The notes under the pieces: generated by a model
Told to the model about the DNA's origin: nothing
Seen by the model: only the letters and a program-made list of their open reading frames with translations
The model's database searches: none
In this document: in pieces, positions 1 to 45,860 of the stretch
Layout: every line of letters begins with the position of its first letter
Position numbering within the stretch: position 1 is the stretch's first letter
IMG/VR virus record: IMGVR_UViG_3300009788_000048
Span: 1 to 45,860 of that record
Strand: one strand, 5' to 3'
DNA: 45,860 bases
DNA from: a virus
Translations under genes and position numbers: made by a program

Positions 1-123
1 CTACCAGTTATCGCCCTACCAGTGATGCCGGTGACGATAACGATACGACGTTCACGTTCGACTTCGAGATCATAAGTACCTCGGACCTTCGGGTATGGGA
101 ACGTGTGGATTCGACAGGCGTTC
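1..123. repeat. Terminal direct repeat, left copy (circular join)
   Basis: These bases are identical to the last 123 bases of the window. The repeat lies inside the tail-fibre reading frame, which is continuous across the join, so it reads as the overlap of a circular assembly (unit 45,737 bp) rather than a T7-style physical terminal repeat, which would cut the gene at the virion DNA end. A headful-packaged, circularly permuted genome would give the same result. Confidence 0.93.
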
Positions 124-1247
124 AGACGCTTAAAACAGAGACTACGCATTATTCGGTAACGGCTACTAATCTGGACTTTACCAGTGGCGGTACCGTCACG
201 ATGGTAACTGCGCCAGCGACCGGGGTAACGCTGGTGATCGGCAGGGTGATACCTTACGATCAAGGGGATAATTTTACCGATGGGGATGTTATAAGTTTTG
301 CGTCGATTACAAACGCTCTTGACGCTGTGACGTTAAAGGTGCAGCAGTTAGAGGAGATGCTCAATCGGGCCGGGCTTAACCCGGAAACAGACGATACTAC
401 TCTTGATATGACTTATCCGAGTTCGATAGACAGGGCAAGTCAATCCGCAGGTTGGAACGCAAGCGGTGAGTGGACGATCATATCCAGCGGGATAGCTGCA
501 GGCGATGCAACGGTTACAGCTTATGCCGAGACGTTCCTGGATGATAATAACGAGGCGGAATTTAAAGCTACTACGAATCTGGAAATCGGGACCGATGTTC
601 AGGCCTGGGACGCTCAGCTCGATGATATAGCTGCTTTGCCAGTGACTAACGGTAACTTTATGGTCGGTGACGGGTCCAACTGGGTAGCTGAAAGCGGTGC
701 TACGGCGCTGACCAGTATCGGAGGTCAGCCGCTCGATGCCGGCCTTACTTCTATATCAGGACTGACAACGGCGGCCGATAAGATGCCATACACAACCGCA
801 AGCGATACTTATGCTGTGACGCCTCTTACTTCGTTTGCCCGGACGTTATTGGACGATGCAGATGCGTCGACTGCTCGAGCTACTTTGGGAGTGGGAGGTT
901 ATACTGATCGGGGAGATCCTGCCTCGGAGGATTTTGCCGTTGGAGATCTTACGACAGATAATACCTGGCGAGACCTGGACCTTAGCAGTATCGTTACAGA
1001 TTCGACTGCTACGGCCGTTCTGCTTAGAGTGCAGGTTACAGATGATGCCACTTCGTCGATCGTTTCTTTTAGAGAAAATGGCAATACAAACACTATAAAT
1101 GTTTCGCATATCAGAACAATTGTCGCTAATAGTACCATCTTTGGGGATAAAATCGTTTCAGTGGATTCAAGCAGGATAATCGAATATAGAACGGCAAATT
1201 TAACATTCACCGCCATCGATATAACCGTAGCCGGTTGGTGGCACTAA
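1..1247 (+). CDS. Tail fibre protein, main part (starts at 45644, runs across the circular join)
   Basis: Read across the join the protein has 446 residues, starting at the ATG at 45644. After a signal-like N-terminus, residues about 30-150 resemble the T7 gp17 N-terminal anchor that docks the fibre on the tail: a run of short strands, then DGDVISFASITNALDAV and a heptad-like helix (VQQLEEMLNRAG). The rest is low-complexity fibre-type sequence with AYAETFLDDNNEAEF and FARTLLDDADASTARATLGV repeats, typical of trimeric fibres, and a beta-rich C-terminal domain that may contact the receptor. It follows the giant internal protein gene and precedes a small secreted protein and a holin-like gene. 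The fibre role is well supported; the receptor is unknown. The leading signal sequence is unusual for a fibre. Confidence 0.8.
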   Translation, partial: TSYRPTSDAGDDNDTTFTFDFEIISTSDLRVWERVDSTGVQTLKTETTHYSVTATNLDFTSGGTVTMVTAPATGVTLVIGRVIPYDQGDNFTDGDVISFASITNALDAVTLKVQQLEEMLNRAGLNPETDDTTLDMTYPSSIDRASQSAGWNASGEWTIISSGIAAGDATVTAYAETFLDDNNEAEFKATTNLEIGTDVQAWDAQLDDIAALPVTNGNFMVGDGSNWVAESGATALTSIGGQPLDAGLTSISGLTTAADKMPYTTASDTYAVTPLTSFARTLLDDADASTARATLGVGGYTDRGDPASEDFAVGDLTTDNTWRDLDLSSIVTDSTATAVLLRVQVTDDATSSIVSFRENGNTNTINVSHIRTIVANSTIFGDKIVSVDSSRIIEYRTANLTFTAIDITVAGWWH

Positions 1248-1259
1248 GAAAGGGTAAAC

Positions 1260-1514
1260 ATGAGAAAAACTATAACGATAATCTTGATAGCGTGTCTTTG
1301 CTTTGCTGCTCATGCAGGTAATCGCCAAACCTTGTACCGGCAGTTCGGGCCGGTGTTCCTGGAGGCGATGGTGCGAGTGATCAAAGATGAGATCAACATC
1401 TTAAGGGCTCAGCATGGCCTTGCGGCCAGGACCGATCAGCAGCTGGTCGATGCGCTCGAAGCGAAACTTGCCACGATACCAGAGTATGACTGGATGACAG
1501 ACCCCAATAATTAA
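1260..1514 (+). CDS. Small secreted protein, unknown function
   Basis: This 84-aa protein begins with a textbook Sec signal peptide: basic MRKT, hydrophobic core IIILIACLCFA-like, and a likely cleavage after AHA. The mature part (about 65 aa) is predicted helical, with FLEAMVRVIKDEINILR and DQQLVDALEAKLATI segments, and ends acidic. An AAAGGG ribosome site precedes the ATG. It lies 12 bases after the fibre gene and 11 before a holin-like gene, so it could be a lysis accessory or a tail-associated protein. I do not recognise the family. Confidence 0.65.
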   Translation: MRKTITIILIACLCFAAHAGNRQTLYRQFGPVFLEAMVRVIKDEINILRAQHGLAARTDQQLVDALEAKLATIPEYDWMTDPNN

Positions 1515-1525
1515 GGAATTTTGAT

Positions 1526-1753
1526 ATGGACGATACTGCAATAGATGTTAAGCTCGGTCATCACGATGACTTGATCCAGGAGCTTAAGCGTCATGACGAG
1601 AAACAATGGGTAGAGCTTGGCAAGATCAGGCAGGCGCTTACCCGGCTGGTTCCGGTGTGGGTTACGGTTGTTGTCTCTACAATGTCGTTTCTTACGGGTT
1701 CCGCTCTGACGATCGCAGTGATCACTGTTAAATTCGCTGGTAAGGCTGGTTGA
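1526..1753 (+). CDS. Holin-like membrane protein (XhlA-type layout)
   Basis: This 75-aa protein has an amphipathic, charged N-terminal helix (DDLIQELKRHDEKQWVELGK) and one strong C-terminal transmembrane segment (VPVWVTVVVSTMSFLTGSAL onward), ending in a short basic tail. That order matches small phage holin or haemolysin XhlA-type proteins, which sit in the cytoplasmic membrane and help trigger lysis. An AAGGA site precedes the ATG. It is the last gene of the late transcript before the terminator at 1828. The assignment rests on topology and position; a spanin-like role is possible. The best endolysin candidate lies far away at 15924. Confidence 0.5.
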   Translation: MDDTAIDVKLGHHDDLIQELKRHDEKQWVELGKIRQALTRLVPVWVTVVVSTMSFLTGSALTIAVITVKFAGKAG

Positions 1754-1827
1754 TTTTTCGGGGTTGGTCGTTTGTTGAAAATGCCTTCGGTCCGGCTGAC
1801 TCCGTCTTGATTCTTTTTCGCAAGTGG

Positions 1828-1856
1828 GCCGTCCGACCTCACCGGTCGGGCGGTTT
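1828..1856 (+). terminator. Probable intrinsic terminator of the late operon
   Basis: An 11-bp stem (GCCGTCCGACC pairing with GGTCGGGCGGT, two G-U pairs) closes a 5-nt loop and is followed by a weak T-rich stretch. It lies between the last plus-strand late gene and the convergent minus-strand genes, where a terminator is expected. Confidence 0.65.
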
Positions 1857-1938
1857 GCTTATTTGTTATTAGGTAATTGACGAAGTAGTTTTCCTCGCAA
1901 AGGGTACCGCAAATGAACACCCTTTGCAAGTTTTACCG

Positions 1939-2088
1939 TTAGTTAAGTTCGTGTTCTTCGTCCTCAAATACAAGAACCGTTTTTACCTTAATAGTTGCAT
2001 TGTCCCTGACGGCACGCCGGGCGATAGCCTTGTCTTTTTTGGACAACTTGTCATAAAAAGTGTTAAGTTTTTTGTTTGGTGTTTTCAT
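1939..2088 (-). CDS. Small basic protein, 49 aa, unknown
   Basis: The frame starts at an ATG (minus strand 2088) with a good AAAGGAAG ribosome site and ends in TAA. The product starts MKTPNKKLNTFYDKLSKKDK, has a basic middle (AIARRAVRDN) and an acidic end (FEDEEHELN). It lies 30 bases downstream of the DUF7446-like gene on the same strand and probably shares its promoter near 2532. No family recognised. The strong ribosome site and operon position are the reasons to call it. Confidence 0.55.
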   Translation of the reverse strand: MKTPNKKLNTFYDKLSKKDKAIARRAVRDNATIKVKTVLVFEDEEHELN

Positions 2089-2118
2089 AATACACTTCCT
2101 TTCAAAAAGTGGCAGGGG

Positions 2119-2415
2119 TTAAACTACCTCGTCTGGGTCATCGAACATTCGGAGTGCTGATTTTCTGGGGCCAACGACAACCGTCTCCGCCCCCGTCTCG
2201 GCTGATTCTACTTTTTTGACTCTAACTTCGTATTTGGTTCCGTCAGGGGCGGTTATTGTTTGCTCGAATCCTACCCATCTGTTGAGTACGCAATTAAGAA
2301 AATCGTCCGTAACGTCTTTTTTGTCCAGCCATTCGTTGCCCGCTTTATTCAGTTTTCCCGCAAACACCCTATCGCTTACCGCACTATGGCATAGCCTTAT
2401 ATCCTCAACTTTCAT
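2119..2415 (-). CDS. DUF7446-like phage protein
   Basis: This 98-aa protein has the pattern MKVEDIRLCHSAVSDRVFAG, then NKAG, DKKDVTDDFLNCVL and a beta-rich C-terminal half (GTKYEVRVKKVE). It resembles a small family common in phages (DUF7446, from memory) with no assigned function. A GAGAGGTG ribosome site lies just upstream. It has its own sigma70-like promoter and a structured leader of about 110 nt, so it can be expressed separately from the integrase. Base use is like its neighbours. Confidence 0.6.
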   Translation of the reverse strand: MKVEDIRLCHSAVSDRVFAGKLNKAGNEWLDKKDVTDDFLNCVLNRWVGFEQTITAPDGTKYEVRVKKVESAETGAETVVVGPRKSALRMFDDPDEVV

Positions 2416-2438
2416 AATTCACCTCTCAATCAAAGAAA

Positions 2439-2487
2439 GAACCGTCCAAGGTATGTGTTGCAAGTAAGACTTGCCCTCAGACGGTTC
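2439..2487 (-). promoter_or_regulatory. Structured leader of the DUF7446-like gene
   Basis: In the minus-strand transcript, GAACGTTC-type arms (8 bp: plus 2439-2446 and 2480-2487) enclose a second small hairpin (CAAGT/ACTTG, plus 2461-2473). The structure lies between the promoter near 2532 and the start codon at 2415. It could be an attenuator, a protein-binding leader or a 5' stabiliser. Confidence 0.4.
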
Positions 2488-2531
2488 GTTAAGCACCAAT
2501 AAATTTGAAAAGTCTCGCAACACACAATTAA

Positions 2532-2559
2532 ACTATACACTATAAAATCAAAAAGTCAA
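2532..2559 (-). promoter_or_regulatory. Sigma70-like promoter, minus strand
   Basis: On the minus strand TTGACT (-35) is followed after 16 bases by TATAGT (-10), in an AT-rich stretch. It points at the two-gene unit starting at 2415 and lies just downstream of the integrase stop codon. Confidence 0.6.
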
Positions 2560-2579
2560 GAAAAAATAAATTATTTAGA

Positions 2580-2619
2580 CCTTATCCACCATTATTTATA
2601 CCTTATCCGCCATTATTTA
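2580..2619. repeat. Two tandem 19-bp repeats after the integrase
   Basis: CCTTATCC(A/G)CCATTATTTA occurs at 2580-2598 and 2601-2619 with one mismatch and a 21-bp period (two helical turns). The second copy touches the last codons of the integrase. The phasing suggests a protein-binding site pair. Confidence 0.55.
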
Positions 2620-3606
2620 AATCCATTGGTCGACAGGGAGCTGATTTACTTTCCACCTGAGGACGAACTGGCGATCGGTATAGAATTGGCTGGTGGTCCT
2701 CGCTGAAGAGTGCTGCAGCAGATCCCGGGCCGAATCGATCGAGCCGATCGTCTGTATGAGCGTAGAGAATGTTTTGCGGAGATCCTGCCGGGTTATGCCC
2801 TGCCGGAACGAATCGAACACTTTGCGGGTATTACGGTCAGCGAATAGCTTTTCCTGATCCGATGGCAGTGAGCTGATATAGGCGGTTAGCAGTGGCGCCA
2901 GTTTGTCGGGCAGCGGTGCTGTTAGCTGCTTGCTTGTCTTAGACGCGACTGACCGGACTGTCAGGCTGTTTAAGTCGAGTTCGTCGATCCTGAGCGAATC
3001 TGTGTCGTTTTTACGGAGTCCGGTGGTTAGTGATATAAGTATCCGGATCCGCCAGGCTTGGGTTGGCGCGCGATCTATGAGCAGGCTGATCTGCTTGTTT
3101 GTCAGGGCCTTGACTATCACGGGTGGGGTTTTGACCTTCTGGAGCGTGATCTGTGCTGTTATGTAGCGACGCTGGGGATGCCGGGTCCAGTTGAGGAAAG
3201 CGGTGAGGCGTCCGATGGTCTTATTGACGGTCCAGGGACCGACCTGTTCGCTGTGATCGAGCAGAAAAGCGTCTATGTGTGCCTGAGCGAGTTTTGCGGT
3301 TGGGATATCCCCTATTGCTGAGATCAGTCGGTTAAGAGCAAGGGAGGCCTCGTACCGGCTGGCGGCGGTGAGGTTGAGCAGTTCATATCTGTTGAGGTAT
3401 TCGTTGCGGGCGGCGGTCAGAGGGACGCTGACCGAGCCGATATATACTTCGCTGTTGATTTGCTGCATGAGTATAGATCTTCTGAGGTCTGCGAGTTTTT
3501 TGGTTTGGAATCTTTCGGTTTTACGTTTTTTCGTGTGAGGGTCGGTCCATCGCAACCACCAACCACTTTTATTAGGTCTTTTATAAGGCTGTCCGAGTGT
3601 TCGCAT
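2617..3606 (-). CDS. int: Tyrosine-type integrase
   Basis: This 329-aa site-specific recombinase would join attP to the host tRNA site. The N-terminus is basic (KRPNKSGWWLRWTD, an AP2/arm-binding type), residues about 65-165 form the SAM-like core-binding domain, and the C-terminal half is catalytic: TTGLRKND gives the first Arg, the Lys loop is near SKTSKQ, RQDLRKTF gives box II, LLQHSS gives the second His and QFYTD the nucleophile Tyr. The box II His is Gln here, a tolerated but less usual variant. The gene starts 67 bp from the candidate attP core and is flanked by repeats that could be arm sites. It is probably separately promoted. Confidence 0.9.
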   Translation of the reverse strand: MRTLGQPYKRPNKSGWWLRWTDPHTKKRKTERFQTKKLADLRRSILMQQINSEVYIGSVSVPLTAARNEYLNRYELLNLTAASRYEASLALNRLISAIGDIPTAKLAQAHIDAFLLDHSEQVGPWTVNKTIGRLTAFLNWTRHPQRRYITAQITLQKVKTPPVIVKALTNKQISLLIDRAPTQAWRIRILISLTTGLRKNDTDSLRIDELDLNSLTVRSVASKTSKQLTAPLPDKLAPLLTAYISSLPSDQEKLFADRNTRKVFDSFRQGITRQDLRKTFSTLIQTIGSIDSARDLLQHSSARTTSQFYTDRQFVLRWKVNQLPVDQWI

Positions 3607-3672
3607 TTTTACTGGCTACCTATTAGACACCACGATTTCATAATCTGTTTATTTGTAATAACTTATAAACCT

Positions 3673-3719
3673 CAGCTTAAACTTACGAAAGCTGCGCTCT
3701 ACCATTGAGCTACATCGGC
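3673..3719 (-). other. Candidate attP core: 5' half of a tRNA-Thr(CGT)
   Basis: Read on the minus strand from 3719, the sequence begins GCCGATGTAGCTCAATGG and continues as a perfect tRNA 5' half: acceptor strand, D arm, 5' anticodon stem CAGCT and anticodon loop TTCGTAA (anticodon CGT, threonine). It then leaves the tRNA fold; no T arm or 3' acceptor follows. An inverted pair CAGCTT/AAGCTG (3673-3678 and 3689-3694) surrounds the loop, as core recombinase sites do. This is attachment-site identity, not a functional tRNA gene. The integrase start lies just downstream. Confidence 0.75.
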
Positions 3720-3790
3720 AGGGATAAGCTATATTGGTTAAGTAACTGGGTTTTAATGACTTATCTGGTTATTTTCTTTTTCGCGTCTCT

Positions 3791-3805
3791 GTGTATATGG
3801 AGTAT
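3791..3805. promoter_or_regulatory. Operator-like sequence, copy 1 (near attP)
   Basis: GTGTATATGGAGTAT matches 14 of 15 bases of the sequence at 6182-6196, next to the early promoter. It lies between attP and the small membrane protein gene. A shared regulator, possibly the RHH protein at 5767-6090, could bind both. Confidence 0.4.
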
Positions 3806-3836
3806 ATAGCTTATATTTTGTATGGGTACTGGCTAC

Positions 3837-4049
3837 CTATTGGCTACCTGACAAAACTTCGTCGGGGGTGAAGTGTCTTACTCGCTTTGTGCCTAACTGC
3901 TTGCGGTAACTGTGTCGCTTGGCTTTCGCTAATTCAGCGAGGGCGCCGTCGATGGCGTCCTCGGCTAAATGAAAAAGGACCGAAGCGAAGAATATTATCA
4001 GCGCCCATTTTAATATTTTCTTCCAGTCCATCTCTTTCTCGCTTATCAC
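3837..4049 (-). CDS. Small membrane protein, unknown
   Basis: This 70-aa protein has one transmembrane segment (LKWALIIFFASVLFHLA) after a charged start and a basic C-terminal half (KAKRHSYRKQLGTKRVRH). It begins at a GTG that overlaps the TGA of the exoprotein gene (GTGA), a sign of translational coupling; an ATG six codons later is an alternative start. It could help the exoprotein at the membrane or be a separate accessory product. No family recognised. Its 3' end overlaps one of the candidate arm-site repeats. Confidence 0.55.
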   Translation of the reverse strand: MISEKEMDWKKILKWALIIFFASVLFHLAEDAIDGALAELAKAKRHSYRKQLGTKRVRHFTPDEVLSGSQ

Positions 4050-5632
4050 TGAGTTTCCACGGTACAGGTGAGCCAGTTTTCACTTAATATTAAAAAGTCA
4101 GTACCATCAACAAAGCCATCTCTGTTCGTATCAGCATTATTATAGGCTCTGTGCTTGCCCCTAATCAGTATACAATCATGACCGGCTATTGGTATTTCGC
4201 GAGCTGCCGAATCGTATAAAATGCCTGTAAGCTCCAGGGTTATTATATCGCCGTCGTCAATATCGCCGGTAGCTTCTATGATCGCCTGGGTCCTAAATTT
4301 CAAGGTAAGATCAAGCAAACCATCCGGGCCGGTACCTACGCAGTTGCAGTCTGCAATATCCGGGGCGGGCGTCGCTACATCTTCGATACTACTTCGCAAG
4401 GGTTCTACGCCGGCAAGCCGGATAGAGGCGGGATCTATCATAGTTACATCAAGATCATTCGATCCTAATATAGCCACTGGTAGCACACCGGAGCTTCTGG
4501 TATTAACCGGATTCGGACAGCTGCCGGGCTTAATATCAAGAGCAACCTGAAACGCAGGCTTCGGAACGATCATAAGCGTAATATTGACGGTATCGCTCAT
4601 ATTGTCATTGTCAACCGTTTTCAAGTGAATTGTGTATTCGTGATTGATAAGAAGCCCAAGTGATTCTAAGTATGAGTAGCTTACTTCAAAAATTGGCCGG
4701 TCATCTCCAGTAGTTTCAAAAACTCCATCGTCATCTAGATCCCACAGGAAGGAAACAATATCGCCGTCAGGATCGCTTGAACCGCTGGCGTCCAGTATGA
4801 GGGAATCGCCGACACGGATAACATAGGGTCCGCCGCTGATATGGGCCTCCGGTGGAAGCGGGATAGGTTCGCAAACGAGAATAATGGCGGCGTTTTCGTA
4901 AATGTAAAAACGGTTGTTAATCGGATCGCCGTTGATTAAAGTGCCCGTGAGTACGCCGGTGAGATCAGTGATAATATCGTTACAGTCGTAATTGAAATTG
5001 TTTCCGTGTATCGTCATAACACTGTTATCTCTAAGATCGAAGATGCCGCCGAAAGTACCGCCAAATATGATAAGCTGACTATTACTATCGAGAGCAAGAT
5101 CGCCACCGACAGTAGCGCTGTCGATAGTGAGGATCGCGTCATGGTGGACCGTTGCAGATAGATCTATCGAAGTATTATCGATGTCAACTATGCTGCTTGA
5201 ATTAACGCGCAAAGACTCTAAAGCTGTGTAGGATATGGTGGAAAAACTATAACTTTCAGACTGGAAATCCTTTATATATCCGCCCGTAATGTCAGCAAAA
5301 TTATATACCTCGAAAAGGCCGTTTGCCACGCCCCCGGACATAGTAACCCAGCTACTGTCCCACGCCCGAAATACGCCAGCTATCCTTCCATCCCAAATAT
5401 TGATCTGACTTGTATCCCAGACGTGTAATTCAGGCAGAACGCTCCCTGTAAGCAAATTCAGTGTTGTTGGTTCATAGCCGGCATTGTTCCATACGTAAAC
5501 CTTATCATTAAGTACAAAATCAATATCATACTCCTGTCCGGAATCGTATATGATCGCACCTAAAAGATCAGGAGAACCGGTGAACAAACCACACAACAGA
5601 ACTGCCACAATAACAATCATTCGTTTTTTCAT
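4046..5632 (-). CDS. Secreted PKD/dockerin-type protein, probable lysogenic conversion gene
   Basis: I chose the ATG at 5632 because it begins a clean Sec signal peptide (MKKRMIVIVAVLLCGLF) behind AAAGGG; an upstream in-frame ATG at 5650 exists. The mature protein (about 500 aa) has repeated beta-strand turns suggestive of a beta-solenoid (residues 20-230), a PKD domain (about 255-355; DASGSSDPDGDIVSFLWDLD), a beta-sandwich segment with ALDIKPGSCPNPVN and GVLPVAILG as in many bacterial exoproteins, and a C-terminal dockerin-like calcium motif (DTNRDGFVDGTDFLIL, then ENWL). Such ends are frequent in planctomycete surface proteins. It is not a virion gene by position: it sits between integrase and regulator and would be expressed from the prophage. 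Substrate or ligand unknown. Confidence 0.75.
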   Translation of the reverse strand: MKKRMIVIVAVLLCGLFTGSPDLLGAIIYDSGQEYDIDFVLNDKVYVWNNAGYEPTTLNLLTGSVLPELHVWDTSQINIWDGRIAGVFRAWDSSWVTMSGGVANGLFEVYNFADITGGYIKDFQSESYSFSTISYTALESLRVNSSSIVDIDNTSIDLSATVHHDAILTIDSATVGGDLALDSNSQLIIFGGTFGGIFDLRDNSVMTIHGNNFNYDCNDIITDLTGVLTGTLINGDPINNRFYIYENAAIILVCEPIPLPPEAHISGGPYVIRVGDSLILDASGSSDPDGDIVSFLWDLDDDGVFETTGDDRPIFEVSYSYLESLGLLINHEYTIHLKTVDNDNMSDTVNITLMIVPKPAFQVALDIKPGSCPNPVNTRSSGVLPVAILGSNDLDVTMIDPASIRLAGVEPLRSSIEDVATPAPDIADCNCVGTGPDGLLDLTLKFRTQAIIEATGDIDDGDIITLELTGILYDSAAREIPIAGHDCILIRGKHRAYNNADTNRDGFVDGTDFLILSENWLTCTVETQ

Positions 5633-5766
5633 AATCGTACCCTTTCGCATTTTCTTACCTTAATATCAGGATTTGGAACGTGTTAAATCAGGTATTTACC
5701 TATACCCAAATACATACAACGCCTATAGTATAACAAGGATGAAACAGCAAAAGCAAGAAAAAAACT

Positions 5767-6090
5767 TCATGACCCGGAAAGATGTTCAGTTACTTCTTTT
5801 GTTAGCTCTTGAAGATAAGCGACTTGGTCAGGGTCGAGTTTGCCCAAAAGACGGATCCGCTCAAGATCGCATATCTTGTCTGTGATCAGCTTGCCAGCGG
5901 CGTTGACGGTCATATCAGGAGAGTTAAGAGCAACCTGGACATCGGCTGGAAGGGCCATATACGCCTTAAGGGCGCCGGTAATAGCCTGCCATTTTGTAAA
6001 ACCGGCTTTGACCCGGAAATCCTCGAATTCGTCCGATAAATCTTCAACTATATCGACGGTGAACGATCTTTTTATATTTTTTTTAGCCAT
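5767..6090 (-). CDS. Ribbon-helix-helix-like regulator (repressor candidate)
   Basis: The product (107 aa from the ATG at 6090, behind GGAG) starts MAKKNIKRSFTVDI, a basic beta strand, followed by two helices (DLSDEFEDFRVKAG and KWQAITGALKAYMAL), the order of Arc/CopG-type DNA-binding proteins. A helical C-terminal half (LERIRLLGKLDPDQVAYLQE) could oligomerise. It is the first minus-strand gene beside the divergent control region that holds an operator-like repeat, so it is a candidate lysogeny repressor. The fold is inferred from sequence pattern only. An upstream in-frame start at 6123 is possible but has no clear ribosome site. Confidence 0.5.
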   Translation of the reverse strand: MAKKNIKRSFTVDIVEDLSDEFEDFRVKAGFTKWQAITGALKAYMALPADVQVALNSPDMTVNAAGKLITDKICDLERIRLLGKLDPDQVAYLQELTKEVTEHLSGS

Positions 6091-6171
6091 CACAATCTCC
6101 ATTTTAGCTATGCTCACGGGCATAACTACATTTTTTTTCAGGTTATTTCAAGGTTTTTCAAGGCTCTCCAC

Positions 6172-6199
6172 TTGACAGGGTGTGTATATGGTGTATGTT
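6172..6199 (+). promoter_or_regulatory. Early plus-strand promoter candidate
   Basis: A perfect TTGACA is followed after 16 bases by TATGTT; an alternative -10 is the TATATA a few bases later. The operator-like sequence covers the spacer and -10, so a bound regulator would block transcription of the early genes starting at 6461. Confidence 0.5.
6182..6196. promoter_or_regulatory. Operator-like sequence, copy 2 (early promoter)
   Basis: GTGTATATGGTGTAT is nearly identical to 3791-3805. Here it is part of a wider imperfect palindrome (GTATAT, ten bases, ATATAC) lying over the early promoter. Confidence 0.45.
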
Positions 6200-6410
6200 A
6201 TATACAGAAGGCTTTGGTTAGACCTTAACCGGGACCTTAAAATGCGAAAAAGGAAAAATAAGTTTGGCCTCCGTCGACGCGTATAATTTTCATCACGATG
6301 GGATTATAGCGAGTTGACGGGAAATGTCAAGGGGAAAGGAAAATATTTTTATGGACAATGACCCCAAGCAAGGACGCGACGAAACACCGCCAACAGAACC
6401 ACAGATTAAT

Positions 6411-6444
6411 TAGTTTTTAGTTTTGAGTTTTTAATTTTGAGTTA
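6411..6444 (+). repeat. T-rich heptad repeat 1
   Basis: TAGTTTTTAGTTTTGAG followed by TTTTTAATTTTGAG. First member of a dispersed intergenic family built on AGTTTTT and GGTTTTT words. Confidence 0.7.
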
Positions 6445-6460
6445 CTTGAGGTGAAAAAAA

Positions 6461-7030
6461 ATGGACATAAATTTTGAGGCATTTTGTGCGGCCCCCAGTA
6501 CGAGTCAATATCTTATTGAAAACCCCTTTTGTATTGGGGGATATAAATGTGCGTGTGATGGCATGATACTAATTCGGGCCAAAACCGATGAGCCTGATAG
6601 CGAGGGGCGCGTCCCAAAGATATCGGAAATATTCTCCACAAAATGGTCCTACTTAAAAGATGATTCTCCTATCCTGATGCCTCCGGAAGTCGTAGGTAAA
6701 CTATGCAACCATTGCAACGGCGATAAATATCAGCGGTTGCGGTGCGACATGTGTAACGGTTCAGGTCGACATAAATGTGAATGCGAGACGAAGCACGAAT
6801 GTGGTTATTGTGAGGGGATAGGCCGGATTAGGACGGAGAACCAATGTCCTGAATGTAAGGGATCCGGCGTCGGCAGAGCAAACCTTGAGATCGGAGAGAT
6901 AAGGTTTGGAAGTTCCTTAATAATTACAATCGTTGAAAATGTTCCGAACCCTCGAATGATTGCGACCTCAGACCATAAAGGGTTGTTTGAGTTCGACGGC
7001 GGTGATGGGGTTGTTATGGCATTAAAATGA
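6461..7030 (+). CDS. DnaJ-type zinc-finger protein without a J domain
   Basis: This 189-aa protein carries four CxxCxGxG-type units (CNHCNGDK, CDMCNGSG, CGYCEGIG, CPECKGSG; about residues 83-137), the spacing of the DnaJ cysteine-rich domain that binds two zinc ions. There is no J domain (no HPD). The N-terminal 80 residues contain CACDGMILIRAKTDEP, and the C-terminal 50 residues are beta-rich. It could be a zinc-dependent protein- or nucleic-acid-binding factor. It is the first gene of the early plus-strand block, behind TTGAGGTG, where host-takeover or regulatory proteins are common. Confidence 0.6.
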   Translation: MDINFEAFCAAPSTSQYLIENPFCIGGYKCACDGMILIRAKTDEPDSEGRVPKISEIFSTKWSYLKDDSPILMPPEVVGKLCNHCNGDKYQRLRCDMCNGSGRHKCECETKHECGYCEGIGRIRTENQCPECKGSGVGRANLEIGEIRFGSSLIITIVENVPNPRMIATSDHKGLFEFDGGDGVVMALK

Positions 7031-7056
7031 TACAGATTCATAGCAGCATGGAAGTT

Positions 7057-7088
7057 AACTAAAAACCAAAAACTAAAGACTGAAAACC
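7057..7088 (-). repeat. T-rich heptad repeat 2 (inverted)
   Basis: ACTAAAAACCAAAAACTAAA is the complement of the family word. It ends directly at the start codon of the next gene, which has no Shine-Dalgarno sequence. Confidence 0.7.
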
Positions 7089-7331
7089 ATGAGTAAGGCT
7101 CCTATAAAATTTAATGCCGAAGAGATCGACCCGGACGGTTTTGTTACAGTCGCTCAGATCGCTGCTAAGCTTGCATGCTCTAAGAGTAAGGTATATAAGC
7201 TGATCGAGAGGAAGTTGTTGCGGGCATATACCGAAAAAGGTACCAAACGCGGGACTAAGCGGCTTACTCCGCAAGATGTATATGATTACGTTAAGGTCAA
7301 TTACAAAGCAAATTTTCCGAGAGTCGCGTAG
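7089..7331 (+). CDS. Excisionase-like helix-turn-helix protein
   Basis: This 80-aa protein contains a MerR/excisionase-type HTH: FVTVAQIAAKLACSKSKVYK, then LIERKLLRAYTEKGTKRGTKRL and PQDVYDYVK. Proteins of this size and fold bend DNA at attP and push integrase toward excision, or act as small regulators. No ribosome site is visible; the ATG follows a heptad repeat. It is on the opposite strand to int and 3.5 kb away, so an Xis role is an inference from fold and lifestyle. Confidence 0.7.
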   Translation: MSKAPIKFNAEEIDPDGFVTVAQIAAKLACSKSKVYKLIERKLLRAYTEKGTKRGTKRLTPQDVYDYVKVNYKANFPRVA

Positions 7332-7506
7332 TTTGCATGGTATGACGGTACTGCTTACCGGTCAGGATGACAAAAGGCGGCAGTTATCGTCCCCCGGCGT
7401 TCTGGGGCTGTTTGGCGCCAAGCCAAAAAGGCGGTTTGATCCGGCGGTTATCCTCCTTTTTCCGCCGGATCATGAATTGAAAAATTTAACCACGAAGGAC
7501 ACGAAG
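7332..7506. other. Structured gap: hairpins and a dispersed CACGAAGG repeat
   Basis: The gap holds the palindrome TTGGCGCCAA (7412-7421), a perfect 10-bp inverted repeat GATCCGGCGG/CCGCCGGATC (7438-7447, 7462-7471; 14-nt loop) and the repeat AACCACGAAGGACACGAAG (7488-7506) just before the next ATG. An open frame runs through it but its composition is not protein-like. Confidence 0.5.
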
Positions 7507-8043
7507 ATGGAATTTGCAAAAGAACACGATATGTTGTTTACGGTTCAGGAGTGGCTTAAGGAACGCTCGGATTTTACAGCGACAGAGCTGGCTTGTGGTT
7601 TTCACGGCCAGTTTGTCCCTGACATAGTTGGGATCATTTGTAATGTCAATGCTGTCCGTGATTTAAGTCGCCGAACACCGAGGTCGCGGTCCGATATAAG
7701 AAAAACCATTGGTCAGGGTGATCGGCCAGAGATATATCATTCAGATCTTTTTGCTATTGAGTTAAAGCTACGCAATTTCCCTGAGGCATATTTTCAGGCT
7801 AAAACATATTCACAGTTTGGATTTCGTACTTACATAGCTATGCCGGAAGGCGTCTATGACGGGTTACCGCATATCAGAAGAGAGGTAATGAAATACGATG
7901 AGATAGGCTTCATTGAGGTAGGTGAAACGTGCAGAGTGCGCATAGAAGCTGTAAGGCGGAGGGGGTATAGTATTGAGGAAGAGGCGCAGATATCAGAGCG
8001 ATTGATAATGAGGTTTAAAAAAGAATTAGATAAAGAGCGGTGA
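7507..8043 (+). CDS. PD-(D/E)xK superfamily nuclease candidate
   Basis: From the ATG at 7507 the protein has 178 aa. FVPDIVGI (about residue 36) and, after a basic stretch, DLFAIELKLRN (about 80) supply the PD and ExK residues; QAKTYSQFGFRTYIAMP fits the following helix and strand of restriction-endonuclease-like folds. This suggests a metal-dependent DNA endonuclease such as a resolvase, repair or VRR-NUC/MmcB-like enzyme. The longer open frame from 7276 overlaps the HTH gene and a hairpin region and is rejected. Upstream of the ATG is the CACGAAGG repeat rather than a ribosome site. Confidence 0.55.
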   Translation: MEFAKEHDMLFTVQEWLKERSDFTATELACGFHGQFVPDIVGIICNVNAVRDLSRRTPRSRSDIRKTIGQGDRPEIYHSDLFAIELKLRNFPEAYFQAKTYSQFGFRTYIAMPEGVYDGLPHIRREVMKYDEIGFIEVGETCRVRIEAVRRRGYSIEEEAQISERLIMRFKKELDKER

Positions 8044-8090
8044 GGAGTTTTTAAAAATATTATATTTAGCGAAGGAAAGGACGTGAAAAA

Positions 8091-8312
8091 ATGACCGTTA
8101 AAGAGATCGTTAAAAAGTATCTGGAAGATAACGGGTATGACGGGCTTACGAGTGGTGATTGTGGCTGTAAGGTTGACGATCTCGTGCCGTGTGGTGGCGC
8201 TACGTGCTGTGGCTCTCATATGGATTGTAAGGCGGGTTATTTGACAGATTGTGATCCTGAAACATGTTCCGCCGATGGTGACTGTCTTTGGCATATAGAA
8301 ATAAGGGAATAA
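8091..8312 (+). CDS. Cysteine-rich small phage protein
   Basis: This 73-aa protein starts MTVKEIVKKYLEDNGYDGL, a pattern I recognise from small conserved phage proteins, followed by about nine cysteines (GDCGC, VPC, TCC, MDC, TDC, ETC, GDC) that could bind zinc. A GGAAAGGACG ribosome site lies upstream. Three bases separate it from the next gene. Function unknown. Confidence 0.6.
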   Translation: MTVKEIVKKYLEDNGYDGLTSGDCGCKVDDLVPCGGATCCGSHMDCKAGYLTDCDPETCSADGDCLWHIEIRE

Positions 8313-8314
8313 TT

Positions 8315-8548
8315 ATGGCAATAAATAAATGTGAATTGGATGCAATCAGAAGCAGGGCCAATGTGGGTATGGCTACGAGTCAGGATTGTTGCAATCTGTT
8401 AGAGTATATGCGTGTCGCTCTTACCCCGGAACAATTATCCAATAAGATAGAGTGTGCCGTCAGCCGAGCTATTGAGGGCGCTATCTCGGAGTCCGCTATC
8501 GTCAGGGCGGTCGAGATGGCTGTTCGAGATTTAAAGATATTGTCCTGA
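8315..8548 (+). CDS. Small helical protein, unknown
   Basis: The ATG at 8315 follows AAGGGA and is just past the stop of the previous gene. The 77-aa product is predicted all-helical (CELDAIRSRANVGMATSQDC, LLEYMRVAL, IECAVSRAIEGAI, IVRAVEMAVRDLKIL). No family recognised; it may bind a partner through the repeated AVSRA/AVEMA heptads. Confidence 0.55.
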   Translation: MAINKCELDAIRSRANVGMATSQDCCNLLEYMRVALTPEQLSNKIECAVSRAIEGAISESAIVRAVEMAVRDLKILS

Positions 8549-8604
8549 ACACGTGTCCGTGCGTAGCGGGCGCTTATTATTTCTTTTGAAAGCCGGGCGG
8601 GTTT

Positions 8605-8640
8605 GAACGCCTGTCCGGCGTTCAGTTTTTAGTTTTTGGT
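8605..8640 (+). terminator. Intrinsic terminator whose U tract is a heptad repeat (repeat 3)
   Basis: A perfect 7-bp stem GAACGCC/GGCGTTC with a 5-nt loop is followed at once by AGTTTTTAGTTTTTGG, a member of the dispersed T-rich family that continues to about 8660. It lies between the small helical protein gene and csrA. Confidence 0.7.
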
Positions 8641-8674
8641 TTATAGTGTTTAGTTGTTTTTGGAAAGGAAGCCC

Positions 8675-8917
8675 ATGTTAGCATTAGACCGAAATCTTGG
8701 CGAGGATATTATAATAACGGTTCCGGGCGTTGAGCCGATCACAGTGAAATCGATCGCGATTCGCGGCCAGCGGGCAAGGATCGGGATCGAAGCTGTCAGA
8801 GAGGTGACGGTCGACCGGGCAGAGATAACCGAACGCATTAAAAAAGAGGGCTGTGATCGCCGGAAACCGGTTCAGCGGCGCCCGCGGGTTGGTTCATGGT
8901 CCGGAGCGGGGGATTAA
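8675..8917 (+). CDS. csrA: CsrA-family RNA-binding regulator
   Basis: From the ATG at 8675 (behind GGAAAGGA) the 80-aa product begins MLALDRNLGEDIIIT and continues ARIGIEAVREVTVDRAEI, matching CsrA strand by strand, including N-terminal L-x-x-R and the late Arg in VDRAEI that contacts GGA motifs. CsrA dimers bind GGA in mRNA leaders and control translation and stability. The C-terminal 20 residues are basic (RRKPVQRRPRVG), longer than usual. Two GGA motifs overlap its own ribosome site, so self-control is plausible. The stop is 4 bases before the methyltransferase start. Confidence 0.85.
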   Translation: MLALDRNLGEDIIITVPGVEPITVKSIAIRGQRARIGIEAVREVTVDRAEITERIKKEGCDRRKPVQRRPRVGSWSGAGD

Positions 8918-8920
8918 GAT

Positions 8921-9816
8921 TTGCATAAGTTGAATTTTCTATCGTTATGTTCCGGTTGCGGTGGTATGGATCTTGGTTTAGAGAGGGCAGGTTTTAAATG
9001 CGTGGGTCAGGTAGAGATAATGAAATTCGCACTCCGTATCTTGAGAAGGCATTGGCCCAGCATCCCGAAATATACGGATGTCTCGACCTTATTGCGTTTG
9101 GATTCCCTTGTCAGGATATATCGCTCGCCAACACGAAAGGCGTTGGCCTTGCGGGCAATAGAAGCGGTATCTTCTTTGAGTGTATGCGAATCGTTAGCTT
9201 ACTTATGCCAACGTGGATTATTATCGAAAACGTCCCCCGATTGCTTTCCAAAAACAAAGGGAGGGATATGGCCATCGTCCTTCAAACGATGGCCGAATGC
9301 GGCTACGGGTGGAGCTACAGAGTTCTTAACAGTAAATATTTCGGCGTGCCCCAGGGACGCAAAAGAATCTTCATTGTCGGACGTTTTGGATCACTCTGTC
9401 CCCCGGAGATACTATTTCAGTCTGAGGGGTATAAAGGGGATGTTCAAGCGAACTCTGGCCCATCACCCAAAAGCAAAGCTCTTTCTACACAATCCAGACA
9501 CGATACCAGCGTTGAAACATTTATCGGTAAAACAATTAAAGCTCAGTGGGGAGTCCACAACGCAATGGAAACAAACGTCGTCGCGAAAACGCTCAATGCC
9601 GACACCAAAGGTCGGGGTTATAACGGATTCATGTGGCAGGAAAATTATTTTGCGGAAATTGACTCCGCCGGAGAAAGAGAGATTGCAGGGTTTTCCAGAG
9701 GGTTGGACACTGCCAGAGGGGCGGTTATCGGAAATGCGGTCTCTGTTCCAGTAGCCAGGCGGATAGGTGAGTGGATTGTGGCTTATGAAGCAAAGCAACT
9801 AAAAACCAAAGACTAA
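8921..9816 (+). pseudogene. C5-cytosine DNA methyltransferase, frameshifted
   Basis: All main motifs are present but divided between two frames. Frame A (TTG start at 8921) has motif I (LSLCSGCGGMDLGLERAGF) and HWPSIPKYTDV; frame B takes over near 9080 with motif IV (GFPCQDIS), motif VI (IIENVPRLL) and VIII (QGRKRIFIVG); frame A returns near 9610 with motif IX (LRKLTPPEKERLQGFPEGW); frame B again from about 9720 with motif X (GNAVSVPVA). Shifts are -1, +1 and -1. Spacing between motifs is short at the first and last junction, which suggests small deletions rather than only read errors. An intact enzyme would methylate cytosine to protect or mark phage DNA; as written it is probably inactive. 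Confidence 0.8.
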
Positions 9817-9832
9817 AAACTAAGGACTAAAC
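9797..9832 (-). repeat. T-rich heptad repeat 4 (inverted)
   Basis: ACTAAAAACCAAAGACTAAA and a further unit lie between the methyltransferase and the GTG of the replication gene, which has no Shine-Dalgarno sequence. Same arrangement as repeat 2. Confidence 0.7.
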
Positions 9833-9835
9833 GCT

Positions 9836-10819
9836 GTGCCGAAAAAAGCTCGTCGAAAGCATAAGGGGTTATGGCTGCCGATCAAGCTGCTTAGCGACGA
9901 TCGGTTCAATTTTCCCGAGAAAGGGATCCTCGCTGAGGTCGATTCTTTAGACGGTGAAGATGGGTGTTTCGCCGGCAACGGTCATTTCGCAAAGTTCCTG
10001 AGAGTTTCCGAGGATAGAGTGTCCAGAATAGTAAGCATATTAGTCAAAAAGGGTGTGTTGATAAGGGGTTTGAAGTGGACGCCGCGCGGCCGAAAGCGTA
10101 CGCTCAGTGTTGTTGCCGGGGTTATTGAGCCAATAGGTGAAAACACCGTTACGCCAATTGGTGTTTTCGACGGTAGCCAATTGGTGTTTTCGACGCCGCC
10201 AATAGGTGAAAACACCAGTTGCTATAAGGATGAGAATACATATAAAGAACAAGGGGAGGACGCGAGCGCGTCGGACCCCCCCCTTATTGCGCCTCCGGCT
10301 TTCAAAAAAAACTCACCCGAGGAGAGGTCTTGGATACAGTTTCAGATCGCTAAGGATCAGCTTGATATGTATTTACCGATAGAGTTCTTCGAGTTTCTTG
10401 AAAAAGAGGTTATCGGCCAGTGGGATAAGATACCGTGGACCGTTGCGCTGGTCAATAACTGGCAAAAGCAGGTTTGGGTTAAATTCGGGTATGAGATAGC
10501 AAGTCAGGCGGTCAGCGATCTGTCGGCGGAGGTTGGTGGATGGAAGGTATCGATAGCTAAGGTGGTTGAAAAATGTAAGCAGGTCAGGAGAAAACAGATC
10601 GAAGCTAAGTCGGCAGCCGAAAACGCCGAGCGGATCAACCGCGAGAGAAAAGAGATAACAGACAATGGCTGCGGTGGATTTGGTTATTTGAGGATGACGA
10701 TTGCGGAGTTGGAAGCTGAACTGATCAGGGTGGTTCAGGATGAGAAGATATTCCTCAAGGGTCTTATCGAAAAGGAGTTGAAAAAGCGTGAAGATGCCAG
10801 TCAGGAGGGGTTGGGATGA
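9836..10819 (+). CDS. Replication initiator (O-like) with winged-helix domain
   Basis: This 327-aa protein starts at GTG. Residues about 10-85 fit the HTH_36-type winged helix of phage and plasmid initiators (GLWLPIKLLSDDRF, then NGHFAKFLRVSEDRVSRIVS and LVKKGVLI). A low-complexity linker (residues 98-150) is encoded by the iteron array. The C-terminal half is helical (WTVALVNNWQKQVW, KVVEKCKQVRRKQIEA, TIAELEAELIRVV) and would contact a host helicase or loader. As in lambda O, the origin lies within the gene. No helicase or primase gene is present, so the host supplies them. The stop overlaps the next start (ATGA). Confidence 0.75.
   Translation: MPKKARRKHKGLWLPIKLLSDDRFNFPEKGILAEVDSLDGEDGCFAGNGHFAKFLRVSEDRVSRIVSILVKKGVLIRGLKWTPRGRKRTLSVVAGVIEPIGENTVTPIGVFDGSQLVFSTPPIGENTSCYKDENTYKEQGEDASASDPPLIAPPAFKKNSPEERSWIQFQIAKDQLDMYLPIEFFEFLEKEVIGQWDKIPWTVALVNNWQKQVWVKFGYEIASQAVSDLSAEVGGWKVSIAKVVEKCKQVRRKQIEAKSAAENAERINRERKEITDNGCGGFGYLRMTIAELEAELIRVVQDEKIFLKGLIEKELKKREDASQEGLG
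10129..10216. repeat. Four iterons inside the initiator gene: candidate replication origin
   Basis: GCCAATWGGTG begins at 10129, 10153, 10176 and 10198, a 22-24 bp step. Units 1 and 4 continue AAAACACC; units 2 and 3 continue TTTTCGACG, so the array is symmetric (A-B-B-A). GGTGAAAACACC in the outer units is itself palindromic. The position within the O-like gene matches lambdoid origins. Confidence 0.75.
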
Positions 10820-11661
10820 TAGATAAAGTTATCAGGGTATTTCCGAGACAAACAAAAGCTACGCCGGTCGACGACGATGTCCGAATCGGCGGGCCTCACT
10901 TGTGGGATAATGGAGACGGTCAGAACGTTTTGATATCGTGTGCGTTCACTTGGGATAAGAGCCGATGTGAGTATCTTTGCGAGCAGTGGCGGGGTGCCGG
11001 TTATAATCCTCAGCTGGGAGGTCCGGCTTACGGGGATCCGGGTGTGGTGTTCATACCGGGGATGTTCGTTAAGCGTGGGATGGTGATAACATCGCGGGGA
11101 TGCAATAATAACTGTTGGTTCTGTACGGTACCTCAGCGGGAAGGGATGATCAGAGAGTTGGCGATCGAGGATGGGTTTAATATTCTAGATAATAATCTTT
11201 TGCAGTGCGGGATGGGGCATGTCAAAGCGGTGTTCAAGATGTTGGACCGGCAAAATGAGGCGGCGAAATTCACCGGTGGGCTGGAAGCGGCGGTTATGAC
11301 TGAGGAGCACGTTCAGCTTATAGTCGGGCTCAAACGCAAGCCGGAAATATTATACTTTGCATACGATACTCCAAAAGACCGCGAACCGTTGATTAAGGTG
11401 GCGAAGTTTATGGATGCGATAGGGCTCAGGAATCGTCGGGTTGGGTGTTATGTTCTGGTGGGTTATTCAGGGGACACGATCAAAGAAGCAACGGAGCGGG
11501 TTCAGTTGTGTATTGATCTGGATATGATGCCTTACGCTATGTATTACAATAACAAAAAAAAGAAATTGCCAGCTGAATGGAAAAAATTCCAGTTCAGGTA
11601 TATACGCCCCCAGCAGGTGCGTAAATTTCATAAAGGTCAGTTTGGGAGGTTCTTTCGATGA
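10816..11661 (+). CDS. Radical SAM family protein
   Basis: This 281-aa protein has the radical SAM cluster motif CNNNCWFC (CxxxCxxC, about residue 94) after RGMVITSRG. It continues with a TIM-barrel-like series (GGLEAAVMTEEHVQLIVG, ILYFAYDTPKDREPLIKVAK, VGCYVLVGYSGDTIKEA). The N-terminal 90 residues (LISCAFTWDKSRCEYLCEQW, then NPQLGGPAYGDPGV) resemble the truncated B12-binding-like fold in front of some radical SAM enzymes, without a clear cobalamin His. It would cleave SAM to start a radical reaction on an unknown substrate, perhaps a nucleotide or peptide. It overlaps both neighbours by ATGA, so it is co-translated with the initiator. Confidence 0.75.
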   Translation: MIDKVIRVFPRQTKATPVDDDVRIGGPHLWDNGDGQNVLISCAFTWDKSRCEYLCEQWRGAGYNPQLGGPAYGDPGVVFIPGMFVKRGMVITSRGCNNNCWFCTVPQREGMIRELAIEDGFNILDNNLLQCGMGHVKAVFKMLDRQNEAAKFTGGLEAAVMTEEHVQLIVGLKRKPEILYFAYDTPKDREPLIKVAKFMDAIGLRNRRVGCYVLVGYSGDTIKEATERVQLCIDLDMMPYAMYYNNKKKKLPAEWKKFQFRYIRPQQVRKFHKGQFGRFFR

Positions 11662-11936
11662 TCGATCTTTTTGCTGGTTTTGGTTCTTTGCTGGCTATCG
11701 TTGGGGTTGTGGCTAACAATCATCGGCTCCGGTGGTGTTTTTGGTTGTTTATCACCAGTAATTTTATAGGGATGGTTATTCACGGGATACATGGGCCTCT
11801 GCCTTATGCAGCTCGGGATCTTGTTTTTTTGTGCCTGGCGGTTCATGGCTGGCTGCATTGGGGTAAGCGCAAGGGTCCGATGACGAATTATGATATTTTG
11901 AAAAAAGGGTTTAGCACGAAGGCGCTAAGACAATGA
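11658..11936 (+). CDS. Small polytopic membrane protein
   Basis: This 92-aa protein has about three hydrophobic segments (FAGFGSLLAIVGVVANN, RWCFWLFITSNFIGMVIHGI, AARDLVFLCLAVHGWLHWG) and a basic C-terminus. The pattern VVANNHRLRWCFWLFITSN recalls short phage PnuC-like membrane proteins; I am not sure. It overlaps the radical SAM gene and the following gene by 4 bases each. Function unknown. Confidence 0.5.
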   Translation: MIDLFAGFGSLLAIVGVVANNHRLRWCFWLFITSNFIGMVIHGIHGPLPYAARDLVFLCLAVHGWLHWGKRKGPMTNYDILKKGFSTKALRQ

Positions 11937-12601
11937 CCGTAATGACGCGTAGTTTTATAGAGGGTATGTCAATTTGGCTTACTCCGGGGCCCCGGGAGCG
12001 TGCTCATAAATATCTCTTGTCGGCGGGGTATACCGAGCATCAGCCTAAACCGATCGAATGGCCGGATGATGCGCTATCGGCTCACAGAGATCATCCGTGG
12101 GAGGAGTGGAAGTTCTTCACTATCGGCGATAGACGCAGACGCAGGCAAGAACATGCTAAAGAAGTGTTGTATATGAAACGAGAGTGTGACGTCACGAAGA
12201 TAAGACCGTTGTATGTATGGGTATTTCATTGTCCGGGTATAGGGGGTGAAATAGTTGGCGCCTTGGGCCATGAAGGGATAAGAAGCGTTGGCACGACCGG
12301 GCTTATGGGCGGGTGGTATGCGTACTTGATAGGTCAGGGGATATCGGTTGCATTGAATTTTCGCGGGTATCACGGGAAGATAAATAATCGTTTGATGGAG
12401 TTATTTCCGCTTGTTAAACCAACTAACTTATTCGACGGCCCGGACTTTCATGAGTGGATGATGGCATTTGTCGAGCAATATCCAAAGGGTTTATGGTGTG
12501 ATGTTCCACAAGGTAAAGCAGTTGTACGCGCGGAAGTTTGCGGCCATCAGGTCATTAAAATTTTAGAGGTCGGTCAATGGCCGGCAAGAAAGGCGGTATA
12601 G
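11933..12601 (+). CDS. Unknown 222-aa protein
   Basis: The start overlaps the preceding stop (ATGA). The first 90 residues are charged (GDRRRRRQEHAKEVLYMKRE), followed by a Gly-rich region (FHCPGIGGEIVGALGHEGIR, TTGLMGGWYAYLIGQGI) that reads like a globular alpha/beta core, and a C-terminal part with GLWCDVPQGKAVVRAEVCGH. I do not recognise the family. The tight operon with the initiator and radical SAM genes suggests a role in DNA replication or nucleotide modification, but nothing in the sequence proves it. Before the ATG lies a diverged CACGAAGG repeat. Confidence 0.55.
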   Translation: MTVMTRSFIEGMSIWLTPGPRERAHKYLLSAGYTEHQPKPIEWPDDALSAHRDHPWEEWKFFTIGDRRRRRQEHAKEVLYMKRECDVTKIRPLYVWVFHCPGIGGEIVGALGHEGIRSVGTTGLMGGWYAYLIGQGISVALNFRGYHGKINNRLMELFPLVKPTNLFDGPDFHEWMMAFVEQYPKGLWCDVPQGKAVVRAEVCGHQVIKILEVGQWPARKAV

Positions 12602-12604
12602 ATC

Positions 12605-13024
12605 ATGGCGGAAATTAAAAAAGTAGAGCAGATGTGCAAAGGTGTTGGGCCTCCTGAGGTTGGGGTTACTGGGAGTGAACCTGTTGAAAGTGGTCGGGTA
12701 ACTGCGTGGAACTATGCTCAGGCGATCAAGGCGCTCGCGGCTGCTGAGGTTCAGCGGGATTGTGCATACAACGGGATCCGTAAAATATTGGAAGTTGGTC
12801 ATAACCCTGAGGATGTACGGGGTATGCGGGGTGTTTTGGAGGAATTGCAGCATATCCACCACACAGCTTTAGCCACCGGCCCGGGTGAGTTTACGCAGCG
12901 GTTAGCGGCAATTCTGCCGATGTTCCTGGCCGATAACGATTTCCGCAAGGGCGAGGGCGATCTGGATAACGTCGATTCCGATGCGATCAAGGAAGCAAGA
13001 AAGCTGCTTAAAATGTTAACTTAA
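12605..13024 (+). CDS. Unknown 139-aa protein
   Basis: The start follows the previous stop by 3 bases. The product has a disordered, Gly/Pro-rich N-terminus (GVGPPEVGVTGSEPVESGR) and a helical rest (WNYAQAIKALAAAEVQRDCA, GVLEELQHIHHTAL, IKEARKLLKMLT). It could be a small scaffold or partner protein. No family recognised. Confidence 0.5.
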   Translation: MAEIKKVEQMCKGVGPPEVGVTGSEPVESGRVTAWNYAQAIKALAAAEVQRDCAYNGIRKILEVGHNPEDVRGMRGVLEELQHIHHTALATGPGEFTQRLAAILPMFLADNDFRKGEGDLDNVDSDAIKEARKLLKMLT

Positions 13025-13035
13025 AACAATAATTT

Positions 13036-13053
13036 TACCACGAAGGCACGAAG
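13036..13053 (+). repeat. Dispersed CACGAAGG repeat, copy at YopX start
   Basis: TACCACGAAGGCACGAAG lies just before the YopX start codon. Relatives occur at 7488-7506 and, more diverged, at 11912-11930, each immediately upstream of a gene start. Confidence 0.6.
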
Positions 13054-13057
13054 ATAA

Positions 13058-13609
13058 ATGAAAAGATCTGAAATCAGGGTTTGGGATAAAGAGCAGGAAT
13101 CGATGTGGTCGGTGGAGTCGATCCATTTCTACAGCGGCACTATCGACGTTTCACGTATAGAGTTTTGTGAGAATCTGGGGAGAAGGGGAAAAGTAAGTAA
13201 TTTCGGGATACCGTTTTCAGATGTTGTTGTAATGAAGTACATCGGCAATCCGGATGGCAACGGACAAAAGATATTCGACGGCGATATAATTGCGGAAAAC
13301 AAAAAGGGTTATGATTATATCCGCGTTGTAGGCTGGCGAAATGAGCACGGTTGTTGGTCGGCGTTCCATAAAGATTCGCCGTGGCAGCAAATTGATGGTG
13401 ATGAGGCAGAGAGCTGCAAAGTCATTGGTAATATAATGGAAGATCCAGATATGGTTCCGTGGCTCAATTATGAAATTGAGAGGATGAGACAAATAGAAGC
13501 AATCAATGAAGCTGCGGGAAAAATAAATGTATGCAAAGTTTGTGGCGAAGAGCAGCGCGGAGTTTTGGTTGCTGGCAAGGCTTCGGCTGACATCGACCCG
13601 GAGGCGTAG
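13058..13609 (+). CDS. YopX family protein with altered C-terminus
   Basis: Residues 1-130 match the YopX phage family: MKRSEIRVWDKEQESMW, MKYIGNPDGNGQKIFDGDII and the beta-barrel strand IRVVGWRNEHGCWSAFH. YopX proteins are common in phage accessory regions and have no settled function. The last 20 residues are encoded by the 134-bp duplicated element, so the native C-terminus seems to have been replaced. A CxxC (CKVCGEE) lies just before that junction. The gene is followed after 79 bases by the hybrid recombinase. Confidence 0.75.
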   Translation: MKRSEIRVWDKEQESMWSVESIHFYSGTIDVSRIEFCENLGRRGKVSNFGIPFSDVVVMKYIGNPDGNGQKIFDGDIIAENKKGYDYIRVVGWRNEHGCWSAFHKDSPWQQIDGDEAESCKVIGNIMEDPDMVPWLNYEIERMRQIEAINEAAGKINVCKVCGEEQRGVLVAGKASADIDPEA

Positions 13610-13681
13610 TTGTCTACGTCGAGGACTCGATGGCAATCGGTAACGCAGTCAGCGGACAAAAGAACCGCTGCGACGGGAAAC
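13548..13681. repeat. 134-bp duplicated element, copy 1
   Basis: Imperfect copy of 18137-18271. It starts in the 3' end of the YopX gene and ends just before the recombinase. It has conserved hairpins: CAGCGG/CCGCTG near the 3' end, CGTAG/CTACG in the middle, and CATCGA (13591-13596) pairing with TCGATG (13627-13632). In the other copy the last pair is CATTGA/TCAATG, a compensatory change. Confidence 0.75.
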
Positions 13682-13688
13682 ATGATAA

Positions 13689-14531
13689 ATGAAAAAGCGA
13701 GCTGGTCGAAAACCGTTCGGGTATTACCGCGATGAAGCTGCGATCGTTGAGATGATCAGGTGTAAGCGCAAGGTTCGCAAGGCCGCCGATGGCAAGCGGA
13801 CCTCACCGTATCGGATAGCGATCGAGCTTAACGAGCAGGGATTTAAGACCCAAACGGGTAAGAAATTCGCTACTCAGACGGTGATCGATATTCTCAAGCG
13901 TATCGAGGGCGATCAGCCGAAGGCGGTCAAGAGGTATGCCAAAAAAGGTCAGCTCGAAGCCGATGATTACCGGACAGCCGACCAGGTCAGGAGCGATCGC
14001 GGCAAGTTGGAAAAATATCCGGCCCTGTTGTGCATTTATGACATTCTGGTAGGGACCGGGATGAGGGCCGGTGAGTTATGTTCCCTTCGGGCAAAGGATA
14101 TTGATGTTAGTAAGGGTCTTATCTCTATCAGGCATGGCAAGAATACACGGAATAAGGTGATTGGTAAGCGAAGGGTGATAATTGCGATGGCGCCAGCGGT
14201 CCTGTTACTGGCGAAACTGATTGAAGGACGCGGTAAACTTGCTCCTGTCATGGTCAATCGGTTCGGGTCAGCTCTAAGTTACGATGCTCTGCTGTATCGT
14301 GTGAAAAAGATAGCCGAGATCATAGGTGTCCCGGCGTTCCACCCGCATACTTTGAGGCATACTTTTGCTGTAGTTTTGTATAATTCCCGCAAAGACCTTT
14401 TATTCGTTGCCAGGCAGTTAGGTCACAGTAACATTAGGACCACTGAAATCTATGCCAAGTGTCTTAACGATAGTATGTTAGAGCAGATGTCGGATTCCAC
14501 GGACACTCTTTTCGGTAAGATAGCGGTTTAG
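13689..14531 (+). CDS. Hybrid recombinase: serine-recombinase-like N-domain, tyrosine catalytic domain
   Basis: The C-terminal 170 residues of this 280-aa protein are a XerC/D-like tyrosine recombinase: TGMRAGELCSL (Arg), HPHTLRHTFA (His-x-x-Arg), LGHSNIRTTEIYAK (His and Tyr). The N-terminal 85 residues do not look like the usual core-binding domain; they resemble the DNA-binding Recombinase domain of large serine recombinases: KPFGYYRDEAAIVEMI, then SPYRIAIELNEQGFKTQTGK and FATQTVIDILKR. The gene follows the 134-bp element and precedes a gap without a large gene. It could resolve multimers, move an accessory segment, or be a second integrase. It lacks a clear Shine-Dalgarno sequence. Confidence 0.75.
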   Translation: MKKRAGRKPFGYYRDEAAIVEMIRCKRKVRKAADGKRTSPYRIAIELNEQGFKTQTGKKFATQTVIDILKRIEGDQPKAVKRYAKKGQLEADDYRTADQVRSDRGKLEKYPALLCIYDILVGTGMRAGELCSLRAKDIDVSKGLISIRHGKNTRNKVIGKRRVIIAMAPAVLLLAKLIEGRGKLAPVMVNRFGSALSYDALLYRVKKIAEIIGVPAFHPHTLRHTFAVVLYNSRKDLLFVARQLGHSNIRTTEIYAKCLNDSMLEQMSDSTDTLFGKIAV

Positions 14532-14899
14532 TTATGTCTGTACTATGTAAGTAAACAGGGAAAGTAGAGTTTAAATAGTTTGGTAGAAAGAATTAAGAGG
14601 CTCTAAAAATTGTTTATTATTTGACCATAAGAATCGGGAAAGATGGTCGGAAGCGACAAATAATTATTTTAATCGTTAGGTGTGGATACGCAGGGTTGAG
14701 TATATAACTGGTTGTGGTAAAAAGATTTAGATAGTGGTGTCGAGTTTATGGGTATTAAAGAGAATTTAAAAAAGCTGGAGTTTTGGCCTGAAAATAGGGG
14801 CATAATTGTTGATTTATTTTAATGAGTATAAATGAGGCTCTGATTAGTCTCTGGTTTTTAGTTTTTGGTTTTTAGTTAAATGTAGAAAGTGAGTGAATT
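14532..14899. other. AT-rich gap after the hybrid recombinase
   Basis: I see no convincing gene. There is a 24-codon frame at 14748-14822 with no good ribosome site, an isolated TTGACC near 14620 without a matching -10, and heptad repeat 5 at the end. The region could hold a target site for the adjacent recombinase. Confidence 0.4.
14853..14877 (+). repeat. T-rich heptad repeat 5
   Basis: GGTTTTTAGTTTTTGG followed by TTTTTAGTT, upstream of the small membrane peptide gene. Confidence 0.75.
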
Positions 14900-15031
14900 A
14901 TGATCAATAGACGTCTGAAATTGTGTTGGGGGAATTTTAACTGGGGGTTTTTGTTTGCTATGCTGGTTGGCTTTGCGACAGTTATTGCGGTGATCGTTGC
15001 AGTCGGGTCTTTGATCAAGGGGATGTTATGA
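14900..15031 (+). CDS. Small membrane peptide, 43 aa
   Basis: An ATG at 14900 opens a frame whose stop overlaps the Dam start (ATGA). The product has a basic/aromatic N-terminus (MINRRLKLCWGNFNWG) and one transmembrane segment (FLFAMLVGFATVIAVIVAVG). The 4-base overlap with dam and the clear membrane segment support it as real. Function unknown. Confidence 0.6.
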   Translation: MINRRLKLCWGNFNWGFLFAMLVGFATVIAVIVAVGSLIKGML

Positions 15032-15912
15032 ATGATATGAAGATCACAGCGATCGCTCCGTGGTACGGGTCAAAGCGGACTCTGGCTCCTCAGATCGTTG
15101 AGCTCATTGGTGATCACAAGAGTTACTGGGAACCTTTCTGTGGTTCGATGGCGGTGTTGTTCGCTAAACCTATATGCTCGATGGAGACGGTTAATGATCT
15201 TCATGGAGAGCTGATCAATCTCGCTAAGGTTGTTCAGGATGTAAAGTTGGGAGAGCAGCTTTACGATAAGCTTTGTCGTACATTATGTGCAGAGCAGTTC
15301 TTTCGCGAATCGAAGGAACGCTGGATCTCCGGCAGTTGTGCTGATGGTGTTCTGGATATAGATAGGGCTTACGATTATTTCGTCGCGAGTTGGATGGGTC
15401 TGAATGGGGTGTCGGGTACCGAGCGGTGTAACTACCAGTTCGCGGTCAGGTGGGTCGATAACGGCGGTCACGGCGCTGCCAGGTGGCGGGCAGTGGTGGG
15501 GTCGATGCCTGCATGGCATAGGAGGTTAAGGAGGGTTTTGATCATATCAAGGGATGCATTCGAAGTGGTTGATAATATTGCTGATGGCGCAGAGGTTGTT
15601 ATATACGTTGATCCACCTTATATAAAAAAAGGCAGTAGGTATATTCATGACTTTAAGGAGGCTGATCATCGCCGGTTGGCTCAGTCGCTTGCGCGGTTCA
15701 AGAAGGCGCGGGTCATTGTCAGTTATTACGATCATCCGGACCTGGCAAAACTCTACGCCGGGTGGGAAAAGATCGTTCCGAAAAAGGGCAGGCAGTCGCT
15801 GAGGAACGCCACGCGAGGTCCTAAGAAAAAACCCGCAGCTGATAGGGTCGAGGTGCTTTTCACTAATTTTAAACCAGAAAAGAAACAGTTGATTATAGAG
15901 AGGTTTTTTTAA
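15028..15912 (+). CDS. dam: DNA N6-adenine methyltransferase (Dam/D12 class)
   Basis: This 294-aa enzyme transfers methyl from SAM to adenine N6 in DNA. WYGSKRTLAPQIVELI and PFCGSMAVLFAKP form the SAM-binding motif I region, and VVIYVDPPYIKKGSRYIHDF holds the catalytic DPPY; the intervening 100 residues are the target recognition part. Size and motif order fit the D12 class. The target sequence cannot be read from the protein. It may protect phage DNA from host restriction, and it is intact, unlike the C5 methyltransferase. Confidence 0.88.
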   Translation: MNDMKITAIAPWYGSKRTLAPQIVELIGDHKSYWEPFCGSMAVLFAKPICSMETVNDLHGELINLAKVVQDVKLGEQLYDKLCRTLCAEQFFRESKERWISGSCADGVLDIDRAYDYFVASWMGLNGVSGTERCNYQFAVRWVDNGGHGAARWRAVVGSMPAWHRRLRRVLIISRDAFEVVDNIADGAEVVIYVDPPYIKKGSRYIHDFKEADHRRLAQSLARFKKARVIVSYYDHPDLAKLYAGWEKIVPKKGRQSLRNATRGPKKKPAADRVEVLFTNFKPEKKQLIIERFF

Positions 15913-15923
15913 GGGGATGTATC

Positions 15924-16433
15924 ATGGCTGATTGTATTATTAAGGCTTATAACGGTAGGCGGGCGGAGATGTTCGGGGATAAGATGACGCCGATCCAGCG
16001 GGCGATATTTATGCGGTCGTTTTGGCTGCATACTGAATGGCAGTTCTCGAAACGGTATGAGAAGGTTTCGTTCTCGGCGGCGATAGGGGAGGGTGCAAGG
16101 TTCAAGGGTATCCAGTATTCGCACGGCTATCGGTGGGACGATGTCATTATTCCGTTAGACGATGAGGCTGAGGACCGTGCGATGGCTGAGGCTAAGCGGC
16201 TTGACGGTAGAGAGTATGACTTCTGGGGTCTGGGTTCGTTCGGCACGAAACTTGAAATTATTAAACCGGACCCCGAAAAGGTGTGGTGTTCAGAGACGAC
16301 GACTATGCTTGCGGTCGCTGCCAAACTTGCTTTCAGGAAAACACTGCTCGATAGAAATCTGCCGATAGAGTTGAGTCCGGAACAGATCGTTCTTATTGCT
16401 CAATGGCATTGGCACGGAAGGAGATCAGGGTAA
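15924..16433 (+). CDS. Permuted papain-like (NlpC/P60 or YiiX-type) enzyme, lysin candidate
   Basis: This 169-aa protein has the order seen in permuted papain-like folds: FKGIQYSHGYRWDDVIIPLD (His), GREYDFWGLGSFG, then PEKVWCSETTTMLAVAA (Cys in WCSE). Such enzymes cleave peptide bonds in peptidoglycan stem peptides or amide bonds in lipids. No other endolysin is visible in the genome, so this may release progeny. It lacks a signal peptide and would depend on a holin such as the 1526 gene. An AAGGGGATG ribosome site precedes the ATG. Confidence 0.6.
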   Translation: MADCIIKAYNGRRAEMFGDKMTPIQRAIFMRSFWLHTEWQFSKRYEKVSFSAAIGEGARFKGIQYSHGYRWDDVIIPLDDEAEDRAMAEAKRLDGREYDFWGLGSFGTKLEIIKPDPEKVWCSETTTMLAVAAKLAFRKTLLDRNLPIELSPEQIVLIAQWHWHGRRSG

Positions 16434-16434
16434 A

Positions 16435-16827
16435 ATGAAAGCATTAAATGTAAAGCAGCCGTGGGCGTGGTTGATCGCATCGGGTAGGAAAAAGATCGAG
16501 ACGCGAACTCGACGCACGAAATATCGAGGGCCTATACTGATCGTAGCCAGTAAGGGTCGGATGACAAAGATAGTCTGTGAAGAGTTTACCAAAAGATTCG
16601 GGACTATGGTTACATTACACTTAAAGTATGGGATGGCTTTATGCAAAGCTAATCTTGTCGATTGCAGGCCAATGACAGCAGACGATGAGAAGCTTGCGTG
16701 CTGTGGGATATATGATGGGGCCTATAGCTGGGTGTTGGAAGATGTCGAGCGGATAGAGCCGTTTGAGGTTAAGGGTCAGTTGGGCATTTATGAAGTGGAT
16801 ATTAAAAAAGAACTTTTAGAATGTTGA
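16435..16827 (+). CDS. ASCH domain protein
   Basis: From the ATG at 16435 (immediately after the previous stop) the 130-aa product matches the ASCH fold: MKALNVKQPWAWLIASGRKK, IETRTRRTKYRGPILIVASK, and a C-terminal WVLEDVERIEPFEVKGQLGI. ASCH proteins bind RNA or modified nucleobases, and some are amidohydrolases. Common in phage accessory regions. AAGGAGATCAGGG upstream serves as ribosome site. Confidence 0.8.
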   Translation: MKALNVKQPWAWLIASGRKKIETRTRRTKYRGPILIVASKGRMTKIVCEEFTKRFGTMVTLHLKYGMALCKANLVDCRPMTADDEKLACCGIYDGAYSWVLEDVERIEPFEVKGQLGIYEVDIKKELLEC

Positions 16828-16850
16828 GTTTTTAGTCTTTGGTGTTGAGT
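16823..16850 (+). repeat. T-rich heptad repeat 6 (diverged)
   Basis: GTTGAGTTTTTAGTCTTTGG followed by TGTTGAG between the ASCH and XRE genes. Confidence 0.6.
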
Positions 16851-16874
16851 GAGCAGGATGGAAACTGATTGTAA

Positions 16875-17108
16875 ATGACAAAAGCGACGATAACCAATTC
16901 GATCAATAAGGATATGACCGGGACGGAGTTGCGGCGGTTGCGTGTACTTGCTAAGCTCAGTACCGAGGCATTAGCCAATCTTATGGCCGGGTGGGGATGG
17001 TATCGTTGGAAGGTACGGGATCTCGAGAAAAAAAAGAAAGAAAAGTTCAGTCTGCATCCGGATGAGATGGTTTCGCTGTTGGCAGCTTTGGAAGCGTCAA
17101 GTTTATAG
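16875..17108 (+). CDS. XRE-like helix-turn-helix protein
   Basis: This 77-aa protein has a Cro/CI-type HTH: MTGTELRRLRVLAKLSTEAL, ANLMAGWGWYRWKVRDLEK, with a lysine patch and a last helix EMVSLLAALEA. The recognition helix is aromatic-rich, which is unusual. It could be Cro-like or an early-late switch factor. An AGGATGGA ribosome site lies upstream. Confidence 0.65.
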   Translation: MTKATITNSINKDMTGTELRRLRVLAKLSTEALANLMAGWGWYRWKVRDLEKKKKEKFSLHPDEMVSLLAALEASSL

Positions 17109-17312
17109 TTTATAGGTGATAGATGATAGATATAATAGCAGTAAGCCGAAATGGAAGGAGGTGGTATCCGGTGGGTCTGGATCCTGGTCGGGTTGTTTGA
17201 CAAGTGAATATAGTATTTAGTTAAACAGAGGATAGCTGGCCGGCGGGTCGACCGGCTTTGCCGGTCAGTTTTTGGTTTATAGTTTTTGGTTTTTAGATGA
17301 AGTGGAATAGCT
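17109..17312. other. Gap with degenerate T/A repeats and a strong but unused Shine-Dalgarno
   Basis: Holds a degenerate heptad-like stretch (17101-17140), an AAGGAGGTGG at 17154-17163 that leads into only a 9-codon frame, and the terminator plus heptad repeat 7 described separately. Confidence 0.45.
17250..17296 (+). terminator. Intrinsic terminator fused to heptad repeat 7
   Basis: A 6-bp stem GACCGG/CCGGTC with loop CTTTG is followed directly by AGTTTTTGGTTTATAG and a second heptad unit. The same stem-plus-heptad arrangement occurs at 8605. Confidence 0.65.
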
Positions 17313-17666
17313 ATGCTGGATCGAAGATCATTTATGAAGATGCTGGGGGTTGGGGCTGTGGTTGGGCCTGGTGTGCTGGCTGGTGGTTCTGGTATAGCCG
17401 TTGATGGTCCGGGTGTGTATCGTAAGGATACGCGGACGATCGGGAACAATGACAACATGGACAGTACCATTATGGCAATCAGGATAGCGATGGCTGAAAA
17501 GATGTCCCTGCCTGGTCCTGTAATGGCTCAACCTAATATGACAGCTAACCAGTTAGAGATTCGGGTTCGTAGGATGTGTTTTGAGGCTGGGATGCCTGCG
17601 GATTGTGTCTTGGGCGGTTATCCGGTCCACTGGAACCCGTCGAAGGTAAATTTGAAGGAGATTTGA
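17313..17666 (+). CDS. Small protein with a twin-arginine (Tat) signal
   Basis: This 117-aa protein begins MLDRRSFMKMLGVGAVVGPG, a classic Tat motif (RRSFMK) followed by a weakly hydrophobic Gly/Ala/Val region, so it should be exported folded. The mature part has no recognised domain; it includes MAIRIAMAEKM and NQLEIRVRRMCFEAGMPADC with two cysteines. It leads a three-gene unit with 1-base gaps to a membrane protein and a zinc-ribbon-like protein. It follows a terminator, so it may have its own promoter and be expressed in the lysogen. Confidence 0.65.
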   Translation: MLDRRSFMKMLGVGAVVGPGVLAGGSGIAVDGPGVYRKDTRTIGNNDNMDSTIMAIRIAMAEKMSLPGPVMAQPNMTANQLEIRVRRMCFEAGMPADCVLGGYPVHWNPSKVNLKEI

Positions 17667-17667
17667 T

Positions 17668-17913
17668 ATGAAGCGAGTACTAAAGCAGATGGCTGGAATT
17701 ATTTGTATGGGTTTAGCAATGTGGGTTGCTATGTGCGTTCTGGCTATTTTGTTTGATTGGGTTGGCGCGGCGATTTCCAGTCACGAAAGGGTTATTGTAG
17801 ATATGGATGATATTATTGCTCTGTGTGCGGGTTGGGGTATATTTGTTGGGTTGGGAACCGCGCTAGCATTAAGCGACGAAGGCATGTATCCAAAAGAAGA
17901 AAAGGAGATTTGA
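17668..17913 (+). CDS. Small two-helix membrane protein
   Basis: This 81-aa protein has two transmembrane segments (QMAGIICMGLAMWVAMCVLA and ALCAGWGIFVGLGTALAL) separated by an acidic loop. AAGGAGATTTGAT before the ATG is repeated almost exactly before the next gene. It probably works with the Tat-signal protein. No family recognised. Confidence 0.6.
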   Translation: MKRVLKQMAGIICMGLAMWVAMCVLAILFDWVGAAISSHERVIVDMDDIIALCAGWGIFVGLGTALALSDEGMYPKEEKEI

Positions 17914-17914
17914 T

Positions 17915-18232
17915 ATGTTTTGTGGTTATTGTGGCAATGAGGTAGATGAGGTTGGTGATCTGGGTGGACATCGCCGGTCCTACAGGATGAGTAATCGGTT
18001 TCTGTTTGAAATACATATTGTTCCTAAGAATAGCGGTCTCTGCAGAGGGTGTGCGTCGGGACTTTTTACGAGCATCAATAAATCAAAAGCTCTCTGGTAT
18101 GAAACGGTGTTTGCGTTGAGTGGCAATAACGAAAGTAAGAGCAGCGAGGGGCTTTGTTTGCTGGCAAGGCTTTGGTTGGCATTGACCCGGAGGCGTAGTA
18201 GTCTACGTCGAGGACTCAATGGCAAGCAGTAA
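17915..18232 (+). CDS. Zinc-ribbon-like protein with a C-terminus from the duplicated element
   Basis: The first about 70 residues carry CGYCGNE and CRGCASG, a likely four-Cys zinc site. The last about 30 residues (LCLLARLWLALTRRRSSLRR and on) are encoded by the 134-bp element in a different frame from the YopX gene, so they are probably not native. The native stop seems to have been displaced by the element. Function unknown. Confidence 0.55.
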   Translation: MFCGYCGNEVDEVGDLGGHRRSYRMSNRFLFEIHIVPKNSGLCRGCASGLFTSINKSKALWYETVFALSGNNESKSSEGLCLLARLWLALTRRRSSLRRGLNGKQ

Positions 18233-18271
18233 CGCAGTCCAGCGGGCAAAGAAACCGCTGCGTGGGGAAAC
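18137..18271. repeat. 134-bp duplicated element, copy 2
   Basis: Imperfect copy of 13548-13681 with roughly fifteen to twenty differences. The CAGCGG/CCGCTG and CGTAG/CTACG stems are unchanged, with differences in their loops, and the third stem is CATTGA (18180-18185) with TCAATG (18216-18221). Confidence 0.75.
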
Positions 18272-18287
18272 AGGGGGCATATAAAAT

Positions 18288-18305
18288 TGGCTGAAAAATC
18301 AGCCA
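18288..18305. other. Hairpin upstream of the packaging operon
   Basis: TGGCTGA/TCAGCCA, a perfect 7-bp stem with an AAAA loop and no U tract. It lies between copy 2 of the duplicated element and the first packaging gene; it may be a processing or regulatory site. A TATAAAAT sequence at 18281 could be a -10. Confidence 0.4.
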
Positions 18306-18359
18306 GCGGGGTCATCTCTTTTGGTGTAAGCTTTAGTGTATGAATTATCGAGGTACACA

Positions 18360-18596
18360 ATGCAAGCTTACAGGGAACAGTATGAGCGGGTCATTGAACA
18401 TATCAGGGGGATCAATCATGTACTAAACGAGATAGCTCCAGGTGCGTCTCCTGTTGTTCGTGCGGGTCTGTGGGCCGTCAGGTACGGTCTTATGGAAGTT
18501 GAGGCGGCACTTCATGTATTATTGAAAGCATTTGAGACTATGGAAAATGAAGAAAAAACCGAAGGCAAAGGCAAAAACGAAGAAAAAGACAGCTAA
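18360..18596 (+). CDS. Small helical protein upstream of terminase
   Basis: From the ATG at 18360 (behind GAGGT) the 78-aa product is helical (YREQYERVIEHIRGINHVLN, LMEVEAALHVLLKAFETM) with a charged tail (NEEKTEGKGKNEEKDS). The tail overlaps the lysine-rich start of the small terminase by 50 bases in another frame. A GTG at 18336 is an alternative start. No family recognised. Confidence 0.5.
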   Translation: MQAYREQYERVIEHIRGINHVLNEIAPGASPVVRAGLWAVRYGLMEVEAALHVLLKAFETMENEEKTEGKGKNEEKDS

Positions 18597-19212
18597 AAAG
18601 AAAGCTGTATCCAAAATAAAGCCTAAGAAAAAGGCTGCTAAAAGACAAGCAGCTAAGAAAAAGAAAGTCGCAGCTAAGAAACGTGTTCCTTCAAAAGTTA
18701 ATAGTGGTAGTAAAGAAAAAAAACCTGTTGGTCCTCCGGATAAGTATGAGAAGTCGTTTGACGATCGGTCTGAGCGGTATATTGCAAGGTTCGGTATGAA
18801 GATGGATGAGATGGCTGAGGAGTTCAAGGTCAGCGTTCAAACGCTGTATAACTGGCAAAAGAAGTATGAATCGTTTCGTTTGGCGATCAGAAAGGGTCGA
18901 ACACTGTCATCCGATGAGATCGAGCATGGTCTGCGTAAGGTTGCTGTTCCGCATGATGAGGTAACCGATGAGTATGAATCGACGACTCTAACAAACGATG
19001 AAACCGGCGAGATCATGGCGAGCAGAACCGAGGGCAAGCATAAGATCAAACGCGGGGTTGTTAATGTCAACGCCGCTATCAGGATCTTACAGGCGTCCGA
19101 TGAGCGGTATAGGCCGAACATTAAGCTCGAAGGCGGTCTTAAGGTTGATGTGGTTCAGAAACTTTTAGGAGAGATCGATGGCAGTGAAAAAGGTCTACCC
19201 TCCGGAAGTTAA
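18547..19212 (+). CDS. terS: Terminase small subunit with a histone H1-like tail
   Basis: From the ATG at 18547 the product has 221 aa. Residues 1-60 are almost only Lys, Ala and a few others (KAKAKTKKKTAKKKA, KKAAKRQAAKKKKVAAKK), like histone H1 tails. A helix-turn-helix follows (MDEMAEEFKVSVQTLYNWQK), then a small beta region and a C-terminal LQASDERYRPNIKLEG typical of TerS proteins. TerS recognises the packaging site and loads TerL. The basic arm may bind DNA nonspecifically. The gene overlaps the TerL start by 35 bases. Confidence 0.75.
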   Translation: MKKKPKAKAKTKKKTAKKKAVSKIKPKKKAAKRQAAKKKKVAAKKRVPSKVNSGSKEKKPVGPPDKYEKSFDDRSERYIARFGMKMDEMAEEFKVSVQTLYNWQKKYESFRLAIRKGRTLSSDEIEHGLRKVAVPHDEVTDEYESTTLTNDETGEIMASRTEGKHKIKRGVVNVNAAIRILQASDERYRPNIKLEGGLKVDVVQKLLGEIDGSEKGLPSGS

Positions 19213-20794
19213 GGCGGTTATCGCTGATGACGATCTCACACAGGAGCAATTGATAAAAGGGCTCCGGTCGGAGTTCTGGCGGCTCAATAACCTCTACTTG
19301 GTCATGCCCGAAGAGGGTCCTCCGGTTAAGTTCCATCTCACGGTTGTTCAGTACATCCTGTATATGGCGATGCACTGGAGTAATGTTGTGCTTAAGAGTC
19401 GTCAGCATGGGATCACGACGTTTGTTGCGATCCTGTTCCTCGATCGATGCCTGTTCAATTCTAATATGCGGGCCGGTATTGTCGCTCACAAAAAGGATGA
19501 TGCTAAGCGTATCTTTCGGGATAAGGTTAAGTACGCCTATTCGAGATTGCCGGAAGTATTACGAGATCGGATCCCGACGGATAAGAACGACGGCGGCGAG
19601 ATCCTGTTTGCCAATAACTCATCGATCTACGTTTCGACCAGTATGCGGTCAGGAACGCTCCAATTGCTGCATGTGTCCGAATACGGCTATATGTGTGCTC
19701 ACTACAAGCAAAGGGCCGCTGAGGTCAAGAGCGGGGCAATGGAAACTATCCACGAAGGCGGGATAACCTTTGTCGAATCGACTACCGAAGAGGTTGGGGA
19801 CGATTGGCAGGATATGTGCGAAGAGGCCGAGAAGCTTGCAAAAGACGGGACGAAACTAACATATCTTGATAGCAAGTTCTTTTTCTTTGCGTGGTTCGAT
19901 AAGCCTGAAAATCAGGTTTTCGACGCTCCGTGGATTCAAATCCCTAAGGATATGCTGTTGTACTTTGCAAAACTGGAAATGAAACTAGGCAGAAAGATCA
20001 CTCGTCCGTACCGGATCTGGTATTTCCTGAAAAAGAAAAAGCTTCGCATGAAAATGTACAAGGAGCACCCTTCGACTCCGGGAGAGGCGTTCATGGCGGC
20101 TCTGGATGGGGCTTATTACGGTACGCTGATGGTTAAGGCGGTTGAAGAGGACCGGATAGGGTTCTTTCCGCACGATCCTACCCACGCCGTTATAACAGCC
20201 GGCGATTACGGGGATATGAACACGGGTATATGGTTTATTCAGATCATCGGCGGAGAGATCCGGATAATCGATTATTACGAGGATAACGAAGGGGCCGGGG
20301 TCGACGGGTATGCTAAGATGTTCCATAGCAAGCCTTATGTTTATAGCGAGCATCTGGGCGGTCCGGATATGGCGGACGATGGCAGTAACTCGAAGTCAAT
20401 GCAAGCGACTAAGACGGTACTCGATCAGTTCAGTGAGTTAGGGATCGATATTACTCCGGTTGAGAGGCACACGATCGAGAACCGGCACGAAGCGGTAAGG
20501 AGTGTCCTGCCAGTTTGTACGTTCCATAAACCAAAGACCGGTCATGGTGTAAAACGGTTATGTAATTATCATAAAGAAAAGAACGATCTAAAGAGTACCG
20601 AGGAAACGATCGTTTTTAGGAACTCACCGGCTCACGATATAAATTCACATGGTGCCGATGGGTTTGGTCATTTCTCGATTCAGTACAGGCATTATAAAGT
20701 AGCTAACAGAAGGACGGGTAATATCAAGCAGCGGAAAAAGGTTAAGGCCCGTAAGAGTGATCGAGGTGTTGTTAATATGCTGGAGATCGATTAG
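19178..20794 (+). CDS. terL: Terminase large subunit
   Basis: This 538-aa packaging motor has the N-terminal ATPase with a Walker A variant SRQHGITT (residues 74-81), an adenine-binding Gln region upstream (LTVVQYILYM) and GITFVESTTEE as Walker B/coupling region. The C-terminal RNase H-like nuclease starts AVITAGDYGDMNTGIWFIQI and holds acidic DYYEDNEG. Length and order are normal. TTAGGAGAG precedes the ATG, so the overlap with TerS suggests coupling. The packaging type (headful or cos) cannot be decided here. Confidence 0.88.
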   Translation: MAVKKVYPPEVKAVIADDDLTQEQLIKGLRSEFWRLNNLYLVMPEEGPPVKFHLTVVQYILYMAMHWSNVVLKSRQHGITTFVAILFLDRCLFNSNMRAGIVAHKKDDAKRIFRDKVKYAYSRLPEVLRDRIPTDKNDGGEILFANNSSIYVSTSMRSGTLQLLHVSEYGYMCAHYKQRAAEVKSGAMETIHEGGITFVESTTEEVGDDWQDMCEEAEKLAKDGTKLTYLDSKFFFFAWFDKPENQVFDAPWIQIPKDMLLYFAKLEMKLGRKITRPYRIWYFLKKKKLRMKMYKEHPSTPGEAFMAALDGAYYGTLMVKAVEEDRIGFFPHDPTHAVITAGDYGDMNTGIWFIQIIGGEIRIIDYYEDNEGAGVDGYAKMFHSKPYVYSEHLGGPDMADDGSNSKSMQATKTVLDQFSELGIDITPVERHTIENRHEAVRSVLPVCTFHKPKTGHGVKRLCNYHKEKNDLKSTEETIVFRNSPAHDINSHGADGFGHFSIQYRHYKVANRRTGNIKQRKKVKARKSDRGVVNMLEID

Positions 20795-20832
20795 TTTTTA
20801 GATAGTAGTTGATTCGTTGTGGAGAGTTAAAG

Positions 20833-21045
20833 ATGGCCGTAGTATATGTAGTTGTGTGTCCGACTTGTTACACTCCGAATGTAACCGATGAGCCTGGCAC
20901 CGAACAGGAAAAGGAACAGGATGGGGCGTCTATCCAGTGTACCCAATGCGGTAATACAGTAAGCGCTCACGGCGGTCAGGTCCGGATCTTTAAAAAGGCG
21001 GCTAAGCGGGTTGAGGCTGATCTGTTTGGTTTTAATGATATGTAA
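20833..21045 (+). CDS. Zinc-ribbon protein
   Basis: From the ATG at 20833 (behind GGAGAG) the 70-aa product has VVVCPTCYTPN and IQCTQCGNTVSAHGGQVRIF, a four-Cys zinc ribbon with a beta-hairpin. Found between terminase and connector genes in several podoviruses; role unknown. A heptad-like TAGTTTTTAGATAG lies just upstream. Confidence 0.55.
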   Translation: MAVVYVVVCPTCYTPNVTDEPGTEQEKEQDGASIQCTQCGNTVSAHGGQVRIFKKAAKRVEADLFGFNDM

Positions 21046-21067
21046 AGGGATTTTAGGGGTTAATGGT

Positions 21068-21283
21068 ATGGAACAGATAAAGAATAAGATCATTGGCGTT
21101 CGTAAGGCGGGTATTGCTCTCGCCGCTATTGGTGCGCTTAGTGTTAACTCCGATACAATGAAAATTGAGAACGCCGTGATCATTGGGATCGTGGCGATCG
21201 TTGCTATTATTGCTCATGCAGTTACGGGGATATTCAGTAATGTCTTTTCGAAAGCCAAAGAGTCCGAACATACCGGAAGTTAA
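21068..21283 (+). CDS. Small membrane protein, unknown
   Basis: From the ATG at 21068 the 71-aa product has two hydrophobic stretches (RKAGIALAAIGALSV and AVIIGIVAIVAIIAHAVTGI) and a basic/polar end. It could be a second holin or a membrane factor. It overlaps the next gene by 44 bases. Confidence 0.5.
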   Translation: MEQIKNKIIGVRKAGIALAAIGALSVNSDTMKIENAVIIGIVAIVAIIAHAVTGIFSNVFSKAKESEHTGS

Positions 21284-21455
21284 GCCGGTCGCGCCTCAGC
21301 CGACCGCTGCAGGGCCCGAGGTTCGGGCTGCTGCCGCCGACGCCCGCGAGAGGAACAGGCTCCGGGTCGGTCGGTCCAGGGCGGACAGAACGACAAGGGG
21401 TGTTCTTAGTCCTCTGACGATATCGAACGTATCTTTGAAAGATACCTTAGGGTAG
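21240..21455 (+). CDS. Conserved podovirus small protein before the connector
   Basis: From the ATG at 21240 the 71-aa product starts MSFRKPKSPNIPEVKPVAPQ, a Pro-rich stretch, then an Ala/Arg helix (RAAAADARERNRLRVGRSRA) and RGVLSPLTI. Short proteins of this make-up (Pro-rich, then an A/R-rich helix with GR and L-S/T) commonly precede head-tail connector genes in T7-like and other podoviruses. Function unknown. Confidence 0.55.
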   Translation: MSFRKPKSPNIPEVKPVAPQPTAAGPEVRAAAADARERNRLRVGRSRADRTTRGVLSPLTISNVSLKDTLG

Positions 21456-21485
21456 TTTTTAGTTTTTAATTTTGATGTTTTAGTT
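21453..21485 (+). repeat. T-rich heptad repeat 8
   Basis: TAGTTTTTAGTTTTTAATTT and following TTGATGTTTTAG, between the previous gene and the connector gene; it includes the previous stop codon. Confidence 0.7.
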
Positions 21486-21502
21486 AAAAAGGAAAGCAGT
21501 GG

Positions 21503-23227
21503 ATGATTGATTTTTCGAATAAAACAGATGCTCAGATTGCCGCGATGGTATGTGTTCATCGAGGGGCCGGGGTTAAGGAACGGAGCGATTATGAGCCGTT
21601 TCGGTCGGTACTCCAGAAACTGTTCATGCCTCGTCGGTATGATCTGCTCAGGAGGACACTGCACGATTCGACTAATAAGGGCCAGCAGTTCGGGGCAAGG
21701 GTTTATGACGGTCATCTGGCAAACGCGGCGAATAAGCATGTACTCGGTCTGTTCGGTAATATGATCGGTAAGAATCTTAATTGGGTCGGGTTCGGGCCCG
21801 GTAATCAGAAGCTTGTCGAAGATGACGGTGTGAAAAAGTATATGCAGGAATCTTCGGAACAGGTTCTCTGGGGTCTGGGACAAAGTAATTTCTACGGCGC
21901 CAGTATATGGGCGGGTAAAGATGCGACGGTTATCGCCACTGCCGTACAGATCCCCGAGGAGAATCTCGTTAAGGGTGTTATGACTTACCGGAACGCTCAT
22001 CCGGGTACGGTGTTTGTCTTTAACGATCAATTCGATAATCCAGGCGCTCTTATCCGCGATATCGAGATGCAGGCGATCGATATGCTGGATAAGTTCGGAC
22101 CGAGTAATCTGCCTATCGAGGTACTCAACCAGGCTAAGAGCGTTGGGAACCGGTCACCTTTTACGAAACATAAACTCATCTACGCAAGGTATAAGAATGT
22201 GAGTCCCCGGCCCGGGAGTGTAAATGCAAAGGAACGGGAATTTAAAGAGTTCTATATAATGCCGAAACAAGGTAGCGGAGTAGGTAAAGAAGCTCGGATG
22301 CTCAGGCATACGGGCGTCGATCGCATGGCTACAATATGGCGGCCCGGTCGCGAGGATGGCTGCTCTTACGGGGTATCTCTGGCAGCTGATGCCTTCACCG
22401 ATGGCGCTCGTAGTAACGCTCTCAAAAAGATACAGCTTCAGATCGCCGGTAGAGAGGGCGATCCGCCTATACTGGCTCATAGCGCTCATCAGAATAAACT
22501 CCATCTTAACGCCGGCGGGCGTACCTGGGCGGAAGATGAAAAAGAGTTTGTTAAGATGGCCTATGACCGTACGCTTAACTGGCCGCTGACCGATGCGGAG
22601 ATGAAGGAATTAAGAATTGAGATTGATGAAGTGTTCAGTCTGGACCTGTTCCAGATGCTGACAGGAGCGCGTGATATACCATCGGGAACAACGGCTTTTC
22701 AGATCAGGAACATGCTAGGTGAAAAGGTAACGCTCATGTCATCGCTTATCGATGTACTCGAAGAGGAATATCTCGGCCCGAGTATCGAAGCGCAGTTCGA
22801 ATTCGAGCGGGCAGCTGGCCGGATGCCGACTCCTCCTCAGATATTACTCGATCCACAGTTCGGTGATGGTGAGATCGATATAAACTATACCGGTCCGCTG
22901 GAACAGATCAGAAAGAACGTTCAGCAGTCCAGGGGCCTTGTCGACGGGCTGGAGGTTATCGGTAAGATCGGTGATATGTTCCCTACCTCGTTAGTAAAGG
23001 TTAACGAGCTGCAGCTGATCGAAGATGCCGGAGTTGCGATGGGTATGGATCAGGACCTGTTCAAGAGCGATAAAGAGGTTGCCGATATAATCGCCCGTGA
23101 AGAGGCAAGGGAAGCTCAGCAGGAACAGGCGGCTATGCTTACACAAGCTGCACAGGCCGCTCCTGGTATTACCGGGCCGGTCGATCCAACGAGTATTGCG
23201 AGCCAGCTTACAGAAGCTGCCGCTTAA
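21503..23227 (+). CDS. Head-tail connector (portal) protein
   Basis: This 574-aa protein matches the podovirus head-to-tail connecting family: early RRYDLLRRTLHDSTNKGQQF and LANAANKHVLGLFGN, a central EFYIMPKQ strand, DRMATIWRPGREDGCSYGVS, the family-typical WPLTDAEMKELR and FQIRNMLGEKVTLMSSLIDV, and a Gln/Ala-rich C-terminus. Twelve copies form the ring through which DNA enters and leaves. AAAAAGGAAAG precedes the ATG. Confidence 0.88.
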   Translation: MIDFSNKTDAQIAAMVCVHRGAGVKERSDYEPFRSVLQKLFMPRRYDLLRRTLHDSTNKGQQFGARVYDGHLANAANKHVLGLFGNMIGKNLNWVGFGPGNQKLVEDDGVKKYMQESSEQVLWGLGQSNFYGASIWAGKDATVIATAVQIPEENLVKGVMTYRNAHPGTVFVFNDQFDNPGALIRDIEMQAIDMLDKFGPSNLPIEVLNQAKSVGNRSPFTKHKLIYARYKNVSPRPGSVNAKEREFKEFYIMPKQGSGVGKEARMLRHTGVDRMATIWRPGREDGCSYGVSLAADAFTDGARSNALKKIQLQIAGREGDPPILAHSAHQNKLHLNAGGRTWAEDEKEFVKMAYDRTLNWPLTDAEMKELRIEIDEVFSLDLFQMLTGARDIPSGTTAFQIRNMLGEKVTLMSSLIDVLEEEYLGPSIEAQFEFERAAGRMPTPPQILLDPQFGDGEIDINYTGPLEQIRKNVQQSRGLVDGLEVIGKIGDMFPTSLVKVNELQLIEDAGVAMGMDQDLFKSDKEVADIIAREEAREAQQEQAAMLTQAAQAAPGITGPVDPTSIASQLTEAAA

Positions 23228-23262
23228 AATAGAATGTTAATGTTAATTTAAGGATCGGAAAA

Positions 23263-23982
23263 ATGACTGACAATGCAATTTCACTTGAGGATTTAGACGT
23301 CGAACTCGAAGCGGTTCGCAAAAAGACGTATAAGCAGGATGGGGAACTCCGGGTGGATGCTACGGAGGAAAACGTTGCACGGTATGCGGAGCTTGAACAG
23401 CAGATCGCCGCGGAGGTTGCGTATATGGCGAGCAACAACAAAGTGCCGCCGACAGCTGATCAGGCTCCGACTGAGGATACCCGAACCGACGCTCAGAAGA
23501 TCGAGGATCTTACGGAGCAGCTCCGCAGAGAGAAGCTGATCACTAAGGCGTTCAAGGCCCCAAAAGGCGTAGCTATCCGGACGCGCCATAATCCGGACGG
23601 TGAGAATCTTCGCATCGATGAAGCTATGCTGCCAGCTCTGGCCGAGGCTGAGCGTTTGCCGGTCAGTATCCCCAAAGCTTTAGAGGAGGGCCTTATCGAT
23701 GAGAAAAAGGCCGAGGTATTGTGCAAGGCGGTCGAACGCCGGATCCGGTGCTATGTAAAGAAAGCCGGATTCCACGAACATCCGCGCACGCATCAGATTG
23801 CCGAGTGGGCCGGCGGGCTCAGGAAAGATCTTAGCGCCGAGAATATTAAAAAAGCCAATTTCTGGCTTTTGAAGATCGGTCGGATCAAATACGATGAAGA
23901 TGGCGAGATTATCATGGACAAGAATGAACAGGTAATCATCGACTACGTCTGGGATACGACTATCGTTATCCCGAATATGTAA
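23263..23982 (+). CDS. Head-region protein, unknown
   Basis: This 239-aa protein has a charged coiled-coil-like N-terminus (EDLDVELEAVRKKTYKQDGE, VARYAELEQQIAAEVAYMA), a disordered linker, and a C-terminal alpha/beta part ending in beta strands (EDGEIIMDKNEQVIIDYVWD). Its place between connector and scaffold suggests a head assembly role. I do not recognise it. Confidence 0.5.
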   Translation: MTDNAISLEDLDVELEAVRKKTYKQDGELRVDATEENVARYAELEQQIAAEVAYMASNNKVPPTADQAPTEDTRTDAQKIEDLTEQLRREKLITKAFKAPKGVAIRTRHNPDGENLRIDEAMLPALAEAERLPVSIPKALEEGLIDEKKAEVLCKAVERRIRCYVKKAGFHEHPRTHQIAEWAGGLRKDLSAENIKKANFWLLKIGRIKYDEDGEIIMDKNEQVIIDYVWDTTIVIPNM

Positions 23983-24002
23983 ATCACTTTCAGCGGTAAG
24001 GT

Positions 24003-24353
24003 ATGGCTATGGAAGCTAATGAAGCTAAGTGGTATGACAATCCAGACTGTACGGTTAAGACTGAGACTGGTCGTAGGGCGTATTTCAAGACGTTCTACGC
24101 CACTGCCTCGGGTCGGCAGTGTCTGTGTCATATAACGAATATAGCGATAGCTCTACCGGAAGATACGCCGGCTGAGTGTACGGCGAAGATGACGGCGATA
24201 GGGTTAGTTAATACGATCAAGAAGCTGGCCGGTGTCGTAAACACGCTGGCTGTGATAGAGGCCGAGGGGCGCGTTGCCGACCGGCCAGCTGATAACGTCA
24301 GCAAAGAAAAAGAACCGAAGGCAGATATTTATAAGGATTTAGAAAATGAATGA
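24003..24353 (+). CDS. Bbp19-like structural protein
   Basis: This 116-aa protein carries the pattern of the small Bbp19 family: GRRAYFKTFYATASGRQCLC, then TAIGLVNTIKKLAGV, with a charged tail. Bbp19 homologues lie between portal and capsid genes in podoviruses; their function is not settled. It overlaps the scaffold start (ATGAATGA). The match is by pattern, not alignment. Confidence 0.45.
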   Translation: MAMEANEAKWYDNPDCTVKTETGRRAYFKTFYATASGRQCLCHITNIAIALPEDTPAECTAKMTAIGLVNTIKKLAGVVNTLAVIEAEGRVADRPADNVSKEKEPKADIYKDLENE

Positions 24354-25233
24354 AAACGAAGGCAATTCAATGGTATCTGAGACTGGTGAGTTTACCCAGG
24401 GGTTTCGGGATCACGTTGCTAAAGAGCATCCCGATAGTAAAGCGTTTCAAGATATTAAGACTGTAACAGGCCTTGCAAAAGCATACCACGATACGAAAAT
24501 AACAAACGGGACCATGACAACAGAACGTGATACAGCTAATACAGCGCGTGATACTGCTAACACGGCTCTGGCGGCGGCTAACGCGAAGATGGAGGGCGGG
24601 GTGTTTGCGTTGACTGCTGATGCTGACGACGATGCTAAGGCTGCTCATGCTACTAAGCTGGCGGCTCTTAACGGTTGTGACGGTAAGGCTGAGAGTTATA
24701 CGCTGCCGCGGATCGAAGGGGTTGAGTATAACGATGCGGAGAAGGCGGTTGAAACGGCGTATATCGCATCCTGTATCGAGAAGGGTATCAGTCCGGCTGC
24801 AGCTGCTCATAATGTAGAGTTCCATAACGCTCAGCAGATGGCTTTGATCGGGTTGGAACAGGAGGCTTTCAAGGCGGAGGCTGCTAAGTTCGATACTGAT
24901 TTCACCGGCGATGCTAAGCCTGTTGCGCTGCGTAACGTCTATAAGGCGCTGGAGCATTTCGCAAGCGATGAACTTAAGGCGGACATGAAGGCTGCGAATC
25001 TATTCGATTCGACGGATCTCGCCGCGTGGAATAAGTTGGTCCCGATCGAGACGATCAGGATCTTCGAGAAGGTAGCGTCTATGACGATGTCCGGCGGTGA
25101 GCTGCTCGGCGGTACCGTAAAACCGAATATGGACGGCGTTCATCCTCAGAGTGAGTACGCAAAGATAGCAGCGGCGTACCCGAATAATCCTGAGTATCTT
25201 GTGGGTAAGAGTAAAGAGGCGCCAGTAAGTTAG
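24346..25233 (+). CDS. Capsid scaffold protein candidate
   Basis: This 295-aa protein has the composition of phage scaffolds: helical, Ala/Glu/Asp/Lys-rich, with a tandem DTANTARDTANTALAAANAK coiled-coil segment near residue 70 and a short C-terminal tail. FRDHVAKEHPDSKAFQDIKT near the N-terminus resembles the start of T7-like assembly proteins. Position directly before the capsid genes fits. An internal ATG at 24370 is an alternative start. Confidence 0.65.
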   Translation: MNENEGNSMVSETGEFTQGFRDHVAKEHPDSKAFQDIKTVTGLAKAYHDTKITNGTMTTERDTANTARDTANTALAAANAKMEGGVFALTADADDDAKAAHATKLAALNGCDGKAESYTLPRIEGVEYNDAEKAVETAYIASCIEKGISPAAAAHNVEFHNAQQMALIGLEQEAFKAEAAKFDTDFTGDAKPVALRNVYKALEHFASDELKADMKAANLFDSTDLAAWNKLVPIETIRIFEKVASMTMSGGELLGGTVKPNMDGVHPQSEYAKIAAAYPNNPEYLVGKSKEAPVS

Positions 25234-25254
25234 TTTATAGTTTTTGGTTTATAG
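25231..25254 (+). repeat. T-rich heptad repeat 9
   Basis: TAGTTTATAGTTTTTGG and TTTATAG directly between the scaffold stop and the next start. Confidence 0.7.
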
Positions 25255-25719
25255 ATGACAGGTAAAATGATGGTTAAGATCGTTGGTGATAATTCGGGAT
25301 CTGTAGCGTCAGCTGTTAAAAAGTTATTCGACAAACTGCCAGGCTGGCTGCAGATGCCGGTAATTGGTAAGGCTAAGAGTCCTGAGACGACGGAAATCCC
25401 CGATCGGCTCAGTCAGCAGGATATTATGAAGGTGTTCTATCTGCTGCTGAAACAGGCAGGCGGTAAGTGTGCTATGTTTCATCAGACGATAGATAACGTC
25501 GAGGACGGTTTCGTTAAGGATTTTGTGTTCACTCAAGAGAAGTCGCTTAACGGGCTCGGGCCCGGCTGGGTTATTTCGCTTAAGTCATGTGAAGCCGACC
25601 GGGTCACGCGGATCCGTAAGAGGTCCAGGAAGCGGTCGGCTAAACGAATGGCCGATAGGCAAAATAAAATAAAAATTAAATGCGGGTTACCGGAAACGGC
25701 CCCGACAAAAAGTGAATAA
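25255..25719 (+). CDS. Unknown protein between scaffold and capsid
   Basis: The 154-aa product (or 150 aa from the ATG at 25267, which follows AGGTAAA) has an amphipathic N-terminus (VASAVKKLFDKLPGWLQMPV), a beta-containing middle (FVKDFVFTQEK, GPGWVISLK) and a strongly basic end (RIRKRSRKRSAKRM). The basic tail could bind DNA or capsid. No family recognised. Confidence 0.5.
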   Translation: MTGKMMVKIVGDNSGSVASAVKKLFDKLPGWLQMPVIGKAKSPETTEIPDRLSQQDIMKVFYLLLKQAGGKCAMFHQTIDNVEDGFVKDFVFTQEKSLNGLGPGWVISLKSCEADRVTRIRKRSRKRSAKRMADRQNKIKIKCGLPETAPTKSE

Positions 25720-25874
25720 GTAAAGTCAGTTACTCACCCTTTGGGTGGGCCTGATGCTTTGCGGTTAAAGTGACCGCCGCCTGTAAACAAGGCGCTAAAG
25801 TGTCAGGAGGGCCTGCAGACGGCTGTAGTTACTCTCCGAAACGAAGATTCATATTTGTTTTAAGGAGTGTAATT
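25720..25874 (+). promoter_or_regulatory. Hairpin-rich leader of the capsid gene
   Basis: Three small hairpins in a row (CACCC/GGGTG, GCGGT/ACCGC, CGCC/GGCG) lie upstream of the capsid start. Such chains often stabilise or process an abundant message. AAGGAGTG is the ribosome site. Confidence 0.4.
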
Positions 25875-26906
25875 ATGGCGTTACATTTAATGGGTTCGAG
25901 CATGACCATGTCGGAGCTCAAAACCCGCGAAAATCCGGATGGCACGGTCGCTGATCTGATCGATGTTATCAGTACGGATAACGAGGGGTTCTTCAACGAT
26001 GCCACCTGGATCATCGCAAACAACGGTACGTATCACGAAGCGACTCGCGTAGCATCAAAACCTTCTGGAGAGGTCCGAAACTTCAACGAAGGGTATCCGA
26101 TCGAAGCCGGCAAAGCGGAGAAGGTGACCGAACCTACCGAGAAGCTCGGTTCGATCTCTCAGATCGATGCCGGGTTAGCGGCAGAGCAGGATGATCCGGC
26201 TAAGTACCGGATGGATGAGGAAACGCTTTTCCTGAGTGGTATTATGGAAACGCATATCGGTCACGCTTTCGATAGTGACCGGGGAACAAGCCCGAAACAG
26301 ATCAACGGTTTCAACGCACGTGCTGACTATAACACGTTGTCAAGCGCCCAGGTGTTCGATAACGCCGACGGAGCAGCAAGCGCCACGGCGAATAAGACCA
26401 GTCTGTATGTGATCCAGTGGGGGCCGAAAATGGTTAATATGCTGGCACCCCGCAGCGGCCGCAGTGGGGGCGGTTCCTTCCCGATCCATCGGGTAGCGTA
26501 TCCGGAACGGTTGCTCACCGATCCTTTGGACTCGACGAAAAAGTTCCCGGGTTTCGAGACGCTGTTCGAGATCAATTTCGGGATCTTTATTCACGATCCG
26601 AGGATGATCTTCCGTCAATGTAATATATCGACGACGAATATCGATGGCGTCGACGACTTTAGCTGGGATGAAAAGTATCTCATCCGGATATTTAACCAGC
26701 TGCGTAATGGCGGACGTGGCGCGGTCATCTATGTTAACCGTACGCTTGCCTCTCAGTTCATGGAGCGGGCAAACGATAAGGGTAACGCAAACTGGACCTC
26801 CTCGATGGAAGGCGAGGGTCCTTTCGCTAAGCCTGTGACCAGGTTCTGGGGTATTCCGGTTCGTGTGATCGATGCGATCACTAACGAGCAGGCTACTATA
26901 ACCTGA
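25875..26906 (+). CDS. Major capsid protein
   Basis: From the ATG at 25875 the product has 343 aa and matches a podovirus major capsid family (HK97 fold): ENPDGTVADLIDVISTDNEG, NDATWIIANNGTYHEATRVA, the helix MDEETLFLSGIMETHIGHAF, an insertion loop around SGRSGGGSF, and a C-terminal GIPVRVIDAITNEQATIT strand. It is the main shell protein. Strong AAGGAG site and leader structure suggest high expression. An open frame extends upstream to 25770, but the family start and ribosome site favour 25875. Confidence 0.82.
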   Translation: MALHLMGSSMTMSELKTRENPDGTVADLIDVISTDNEGFFNDATWIIANNGTYHEATRVASKPSGEVRNFNEGYPIEAGKAEKVTEPTEKLGSISQIDAGLAAEQDDPAKYRMDEETLFLSGIMETHIGHAFDSDRGTSPKQINGFNARADYNTLSSAQVFDNADGAASATANKTSLYVIQWGPKMVNMLAPRSGRSGGGSFPIHRVAYPERLLTDPLDSTKKFPGFETLFEINFGIFIHDPRMIFRQCNISTTNIDGVDDFSWDEKYLIRIFNQLRNGGRGAVIYVNRTLASQFMERANDKGNANWTSSMEGEGPFAKPVTRFWGIPVRVIDAITNEQATIT

Positions 26907-26940
26907 TCGGGTTTAATTTGGGCGAGGGTGATGGTTCGTT

Positions 26941-26960
26941 ATCCGGCGATGCAGCCGGAT
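26941..26960. terminator. Hairpin after the capsid gene
   Basis: ATCCGGC/GCCGGAT, 7 bp with a GATGCA loop and no U tract. It probably attenuates or stabilises the capsid transcript. Confidence 0.4.
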
Positions 26961-27000
26961 GAAAATAGTTAGAGATCCTTTTATATAAGGAGTTGTAAAA

Positions 27001-27438
27001 ATGCATGATAATAAGAACAGTTTTTCTGTTCAATCGGATGGTACGGACGCCCAGACTTTTACGGGCGATTCGGTGAGTACTAATCAGATCGATTTCGATA
27101 AGGCTAACATCGAGCTAACAAGCGGTAAGTTGTGGCTTGTAGTGAAGTCGATAGCAGCGTTTGACGCCTTGACGTCTTTGGAGATCCTTCTGGAAACGGA
27201 TACGGACAGTGGTTTCGCAACTGCTCTCAAGCAGATACTGGCGTTCCACTTTGCGCTGGCATCTCTAAGCGCAGGGTCGTTACTAATAAATATCCCGCTG
27301 CCAGCCGGGATATATCAGCAGTTTATGCGACTTAAGTTCAATGTCGTCGGTTCTGACAACACGGTCGGCAGTATTTACGCGGTGTTGGCAGCAGGGCCAG
27401 AGCCTGCCGAGCCTAACCTCGACAACGTCAATCTGTAA
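27001..27438 (+). CDS. Bbp16-like capsid cement protein candidate
   Basis: This 145-aa beta-rich protein fits the Bbp16 pattern: an acidic QTFTGDSVSTNQIDFD near the start, KLWLVVKSIAAFDALTSLEI, and NIPLPAGIYQQFMRLKFNVV before a final SIYAVL strand. Bbp16 proteins sit just after capsid genes and decorate or cement the shell. AAGGAGTTG precedes the ATG. Confidence 0.6.
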   Translation: MHDNKNSFSVQSDGTDAQTFTGDSVSTNQIDFDKANIELTSGKLWLVVKSIAAFDALTSLEILLETDTDSGFATALKQILAFHFALASLSAGSLLINIPLPAGIYQQFMRLKFNVVGSDNTVGSIYAVLAAGPEPAEPNLDNVNL

Positions 27439-27477
27439 GCGGTAACGAGTAAAGAAACAAAAATGTATAACTTTTAC

Positions 27478-27504
27478 GGTCCGGGCGTCGCGGATGCCCG
27501 GACC
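27478..27504 (+). terminator. Strong hairpin between head and tail modules
   Basis: GGTCCGGGC/GCCCGGACC, a perfect 9-bp GC-rich stem with a 9-nt loop, followed by a second short hairpin (ATCGT/ACGAT) and a T7 run at 27527. It probably reduces transcription into the tail genes. A 19-codon frame (27463-27522) runs through it. Confidence 0.5.
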
Positions 27505-27545
27505 ATCGTTGAAACGATTTAATGTGTTTTTTTAAGGGCAAGATC

Positions 27546-28850
27546 ATGAAAAAGTTTTTCATTTTACTAATGTTAGTAGCGGTTACGGCCTGCTGCTATA
27601 GTGCAACTAACTACAACTTAGGCGCGATAAACAGCCGGATACCAAGCGACTGGTTTGCCAATGGGGGGATAAAGGATTTTGGGACCAATGCTGTGAGGGA
27701 ATTGCAGGTTCTCATCGCGTTCAGTTCGAATCCCGGTACCGGTAAGGTGTGGTATATCGATTCGAACGTGGTTAACGAAGGCGACGGTCAGGGCGGATGG
27801 CTAAACGCAACGGATACGGTTAATGAGGTGGTTGTGTTATCCGATGACGATGGCGGTGACGATCGGGGCGATGTGTTCATGGTAGCACCAGATCACACAG
27901 AGAGCGGGATAATTGCCGATCTGGTGGATATTACGGTCTCTGGCAGTACGTTAGTGCATTTAGGTAATGGAACCAATCAAGGGGCCTATACGTTCGCTCA
28001 TGCCGATACGACGTTCGCTATTGGCGCTCCGAATGTGAGGGTTATAGGTGGGCGATATATCGCGGGAATCACTTCGATCACTATGGGTATTAGTCTCGAA
28101 GCCGCTGCCGATAACTGTGTGTTCGATGGGATGGTATTTCCGAAACCGACGACTAATAGCTGGGAATTTCTCGATACATTCGATATCGCCGATGGGGCCA
28201 ATAATCCTACGTTCGTCAATATAGTTGGCTATAACGATGAAGCCGGGGCAGCTCCGGCCCATTTCATCGATGCTGGTAACGGAACAGCCGGGCCGGTTGG
28301 TTTGACGGTTGTAAATTGCCTGATCAAAGGTGACTTTTCGGTATCGGCTATATGGTCGGATGAGCCGTGCGATGAGGCCTATATAGCCTTCAATTCGATC
28401 ACGAACCATCAAACCGGTGCGCATTGTATCGAGTTTACCGATACAGGTACCGGGTCCATCGAGTGGAACAACTGTTTCGGCGATACGGAAGGGTCGATCA
28501 TCGATCCGGGTTCGATGGCCGAATACGGGAACATTAAGAGTATAGCGGTCGATACGCCCGGATATCCGGGTTGGACCCTGCAAAGTAGTCTCGATCATTT
28601 GCTGCAGTTAGACGGCGCTACGCAAATATATCCGGAGAACGCCGTCGATGACAGTATCTTAGCGAAGATCCTTACTAAAAGCGATCCAGCTAATATATCG
28701 GATTATGACAATACGGTCCATTCGTTAGAGGCCATTGGCGATGTGTCCGCTAAGAGTGTTACGAAGGTCCTTAGCGGGATAACCAACGGTCTCCAGGATC
28801 TGTTCGTAGTTGCCGGCGGGCCGGTTAGGATCATCGAACTGTCGGGATAG
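27546..28850 (+). CDS. Beta-helix protein with lipoprotein signal (N-terminal part of a frameshifted gene)
   Basis: From the ATG at 27546 (behind AAGGG) the protein begins MKKFFILLMLVAVTAC, a lipoprotein signal with lipobox VTAC (Cys16). After GKVWYIDSNVVNEGDGQGGW there is a long series of short strands (VRVIGGRYIAGITSITMG, DNCVFDGMVF, LTVVNCLIKGDF, EAYIAFNSITNHQTG), a right-handed beta-helix as in spikes and polysaccharide-binding phage proteins. The stop comes right after IIELSG; the family-like sequence continues in the -1 frame. It is the first tail-region gene. A lipid-anchored or exported virion protein would be unusual. Confidence 0.65.
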   Translation: MKKFFILLMLVAVTACCYSATNYNLGAINSRIPSDWFANGGIKDFGTNAVRELQVLIAFSSNPGTGKVWYIDSNVVNEGDGQGGWLNATDTVNEVVVLSDDDGGDDRGDVFMVAPDHTESGIIADLVDITVSGSTLVHLGNGTNQGAYTFAHADTTFAIGAPNVRVIGGRYIAGITSITMGISLEAAADNCVFDGMVFPKPTTNSWEFLDTFDIADGANNPTFVNIVGYNDEAGAAPAHFIDAGNGTAGPVGLTVVNCLIKGDFSVSAIWSDEPCDEAYIAFNSITNHQTGAHCIEFTDTGTGSIEWNNCFGDTEGSIIDPGSMAEYGNIKSIAVDTPGYPGWTLQSSLDHLLQLDGATQIYPENAVDDSILAKILTKSDPANISDYDNTVHSLEAIGDVSAKSVTKVLSGITNGLQDLFVVAGGPVRIIELSG

Positions 28851-29215
28851 TTACTACAACGGCGATCGAAGCTAAAGGGTGTCTGATCAATTACAGTTTC
28901 GACCCGACCGTTCCGGCTGGCGATACGGTGTTCGGGACCGATGGTACCGCTCTTGAGATCAATGCCGATGCGGTGGGCGCTCTGTATACATGGGATGGGA
29001 TCATCGATAACGATCTGGTAGCTACCGATAACGGTGTAGCTCTCGGACTGCCAGCGCCAACAGATGGCAGTACCGATAAATCGGGTTCGCTGGTCGTACC
29101 GGTTGGATCGCTTGAGTTTGCGGCTGTTGTAGCTACGAGCGCTACCGGACAGATCAACTTCTATCTTCGGTACGAACCTCTGATTCCAGGGGCAATAGTA
29201 ACGGCGGCTCCGTAG
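28847..29215 (+). CDS. C-terminal continuation of the beta-helix protein (-1 frame)
   Basis: Read in the -1 frame the sequence goes on as IVTTTAIEAKGCLINYSFDP and a beta-rich domain (SGSLVVPVGSLEFAAVVA, INFYLRYEPLIPG), as expected for a spike C-terminus. There is no ribosome site at the first in-frame start (GTG 28928). Joining both frames gives about 555 aa. One missing base near the GGGA at 28844-28847, or -1 frameshifting, explains it; no classical slippery heptamer is present. Confidence 0.6.
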   Translation: MVTTTAIEAKGCLINYSFDPTVPAGDTVFGTDGTALEINADAVGALYTWDGIIDNDLVATDNGVALGLPAPTDGSTDKSGSLVVPVGSLEFAAVVATSATGQINFYLRYEPLIPGAIVTAAP

Positions 29216-29252
29216 TGTTCGATGGTTAATGGGTTCTTTTAAGGGGCAAATC

Positions 29253-30188
29253 ATGAAAAAGTTAAAAATCCAATTTGGTGTGTTTATGGTGTTTTTTGTT
29301 TGTTTTGTGTGGTGGATGACAGGTATGTCGCTGGACGCCCGAGACGCCAATGCCGTGCCGGTTGATTCTTATCATTCGAGCTGGCATCTGGTGCGCGAAA
29401 CGGCTGATGAGGATGGCGCTACGTTTGCGGCCGTCTACGCTCTGGCCGGGATCGAGAGTAACTTCGCCAATAAGGATACTTCGAGCGTTGCCAATGGCGG
29501 GGCGTTCAGGATATCCTCTCGAAACGTAGCCGGTCCCGATGAGGGGTGGTCAGCCGGCCAGACATGGGAGCTTATGTTCTGCGGTGAGAATCGTAATAAC
29601 GTCGACGATACGTTCAGTTTCAACGTCGTCGGCTGGAACAAGATCAACGGTCCCTTACAGGTCATCTGCGAGGGCGATTGCGTATTAGGTACCCAAAGCG
29701 TTGTAGTGTTCCCGGACGGCGGCGATGCTTTAGGTTCTCTGGTGTCGCTTACCGGGGTTGCTTACGATCATACGGGTGGGACCCAGGATCAATATTTCAC
29801 AAAAGACGGGATAGGGGTTGGCGTAGTTGCCGGGATGCAGGCTTACGTTACAGGTACCAATATTACTTCCGGGTTCTCTCAGGTTACGGTCGTTACCGAT
29901 GCGAACAATATCAAGATAACAGTGACCGCAACGGATGACAATACCGATTCGACGGTTCAGATCGCTCCTTCTATGTGGGCCGATACGATCACGCTGGATG
30001 AGGCTACAAAATGGCCGAAGTTCCAGGGCAACCTTGCCGGCGTCGGGGTCTATAACTCAGGCGATAATGAGATTGCTATCCTGCAGATCCAGAATCCTCC
30101 CGAATATATGCAGGTGGTTGTATACGATGCCGATGGCGCTACCGCCGAAGAGGCGGGTAATATAACTGTTTACGGTCGAAGAAAATAA
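29253..30188 (+). CDS. Virion-region protein with signal sequence, unknown
   Basis: From the ATG at 29253 (behind AAGGGG) the 311-aa protein starts MKKLKIQFGVFMVFFVCFVW, a signal sequence with likely cleavage after DANA. The mature part is beta-rich (FRISSRNVAG, WELMFCGENRNNVDDTFSFN, SGFSQVTVVTDANNIKITVT, PPEYMQVVVYDADG), similar in style to tail or capsid accessory proteins. The first 36 bp around the start closely repeat those of the beta-helix gene. It is followed by the tail adaptor gene. Family not recognised. Confidence 0.55.
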   Translation: MKKLKIQFGVFMVFFVCFVWWMTGMSLDARDANAVPVDSYHSSWHLVRETADEDGATFAAVYALAGIESNFANKDTSSVANGGAFRISSRNVAGPDEGWSAGQTWELMFCGENRNNVDDTFSFNVVGWNKINGPLQVICEGDCVLGTQSVVVFPDGGDALGSLVSLTGVAYDHTGGTQDQYFTKDGIGVGVVAGMQAYVTGTNITSGFSQVTVVTDANNIKITVTATDDNTDSTVQIAPSMWADTITLDEATKWPKFQGNLAGVGVYNSGDNEIAILQIQNPPEYMQVVVYDADGATAEEAGNITVYGRRK

Positions 30189-30200
30189 GCGAAGGTCGTT

Positions 30201-30890
30201 ATGGCAGCTAAATCGAAACTTGCGATCATAAACGCGGCCCTGATCATGCAGGGTGGTAAGAAGATATCGTCTGTGACTGCCGATAAAAAGGCGGCGATAT
30301 TAGCAAACACCTTGTACGATACGGTGGGCGATGAGCTTGCCGATATGGGTGAAGAGTGGTATTTCATGGAGGGGCGCGCCCAATTATCCGAACGAAGCGA
30401 CTCTCCTGTGTTCGGTCATCTGGAAAAGCATTATGACTTTCCCGTCAAATTCGTAGAGCTGATAGCGGTCTGCGACGAAAAAGGCAAGGATATCGAATAT
30501 GAATGGGAGCGGGGTGTTTTCATCGACTCAGCAGAGGAACAGCATCAGGTTATCAGGACAAACGCTACGACCGTCTTTATCAAATACATCGCGGAGGTAA
30601 CGAATCCGCAGTTCTGGCCCAGCTGGTATATTCGGTTATATATTCTTCGCCTGGTCCAGTACCTTGTTACTTCGGTAAAGGGTGAGAGTAACTTTATAAA
30701 TCTTACCGTCGGTAGGGCATGGGATGTTTCCTGGAAGATCGCTAAGAAAGCCAACGCAAAGGGCCGGCGGTCCAGGACGGGGTCGGGTAATAAACATGAA
30801 GATCTAGGTAATAACGATGTGATCGATGCGCCGGGTTTGGGAGTTGACTGCTTAGGAGATTGTTGTGCGATCCCGATCGAAAATAGTTAA
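30201..30890 (+). CDS. Tail tubular protein A-like adaptor (T7 gp11-like)
   Basis: This 229-aa protein has the family start KLAIINAALIMQGGKKISSV and a helical body (AAILANTLYDTVGDELADMG, then YDFPVKFVELIAVCDEKG and WPSWYIRLYILRLVQYLVTS) seen in podovirus adaptor proteins that join the connector to the tail nozzle. Length fits. The C-terminal 30 residues include CLGDCCAIP, which is not usual. It overlaps the next gene by 26 bases. Confidence 0.75.
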   Translation: MAAKSKLAIINAALIMQGGKKISSVTADKKAAILANTLYDTVGDELADMGEEWYFMEGRAQLSERSDSPVFGHLEKHYDFPVKFVELIAVCDEKGKDIEYEWERGVFIDSAEEQHQVIRTNATTVFIKYIAEVTNPQFWPSWYIRLYILRLVQYLVTSVKGESNFINLTVGRAWDVSWKIAKKANAKGRRSRTGSGNKHEDLGNNDVIDAPGLGVDCLGDCCAIPIENS

Positions 30891-33552
30891 GATATTATGT
30901 GCAGCGCTGCTGATAGTTATGGTGTCAACGGTTGTTGCGGACTCTCCGCGTTATGTTTTCCTTCCCGATGGGAGGATCGTTAAGATATCCAATAACCTAT
31001 CGCTGCCATCGCCTCCAGGGGCCGATCGGATTATGTTCTATGACTTTAGCGGTGGGGTTTTAAATTGGCTGGAGGCTGGAGCGGGTCTGACGATCACGGG
31101 TACAACGTTAAATGCCAGTGGTGTCAGTACATTTACCAGCCTTACCGATACTCCTGGCAGTTATAGCGGTCAAGCCGGTTTGTATGCAAAGGTAAACGGT
31201 GGCGAGACCGCTATTGAGTTCGGATCTATCGATGTATCCGATGACACGAATCTTGCTGTGTCTTCGCCTGTCACTTTAACGGGCGATACGCTGGGTTGGC
31301 TGTCTACTTTAATCGACTCGCCAACATGGTCCGACGGTTCAAACGCTACGAATACATGGACGTTTGATGTATCCGGAACAGACCATACAATGATCGCCGG
31401 TAGCGGGCTAATGACATTTAGCCATAATGTAACGGTTGACGGTACTATATCAGATGGCACTGCGTCGATGGTTGGCGGTTCACTTACCAACGTAAAACTC
31501 GGTTCGCTTACGGATAACGGGCTTGTAAAGACAGAGAGCGGAGACGGGTCACTGTCTGTCGATACGAATACTTATGTTGAGACCCCAATACTTATCGCTC
31601 CGGCATCTGTATTGTTTGGTTCTACCGGCAATGAACAGAATCAGGAATACGACATCGACGGCGAAACATGGGTCACATCAGGGGACGGCACACCCGACCA
31701 AGCAGGGCATCTGTTAGCCGATGTTTTAACCGCCATAGAAACCTCTTATGACGATAGTTTTTTCTCGATAAGAGAGGGTTCAGGTGTATTAGCTGGTGAT
31801 TATTTCCCACTGACCACCGAATTCACATTTGAAGGCGTTACTACGTTTGCTTCAATAATAATACGGGATTGGTACGATGGCTCCGCCTCACATTTTTTAA
31901 GCGTGGAGTTATTAAATATTGATACGAATTGGGATACAGTAGCGACTCAATCGGCATCGGCTGATTATGAGGTTCATGAATACGCTGTTCTGAACCCGGT
32001 CGATTATATTGATGCCGGGGTGGCGAAGTTAAGATTAAGGCATATACAAAACGGGATTTCATCACATCACCAAGAAATTGATTATCTGGTATTATCAACT
32101 GGTGCCGGTGGTGGTGGTGGCGGCGTTCAGACTGCCATACAAACCCCATCAACTACTACAGGCGATATTGGTTCTACGAATGTTCAGGGAGCGATAGAGG
32201 AATTAGAAGCTGAGAAGATACCGCACTCCTTAGCAGATGCAGCCAACGATTTTCTCGTAGCTTCCGGCAACGATGCTTTTGTTAAGAAGACCCTCGCTGA
32301 GACCGGAGCTATTCTTGAGGGCGATATAATTCACGATAACCTGCAAGGTGTTCATCAGTCTGTCACAAGTGGTGCCGCTCCCACATTTACAGCCGACAAC
32401 TTCTCTGATGGCGGCAGTAACGCAATTATCACAACTACACAGGAAACTAACTTCGAGACCGCTTTTACTCATGTAACCCAGGACGGTTCAAGTCATTCCC
32501 TGCTCTCTGCTACTCCCGGCACAAACACAGCAAGCAAGGCTCTCATCCCTGATGTTGACGGCAAAATGGATACATATATTACTGACGAACTTATAGCGGA
32601 TATATGGAAATTATTGAACTCTGGAGACGTAACCGCAACGTGGACAGGTTCACAGGAAGGCTATGCTGATTTTCCTGGCAGTGCTGATTATGTAACAATT
32701 AGTGACCACGCTGATTTTAACTGGACCTCGGCAGGTTTTACAGTGTCATTTTGGATGAGATCTACTGATTCGTCACTTCAATCAATTGTAGAGCAGGGGG
32801 CGGCTGTCGGTAACGCAGAACCGTATTGGGGGTTTTTACTCGCTGATACTGGGAAAGCATTTTTCATTATGGGCGACGGGGCAGCGACTCCTATAACAAT
32901 GGCAATCAATTCGATGGTACAGATTGACACAAACGCATGGGTCCATCTTGTTGGTGTTTTTGACGGTGACGATACTATAGAATTGTATGTTGATAACGTA
33001 AAAGGCGCTGGAGCAGCAGGTGAAGACCAGGATGTGTCTTTTGTTATAGATAATCCAACAGATCCCATTGTTTTTGGAAGAAGGAATACCGATGCAGACA
33101 GGGACTATACCGGTCAGGTAAATAATGTGATGTACTTTGATGCAGCTTTAGGCTCAGCAGAAATTGCAGCCATATTCGCTTTAGGCGAAACTGTCCAAAG
33201 TTATTCTCACGCTAATCTTGTGTCGTGGTGGAAGCTTACTCAGAACTTTACCGACAGCATCGACGCTCACGATGGTACGGTAACGGGGGATGTAACAATT
33301 ACAGTAACCGACACAAGAGACTTAACAATCTCTCACTCCTTTGTTGCGGGCGGCAGTATTACTTGTTTTGGTCAGCCAGCACTACTTACGCAACCGGACG
33401 AGGCCAGCTTGTCTCAAAGTGGCATTGATACTGGCGGTGGGGGTACTGCTGTCACAGATACAGATACATTTGATGGCGGTAGCCAAGGCAATGCGTACAC
33501 GATAGGTGACATCGTTGAAGCATTAAAATTAGATGGGACTTTGAAAGATTAA
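30865..33552 (+). CDS. Tail fibre or spike with LamG domain and signal peptide
   Basis: This 895-aa protein starts at GTG behind TAGGAG. The first 25 residues (KIVKILCAALLIVMVSTVVA) are a Sec signal with cleavage after VVA. The rest has fibre-like repeats (TSLTDTPGSYSGQAGLYAKV), a beta domain (residues about 235-410), a poly-Gly hinge near 415, and a LamG/concanavalin-type lectin domain (about 595-780; ADFNWTSAGFTVSFWMRSTD, NAWVHLVGVFDGDDTIELYV). Such domains bind glycans. It lies between the tubular A- and B-like genes and is probably an accessory tail fibre for host recognition. Confidence 0.7.
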   Translation: MRSRSKIVKILCAALLIVMVSTVVADSPRYVFLPDGRIVKISNNLSLPSPPGADRIMFYDFSGGVLNWLEAGAGLTITGTTLNASGVSTFTSLTDTPGSYSGQAGLYAKVNGGETAIEFGSIDVSDDTNLAVSSPVTLTGDTLGWLSTLIDSPTWSDGSNATNTWTFDVSGTDHTMIAGSGLMTFSHNVTVDGTISDGTASMVGGSLTNVKLGSLTDNGLVKTESGDGSLSVDTNTYVETPILIAPASVLFGSTGNEQNQEYDIDGETWVTSGDGTPDQAGHLLADVLTAIETSYDDSFFSIREGSGVLAGDYFPLTTEFTFEGVTTFASIIIRDWYDGSASHFLSVELLNIDTNWDTVATQSASADYEVHEYAVLNPVDYIDAGVAKLRLRHIQNGISSHHQEIDYLVLSTGAGGGGGGVQTAIQTPSTTTGDIGSTNVQGAIEELEAEKIPHSLADAANDFLVASGNDAFVKKTLAETGAILEGDIIHDNLQGVHQSVTSGAAPTFTADNFSDGGSNAIITTTQETNFETAFTHVTQDGSSHSLLSATPGTNTASKALIPDVDGKMDTYITDELIADIWKLLNSGDVTATWTGSQEGYADFPGSADYVTISDHADFNWTSAGFTVSFWMRSTDSSLQSIVEQGAAVGNAEPYWGFLLADTGKAFFIMGDGAATPITMAINSMVQIDTNAWVHLVGVFDGDDTIELYVDNVKGAGAAGEDQDVSFVIDNPTDPIVFGRRNTDADRDYTGQVNNVMYFDAALGSAEIAAIFALGETVQSYSHANLVSWWKLTQNFTDSIDAHDGTVTGDVTITVTDTRDLTISHSFVAGGSITCFGQPALLTQPDEASLSQSGIDTGGGGTAVTDTDTFDGGSQGNAYTIGDIVEALKLDGTLKD

Positions 33553-33563
33553 GGAGCAAGAAA

Positions 33564-33887
33564 ATGAAAAATGTAACTTTGATTGTAATGATAATTTTAA
33601 TGGCAGGGATCGTACGCGCAGGCGATCCCAACAGTATGGAAAGGCCAACCTTACAGAATCCGGTAACAACCTGCTTCGAACATGACTCTCATATAGCTAC
33701 TTTCAAGATGAAATTCACTGCTGACGTTTGGGCGGTCATAACCAGCGACGATTCATTTGAACCGTACGTCAAAAAGTATTGGTATGGTGGAGCGTCATCT
33801 TTTCATAGAAAGTGGCTGGTCAAACAGATGGAAAAGCTGACAGATCAACAGATAATCGAAGCGGTGATAAAAGCAGAATCGGGATAG
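33564..33887 (+). CDS. Small exported protein in the tail cluster, unknown
   Basis: This 107-aa protein begins MKNVTLIVMIILMAGIVRA, a Sec signal with cleavage after VRA. The mature part has FKMKFTADVWAVITSDDSFE and a helical end (KWLVKQMEKLTDQQIIEAVI). AAGGAGC is the ribosome site. It lies 13 bases before the nozzle gene. No family recognised. Confidence 0.6.
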   Translation: MKNVTLIVMIILMAGIVRAGDPNSMERPTLQNPVTTCFEHDSHIATFKMKFTADVWAVITSDDSFEPYVKKYWYGGASSFHRKWLVKQMEKLTDQQIIEAVIKAESG

Positions 33888-33900
33888 AGGGATACTATAA

Positions 33901-36603
33901 ATGAAACTGAAACAAATAATTATGCTGTTTTTCCTGCTCATCGCGGCGGTATCGCCGGGTGTTACTACGACGATCAATGCTTTTAACGCAGGGGAGCTCT
34001 CTCCGCTGCTGGAAGGTAGAACGGATATAGCTAAGTATTATTCGGGCTGTCGCACTCTGGAAAATTTTCTGGTCCTGTCTTATGGCGGTGTTACGAAGCG
34101 GCCGGGTACCGAATACATTGCATCGGCTAAAGCGGCCGATGAGGCTGTTCGGCTGATATCGTTTGAGTTCTCGATCCTTCAGGCATATATGTTAGAGTTT
34201 GGGGATGAATATATCAGGTTCTACCGAAATGGTGGTCAGATACTCGATGGCGGCTTGCCTTACGAGATCGCATCGCCTTACGATACGGATGCGGGTACCG
34301 ATCTATTCGATATCCAATTCGTTCAATCCGCCGATACGATGTACCTGGTCCATCCGGATTACCCGGTTATGGAGCTTACCCGGACCGATCATACTGCCTG
34401 GACACTTACAGCGACGACGTTCCAGCGTGGGCCGTTCCTTGCAGAAAACGAAACGGCGGTAACGCTAACGCCGTCGGCAGCGACGGGGGACATAACACTG
34501 ACCTCATCGTCTGCGACGTTCAACGCTAATCATGTAGGTTCGCTCTGGCAGGTAACGCATACGGCGGTTGCGGTAAACGAGTCGGGCGCCTTTAGCAATA
34601 ACGGATCTGCTCAGAACTCAGCGAGCGTTACGGTCCAATTGGGTAGAAAGTTCGACTTTACTACTCACGGGACCTGGGCGGGTGATCTGTCGCTGCAAAA
34701 GAGCTTTGATTCCGGCGTTACCTGGAAGGATGTTATACCGGTGCATTACGAAAGCGACGGTAATATCCAGTTTTCAGAGACTGAGGGCGCTAACGATGCG
34801 ATCTACCGGGTCCATGCCGAGGCGGGCGCCGCCGGTATCGATTCCGGAACCGTTACATTTAATCTTACGGCCAGATCGTTCGATGTTAATGGGGTCGTCA
34901 CGATAACTGCTATAACCGATCCCAATAATGTATCCGGGACCGTTACCAATACCTTAGGCGGAACAACGGCGACAGCCTTCTGGAACGAAGGGGCGTGGTC
35001 GGCGGATGAGGGGTATCCTAATACGGTGTGTTTCTTCGAAGAGCGGCTCTGCTTTGGCGGTACCGCTAACAGTCCGCAGACGATATGGCTGTCGCGCACC
35101 GATGACTGGCCGAACTTCTTAGCCGGTACGTTCGCTACAAGCGCCCTGCAATATTCGCTGAGCGCTAACCAGGTAAACGCTATACGCTGGCTGGCTCCGC
35201 AAAACGCTATACTGATAGGGACCAGCGGGGGTGAATGGCGGTTCGGGGCAAGTAATAACGATCCTCTTAACTTCGATAACCGGCAAGCGCATCGACAGAG
35301 CACTTACGGATCCGCATTTATTCAGTCGGTGATGGTCAATAACGTTGTACTCTACGCACAGCGCCAGGCGAAAAAGGTTCGGGAGCTTGCGTTCAGTTTT
35401 GAATTAGATAACTGGGTATCGCCGGATATGACGGTACTCTCGGAGCATATTACAGGAGATGGTATAGTTCAGTTCGCTTTCCAAAAGACTCCGGATCCTA
35501 TTCTCTGGAGCGTTATCGAAGATGGCGATCTGGCGGCTCTGACCTATAACCGCGAACAGGAGGTCGTCGCCTGGCACTTGCATACGACCGCCGGCGATTA
35601 TGAGTCGATCGCAGTTATTCCAGGTGACGGTGAAGATGAGATCTGGGTGTCCGTCGAGAGAACGATAGATTCGTCGACGGTGCGGTATATCGAGCAGTTT
35701 CAGCCCAGGGATTTCGGAGACGCAGAGGATGCGTTCTTTGTGGATTCGGGTCTATCGTTCGATGGCGGGGCAAGTATTGCCGTTACAGGTGTAACTAAGG
35801 CTCTGCCGGCGGTGGTAACGACCGGAGGGCATAGCTTTACGGACGGTCAGCAGGTGAAATTCTCCTCTGTAGGCGGGATGGATGAGCTTAATGGCCAGGT
35901 ATTTACGGTCAGTAACGAAGATGCGACGACGTTTGAGCTTAGGGACAGGACCGATGCGGTTAATATCGACTCTACCGGATTTACAGCCTATACTACGGGT
36001 GGGGATGTCGAGCATGTTGAAAATAACTTTACTACGCTTACGCATCTCGAGGGCGAAGAGGTTCAGGTCCAGGTCGACGGAGGGTTCTACGGGACCGAGA
36101 CGGTAGCGAGTTCGACGATCACATTAGATAACTTCTATAATATGGTACACGCTGGCATTGGCTATAACTCAAGGCTGCTGCCTCAGAGGCTCAACGTGCC
36201 GGGCGCTAACCTGCAGGGGCTGATCAAGCGGGTTGTAGAGCTTACGATAAGGTTCCACGATACGCAGGCTTGTAAGGTCGGGGATTCGTGGACCGATTAT
36301 GAGGCTATCGATTTCCGGAGGGCCTCCGATCCGGCTGGCGCTGCTGTTCCGCTGCGAGGGGTAGAGGATAAGGAGCATGAGTTCGATGGCGATTACGATA
36401 CCGGTGGCGATATTTATATACAATCCGATTCGCCGCTGCCGATCACGGTATTATCTATATATCCGAAGTTTGAAAGTGAGGGGTTTGCAAGGCTGGATAA
36501 GATCCGGCCGGTCGATCTGATCCCGGTTTCGCTGGCGTCGATGTGGTTCATTGGTTTTATGGTGCGGAGAAGGAACCGGAAAAAGTTTGAGGGGGTAGAA
36601 TGA
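33901..36603 (+). CDS. Tail tubular protein B-like nozzle with N-terminal signal and C-terminal anchor
   Basis: Residues about 26-60 give the family signature NAFNAGELSPLLEGRTDIAK, YYSGCRTLENFLVLSYGGVT, and the whole 900-aa protein has the long beta-propeller and fibre pattern of the T7 gp12-like nozzle (NTVCFFEERLCFGGTANSPQ, TIWLSRTDDWPNF, APQNAILIGTSGGEWRFGAS). Two things are odd. The family normally starts at NAFNAGE, but here 20 hydrophobic residues precede it (KQIIMLFFLLIAAVSPG). The C-terminus is a hydrophobic segment followed by RRRNRKK (DLIPVSLASMWFIGFMV then RRRNRKK), like exported proteins with a membrane-sorting tail. Nozzle role is well supported; export is inferred. Confidence 0.82.
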   Translation: MKLKQIIMLFFLLIAAVSPGVTTTINAFNAGELSPLLEGRTDIAKYYSGCRTLENFLVLSYGGVTKRPGTEYIASAKAADEAVRLISFEFSILQAYMLEFGDEYIRFYRNGGQILDGGLPYEIASPYDTDAGTDLFDIQFVQSADTMYLVHPDYPVMELTRTDHTAWTLTATTFQRGPFLAENETAVTLTPSAATGDITLTSSSATFNANHVGSLWQVTHTAVAVNESGAFSNNGSAQNSASVTVQLGRKFDFTTHGTWAGDLSLQKSFDSGVTWKDVIPVHYESDGNIQFSETEGANDAIYRVHAEAGAAGIDSGTVTFNLTARSFDVNGVVTITAITDPNNVSGTVTNTLGGTTATAFWNEGAWSADEGYPNTVCFFEERLCFGGTANSPQTIWLSRTDDWPNFLAGTFATSALQYSLSANQVNAIRWLAPQNAILIGTSGGEWRFGASNNDPLNFDNRQAHRQSTYGSAFIQSVMVNNVVLYAQRQAKKVRELAFSFELDNWVSPDMTVLSEHITGDGIVQFAFQKTPDPILWSVIEDGDLAALTYNREQEVVAWHLHTTAGDYESIAVIPGDGEDEIWVSVERTIDSSTVRYIEQFQPRDFGDAEDAFFVDSGLSFDGGASIAVTGVTKALPAVVTTGGHSFTDGQQVKFSSVGGMDELNGQVFTVSNEDATTFELRDRTDAVNIDSTGFTAYTTGGDVEHVENNFTTLTHLEGEEVQVQVDGGFYGTETVASSTITLDNFYNMVHAGIGYNSRLLPQRLNVPGANLQGLIKRVVELTIRFHDTQACKVGDSWTDYEAIDFRRASDPAGAAVPLRGVEDKEHEFDGDYDTGGDIYIQSDSPLPITVLSIYPKFESEGFARLDKIRPVDLIPVSLASMWFIGFMVRRRNRKKFEGVE

Positions 36604-37058
36604 TGATCAAAACTATACCATATAAACCGGAGCATGCTCTTGAGATCGTGGCTACGCATGATGGCGTCGCTGACAGCGGGATCAAGTTCGGCGATGAGGT
36701 TCAGGTGGTCGCTGAATTTATGGCAAGCAGCGCCCGATCGGTTACTTATGTGGTCGATGGCCGGATAGTCGGCTGCGGGGGGATATGTGTGGTTAAGCCT
36801 GGTTTCGGCGAGGCGTGGGGTCTGTTCGTCGCCGATATTGGCAGCGTCCATATAGATCCATATATCCCGAGAAAAAGGTTTTGGCAATGGGTCGAGGATC
36901 TTAAGCTAGATCGGGTCCAGGCTCCTATCCGGGATGGGTTCGAACGCGGTGAGCAGTATGTCAGGTACCTGGGCTTTGCTTTCGAAGAGACGCGAAAAGA
37001 TTATTACGGGGCTGGTAACGATGCGAAAATGTGGGTAATTAAAAGAAAGGTCCAATAA
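36600..37058 (+). CDS. GNAT-like phage protein (DUF2833-type)
   Basis: This 152-aa protein resembles the GNAT-like family found between nozzle and internal protein genes of T7-like phages: SVTYVVDGRIVGCGGICVVK, FGEAWGLFVADI, and EQYVRYLGFAFEETRKDY. GNAT enzymes transfer acetyl groups from acetyl-CoA; in phages the substrate is unknown and some are only structural. Overlaps the nozzle stop (ATGATG). Confidence 0.65.
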   Translation: MMIKTIPYKPEHALEIVATHDGVADSGIKFGDEVQVVAEFMASSARSVTYVVDGRIVGCGGICVVKPGFGEAWGLFVADIGSVHIDPYIPRKRFWQWVEDLKLDRVQAPIRDGFERGEQYVRYLGFAFEETRKDYYGAGNDAKMWVIKRKVQ

Positions 37059-37528
37059 TGGATAAGAATCAAGTTGAGGCTGAAACAAGGTTGCATATTA
37101 GACAGGTACAAATACTCATAAAGAGAGTATGCGACATTTTAAAAAATCGTGGTATCGTTCACGATGAGAGTAAATTAAAATCTCCGGAATTGGAAACATT
37201 TCAAAAATATACGGAGAAACTCAAGGGCGTCACCTACGGATCTAATGAGTATAAAAAGTTCCTTGCGGATATGAAGCCCGCTTTAGATCATCATTACGCT
37301 AACAATCGTCATCATCCGGAACATTTTGAAGATGGAATTAAGGGGATGAATCTAATTGATCTTATGGAGATGTTCTGTGATTGGTATGCTGCAACAAAAA
37401 GGCATGCTGACGGGGATATCAATAAGAGCATCGAAATAAATAAAAAGCGTTTCGGTTATGGAGATGAGATCGAGGCGATCTTCCTTAATACCGTTCGCGA
37501 TACAGAGTGTTTTGATTTAGGTAATTAA
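37058..37528 (+). CDS. DUF5662 family protein
   Basis: This 156-aa protein matches the DUF5662 phage family closely by pattern: HIRQVQILIKRVCDILKNRG, HDESKLKSPELETFQKYTEK, KPALDHHYANNRHHPEHFED, GMNLIDLMEMFCDWYAATKR, KSIEINKKRFGYGDEI. The many His/Asp residues suggest a metal-binding helical fold of HD-like style, but no activity is known. The start overlaps the previous stop (TAATG). Confidence 0.75.
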   Translation: MDKNQVEAETRLHIRQVQILIKRVCDILKNRGIVHDESKLKSPELETFQKYTEKLKGVTYGSNEYKKFLADMKPALDHHYANNRHHPEHFEDGIKGMNLIDLMEMFCDWYAATKRHADGDINKSIEINKKRFGYGDEIEAIFLNTVRDTECFDLGN

Positions 37529-37541
37529 GCGGAGGTTAATA

Positions 37542-38114
37542 ATGCCATTTTTAATACCATTACTGGTCGGGACGGCGGCAACTGGAGCGACGGCGGCAAC
37601 GGCGGGGCTGATCGGAACCGCTGGAGCGGTTACTACTGCCGGGCTGGTCGGAGCGGCGGCCGCTGGAGCCGGTATCTTTGCAGGTGTTACTGCTGGTGCG
37701 GCCGCGGAGTTCTCAGGTGAGCTGCAGGAAAAGCTCGGTGAGCGTGAAGCTAAGCTTAAGGAACAGGAGGCCGAAGAGCGGAGCAAAGCGGGTAAGGCGG
37801 CGGTCGATATCGAAAAGGATCAGCTCAAGCGTAATATCGAGTTACTCAGGGCCCGGCGGGCGGCGAGCGGCGTTCAGCCGGCGGGTACGCCTCTGTTGTT
37901 AGAGCTGGAGGCGGTTAAGGTTGGCACGCTCGATGCGATCCAGACTGGCCGTAATATCGAGGTAGGCGCAGAACAGTCTCGATCGGCGGCTGAACTTGCA
38001 CGGATAAAGGGTAAGGCGGCCAAAGCTGAGGGTAAACTGCGGGCAGGGACATCACTGTTCAGGACCGCTGGCACCGTCGGGATGTTCGCAGCTACAAGGT
38101 TACAAGCAGCTTAG
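37542..38114 (+). CDS. Internal virion protein, T7 gp14-like
   Basis: This 190-aa protein begins with about 55 residues of Ala/Gly/Thr-rich hydrophobic sequence (TAATGATAATAGLIGTAGAV) followed by a long charged coiled coil (EKLGEREAKLKEQEAEERSK). This resembles T7 gp14, which is ejected first and forms a channel in the outer membrane. AAGCGGAGG precedes the ATG. Confidence 0.65.
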   Translation: MPFLIPLLVGTAATGATAATAGLIGTAGAVTTAGLVGAAAAGAGIFAGVTAGAAAEFSGELQEKLGEREAKLKEQEAEERSKAGKAAVDIEKDQLKRNIELLRARRAASGVQPAGTPLLLELEAVKVGTLDAIQTGRNIEVGAEQSRSAAELARIKGKAAKAEGKLRAGTSLFRTAGTVGMFAATRLQAA

Positions 38115-38123
38115 GGATCTATT

Positions 38124-39881
38124 ATGGCTATAAAGCTAATTCAAGAGGTTTTGCCATCGGGACAATCGCCGAATGTATCAGCTCCTTTGTCGCTTGGCAG
38201 CGGATTAGCGGCGGCGTCGGCTGAGTTCGGTAATGTTATCGGTCAGCTTGGTGAGCAGGGCCAGAATCTTTCGCTTAGGATGCAGTCGCTCCAGGCGGTG
38301 GAAGAGATAACAGACGGCGATTTAAGTCTATCGAGTGGGTATAATAGCTTTCGCAGTGACCTTCAACAGGGAAGATTAAATGAAGATGGCAGCAGGGATC
38401 CGGTCGATACCGATTATGCCGGTCACGTCGAAAAATTCGATGCCTGGCATAAAGAAACGTCCGAAGCGATATTAGGAGGGTTCAAAAATAACAGGGCCAG
38501 GGAGTCGGCGTCGACCTCTTTTAGAGAGCAGGGTGTTCGATGGCGTCGCGAGATCGAATTAGGGGCGTTCGATTCGCTCCGGCGTCAATCGCAAGCGAAG
38601 ATATCGCCTAAGATCGATGCGTATAACGAGCGGATACTGCAGACGGCGGGCGCAAACGAGCGTCAGGATGTTCTCGACGAGCGCGAGGCTTACCTATTGA
38701 ACCTCGAAGCTACCGGGATGATCGACGGCGCCGGGTTCGCTAAGTGGAACGAAGAGGCGGGTAAGCGGCTGGAGAAGCTTGTCGAGGAGCGGACGGCGGA
38801 CGCTGTGCTGGCGGCGGCTAACCAGGTGAAAGGTGACGATGGCGCGATCGATTTCGCCGGCGGGCGCGATCTGATAAACGCAACCGATCTGCCGGAGGAT
38901 AAAAAAGTCGAGATGATCAGGGACCTTAAAGCTCAGGCTGCGTGGGATAATGAACAAAAGGTTATCGCTCAAAAGAACATAGAGGCCGAAAGTGAAGCTA
39001 CTCTGTGGAACACCTGGATCGATCCCGATCAGCCACTTACTGAAAGTCAGGTTCAGGACCGGTTCAATGCCGGCACGATTAATAGTACTGTTCGGGATAA
39101 GTATATCAAGAGGATCCGGGACAAGCATCCGATCATAACAGGTAGAGGGCTACGCTGGAAAATAAACGAGATGATACTGGATGTTCAGACCGGTCAGCGA
39201 AATAGTCAGGATGTTAAGAGTTTTATCGAAAAGAACTTTAATAAAATTGGCGATTCGGACCTTAACGGTTTTCAGGATGACCTTAACGCGGCGGTTCGTA
39301 AGCTCAGTGAGGGGAACCTGGACCTTACAGCGGCGTCGACTGAGAGTTGGGGTGGTAAACAGATCAAAGCTGCTTTCGCCAACGATGAGTTCGGGCCTGC
39401 GTCCGACCCTAAAAAAAATCTTGAGCCCAGTATCATTCATGATCGACGACAGCAGCAGTGGAAGGACTTTTGGAAAGCGAATCCGGGCGCAAGTGCAGAG
39501 GAGGCTCAGGCGTTCCTTGGACTGCTTACAAAGCCGTCTAATGAGCGTAAGTTCTGGAAACGGCTGGGTGTAACTATTGCAAGTCCCCTGACCGGCGGTG
39601 TTCTCACGACTATCGATCTGGTTGATCAGTTTACCGGCAAGAAAAAATCAGAGGCTTTGCTCAGCATCGAAGAGCAGATCACCGCTCAGCTCGGCGCCCT
39701 GCAGGTTCGCGGTACGCTCGGTAGGTTTATCTTAGACGCTGCCGATGCTCCGGATGCCTCAGCCGATCCTTTCGAGGTCGGTGAAAAGAGGATGATCAAC
39801 GGGGTGGAATATACGTTCCACGAAAATGGTATGTGGAAATACAATGTTGCCGGTGGTGACCCTAACGCAATAGCAAGGTAG
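38124..39881 (+). CDS. Internal virion protein, T7 gp15-like
   Basis: This 585-aa protein is mainly helical with a phage ejection-protein pattern: N-terminal LIQEVLPSGQSPNVSAPLSL, then long helices (NRARESASTSFREQGVRWRR, RQDVLDEREAYLLNLEATG). Position between gp14-like and giant gp16-like genes fits the inner core protein that spans the periplasm. Its C-terminus has a short beta hairpin (KRMINGVEYTFHENGMWKYN). Confidence 0.65.
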   Translation: MAIKLIQEVLPSGQSPNVSAPLSLGSGLAAASAEFGNVIGQLGEQGQNLSLRMQSLQAVEEITDGDLSLSSGYNSFRSDLQQGRLNEDGSRDPVDTDYAGHVEKFDAWHKETSEAILGGFKNNRARESASTSFREQGVRWRREIELGAFDSLRRQSQAKISPKIDAYNERILQTAGANERQDVLDEREAYLLNLEATGMIDGAGFAKWNEEAGKRLEKLVEERTADAVLAAANQVKGDDGAIDFAGGRDLINATDLPEDKKVEMIRDLKAQAAWDNEQKVIAQKNIEAESEATLWNTWIDPDQPLTESQVQDRFNAGTINSTVRDKYIKRIRDKHPIITGRGLRWKINEMILDVQTGQRNSQDVKSFIEKNFNKIGDSDLNGFQDDLNAAVRKLSEGNLDLTAASTESWGGKQIKAAFANDEFGPASDPKKNLEPSIIHDRRQQQWKDFWKANPGASAEEAQAFLGLLTKPSNERKFWKRLGVTIASPLTGGVLTTIDLVDQFTGKKKSEALLSIEEQITAQLGALQVRGTLGRFILDAADAPDASADPFEVGEKRMINGVEYTFHENGMWKYNVAGGDPNAIAR

Positions 39882-39888
39882 ATAAGGT

Positions 39889-42800
39889 ATGGCCTTTATA
39901 AGCACAAAAGAGTTAATGAAAAAGCCCGTAACTGGTGGCTCTCATTTTATCAGTACCGAGGAGTTGCTCGGCGGGCGCGATGAGGTGTTCGGGTTATCTA
40001 CCGGATCTAAGACTTCGCTTACCGCAAAACTTCGCCCGGTACTCGAGGGGATGAAACAGATCGAAGATCTCATGCCGGAGCATCAACGCGAATCGACGCG
40101 CCAGCTTATAGATATTCAGCCGAATCCAGCGGTATACCGCGAGCGGATGGTCGCTGAGATGCTGCTTGCCGATAAGCTTAACCAGAGTAAGGATGTGGTT
40201 CAGCGTCAATATGATATGATCGTTAAGAATATGTTCGGGCCGAAGGCGGTCGGCAGCCCGGCTATGGTGGTCGATGCACTCAGTCCGTATAAGCGGATGC
40301 CGGTATTACGGGCGGGTAAGGAGCCGGATTTCTTCGTTAAGATGTGGGAAGCGGCAAAGGGTAAGATCGGGATCGAGCCGGATGTCGGATTCTACGAATC
40401 TAATACTCGGTTCAGTCGTGAAGCTGCGAGGGGACCGGTTGCGACGGCGGCAGTTGGTACGGAAAAACTCAAGGAAAAGGAAGAGTTCGAGCGCAAGGGT
40501 TTCAAGGAAGCGGTCTCGGCTGGGTTTAGTCAGGCTGGGGTCCGGATGGCTAAGAGCGTTGCCGGTCATGCTCAGGCGCATGGTGAATTCGCAGATAAGC
40601 TGCCGAAGCGATATGACAGTAATACAGCCAACCAGATAGCGGAGTGGGGTCGGATGATGGCCGAAGGGGCCGATGAGTATTTCAGGCTGCATCCGGATGA
40701 GGCTCAGCAGCTCCAGCCGGGTACCGGGATACTCGGAACGGTGTGGCAGTTCGTCTCGCGGCCGGAGCTGGTCGTTCAGGGTGTGGTCGAGACGTCTCCT
40801 ATGCTGATGGAGGCTTATCTGGGTCATGTGACGGGAACAAAGGCCGCTGCCGTGATAGGACGCGGAGCAAAGGTACTGCCCGTAGCCGGGCGGATCACGG
40901 CGATGGCTACGGAGATATTCGGTCTGACGTATTCGGAAGCCCGAAAGGAGGGGAAAACACCTGCACAGGCTCTCGGTCAGGCTCTGCTTACATCGGTTGG
41001 TGAGGGCGCTCTCGAGGAATGGTCGCTGGAAAAGAAGATCGGGATATTTAAGGGAGTTGCCGGATCCACGGCCCGTCATCAGATGGCCCGGGCCGGGGCG
41101 AAGATCATACTCGGGACGCGCGATAGTTTTCAGCGGGGGTTCATCGAAGAGGGCGGGCAGGCACTTAACGCTAACTTGTGGGGTATGGTGTTTTCCGATA
41201 CATCGCTTACAGAGGATTTCTTTGGCAGGATCACCGAGGGCGTCACCGAAGAGGCGGCTGCCGGTGGGGTACTCGAGACGGCGCTGGGCGGGTTATTCTC
41301 TCTAGCCGGTACCGGAACGCGGGCAGTTACCGATAAGACCGCGAGTGAGCGGGTCGAGCAGTTGCGGTCGATCTTGAATAAAACTACCGGAATGAGTAAA
41401 GAGCAGAAAACCGAAGCAAACGCGGAGCTCGATCGGCAGCGTAGCGATATATTAGCAGGTAAGTTCAGTCGGCAGGGTACAGGCGAAGCGACGGCTGCTT
41501 TTCGGGATTCGGCAAAGGCTGCATTTAATATCGATGACAAGCAGGCTGCCGCGGCTATGGCTCTGGTCCAGGCTAAAGCAGATGCCGAGAATAAGACTAC
41601 CGATCAATGGCTAACCGAGAATATCGAATCGGTGCGGGCAGCTCGGTTCGAAAAGGGTCAGATACTTTTTCAGGATGACAGGGATACCCTCTTTCAGGAT
41701 TTTGGGCCCGATGAAGATGCTTTGCGCGAGACGGGGATAACTAATAAGGACCGGCGCAGGCGGATCCGTCAGGTTCAGGATCAGATCAGATCGAGCGAGG
41801 TGTTTCAGGCCTTTCAGGCAGGTCAGGATGAGCGGCTTAAGGTGGTATCGCAACATACTCAATTCTTCGTATCGCCGGAACTTCGTGGCGATGTCGAGCA
41901 GATCACCGGCAAACCCGGCTCGAAGGGGTTTAAGAAGGGCCTGCATAACCGATTCACATTCGATCGGGAAGCTGGCGCAGACGATTATACCTCTGTGGTT
42001 CAGGAACTGTTAACTGTCGAGGATCCTGTTACCGGTGAGGCTGATATATCCGCCGATATCGGGATACATGAATTTGTTAACCTGGTAGAGGAACAGATCG
42101 CGGCGGAAAAGAAAACGGGTGGGATCAATCCGGATTTACTGGAAAAGGCGATTGAAAGCGGCGATCGTGAATTACAGATATTAGCTGACCTCCTCTCCGG
42201 GTTAGAAGGCGGGGAGTCGGTAAGCGATATAAATAACAAGATAATTGGATTTGGTGAAGATGCGGGGATTTCAGAGCAGGACCTTGAAAGTTTGCTGCTA
42301 CCTGAACCAACGCCGGATCTGATCGAGCGTGCTGAGCGTGGTAAAAAAGCGGCGGCTCAATTCGCTGAAGATGGCAAAGCTACTCTGATCGCGTTTGAAA
42401 AGGCCGATTTGTCCAGCTTGTTACATGAGTTGGGTCATGTTTTCAGGAGGACGCTGGATGGTAGAGATCTGGCGGCGGTTGAAAAATGGGCCGGCGTGGA
42501 GGGCGGCAACTGGTCGATCAAACACGAAGAGAAGTTCGCTCGCGGGTTCGAGAAGTATTTGCTGGATGGCAAAGCGCCTAATCACAGGCTCAGGAGTACG
42601 TTCGCAAGGTTGCGTCAGTGGCTCAGGGCGATATACGATAATCTCCGTAATTCACCACTGGATATCGAGATATCGCCGGATGTCCGCAAGGCGTTCGATA
42701 ATATGTTCGTGGTTCGGGAGATCCATCCGGGTGAGATGACGTTCGATGAGTTTATAGATAAACTCGGAAAAGAGCTGATGGACAAAAATTCACTCTGGAT

Positions 42801-44736
42801 CGAACGGTTCGGGTTAGCTGTGCGCGAGACGCCGTTCCAGATGCACCAACGGCTCCAGAAGGACTGGAAGGGGCAGCAGGCGGAGATCACACTCGGATTT
42901 ACCGAAGAGGCGCTCGAGAGTCCGCTGACGAACGATCAGAAGCTGCAGATCAATATCATCGAGGCCTCGGTGCTTAAGCCGACTGCCAAAGGTATAGCCG
43001 ATCAAAAGGGCCTGACGGTCGAGGAGTTGCTCGATCAAAACGAAGGGGACCGGATAGTTTTGTCAGAAGTTAAACGACAGCTCAGGGCGGCGTTCCGTGC
43101 TGGTAATCAGGCTGGGATAAATAAAGCTACCAAACGGTTCAAAGATATTGCTATGCGGGCGCGGGCGCGCAAAGAGCTGCGGGAACATATCAAGGGTCTG
43201 GCGCGTAAGATCGCAAAGCGGGCGCCCGCAACCGTCGATCTATTGCAGCGTGAAGCTATCGCCGCTCTGCAGGCTGGGATCGATCCATCTTTCAGGGCGT
43301 CCAGGACGCTGACGCAGCGGCAAAGGGTCAGGGACTTTCTTGCCAATAACCCCGAGGCAGGAATCCCTAAGAAGTTGGCTGATATAATCAGCAGGAAAGC
43401 TCTTAACGAATACACGATCGCCGATCTCGAGGCGCTGGCAGCTGAACGCGAGCGGCTGGAAACTATCGGTAAAACTAAAAAGCGGCTGCGTCTGGAACAG
43501 GAACAAAGGCGGAGGGATGAACTTGCCGGTGAGATCATCGATAATATCGTTGGCGATACGAGAAAAGAGACTACATGGATAACTCCGGATCGTGTCGACG
43601 ATGCCGATATTACACTTACCGAGATCAAGGTGGAAGCCGATGGCGTCCGGTATGATGTTCGGTATAAAGGTATGAGTGTTGTCGATGGGCCTCAGTTGGT
43701 CGAGCATGAAGATGATAGTCCCGAACGGTTAAAACAAAGGGTTAAGCGATGGTTAGAGGCTCCGCAGGAAGCTCCGATCAATTCAACGACGACTAAGCAG
43801 AATCAGGCTCTTAAGTTCTGGCGGACGTTCAGGGCGGTTACTCTTACGCCGACGCGGATATTCGACTTGTTCGACGGCGGTAAGGGTACTTTCGACGGTC
43901 CCGCTCACTCGTTATATGCCGACGCGGTTAATCAGGCAACGGACGCAAAGCTTATCGTCCAGGACGCCCGGGCCGATGCAGGTCAGGCGAAACTCGATGA
44001 GCTTGGATTTACGCTGAAGGATCTCTCACAGAAGCGGATCGTTAACGGGATCGAATACTCGGTTCAGGAGCTGCTCGGGATCTATGGCTTTAATAAGAAT
44101 TTCAAAAGTCGACTGGCTCTGCTGTTCGGTAACCGGCTCGGGGCTAAGACCATCGCCGATATCGTTCACCATGTAGAGACGGAAGATCCGCGATTGGCTG
44201 ATCTGAGCGATTGGATAATCGAAGAGTTTGAAGAGCATTTTGACCGTCTGGAAGAGGCGTTCGTGGAGGTCGAGGAAAAACGTCTCGAAAAAGAAGATAA
44301 CTATCTCCCGATGCGGAGGCGCGAATTGGACTATACACCCGATCGGCGCCAGATCCTTAACGAACTGTTGGAACGTTCGACATTAAAGAAGGCTTATGCA
44401 GCTAAAGGTTTTACGATCAGTCGTCAGGATATCCCGCCGGAGTTCCAGAAACCGATCAGGCTGGACCTTTGGAGCTTGTGGCAGGAACAGGTAACCCGTC
44501 AGGAGCATTTCATCCATCTCGGCAAGCTGACCGCCGACCTGCATAAGATAACCAGCGGCAAAGCGTTTAGGGATGCTGTTAGTGATAAGTATGGTGAGGA
44601 GTACCTCAAGGTTCTCAGGGATTATAACAGCCGGGTAGCGAATCCCCAGACATACAAGGCCTACGGCTATTTCGAAAGAAGTCGAGGATGGCTCGGAAAC
44701 ACATGGCGGTATCTGTTCTTGCTTATAATCTGGTGA
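39889..44736 (+). CDS. Giant internal virion protein with zincin protease domain (first frame)
   Basis: This 1615-aa reading frame is the gp16-like ejection protein or a large polyvalent protein. It starts FISTKELMKKPVTGGSHFIS, has Ala/Gly-rich membrane-active helices (residues about 270-490), and at residue 846 a zinc metalloprotease motif HELGH with a downstream EEKFARGFEKYL that can give the third ligand. Long helical segments follow (RAKARKELREHIKGLA type). No clear lytic transglycosylase Glu motif is visible; the protease may take its place. The frame ends at TGA 44736 with non-conserved residues; the expected C-terminus follows in the -1 frame. Confidence 0.7.
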   Translation: MAFISTKELMKKPVTGGSHFISTEELLGGRDEVFGLSTGSKTSLTAKLRPVLEGMKQIEDLMPEHQRESTRQLIDIQPNPAVYRERMVAEMLLADKLNQSKDVVQRQYDMIVKNMFGPKAVGSPAMVVDALSPYKRMPVLRAGKEPDFFVKMWEAAKGKIGIEPDVGFYESNTRFSREAARGPVATAAVGTEKLKEKEEFERKGFKEAVSAGFSQAGVRMAKSVAGHAQAHGEFADKLPKRYDSNTANQIAEWGRMMAEGADEYFRLHPDEAQQLQPGTGILGTVWQFVSRPELVVQGVVETSPMLMEAYLGHVTGTKAAAVIGRGAKVLPVAGRITAMATEIFGLTYSEARKEGKTPAQALGQALLTSVGEGALEEWSLEKKIGIFKGVAGSTARHQMARAGAKIILGTRDSFQRGFIEEGGQALNANLWGMVFSDTSLTEDFFGRITEGVTEEAAAGGVLETALGGLFSLAGTGTRAVTDKTASERVEQLRSILNKTTGMSKEQKTEANAELDRQRSDILAGKFSRQGTGEATAAFRDSAKAAFNIDDKQAAAAMALVQAKADAENKTTDQWLTENIESVRAARFEKGQILFQDDRDTLFQDFGPDEDALRETGITNKDRRRRIRQVQDQIRSSEVFQAFQAGQDERLKVVSQHTQFFVSPELRGDVEQITGKPGSKGFKKGLHNRFTFDREAGADDYTSVVQELLTVEDPVTGEADISADIGIHEFVNLVEEQIAAEKKTGGINPDLLEKAIESGDRELQILADLLSGLEGGESVSDINNKIIGFGEDAGISEQDLESLLLPEPTPDLIERAERGKKAAAQFAEDGKATLIAFEKADLSSLLHELGHVFRRTLDGRDLAAVEKWAGVEGGNWSIKHEEKFARGFEKYLLDGKAPNHRLRSTFARLRQWLRAIYDNLRNSPLDIEISPDVRKAFDNMFVVREIHPGEMTFDEFIDKLGKELMDKNSLWIERFGLAVRETPFQMHQRLQKDWKGQQAEITLGFTEEALESPLTNDQKLQINIIEASVLKPTAKGIADQKGLTVEELLDQNEGDRIVLSEVKRQLRAAFRAGNQAGINKATKRFKDIAMRARARKELREHIKGLARKIAKRAPATVDLLQREAIAALQAGIDPSFRASRTLTQRQRVRDFLANNPEAGIPKKLADIISRKALNEYTIADLEALAAERERLETIGKTKKRLRLEQEQRRRDELAGEIIDNIVGDTRKETTWITPDRVDDADITLTEIKVEADGVRYDVRYKGMSVVDGPQLVEHEDDSPERLKQRVKRWLEAPQEAPINSTTTKQNQALKFWRTFRAVTLTPTRIFDLFDGGKGTFDGPAHSLYADAVNQATDAKLIVQDARADAGQAKLDELGFTLKDLSQKRIVNGIEYSVQELLGIYGFNKNFKSRLALLFGNRLGAKTIADIVHHVETEDPRLADLSDWIIEEFEEHFDRLEEAFVEVEEKRLEKEDNYLPMRRRELDYTPDRRQILNELLERSTLKKAYAAKGFTISRQDIPPEFQKPIRLDLWSLWQEQVTRQEHFIHLGKLTADLHKITSGKAFRDAVSDKYGEEYLKVLRDYNSRVANPQTYKAYGYFERSRGWLGNTWRYLFLLIIW

Positions 44737-45641
44737 CGATCCTCAAGCAACTGCCATCTATATTATTCTACCTGCCCGATGCGGGTTTGCAGCATCTTAT
44801 GGCATCTGCCGCCGATTTCTCCTCGAATCCGAAGGGCCTGATCGATAAGGTCCGTCGTCTGGATCCACAGGTCGCTCATCCTGCTTTGGAGCGGGTATTA
44901 GAGGAACTGAAGATCTCAGACAGTAGCCAGTATGAACAGATCATAACGCGCATCGGCAAGAACGGGATGCGGGGAATTTATATGATGGACTCAATCGCCC
45001 GGACCATTGGGTGGAACGCGGTGTTTAATAAGGTGTTGGCCGAAGGCGGCAGTCAGGCTGAGGCGATCAGGCAGGCGCAGGCGACAACACTAAGAACTCA
45101 GCCGGCGGCAAACGCTAAGGATATTTCCGCGATATATACCAATAGTGAAACATTGAACTGGTTTCTTATGTTCAGTAATCAGCTCTCGAAGATCTATAAC
45201 ATTGCAACCTATGATATGCCGCGTCAATTGGGTAACGGTCAGGTCCAGAAGGCTATGCTGCAGTTAGGTGGTTTGAGTGTGTCGGCTCTTATGATATGGT
45301 CGATAAGTAATCGAAGATTGCCGGAAGAGCCGGAAGATTTTATCGAAGCGATAAGCGATCAGGCGATAAACCTTTTGCCGCTGGTTGGGTCGGCGATCAC
45401 ATCGGCAAGGCGGGGATTTGGTGATGCAGGGATCGGGCCGGTATCTGAGCTTGCAAGTATTTATGCCAGGCTCGAAGAGATAGCAAAAGGCAAAGGCGAT
45501 GCGAAGGACCTTGCCGCGGTACTCGAGGCGCTTGCGGTTCTGTACGGTGTTCCGACCGTTCAGCCGAAGCGGATAATAAAAGCGATTCAGGAAGAGGACC
45601 TGGCTGAACTGATCGGCGGGGGCCCAAGAAAAAGGAGATGA
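44688..45641 (+). CDS. C-terminal part of the giant internal protein (-1 frame)
   Basis: The 317-residue frame carries a helical polyvalent-protein C-terminus: LAYNLVTILKQLPSILFYLP, MRGIYMMDSIARTIGWNAVF, LNWFLMFSNQLSKIYNI and LLPLVGSAITSARRGFGDAG. It has an ATG at 44688 but no ribosome site and lies within the overlap, so it most likely belongs to the preceding protein (total about 1,930 aa). One base lost near 44691-44715 or -1 frameshifting (C GGA AAC is only a weak slippery candidate) would explain it. Confidence 0.6.
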   Translation: MARKHMAVSVLAYNLVTILKQLPSILFYLPDAGLQHLMASAADFSSNPKGLIDKVRRLDPQVAHPALERVLEELKISDSSQYEQIITRIGKNGMRGIYMMDSIARTIGWNAVFNKVLAEGGSQAEAIRQAQATTLRTQPAANAKDISAIYTNSETLNWFLMFSNQLSKIYNIATYDMPRQLGNGQVQKAMLQLGGLSVSALMIWSISNRRLPEEPEDFIEAISDQAINLLPLVGSAITSARRGFGDAGIGPVSELASIYARLEEIAKGKGDAKDLAAVLEALAVLYGVPTVQPKRIIKAIQEEDLAELIGGGPRKRR

Positions 45642-45643
45642 TC

Positions 45644-45860
45644 ATGAGAAAAATTAAGATGATAATGTTAGCGTCGATGATGTGTGTATTGTTTCAGGGC
45701 TGCCCGTTCGATGCTGTGGTGTTCGGGACGGTGACGCCTACCAGTTATCGCCCTACCAGTGATGCCGGTGACGATAACGATACGACGTTCACGTTCGACT
45801 TCGAGATCATAAGTACCTCGGACCTTCGGGTATGGGAACGTGTGGATTCGACAGGCGTTC
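45644..45860 (+). CDS. Start of the tail fibre gene (continues at position 1)
   Basis: The ATG follows AAAAGGAGATG and overlaps nothing. The N-terminus MRKIKMIMLASMMCVLFQGC is a signal-like sequence ending in an imperfect lipobox (LFQGC: Gly before Cys is right, the other positions are not), followed by the gp17-type anchor domain (TTFTFDFEIISTSDLRVWER). The frame is continuous with 1-1247 in the circle. Confidence 0.8.
   Translation, partial: MRKIKMIMLASMMCVLFQGCPFDAVVFGTVTPTSYRPTSDAGDDNDTTFTFDFEIISTSDLRVWERVDSTGV
45738..45860. repeat. Terminal direct repeat, right copy
   Basis: Identical to positions 1-123; marks the circular join. See the left copy for interpretation. Confidence 0.93.

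Follow-up and report, generated by a model that had tools for sequence, protein, structure and literature searches.

Two copies of a probable MITE-like element of an ERIC-like superfamily at the 3' ends of phage genes

A repeated element at the ends of two genes

The window, i.e. the whole 45,860-nt stretch of phage DNA that was analysed, carries a YopX-family ORF (13058-13609, + strand; Pfam YopX, residues 7-131 of 183, E = 5e-18) and a small ORF (17915-18232, + strand) which is zinc-ribbon-like by eye only and has no match in Pfam or PHROG. The last ~20 codons and the stop codon of the former lie inside a repeated element (copy 1, + strand, about 13548-13681), and the last ~31 codons and the stop codon of the latter lie inside a second copy (copy 2, + strand, about 18137-18271). 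Copy 1 is a long imperfect palindrome with the outer arm GCAGCG...CGCTGC; both copies were delimited by repeat comparison and folding.

The first-pass annotation had described a duplicated 134-bp element which enters the 3' ends of unrelated genes in different frames. The duplication is real, as the two copies match over ~134 bp with 87-88% sequence identity (E = 2.4e-42), with an ungapped stretch (13548-13650 vs. 18137-18239) that is 88% identical. The overlap with the two ORFs is also as described, the element being read in a different frame by each. Similarity and covariance-model searches of the window revealed no third copy.

A tyrosine recombinase gene (13689-14531) starts 8 bp past the end of copy 1, and the two copies bracket a segment of 4.5 kb. 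Both copies are in sense orientation relative to the surrounding genes. The proteins of this phage have almost no close viral relatives in our searches.

Fold of the element

The first-pass annotation proposed two hairpins, but folding shows that each copy forms just one rod, which has about 41 pairs and GCAGCG/CGCTGC as its closing stem. The z-scores for the + strand are -2.8 and -4.7, and this strand has a fold energy of -52.1 and -58.8 kcal/mol in the two copies, compared to -37.7 and -41.3 kcal/mol for the - strand. The rod contains two internal loops: loop A (CAAGGC/AACGCAG), which is near-invariant across families, and loop B (CCGGAGGCG/CGTCGAGGA), which is conserved across families.

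In copy 1, the two sides of loop A are at 13576-13581 (CAAGGC) and 13642-13648 (AACGCAG). The 5' side of the 15-nt inner arm (13582-13596) varies in sequence while pairing is kept. It is followed by the 5' side of loop B (CCCGGA, 13597-13602), which faces GAGG at 13621-13624, and by the apical hairpin GGCGTAG-TTGT-CTACGTC (13603-13620), which has a conserved G-U pair. Cross-family comparison places loop A of copy 2 at 18165-18170 (CAAGGC) and 18231-18237 (AACGCAG), and the 5' side of its loop B (CCCGGA) at 18186-18191; the apical hairpin of copy 2 (GGCGTAG-TAGT-CTACGTC, 18192-18209) is based on folding and covariation. All of these features are on the + strand.

The previously noticed compensatory change, from CATCGA/TCGATG in copy 1 to CATTGA/TCAATG in copy 2, could be confirmed (13594-13629 vs. 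18183-18218), and two further compensated pairs were identified (13584-13639 vs. 18173-18228; 13563-13661 vs. 18152-18251). What had been missed is the shape as a single rod, the loops as the conserved part, and the kinship to ERIC.

Relatives in bacteria and in a second phage

Searches with blastn and with strict patterns yielded nothing in phages, plasmids, and IMG/VR. Relatives were found via degenerate patterns and then covariance models; most of the pattern matches in the genome and viral collections were rejected by eye and by the models as chance matches to coding sequence. The training set of model R1 includes both window copies, that of R2 was limited to Desulfobulbia and two phages, and R3, trained on neither window copy, is based mainly on Gammaproteobacteria. 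The core detected by these models is located on the + strand at 13571-13654 in copy 1 (R1: 88.0 bits, E = 2e-22; R2: 72.4 bits; R3: 55.7 bits, E = 3e-13) and at 18160-18244 in copy 2 (R1: 83.0 bits, E = 5.2e-21; R2: 66.5 bits; R3: 46.6 bits, E = 1.1e-10). A covariance-model search of 592 kb of other viral loci gave no match at E <= 0.1. No Rfam 15 family matched the element at the gathering score, the matches there being to a neighbouring 5S rRNA, tRNA, and cobalamin riboswitch, and a permissive threshold added only chance matches from Rfam.

A second phage (L138) carries two copies, both of them antisense to genes. Four genomes of the class Desulfobulbia have 17 (G001), 62 (G018), 15 (G019), and 34 (G161) copies. 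Also positive were 14 of 246 genomes from Planctomycetota and 37 of 398 from Pseudomonadota, together with one spirochaete genome and one from Bacteroidota (Alistipes); genome G814 has 26 copies and G847 has 34. The element is intergenic in 83 of 106 copies. Sites between convergent genes outnumber those between divergent genes (25:7), and orientation is unbiased between tandem genes (13 sense vs. 18 antisense).

Evidence for mobility

The element is short and non-coding, has terminal inverted repeats, and the same core is flanked by different terminal repeats across families. In a 141-bp family (G161/G001), exact 4-bp target duplications were found in six of eight cases (expected: 0.75). In the G603 family, 17 of 23 cases show a 3-bp duplication, TAA/TTA (expected: 9.6). 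At one site, an element present in G161 is absent from the orthologous intergenic region of G001. The differing terminal repeats around the same core, the target duplications, and this empty site indicate that the related elements are MITE-like non-autonomous transposons.

The window copies show neither a target duplication nor a TA direct repeat in their flanks, no target duplication was demonstrable for the copies in phage L138, and no transposase could be assigned to the copies of either phage. A search with the end sequences revealed no autonomous parent IS with the same ends at the places examined in the G603 and G161/G001 families.

Covariation and strand asymmetry

In a MAFFT alignment of seven sequences, 87.7% of the cells are paired, 19 of 29 pairs are doubly changed, and the covariation score is 0.517 compared to 0.200 upon shuffling, with none of 500 shuffles scoring as high. 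The corresponding values for 50 sequences from several phyla are 88.7%, 27 of 29 pairs, and 0.733 compared to 0.192 (0 of 500 shuffles), figures which are biased toward pairing because this alignment was fitted to the covariance model. The stems covary strongly while loops A and B remain fixed. The first-pass annotation had named further copies with unpaired stem changes as a finding that would speak against its interpretation; this test was run, and its outcome, strong covariation across phyla, supports the structure. Together with the dispersed relatives, their terminal inverted repeats, duplications, and empty site, it also bears out both halves of the initial proposal, RNA structure and mobility of a small element.

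Mismatches within the arms are strand-asymmetric. G-U exceeds A-C by 51:18 in the inner arms and by 110:54 in the outer arms, and G-A exceeds C-T by 144:40. This asymmetry, the far better fold of the + strand, the sense orientation of both window copies, and the presence of two copies apiece in two phages would all suit a cis-acting structured phage RNA for processing or transcription control, which was duplicated within the phage and is kept for its function without being mobile. We consider this unlikely, however, as the chromosomal relatives are dispersed, multi-copy, and target-duplicating, the copies in L138 are both antisense, and insertions between tandem genes show no preferred orientation.

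That same lack of a sense-reading bias would favour a core which works not as RNA but as a hairpin of single-stranded DNA that a transposase recognises or that is read at the replication fork, and the asymmetric mismatches suit single-stranded DNA equally well. We nevertheless regard it as an improbable explanation. A search of three copy-rich genomes (G654, G710, G847) revealed no Y1 (HUH) transposase, and none of 12 fetched Y1 loci carries the element, for which reason a RAYT/REP reading was also rejected. The target duplications in two families suggest DDE-type transposition of double-stranded ends, with which a single-stranded role of the core is still compatible.

The proximity of copy 1 to the tyrosine recombinase gene, and the segment flanked by the copies, could indicate att-like recombination sites of this enzyme. 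This is very improbable given that the same element is a dispersed intergenic chromosomal repeat, that the 12% divergence between the copies is not typical of att duplicates, and that L003, the only viral recombinase relative detected, is without a copy. A decayed coding fragment, as had been considered from the PGGVVVYVEDSMA frame, which is open in both window copies with several synonymous differences, can practically be dismissed, since the differences follow base pairing and this frame has stop codons in 27 of 44 family core sequences (25 and 27 in the other frames). Also rejected were a DGR template/variable repeat (the differences lack adenine specificity, and the scanned proteins include no reverse transcriptase) and an integron attC site (R/L boxes were not recognised on inspection).

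Proposed origin and role

We consider it highly likely, with a probability of roughly 85%, that both window copies are phage-borne, MITE-like non-autonomous mobile elements which belong to a very wide ERIC-like superfamily. The element codes for no protein; its outer arms and the 15-bp inner arm vary freely in sequence as long as pairing is preserved, and the purine-rich loops A and B are kept. Transposases acting in trans would recognise the ends and move the DNA, as is indicated for the relatives by the target duplications and the empty site, and as we infer for the phage copies. The phage insertions would have given new C-termini to two genes, and such elements persist mainly at intergenic positions and gene 3' ends. 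If transcribed, the loop strand would fold at mRNA ends into the rod that is supported by covariation and strand-asymmetric mismatches, and, by analogy to ERIC, this rod may alter 3'-end processing or the stability of the upstream message. The window pair could be one insertion that was later duplicated within the phage.

More tentatively, and with somewhat more doubt than trust, we propose that the two-loop core is an independent RNA or single-stranded DNA module, older than its carriers, which was repeatedly joined to unrelated IS ends and thus came to be carried by different transposases to various bacterial phyla and also to phages. If a specific bacterial factor recognises loops A and B, this would account for the persistence of the module; in this view, ERIC is no more than the enterobacterial branch.

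Bacterial typing has relied on ERIC for decades while the origin and role of these repeats are unsettled. The fixed core that ERIC shares with dispersed elements of Planctomycetota, Desulfobacterota, Pseudomonas, and phages points to a wide superfamily with a searchable covariance signature, and makes the binding partner of the two fixed loops a testable question. The copies in phages hint at one way in which the elements may pass from host to host.

Comparison with ERIC and other known systems

ERIC (enterobacterial repetitive intergenic consensus; also named IRU, RU-1, or MITEEc1, with MITEPlu5 in Photorhabdus) belongs to the known MITEs and folds strongly as RNA. It is recognised by covariance models R2 and R3, both of which were built without ERIC. 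Model R2 matches, at the position of ERIC and on one strand only, in Pantoea (E = 4.6e-6), Salmonella (5.8e-5), and Enterobacter (0.0034), and R3 matches the ERIC copies of these three genera (1.4e-7, 2.5e-6, and 2.2e-5, respectively) as well as both window copies, with the values given above. For ERIC from E. coli and Klebsiella, R3 reaches only 12-14 bits (E = 0.02-0.07), close to the 14.7 bits for the minus strand of L396, which is the opposite strand of a genuine member; the link thus rests on the copies from Pantoea, Salmonella, and Enterobacter. As the window element has no BLAST similarity to plasmid records, including ERIC-bearing ones, we file it as ERIC-like and not as ERIC.

Both are imperfect palindromes (~127 bp in ERIC, 134/135 bp here) which are intergenic and form a single long RNA rod, with an AAGGC/AACGCAG-type loop and a tandem-GA-type inner loop (GGAG/TGA). 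The window copies differ from ERIC in their ends and arms and in residing in a phage, and the host range of the superfamily is far wider than the Enterobacteriaceae and Vibrionaceae of ERIC. An ERIC-related element is mobile in Photorhabdus; it is IS630-type with a TA target duplication (PMC6267812), in contrast to the 3-bp or 4-bp duplications of the window relatives. At gene 3' ends, ERIC affects the mRNA (PMC10969869, PMC2229807).

REP/BIME/REPIN sequences (RAYT) are likewise dispersed palindromes at gene 3' ends, and G-T pairing in REP-type palindromes suggests their use as RNA (PMC3733652). They differ in that their units are 20-40 bp long and bear an unpaired tag (GTAG or CGTC), which the element lacks, and the GTAG type is tied to Y1 transposases, a partner not seen for our element in the three copy-rich genomes. 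Rickettsia palindromic elements (RPE) are also palindromic insertions that alter proteins, but they insert in frame with the frame conserved, whereas elements of the window type are read in differing frames, with stops. Other MITEs (Chunjie of Geobacter, NEMIS/Correia, YPAL, QMITE, and the hupL/dsrA MITEs of Thiomargarita) are similarly short and non-coding with terminal inverted repeats, and have rod-like transcripts mostly at gene ends, a comparison that covers size, coding capacity, ends, fold, and location; Chunjie and QMITE are candidate members of the superfamily.

The duplicated element in the window

The first-pass annotation had proposed a duplicated element, and this is real: positions 13548-13650 and 18137-18239 match ungapped at 88%, and an alignment with one gap extends over about 13548-13682 vs. 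18137-18272 (87%, E 2.4e-42). A covariance model search revealed no third copy in the window. The proposed entry of the copies into the ends of two genes, in frames differing between them, is also seen in the ORF reading. The final ~20 codons of a YopX-family ORF (13058-13609; Pfam YopX, residues 7-131) come from copy 1 (13548-13681), and the final ~31 of a small ORF (17915-18232) come from copy 2 (18137-18271).

The window, a virus record, has a direct terminal repeat of 123 bp, and its genes include those for a GP7-type capsid protein and a head-tail connector. Two different tyrosine recombinases are encoded (2617-3606(-) and 13689-14531(+)), the latter starting 8 bp past copy 1 and also weakly resembling Pfam Recombinase at its N-terminus. 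A degenerate short AT-rich repeat of AGTTTTTAGTTTTTGGTTT units, often spaced by 14 bp, is found intergenically in either orientation (6412-6446, 8610-8658, 9796-9833(-), 14846-14880, 17253-17303, 21454-21488, 25232-25268). Two late genes share a 38-bp repeat (27519-27556 and 29226-29263, 87%) reaching from just upstream into the gene start, possibly a common promoter or ribosome site.

Fold and covariation

The element is structured: on the + strand, the fold of each copy is one rod, shared by the two, with energies of -52.1 and -58.8 kcal/mol and z-scores of -2.8 and -4.7; the - strand folds much worse (-37.7 and -41.3 kcal/mol). RNAalifold on the two window copies gave 41 pairs with compensatory double changes in three, among which is the compensatory pair noticed initially. 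Among seven diverged copies aligned with MAFFT, 87.7% of the cells are paired, double-sided changes occur in 19 of 29 pairs, and the 5' side of the inner arm (a paired stem of the rod) is always 15 nt; the covariation score is 0.517, compared to 0.200 +- 0.034 for shuffles and <=0.18 for slid registers. For 50 sequences from several phyla, in an alignment which was fitted to the model and leans towards it, double changes affect 27 of 29 pairs (score 0.733 vs. 0.192). The letters conserved among family copies are those of the internal loops (loop A, CAAGGC facing AACGCAG; loop B, CCGGA facing GAGG and adjoining a G-U pair) and of the short helices flanking them.

Many Planctomycetota copies carry a third conserved internal loop farther out (5' GTAGCGAG / 3' CGCAGTAG; flanks of loci L277-L283, L265, L268, and L286-L289), which is missing in the shorter phage copies.

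Relatives in bacteria and in a second phage

Exact patterns, blastn, and Rfam retrieved no relatives. A gapped pattern on the inner-loop halves gave about 118 matches, mostly chance, but including a locus from Desulfobulbaceae Ww282 (L061) with identical loops and different yet complementary stems. A refined pattern led to a second phage contig, L138 (IMGVR_UViG_3300037424_002862), with diverged copies at 742-880 and 5420-5560; both are antisense to the phage's genes and one is upstream of a likely capsid gene.

A search across the class Desulfobulbia revealed multi-copy elements in genomes G018, G161, and G001, and a single element in G019. Covariance model R1 matched (E<=1) 17 times in G001, 62 in G018, 15 in G019, and 34 in G161, and twice in the record of L138. 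Model R2, built on alignment A6 from Desulfobulbia and phage copies, detected the element in 14 of 246 Planctomycetota genomes (E<=1e-5), 37 of 398 Pseudomonadota genomes (E<=1e-6), and 6 of 50 mixed genomes; counts from the large searches are lower bounds, as few candidates were scored per genome, and near-threshold single matches are uncertain while multi-copy matches are not. Carriers among the mixed genomes include Gammaproteobacteria Co_bin.66 (26 copies), Deltaproteobacteria GWB2_55_19 (34), one spirochaete, and one Alistipes. The element has spread in multiple copies. A control of 592 kb from other viral loci gave no match at E<=0.1, and the only known carriers among viral contigs are the window and L138. 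In a Planctomycetota genome (G616 C201), three elements are arranged in tandem with 183-184-bp spacing (L292:601-1055).

Mobility

The relatives have transposed. A common core is framed by differing terminal inverted repeats, which constitute separate families, several within one genome (e.g., GAGCCTTTTGCAAAAC, AAAATTAGGATTTTTGTTC, GATGGCTAAGCAAAAAG, TAGCCCGCATTTCTCAC, AGGAGCCTGTCGGAGAACTC, GAGCCTATCCGAAAAA, CCCGGATGATTCATGAG). In the GAGCCTTTTGCAAAAC family, 6 of 8 copies (0.75 expected) are flanked by exact 4-bp target duplications whose sequence varies, and in the GAGCCTATCC family, 17 of 23 (9.6 expected) have a 3-bp TAA/TTA duplication; none were clear in the other families tested. One element in G161 is absent from the orthologous site in G001; at another site it is kept in both, with three compensated and two broken pairs as counted by hand on the alignment. 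We infer that the phage gained its element from a host by transposition.

Genome G603 (L297-L312) has many internally deleted copies (51-143 bp) which have lost part of the rod; both ends are retained, and in most of these copies so is the TAA/TTA duplication.

Position and strand

Elements are intergenic in 83 of 106 cases, with convergent outnumbering divergent gene pairs 25:7 according to crude ORF-based calling. In the outer arms, which lie outside the coverage of the model, mismatches on the loop-bearing strand are asymmetric: G-T vs. A-C is 110:54 (per copy 41 vs. 15, p 7e-4) and G-A vs. C-T is 144:40 (57 vs. 10, p 4e-9), with copies not fully independent and the G-A excess stemming partly from further loops. 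It therefore seems that selection acts on one of the strands in a folded, single-stranded state. Orientation relative to neighbouring genes is unbiased and so does not tell RNA from single-stranded DNA; the conserved G-U pair favours RNA. The phage element is probably transcribed along with the surrounding genes and would act on mRNA ends.

Relationship to ERIC

The host range of ERIC, the enterobacterial repetitive intergenic consensus, is given as Enterobacteriaceae and Vibrionaceae (PMC10969869). At gene 3' ends, it can destabilise the upstream mRNA in an orientation-dependent manner (PMC2229807, PMC10969869). In Photorhabdus, a related MITE is flanked by TA duplications, and its ends resemble those of IS630 (PMC6267812). 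Open-access papers, a partial coverage of the literature, yielded no link between ERIC and elements from other phyla.

Gammaproteobacterial copies of our element are reminiscent of ERIC. We compared E. coli ERIC and relatives from Pantoea, Enterobacter, Salmonella, and Klebsiella plasmids with the models, whose E-values are rough due to shortened calibration. R2, trained without any gammaproteobacterial sequence, matched ERIC from Pantoea with 29.6 bits (E 4.6e-6), from Salmonella with 25.2 bits (E 5.8e-5), and from Enterobacter with 18.1 bits (E 0.0034); these matches fall where ERIC lies and, despite the palindromic sequence, on a single strand only. The mainly gammaproteobacterial model R3 matched Pantoea (1.4e-7), Salmonella (2.5e-6), and Enterobacter (2.2e-5) as well as the window copies (E 3e-13 and 1.1e-10); E. 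coli and Klebsiella copies stayed below significance with it (12-14 bits). On this basis, we class the window element as ERIC-like: it belongs to a superfamily shared with ERIC and is not ERIC itself.

Follow-up and report, generated by a model that had tools for sequence, protein, structure and literature searches.

The window analysed here is the whole 45,860-base virus record IMGVR_UViG_3300009788_000048, which carries a 123-bp terminal repeat and is a temperate short-tailed phage. Integrase and early genes are followed by a late block that runs rightward in the order portal, capsid, cement, appendages, adaptor, nozzle, GNAT-like gene, ejection proteins and fibre, and the structural genes found are of the tailed-phage type. 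The features discussed below are listed by position (SP, score of the signal predictor).

1..1247, plus strand: remainder of the tail fibre gene after the 123-bp repeat; the frame from 45644 crosses the terminal repeat
1260..1514, plus strand: small protein; predicted Sec signal 1260-1316, SP 7.85; a holin-like gene (1526-1753) lies directly downstream
2617..3606, minus strand: integrase, an ORF beside the likely attP
3683..3719, minus strand: likely attP, 37 nt of the tRNA-Thr(CGT) 5′ half, adjoining the integrase
4046..5650, minus strand: host-like secreted cargo protein with PKD and a dockerin-like end; modules common to the host class
21503..23227, plus strand: portal, phrog_332; without signal
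25770..26906, plus strand: major capsid protein, phrog_212; without signal
27001..27438, plus strand: product that we take to be a Bbp16-like cement protein; without signal
27546..28850, plus strand: beta-helix appendage; lipoprotein-like signal 27546-27590, SP 8.1
29253..30188, plus strand: clade-specific protein; predicted Sec signal 29253-29354
30201..30890, plus strand: tail adaptor, gp11-like, phrog_394; without signal, the boundary of the trait
30865..33552, plus strand: LamG/concanavalin-like fibre, PF13385 (E 9e-21); predicted Sec signal 30865-30939, SP 7.7
33564..33887, plus strand: small protein; predicted Sec signal 33564-33620, SP 6.5
33901..36603, plus strand: tail nozzle, gp12-like, phrog_376; SP 6.6
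36517..36600, plus strand: C-terminal extension of the nozzle, from alignment and a C-terminal scan
36600..37058, plus strand: GNAT-like protein after the nozzle; without signal
37542..45641, plus strand: gp14/gp15/gp16-like ejection proteins, without signals; the gp16-like frame is broken near 44.7 kb
45644..45860, plus strand: start of the tail fibre, gp17-N-like, from fibre PHROGs; SP 6.96, Shine-Dalgarno-like motif

Signals were scored with a home-made predictor whose inputs are the charge of the n-region, the hydrophobicity of the h-region and the residues at -3/-1 or a lipobox, and which was benchmarked on two annotated stretches of E. coli K-12. At a cut-off score of at least 5, known signal proteins were called in 18 of 19 cases; of the 17 membrane proteins 5 passed as well, and of the 53 cytosolic proteins none did. 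A prior sequence-only reading of this DNA had proposed that seven late proteins open with Sec or lipoprotein-like signals, and this was borne out, as all seven N-termini (starts at 27546, 29253, 30865, 33564, 33901, 45644 and 1260) were positive as Sec-type signals with scores of 5.7 to 8.1, showing a K/R n-region, a hydrophobic h-region and small residues at -3/-1. Each of these starts has a Shine-Dalgarno-like motif at usable spacing, and the upstream ATGs at 27522, 29229 and 45638, which are alternatives for 27546, 29253 and 45644, lack one. The connector, capsid, cement, adaptor, GNAT and gp15/gp16-like proteins of the window did not score, as that reading had held for most of them. Three further window proteins did, namely the cargo protein at 4046, a Tat-like case at 17313 and 17668, which is probably a membrane protein; no other was detected by this predictor. 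Because 5 of the 17 E. coli membrane proteins also scored, some of these N-termini may be anchors, the long one at 29253 among them.

Relatives were collected by a nozzle profile search of IMG/VR, which gave 80 loci, and by a second search with five leader-bearing nozzles as queries, which gave about 20 more relatives, mostly leader-bearing, as well as the Planctomycetota MAG contig L094. Most nozzles in the 80 loci have no leader; those of the closest relatives, L012 (55%) and L013 (50%), have one, as do those of L042, L072 and L083. In an all-ORF scan of the first-set loci, most held no signal ORF and the rest at most 3, compared with 3-7, including the nozzle, in the leader-bearing loci. 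The leader-bearing clade comprises about 20 related phages with nozzle identities of 38-60% and signals on nozzle, fibre, beta-helix and other appendages. Whether homologues in related contigs keep the signals had been left as a check, and they largely do. Nozzles scored at least 5 in 22/28 clade entries versus 0/73 controls, fibres in 6/7 versus 0/31 (the seventh being an internal fragment of the window gene) and beta-helix proteins in 19/24, with none found in the controls. Among the nozzle exceptions, that of L012 scored 4.7, just under the cut-off, those of L111, L112 and L114 have a clear signal after an ATT/ATA start with a strong Shine-Dalgarno upstream, L116 is a fragment and a second partial match in L098 scored 4.9. 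No signal was called on adaptors (clade 0/22, controls 0/65), portals (0/13, 0/44), capsids (0/7, 0/10), cement proteins (0/6, 0/8) or GNAT proteins (0/20, 0/36). The consistent lack of signals on adaptor, portal and capsid upholds the suggestion that the clustering points to export or membrane association, insofar as predicted signals can tell.

Over ORFs of at least 90 aa, with the window and near-duplicates excluded, 77/318 clade ORFs bear a signal compared with 13/922 in controls (Fisher p ~1e-35, nominal, as the rows are related by descent). The clade is partly defined by the nozzle signal, and the independent lines are the fibre, the beta-helix, the 29253 homologues and the negatives. 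Fibre and nozzle status agree in the 36/36 cases counted for both (5 both with signal, 31 both without), and a tree of 100 nozzles, computed with the leader left out, explains the trait with three changes, compared with 21 for shuffled labels. A test for selection on the h-region was not counted, since the predictor itself demands an uncharged core and so biases it. L150, an inferred loss, has a signal on neither nozzle nor fibre; that signals can be lost while the module stays in place is a counterpoint to export.

Signals of different genes within one genome share almost no DNA, the exceptions being the window's 27546 and 29253 leaders and one pair in L097. As they are otherwise unrelated at the DNA level, the signals arose or were kept gene by gene. 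Copying of a signal cassette between genes was considered and rejected as a general explanation, with only two alike pairs. The signals could also have come in with adhesin-like appendage genes captured from the host, without any role in the phage. Secreted host proteins often contain LamG and beta-helix domains, and the cargo protein at 4046 is clearly host-like, both of which would suit such capture; the nozzle and the gp17-like fibre, however, are core phage proteins with signal-less relatives and their signals are conserved, and a signal of no use would send essential parts to the wrong place and would be lost. We regard this origin as very improbable indeed.

The nozzle gave a full-length match to phrog_376 (E 2e-206, residues 23-861), and its closest solved homologue is that of Cobetia phage Carin1 (8ck1, E 1e-110). 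Its signal, at approximately 33901-33960, reads MKLKQIIMLFFLLIAAVSPG↓VTTTINAFNAGELSP (↓, predicted cut), where the putative cleavage site is inferred by comparison with homologues; the leader is 26 aa long and hydrophobic. Known nozzle homologues start about 10 residues before the NFxxGELSP core, where the window leader ends, and signal-less ones begin just before FNAGELSP. A leader-free start directly before the core is usual for the fold, not defining, and the window nozzle departs from it. The predicted cut lies 7-13 aa before the core in 14/18 clade nozzles, and the start-to-core distance of signal-less nozzles has a median of 10 (n = 62 controls). In the remaining 4/18, including the window, the best-scoring cut falls at the core itself, and a 7-residue site fits the homologues. 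In the subgroup L042, L104, L105, L106, L107 and L072, the leader varies and the mature start is constant, for example MRHILIFLFLCCTAFA↓ENPYRI, MKRFLILLLLCSVAFA↓ENPYRI and MRYIVIVLLLCSSIFA↓ANPYRI. Cysteine content differs only mildly (0.74% in the putatively exported nozzles versus 0.56%) and was not used as evidence.

The same holds for the fibres, whose signals stop where signal-less fibres have residue 1 (AFG↓TVSEDE and AAA↓TVPAGE versus M|TVASSE and M|TVSSST), exactly so in L102 and L148 and within 1-2 residues in L095. In the window, the fibre signal is MRKIKMIMLASMMCVLFQG↓C; its lipobox, FQG↓C, is a weak one, and cleavage at this 45644 start may be of type I. Four homologues of the 29253 protein, 50-54% identical, have an invariant Ala at -1, and cut sites of the family read ANA↓VPVDSY (window), VDA↓EPLDTY, LPA↓IPLDTY and VRA↓EPVDQY; the homologue in L083 has no signal, which also counts against export. 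The AF2 model of the 29253 protein is poor (pLDDT 41). The beta-helix protein at 27546, whose frame probably extends beyond an apparent frameshift as far as 29215, was modelled with beta-helix strands (pLDDT 67) and gave weak Foldseek matches to beta-helix lyases and tailspikes. Its VTA↓C, the lipobox noted earlier, fits [LVI][ASTVI][GAS]C, but its homologues mostly have type I sites. That homologues keep their signals while the sequences drift, and that the predicted cleavage restores the family N-terminus, supports the earlier inference of selection behind the clustering in tail and fibre genes.

These features also bear on whether the leaders are secretion signals at all. Hydrophobic helices outside the Sec pathway, acting in tail assembly or in membrane penetration at infection, had been raised as an option in the sequence-only reading, and T7-type gp14-like ejection proteins do have hydrophobic N-termini. 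The leaders, however, are found on proteins unrelated to one another, are organised in n/h/c regions with K/R and with AxA or lipobox ends, vary freely in sequence and lie outside the conserved nozzle and fibre fold; many nozzle signals combine a 13-14 residue uncharged core with an AxA-type end. A structural role is thus less likely, and we give it little credence.

If the signals were instead uncleaved anchors, tails would form on the cytoplasmic membrane and heads would dock there. The window nozzle offers a candidate second anchor in its C-terminal extension, in which hydrophobic LIPVSLASMWFIGFMV is followed by RRRNRKK; this segment is a possible membrane anchor, and the arrangement fits the positive-inside rule if the nozzle body lies outside. 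Long signals, such as that of 29253 and the 30-33 aa leaders of some small clade proteins, would likewise suit tethering. The extension is found only in the window and L001, however, a 13-14 residue core is short for a stable anchor, and the conserved cleavage sites coincide exactly with the family N-terminus, so that tethering appears unlikely, if still to be kept in mind. No sorting tag matched the nozzle C-terminus in NCBIfam.

Two products from one gene were also considered, an exported surface or secreted form and a signal-less form from a downstream start that enters virions. An internal ATG/GTG after the signal in L012, L013 and L101 could give a cytosolic form, and these few clade members are a further counterpoint to export. 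Neither the window nozzle nor most others have such a start, and the genes lie inside the late structural operon, making dual localisation a poor prospect in general. For the window nozzle it was rejected, as the gene offers no start downstream of the signal from which a cytosolic form could be made.

The explanation we favour overall, by a modest lean, is Sec export and processing of the distal tail parts followed by their joining to heads made in the cytoplasm. The nozzle, tail fibre, beta-helix and LamG appendages and some small proteins would be made as Sec precursors, cross the cytoplasmic membrane and be cut by signal peptidase, a few perhaps being lipidated, and would then be kept in the periplasm or on its inner face. 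Heads, filled with DNA and closed by the adaptor without a signal, would form in the cytoplasm. The two halves would meet at the adaptor-nozzle interface, either once the holin has opened the membrane or at a docking site on it. In known short-tailed phages, adaptor-nozzle joining is a late step that follows packaging. The sequences themselves show signals that are conserved, confined to distal parts and placed so that their cleavage would restore the N-terminus; translocation, cleavage, waiting place and joining time are inferred, without experiment or virion proteomics, which is itself a counterpoint. We consider export of the distal parts, with inferred translocation and cleavage, to be quite probable from the predicted signals. 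Completion outside the cytoplasm, with its inferred joining step, has an even or marginally better chance, and an assembly fully divided by the membrane, with heads and adaptor inside, nozzle, fibres and appendages maturing in the planctomycete periplasm, which is often enlarged, and completion where the compartments meet, remains tentative, a little short of even. Sequence alone does not tell whether the tail parts would be periplasmic and free, tethered by an anchor, or put together at the membrane, and no dedicated mechanism by which heads would meet exported parts across the membrane was found.

The module itself is known. Gene order, nozzle, adaptor, GNAT-like gene and gp17-like fibre N-domain are as in epsilon15, BPP-1, Carin1 (nozzle 8ck1) and Pelagibacter phage Skadi, and the GNAT-like gene occupies the same place as the acetyltransferase-like genes of epsilon15 and Skadi-4. 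The tail had been described as T7-like with homologues that start without signals; the latter is correct, but the module resembles epsilon15/BPP-1 phages more than T7. Unlike the clade, no known short-tailed phage among those examined bears a signal on its nozzle or fibre, and no report of a tailed phage with such signals was found in the open-access literature searched. The accepted view of tailed phages is that their whole assembly is cytoplasmic. Signals on the outer tail but not the head suggest that some of the particle is built outside the cytoplasm, unlike in known tailed phages; the export would be new for this module, and categorically new if cross-membrane assembly were shown. Virions of Ff phages are non-tailed and extruded, without a preformed DNA-filled head, and to our knowledge their pIII and pVIII have no homology to the clade tail proteins. 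These two coat proteins carry type I signals and are placed in the inner membrane before assembly (PMC4823517), and the clade tail parts resemble them in being virion proteins with signals. A secreted tailed-phage endolysin (Sec-signal or SAR type) has been reported for UFJF_PfDIW6 (PMC8951688); such endolysins are late phage proteins exported by host Sec, as the clade tail parts would be, but are lysis enzymes, unlike these virion parts. If the favoured reading is true, the lineage would need a means of joining two compartments, and oxidative folding, lipidation or glycosylation would be available to its receptor-binding parts.

The host is very probably a planctomycete, because of the attP match to the tRNA-Thr of one class, the cargo modules of that class and two MAGs of the class with clade members. 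The 37-nt match to the 5′ half of tRNA-Thr(CGT) beside the integrase is likely the attP, and of 397 genomes searched from the class to which the L094 MAG belongs, 210 gave matches, most at the tRNA-Thr(CGT) site. Modules of the cargo protein at 4046 are 30-55% identical to proteins of that class, and clade members were found in two of its MAGs, L094 (G001) and L148 (G506), although binning of phage contigs is fallible. A CRISPR-spacer link was rejected, as the 28-45 bp matches in Planctomycetota genomes sit in ordinary loci without repeats, and no isolated planctomycete phage was among the nozzle homologues examined. The cell plan of planctomycetes is Gram-negative, and their periplasm can become greatly enlarged (PMC5394234), which fits and supports the export scheme; were it true, the signals would provide a signature for recognising phages of this phylum with unusual membranes. 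Other Planctomycetota genomes hold signal-less nozzles, so that host phylum alone does not explain the trait.

Adjoining the integrase gene is a 37-nt stretch (positions 3683-3719, minus strand) that many Planctomycetota genomes match, exactly or almost exactly, in the 5′ half of their tRNA-Thr(CGT); this stretch is likely the attP site. A cargo-like gene lies nearby:

4046-5650, minus strand: secreted host-like protein with PKD and dockerin-like parts, adjoining the integrase.

The modules of this protein share 30-55% identity with planctomycete proteins, and it is apparently lysogenic cargo.

Two frames in the late region appear broken. The gp16-like ejection protein gene is present in two pieces in the window (39889-44736 and 44688-45641) and as a single 1917-aa frame in L001, a locus near-identical to the window, and the split at 44688-44736 could be either an assembly frameshift or a real break. 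The beta-helix frame that opens at 27546 ends at 28850 and is followed by a frame (to 29215) similar to the C-terminal part of longer homologues; indels distinguish L001 from the window at 28850-28928, where an assembly frameshift is probable. The leaders of this gene and of the clade-specific gene at 29253 have DNA in common (27522-27570 and 29229-29277; TTTTAAGGG..CAA.ATCATGAAAAAGTT), and the ribosome-binding site and signal start may possibly have been copied recently between them.

At the nozzle C-terminus (36517-36600), a hydrophobic segment followed by RRRNRKK, not seen in other homologues apart from L001, resembles a sorting tag or anchor. Three relatives, L111 (824-878), L112 (2672-2792) and L114 (9908-9959), share an unusual apparent nozzle start codon, ATT or ATA, preceded by a strong Shine-Dalgarno site. 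On L094, a 7.4-kb contig from a Planctomycetota MAG, the nozzle gene adjoins a host-type sensor kinase gene (269-2209) and no other phage genes were recognised, a neighbourhood reflecting either a remnant prophage or mis-assembly.

Outside the structural block, a 117-aa protein (17313-17666) has a Tat-like start, RRSFMKML, with TIGR01409 barely over cut-off, and an early-region protein (10816-11661) carries a radical-SAM-like cysteine motif (CNNNCWFC).
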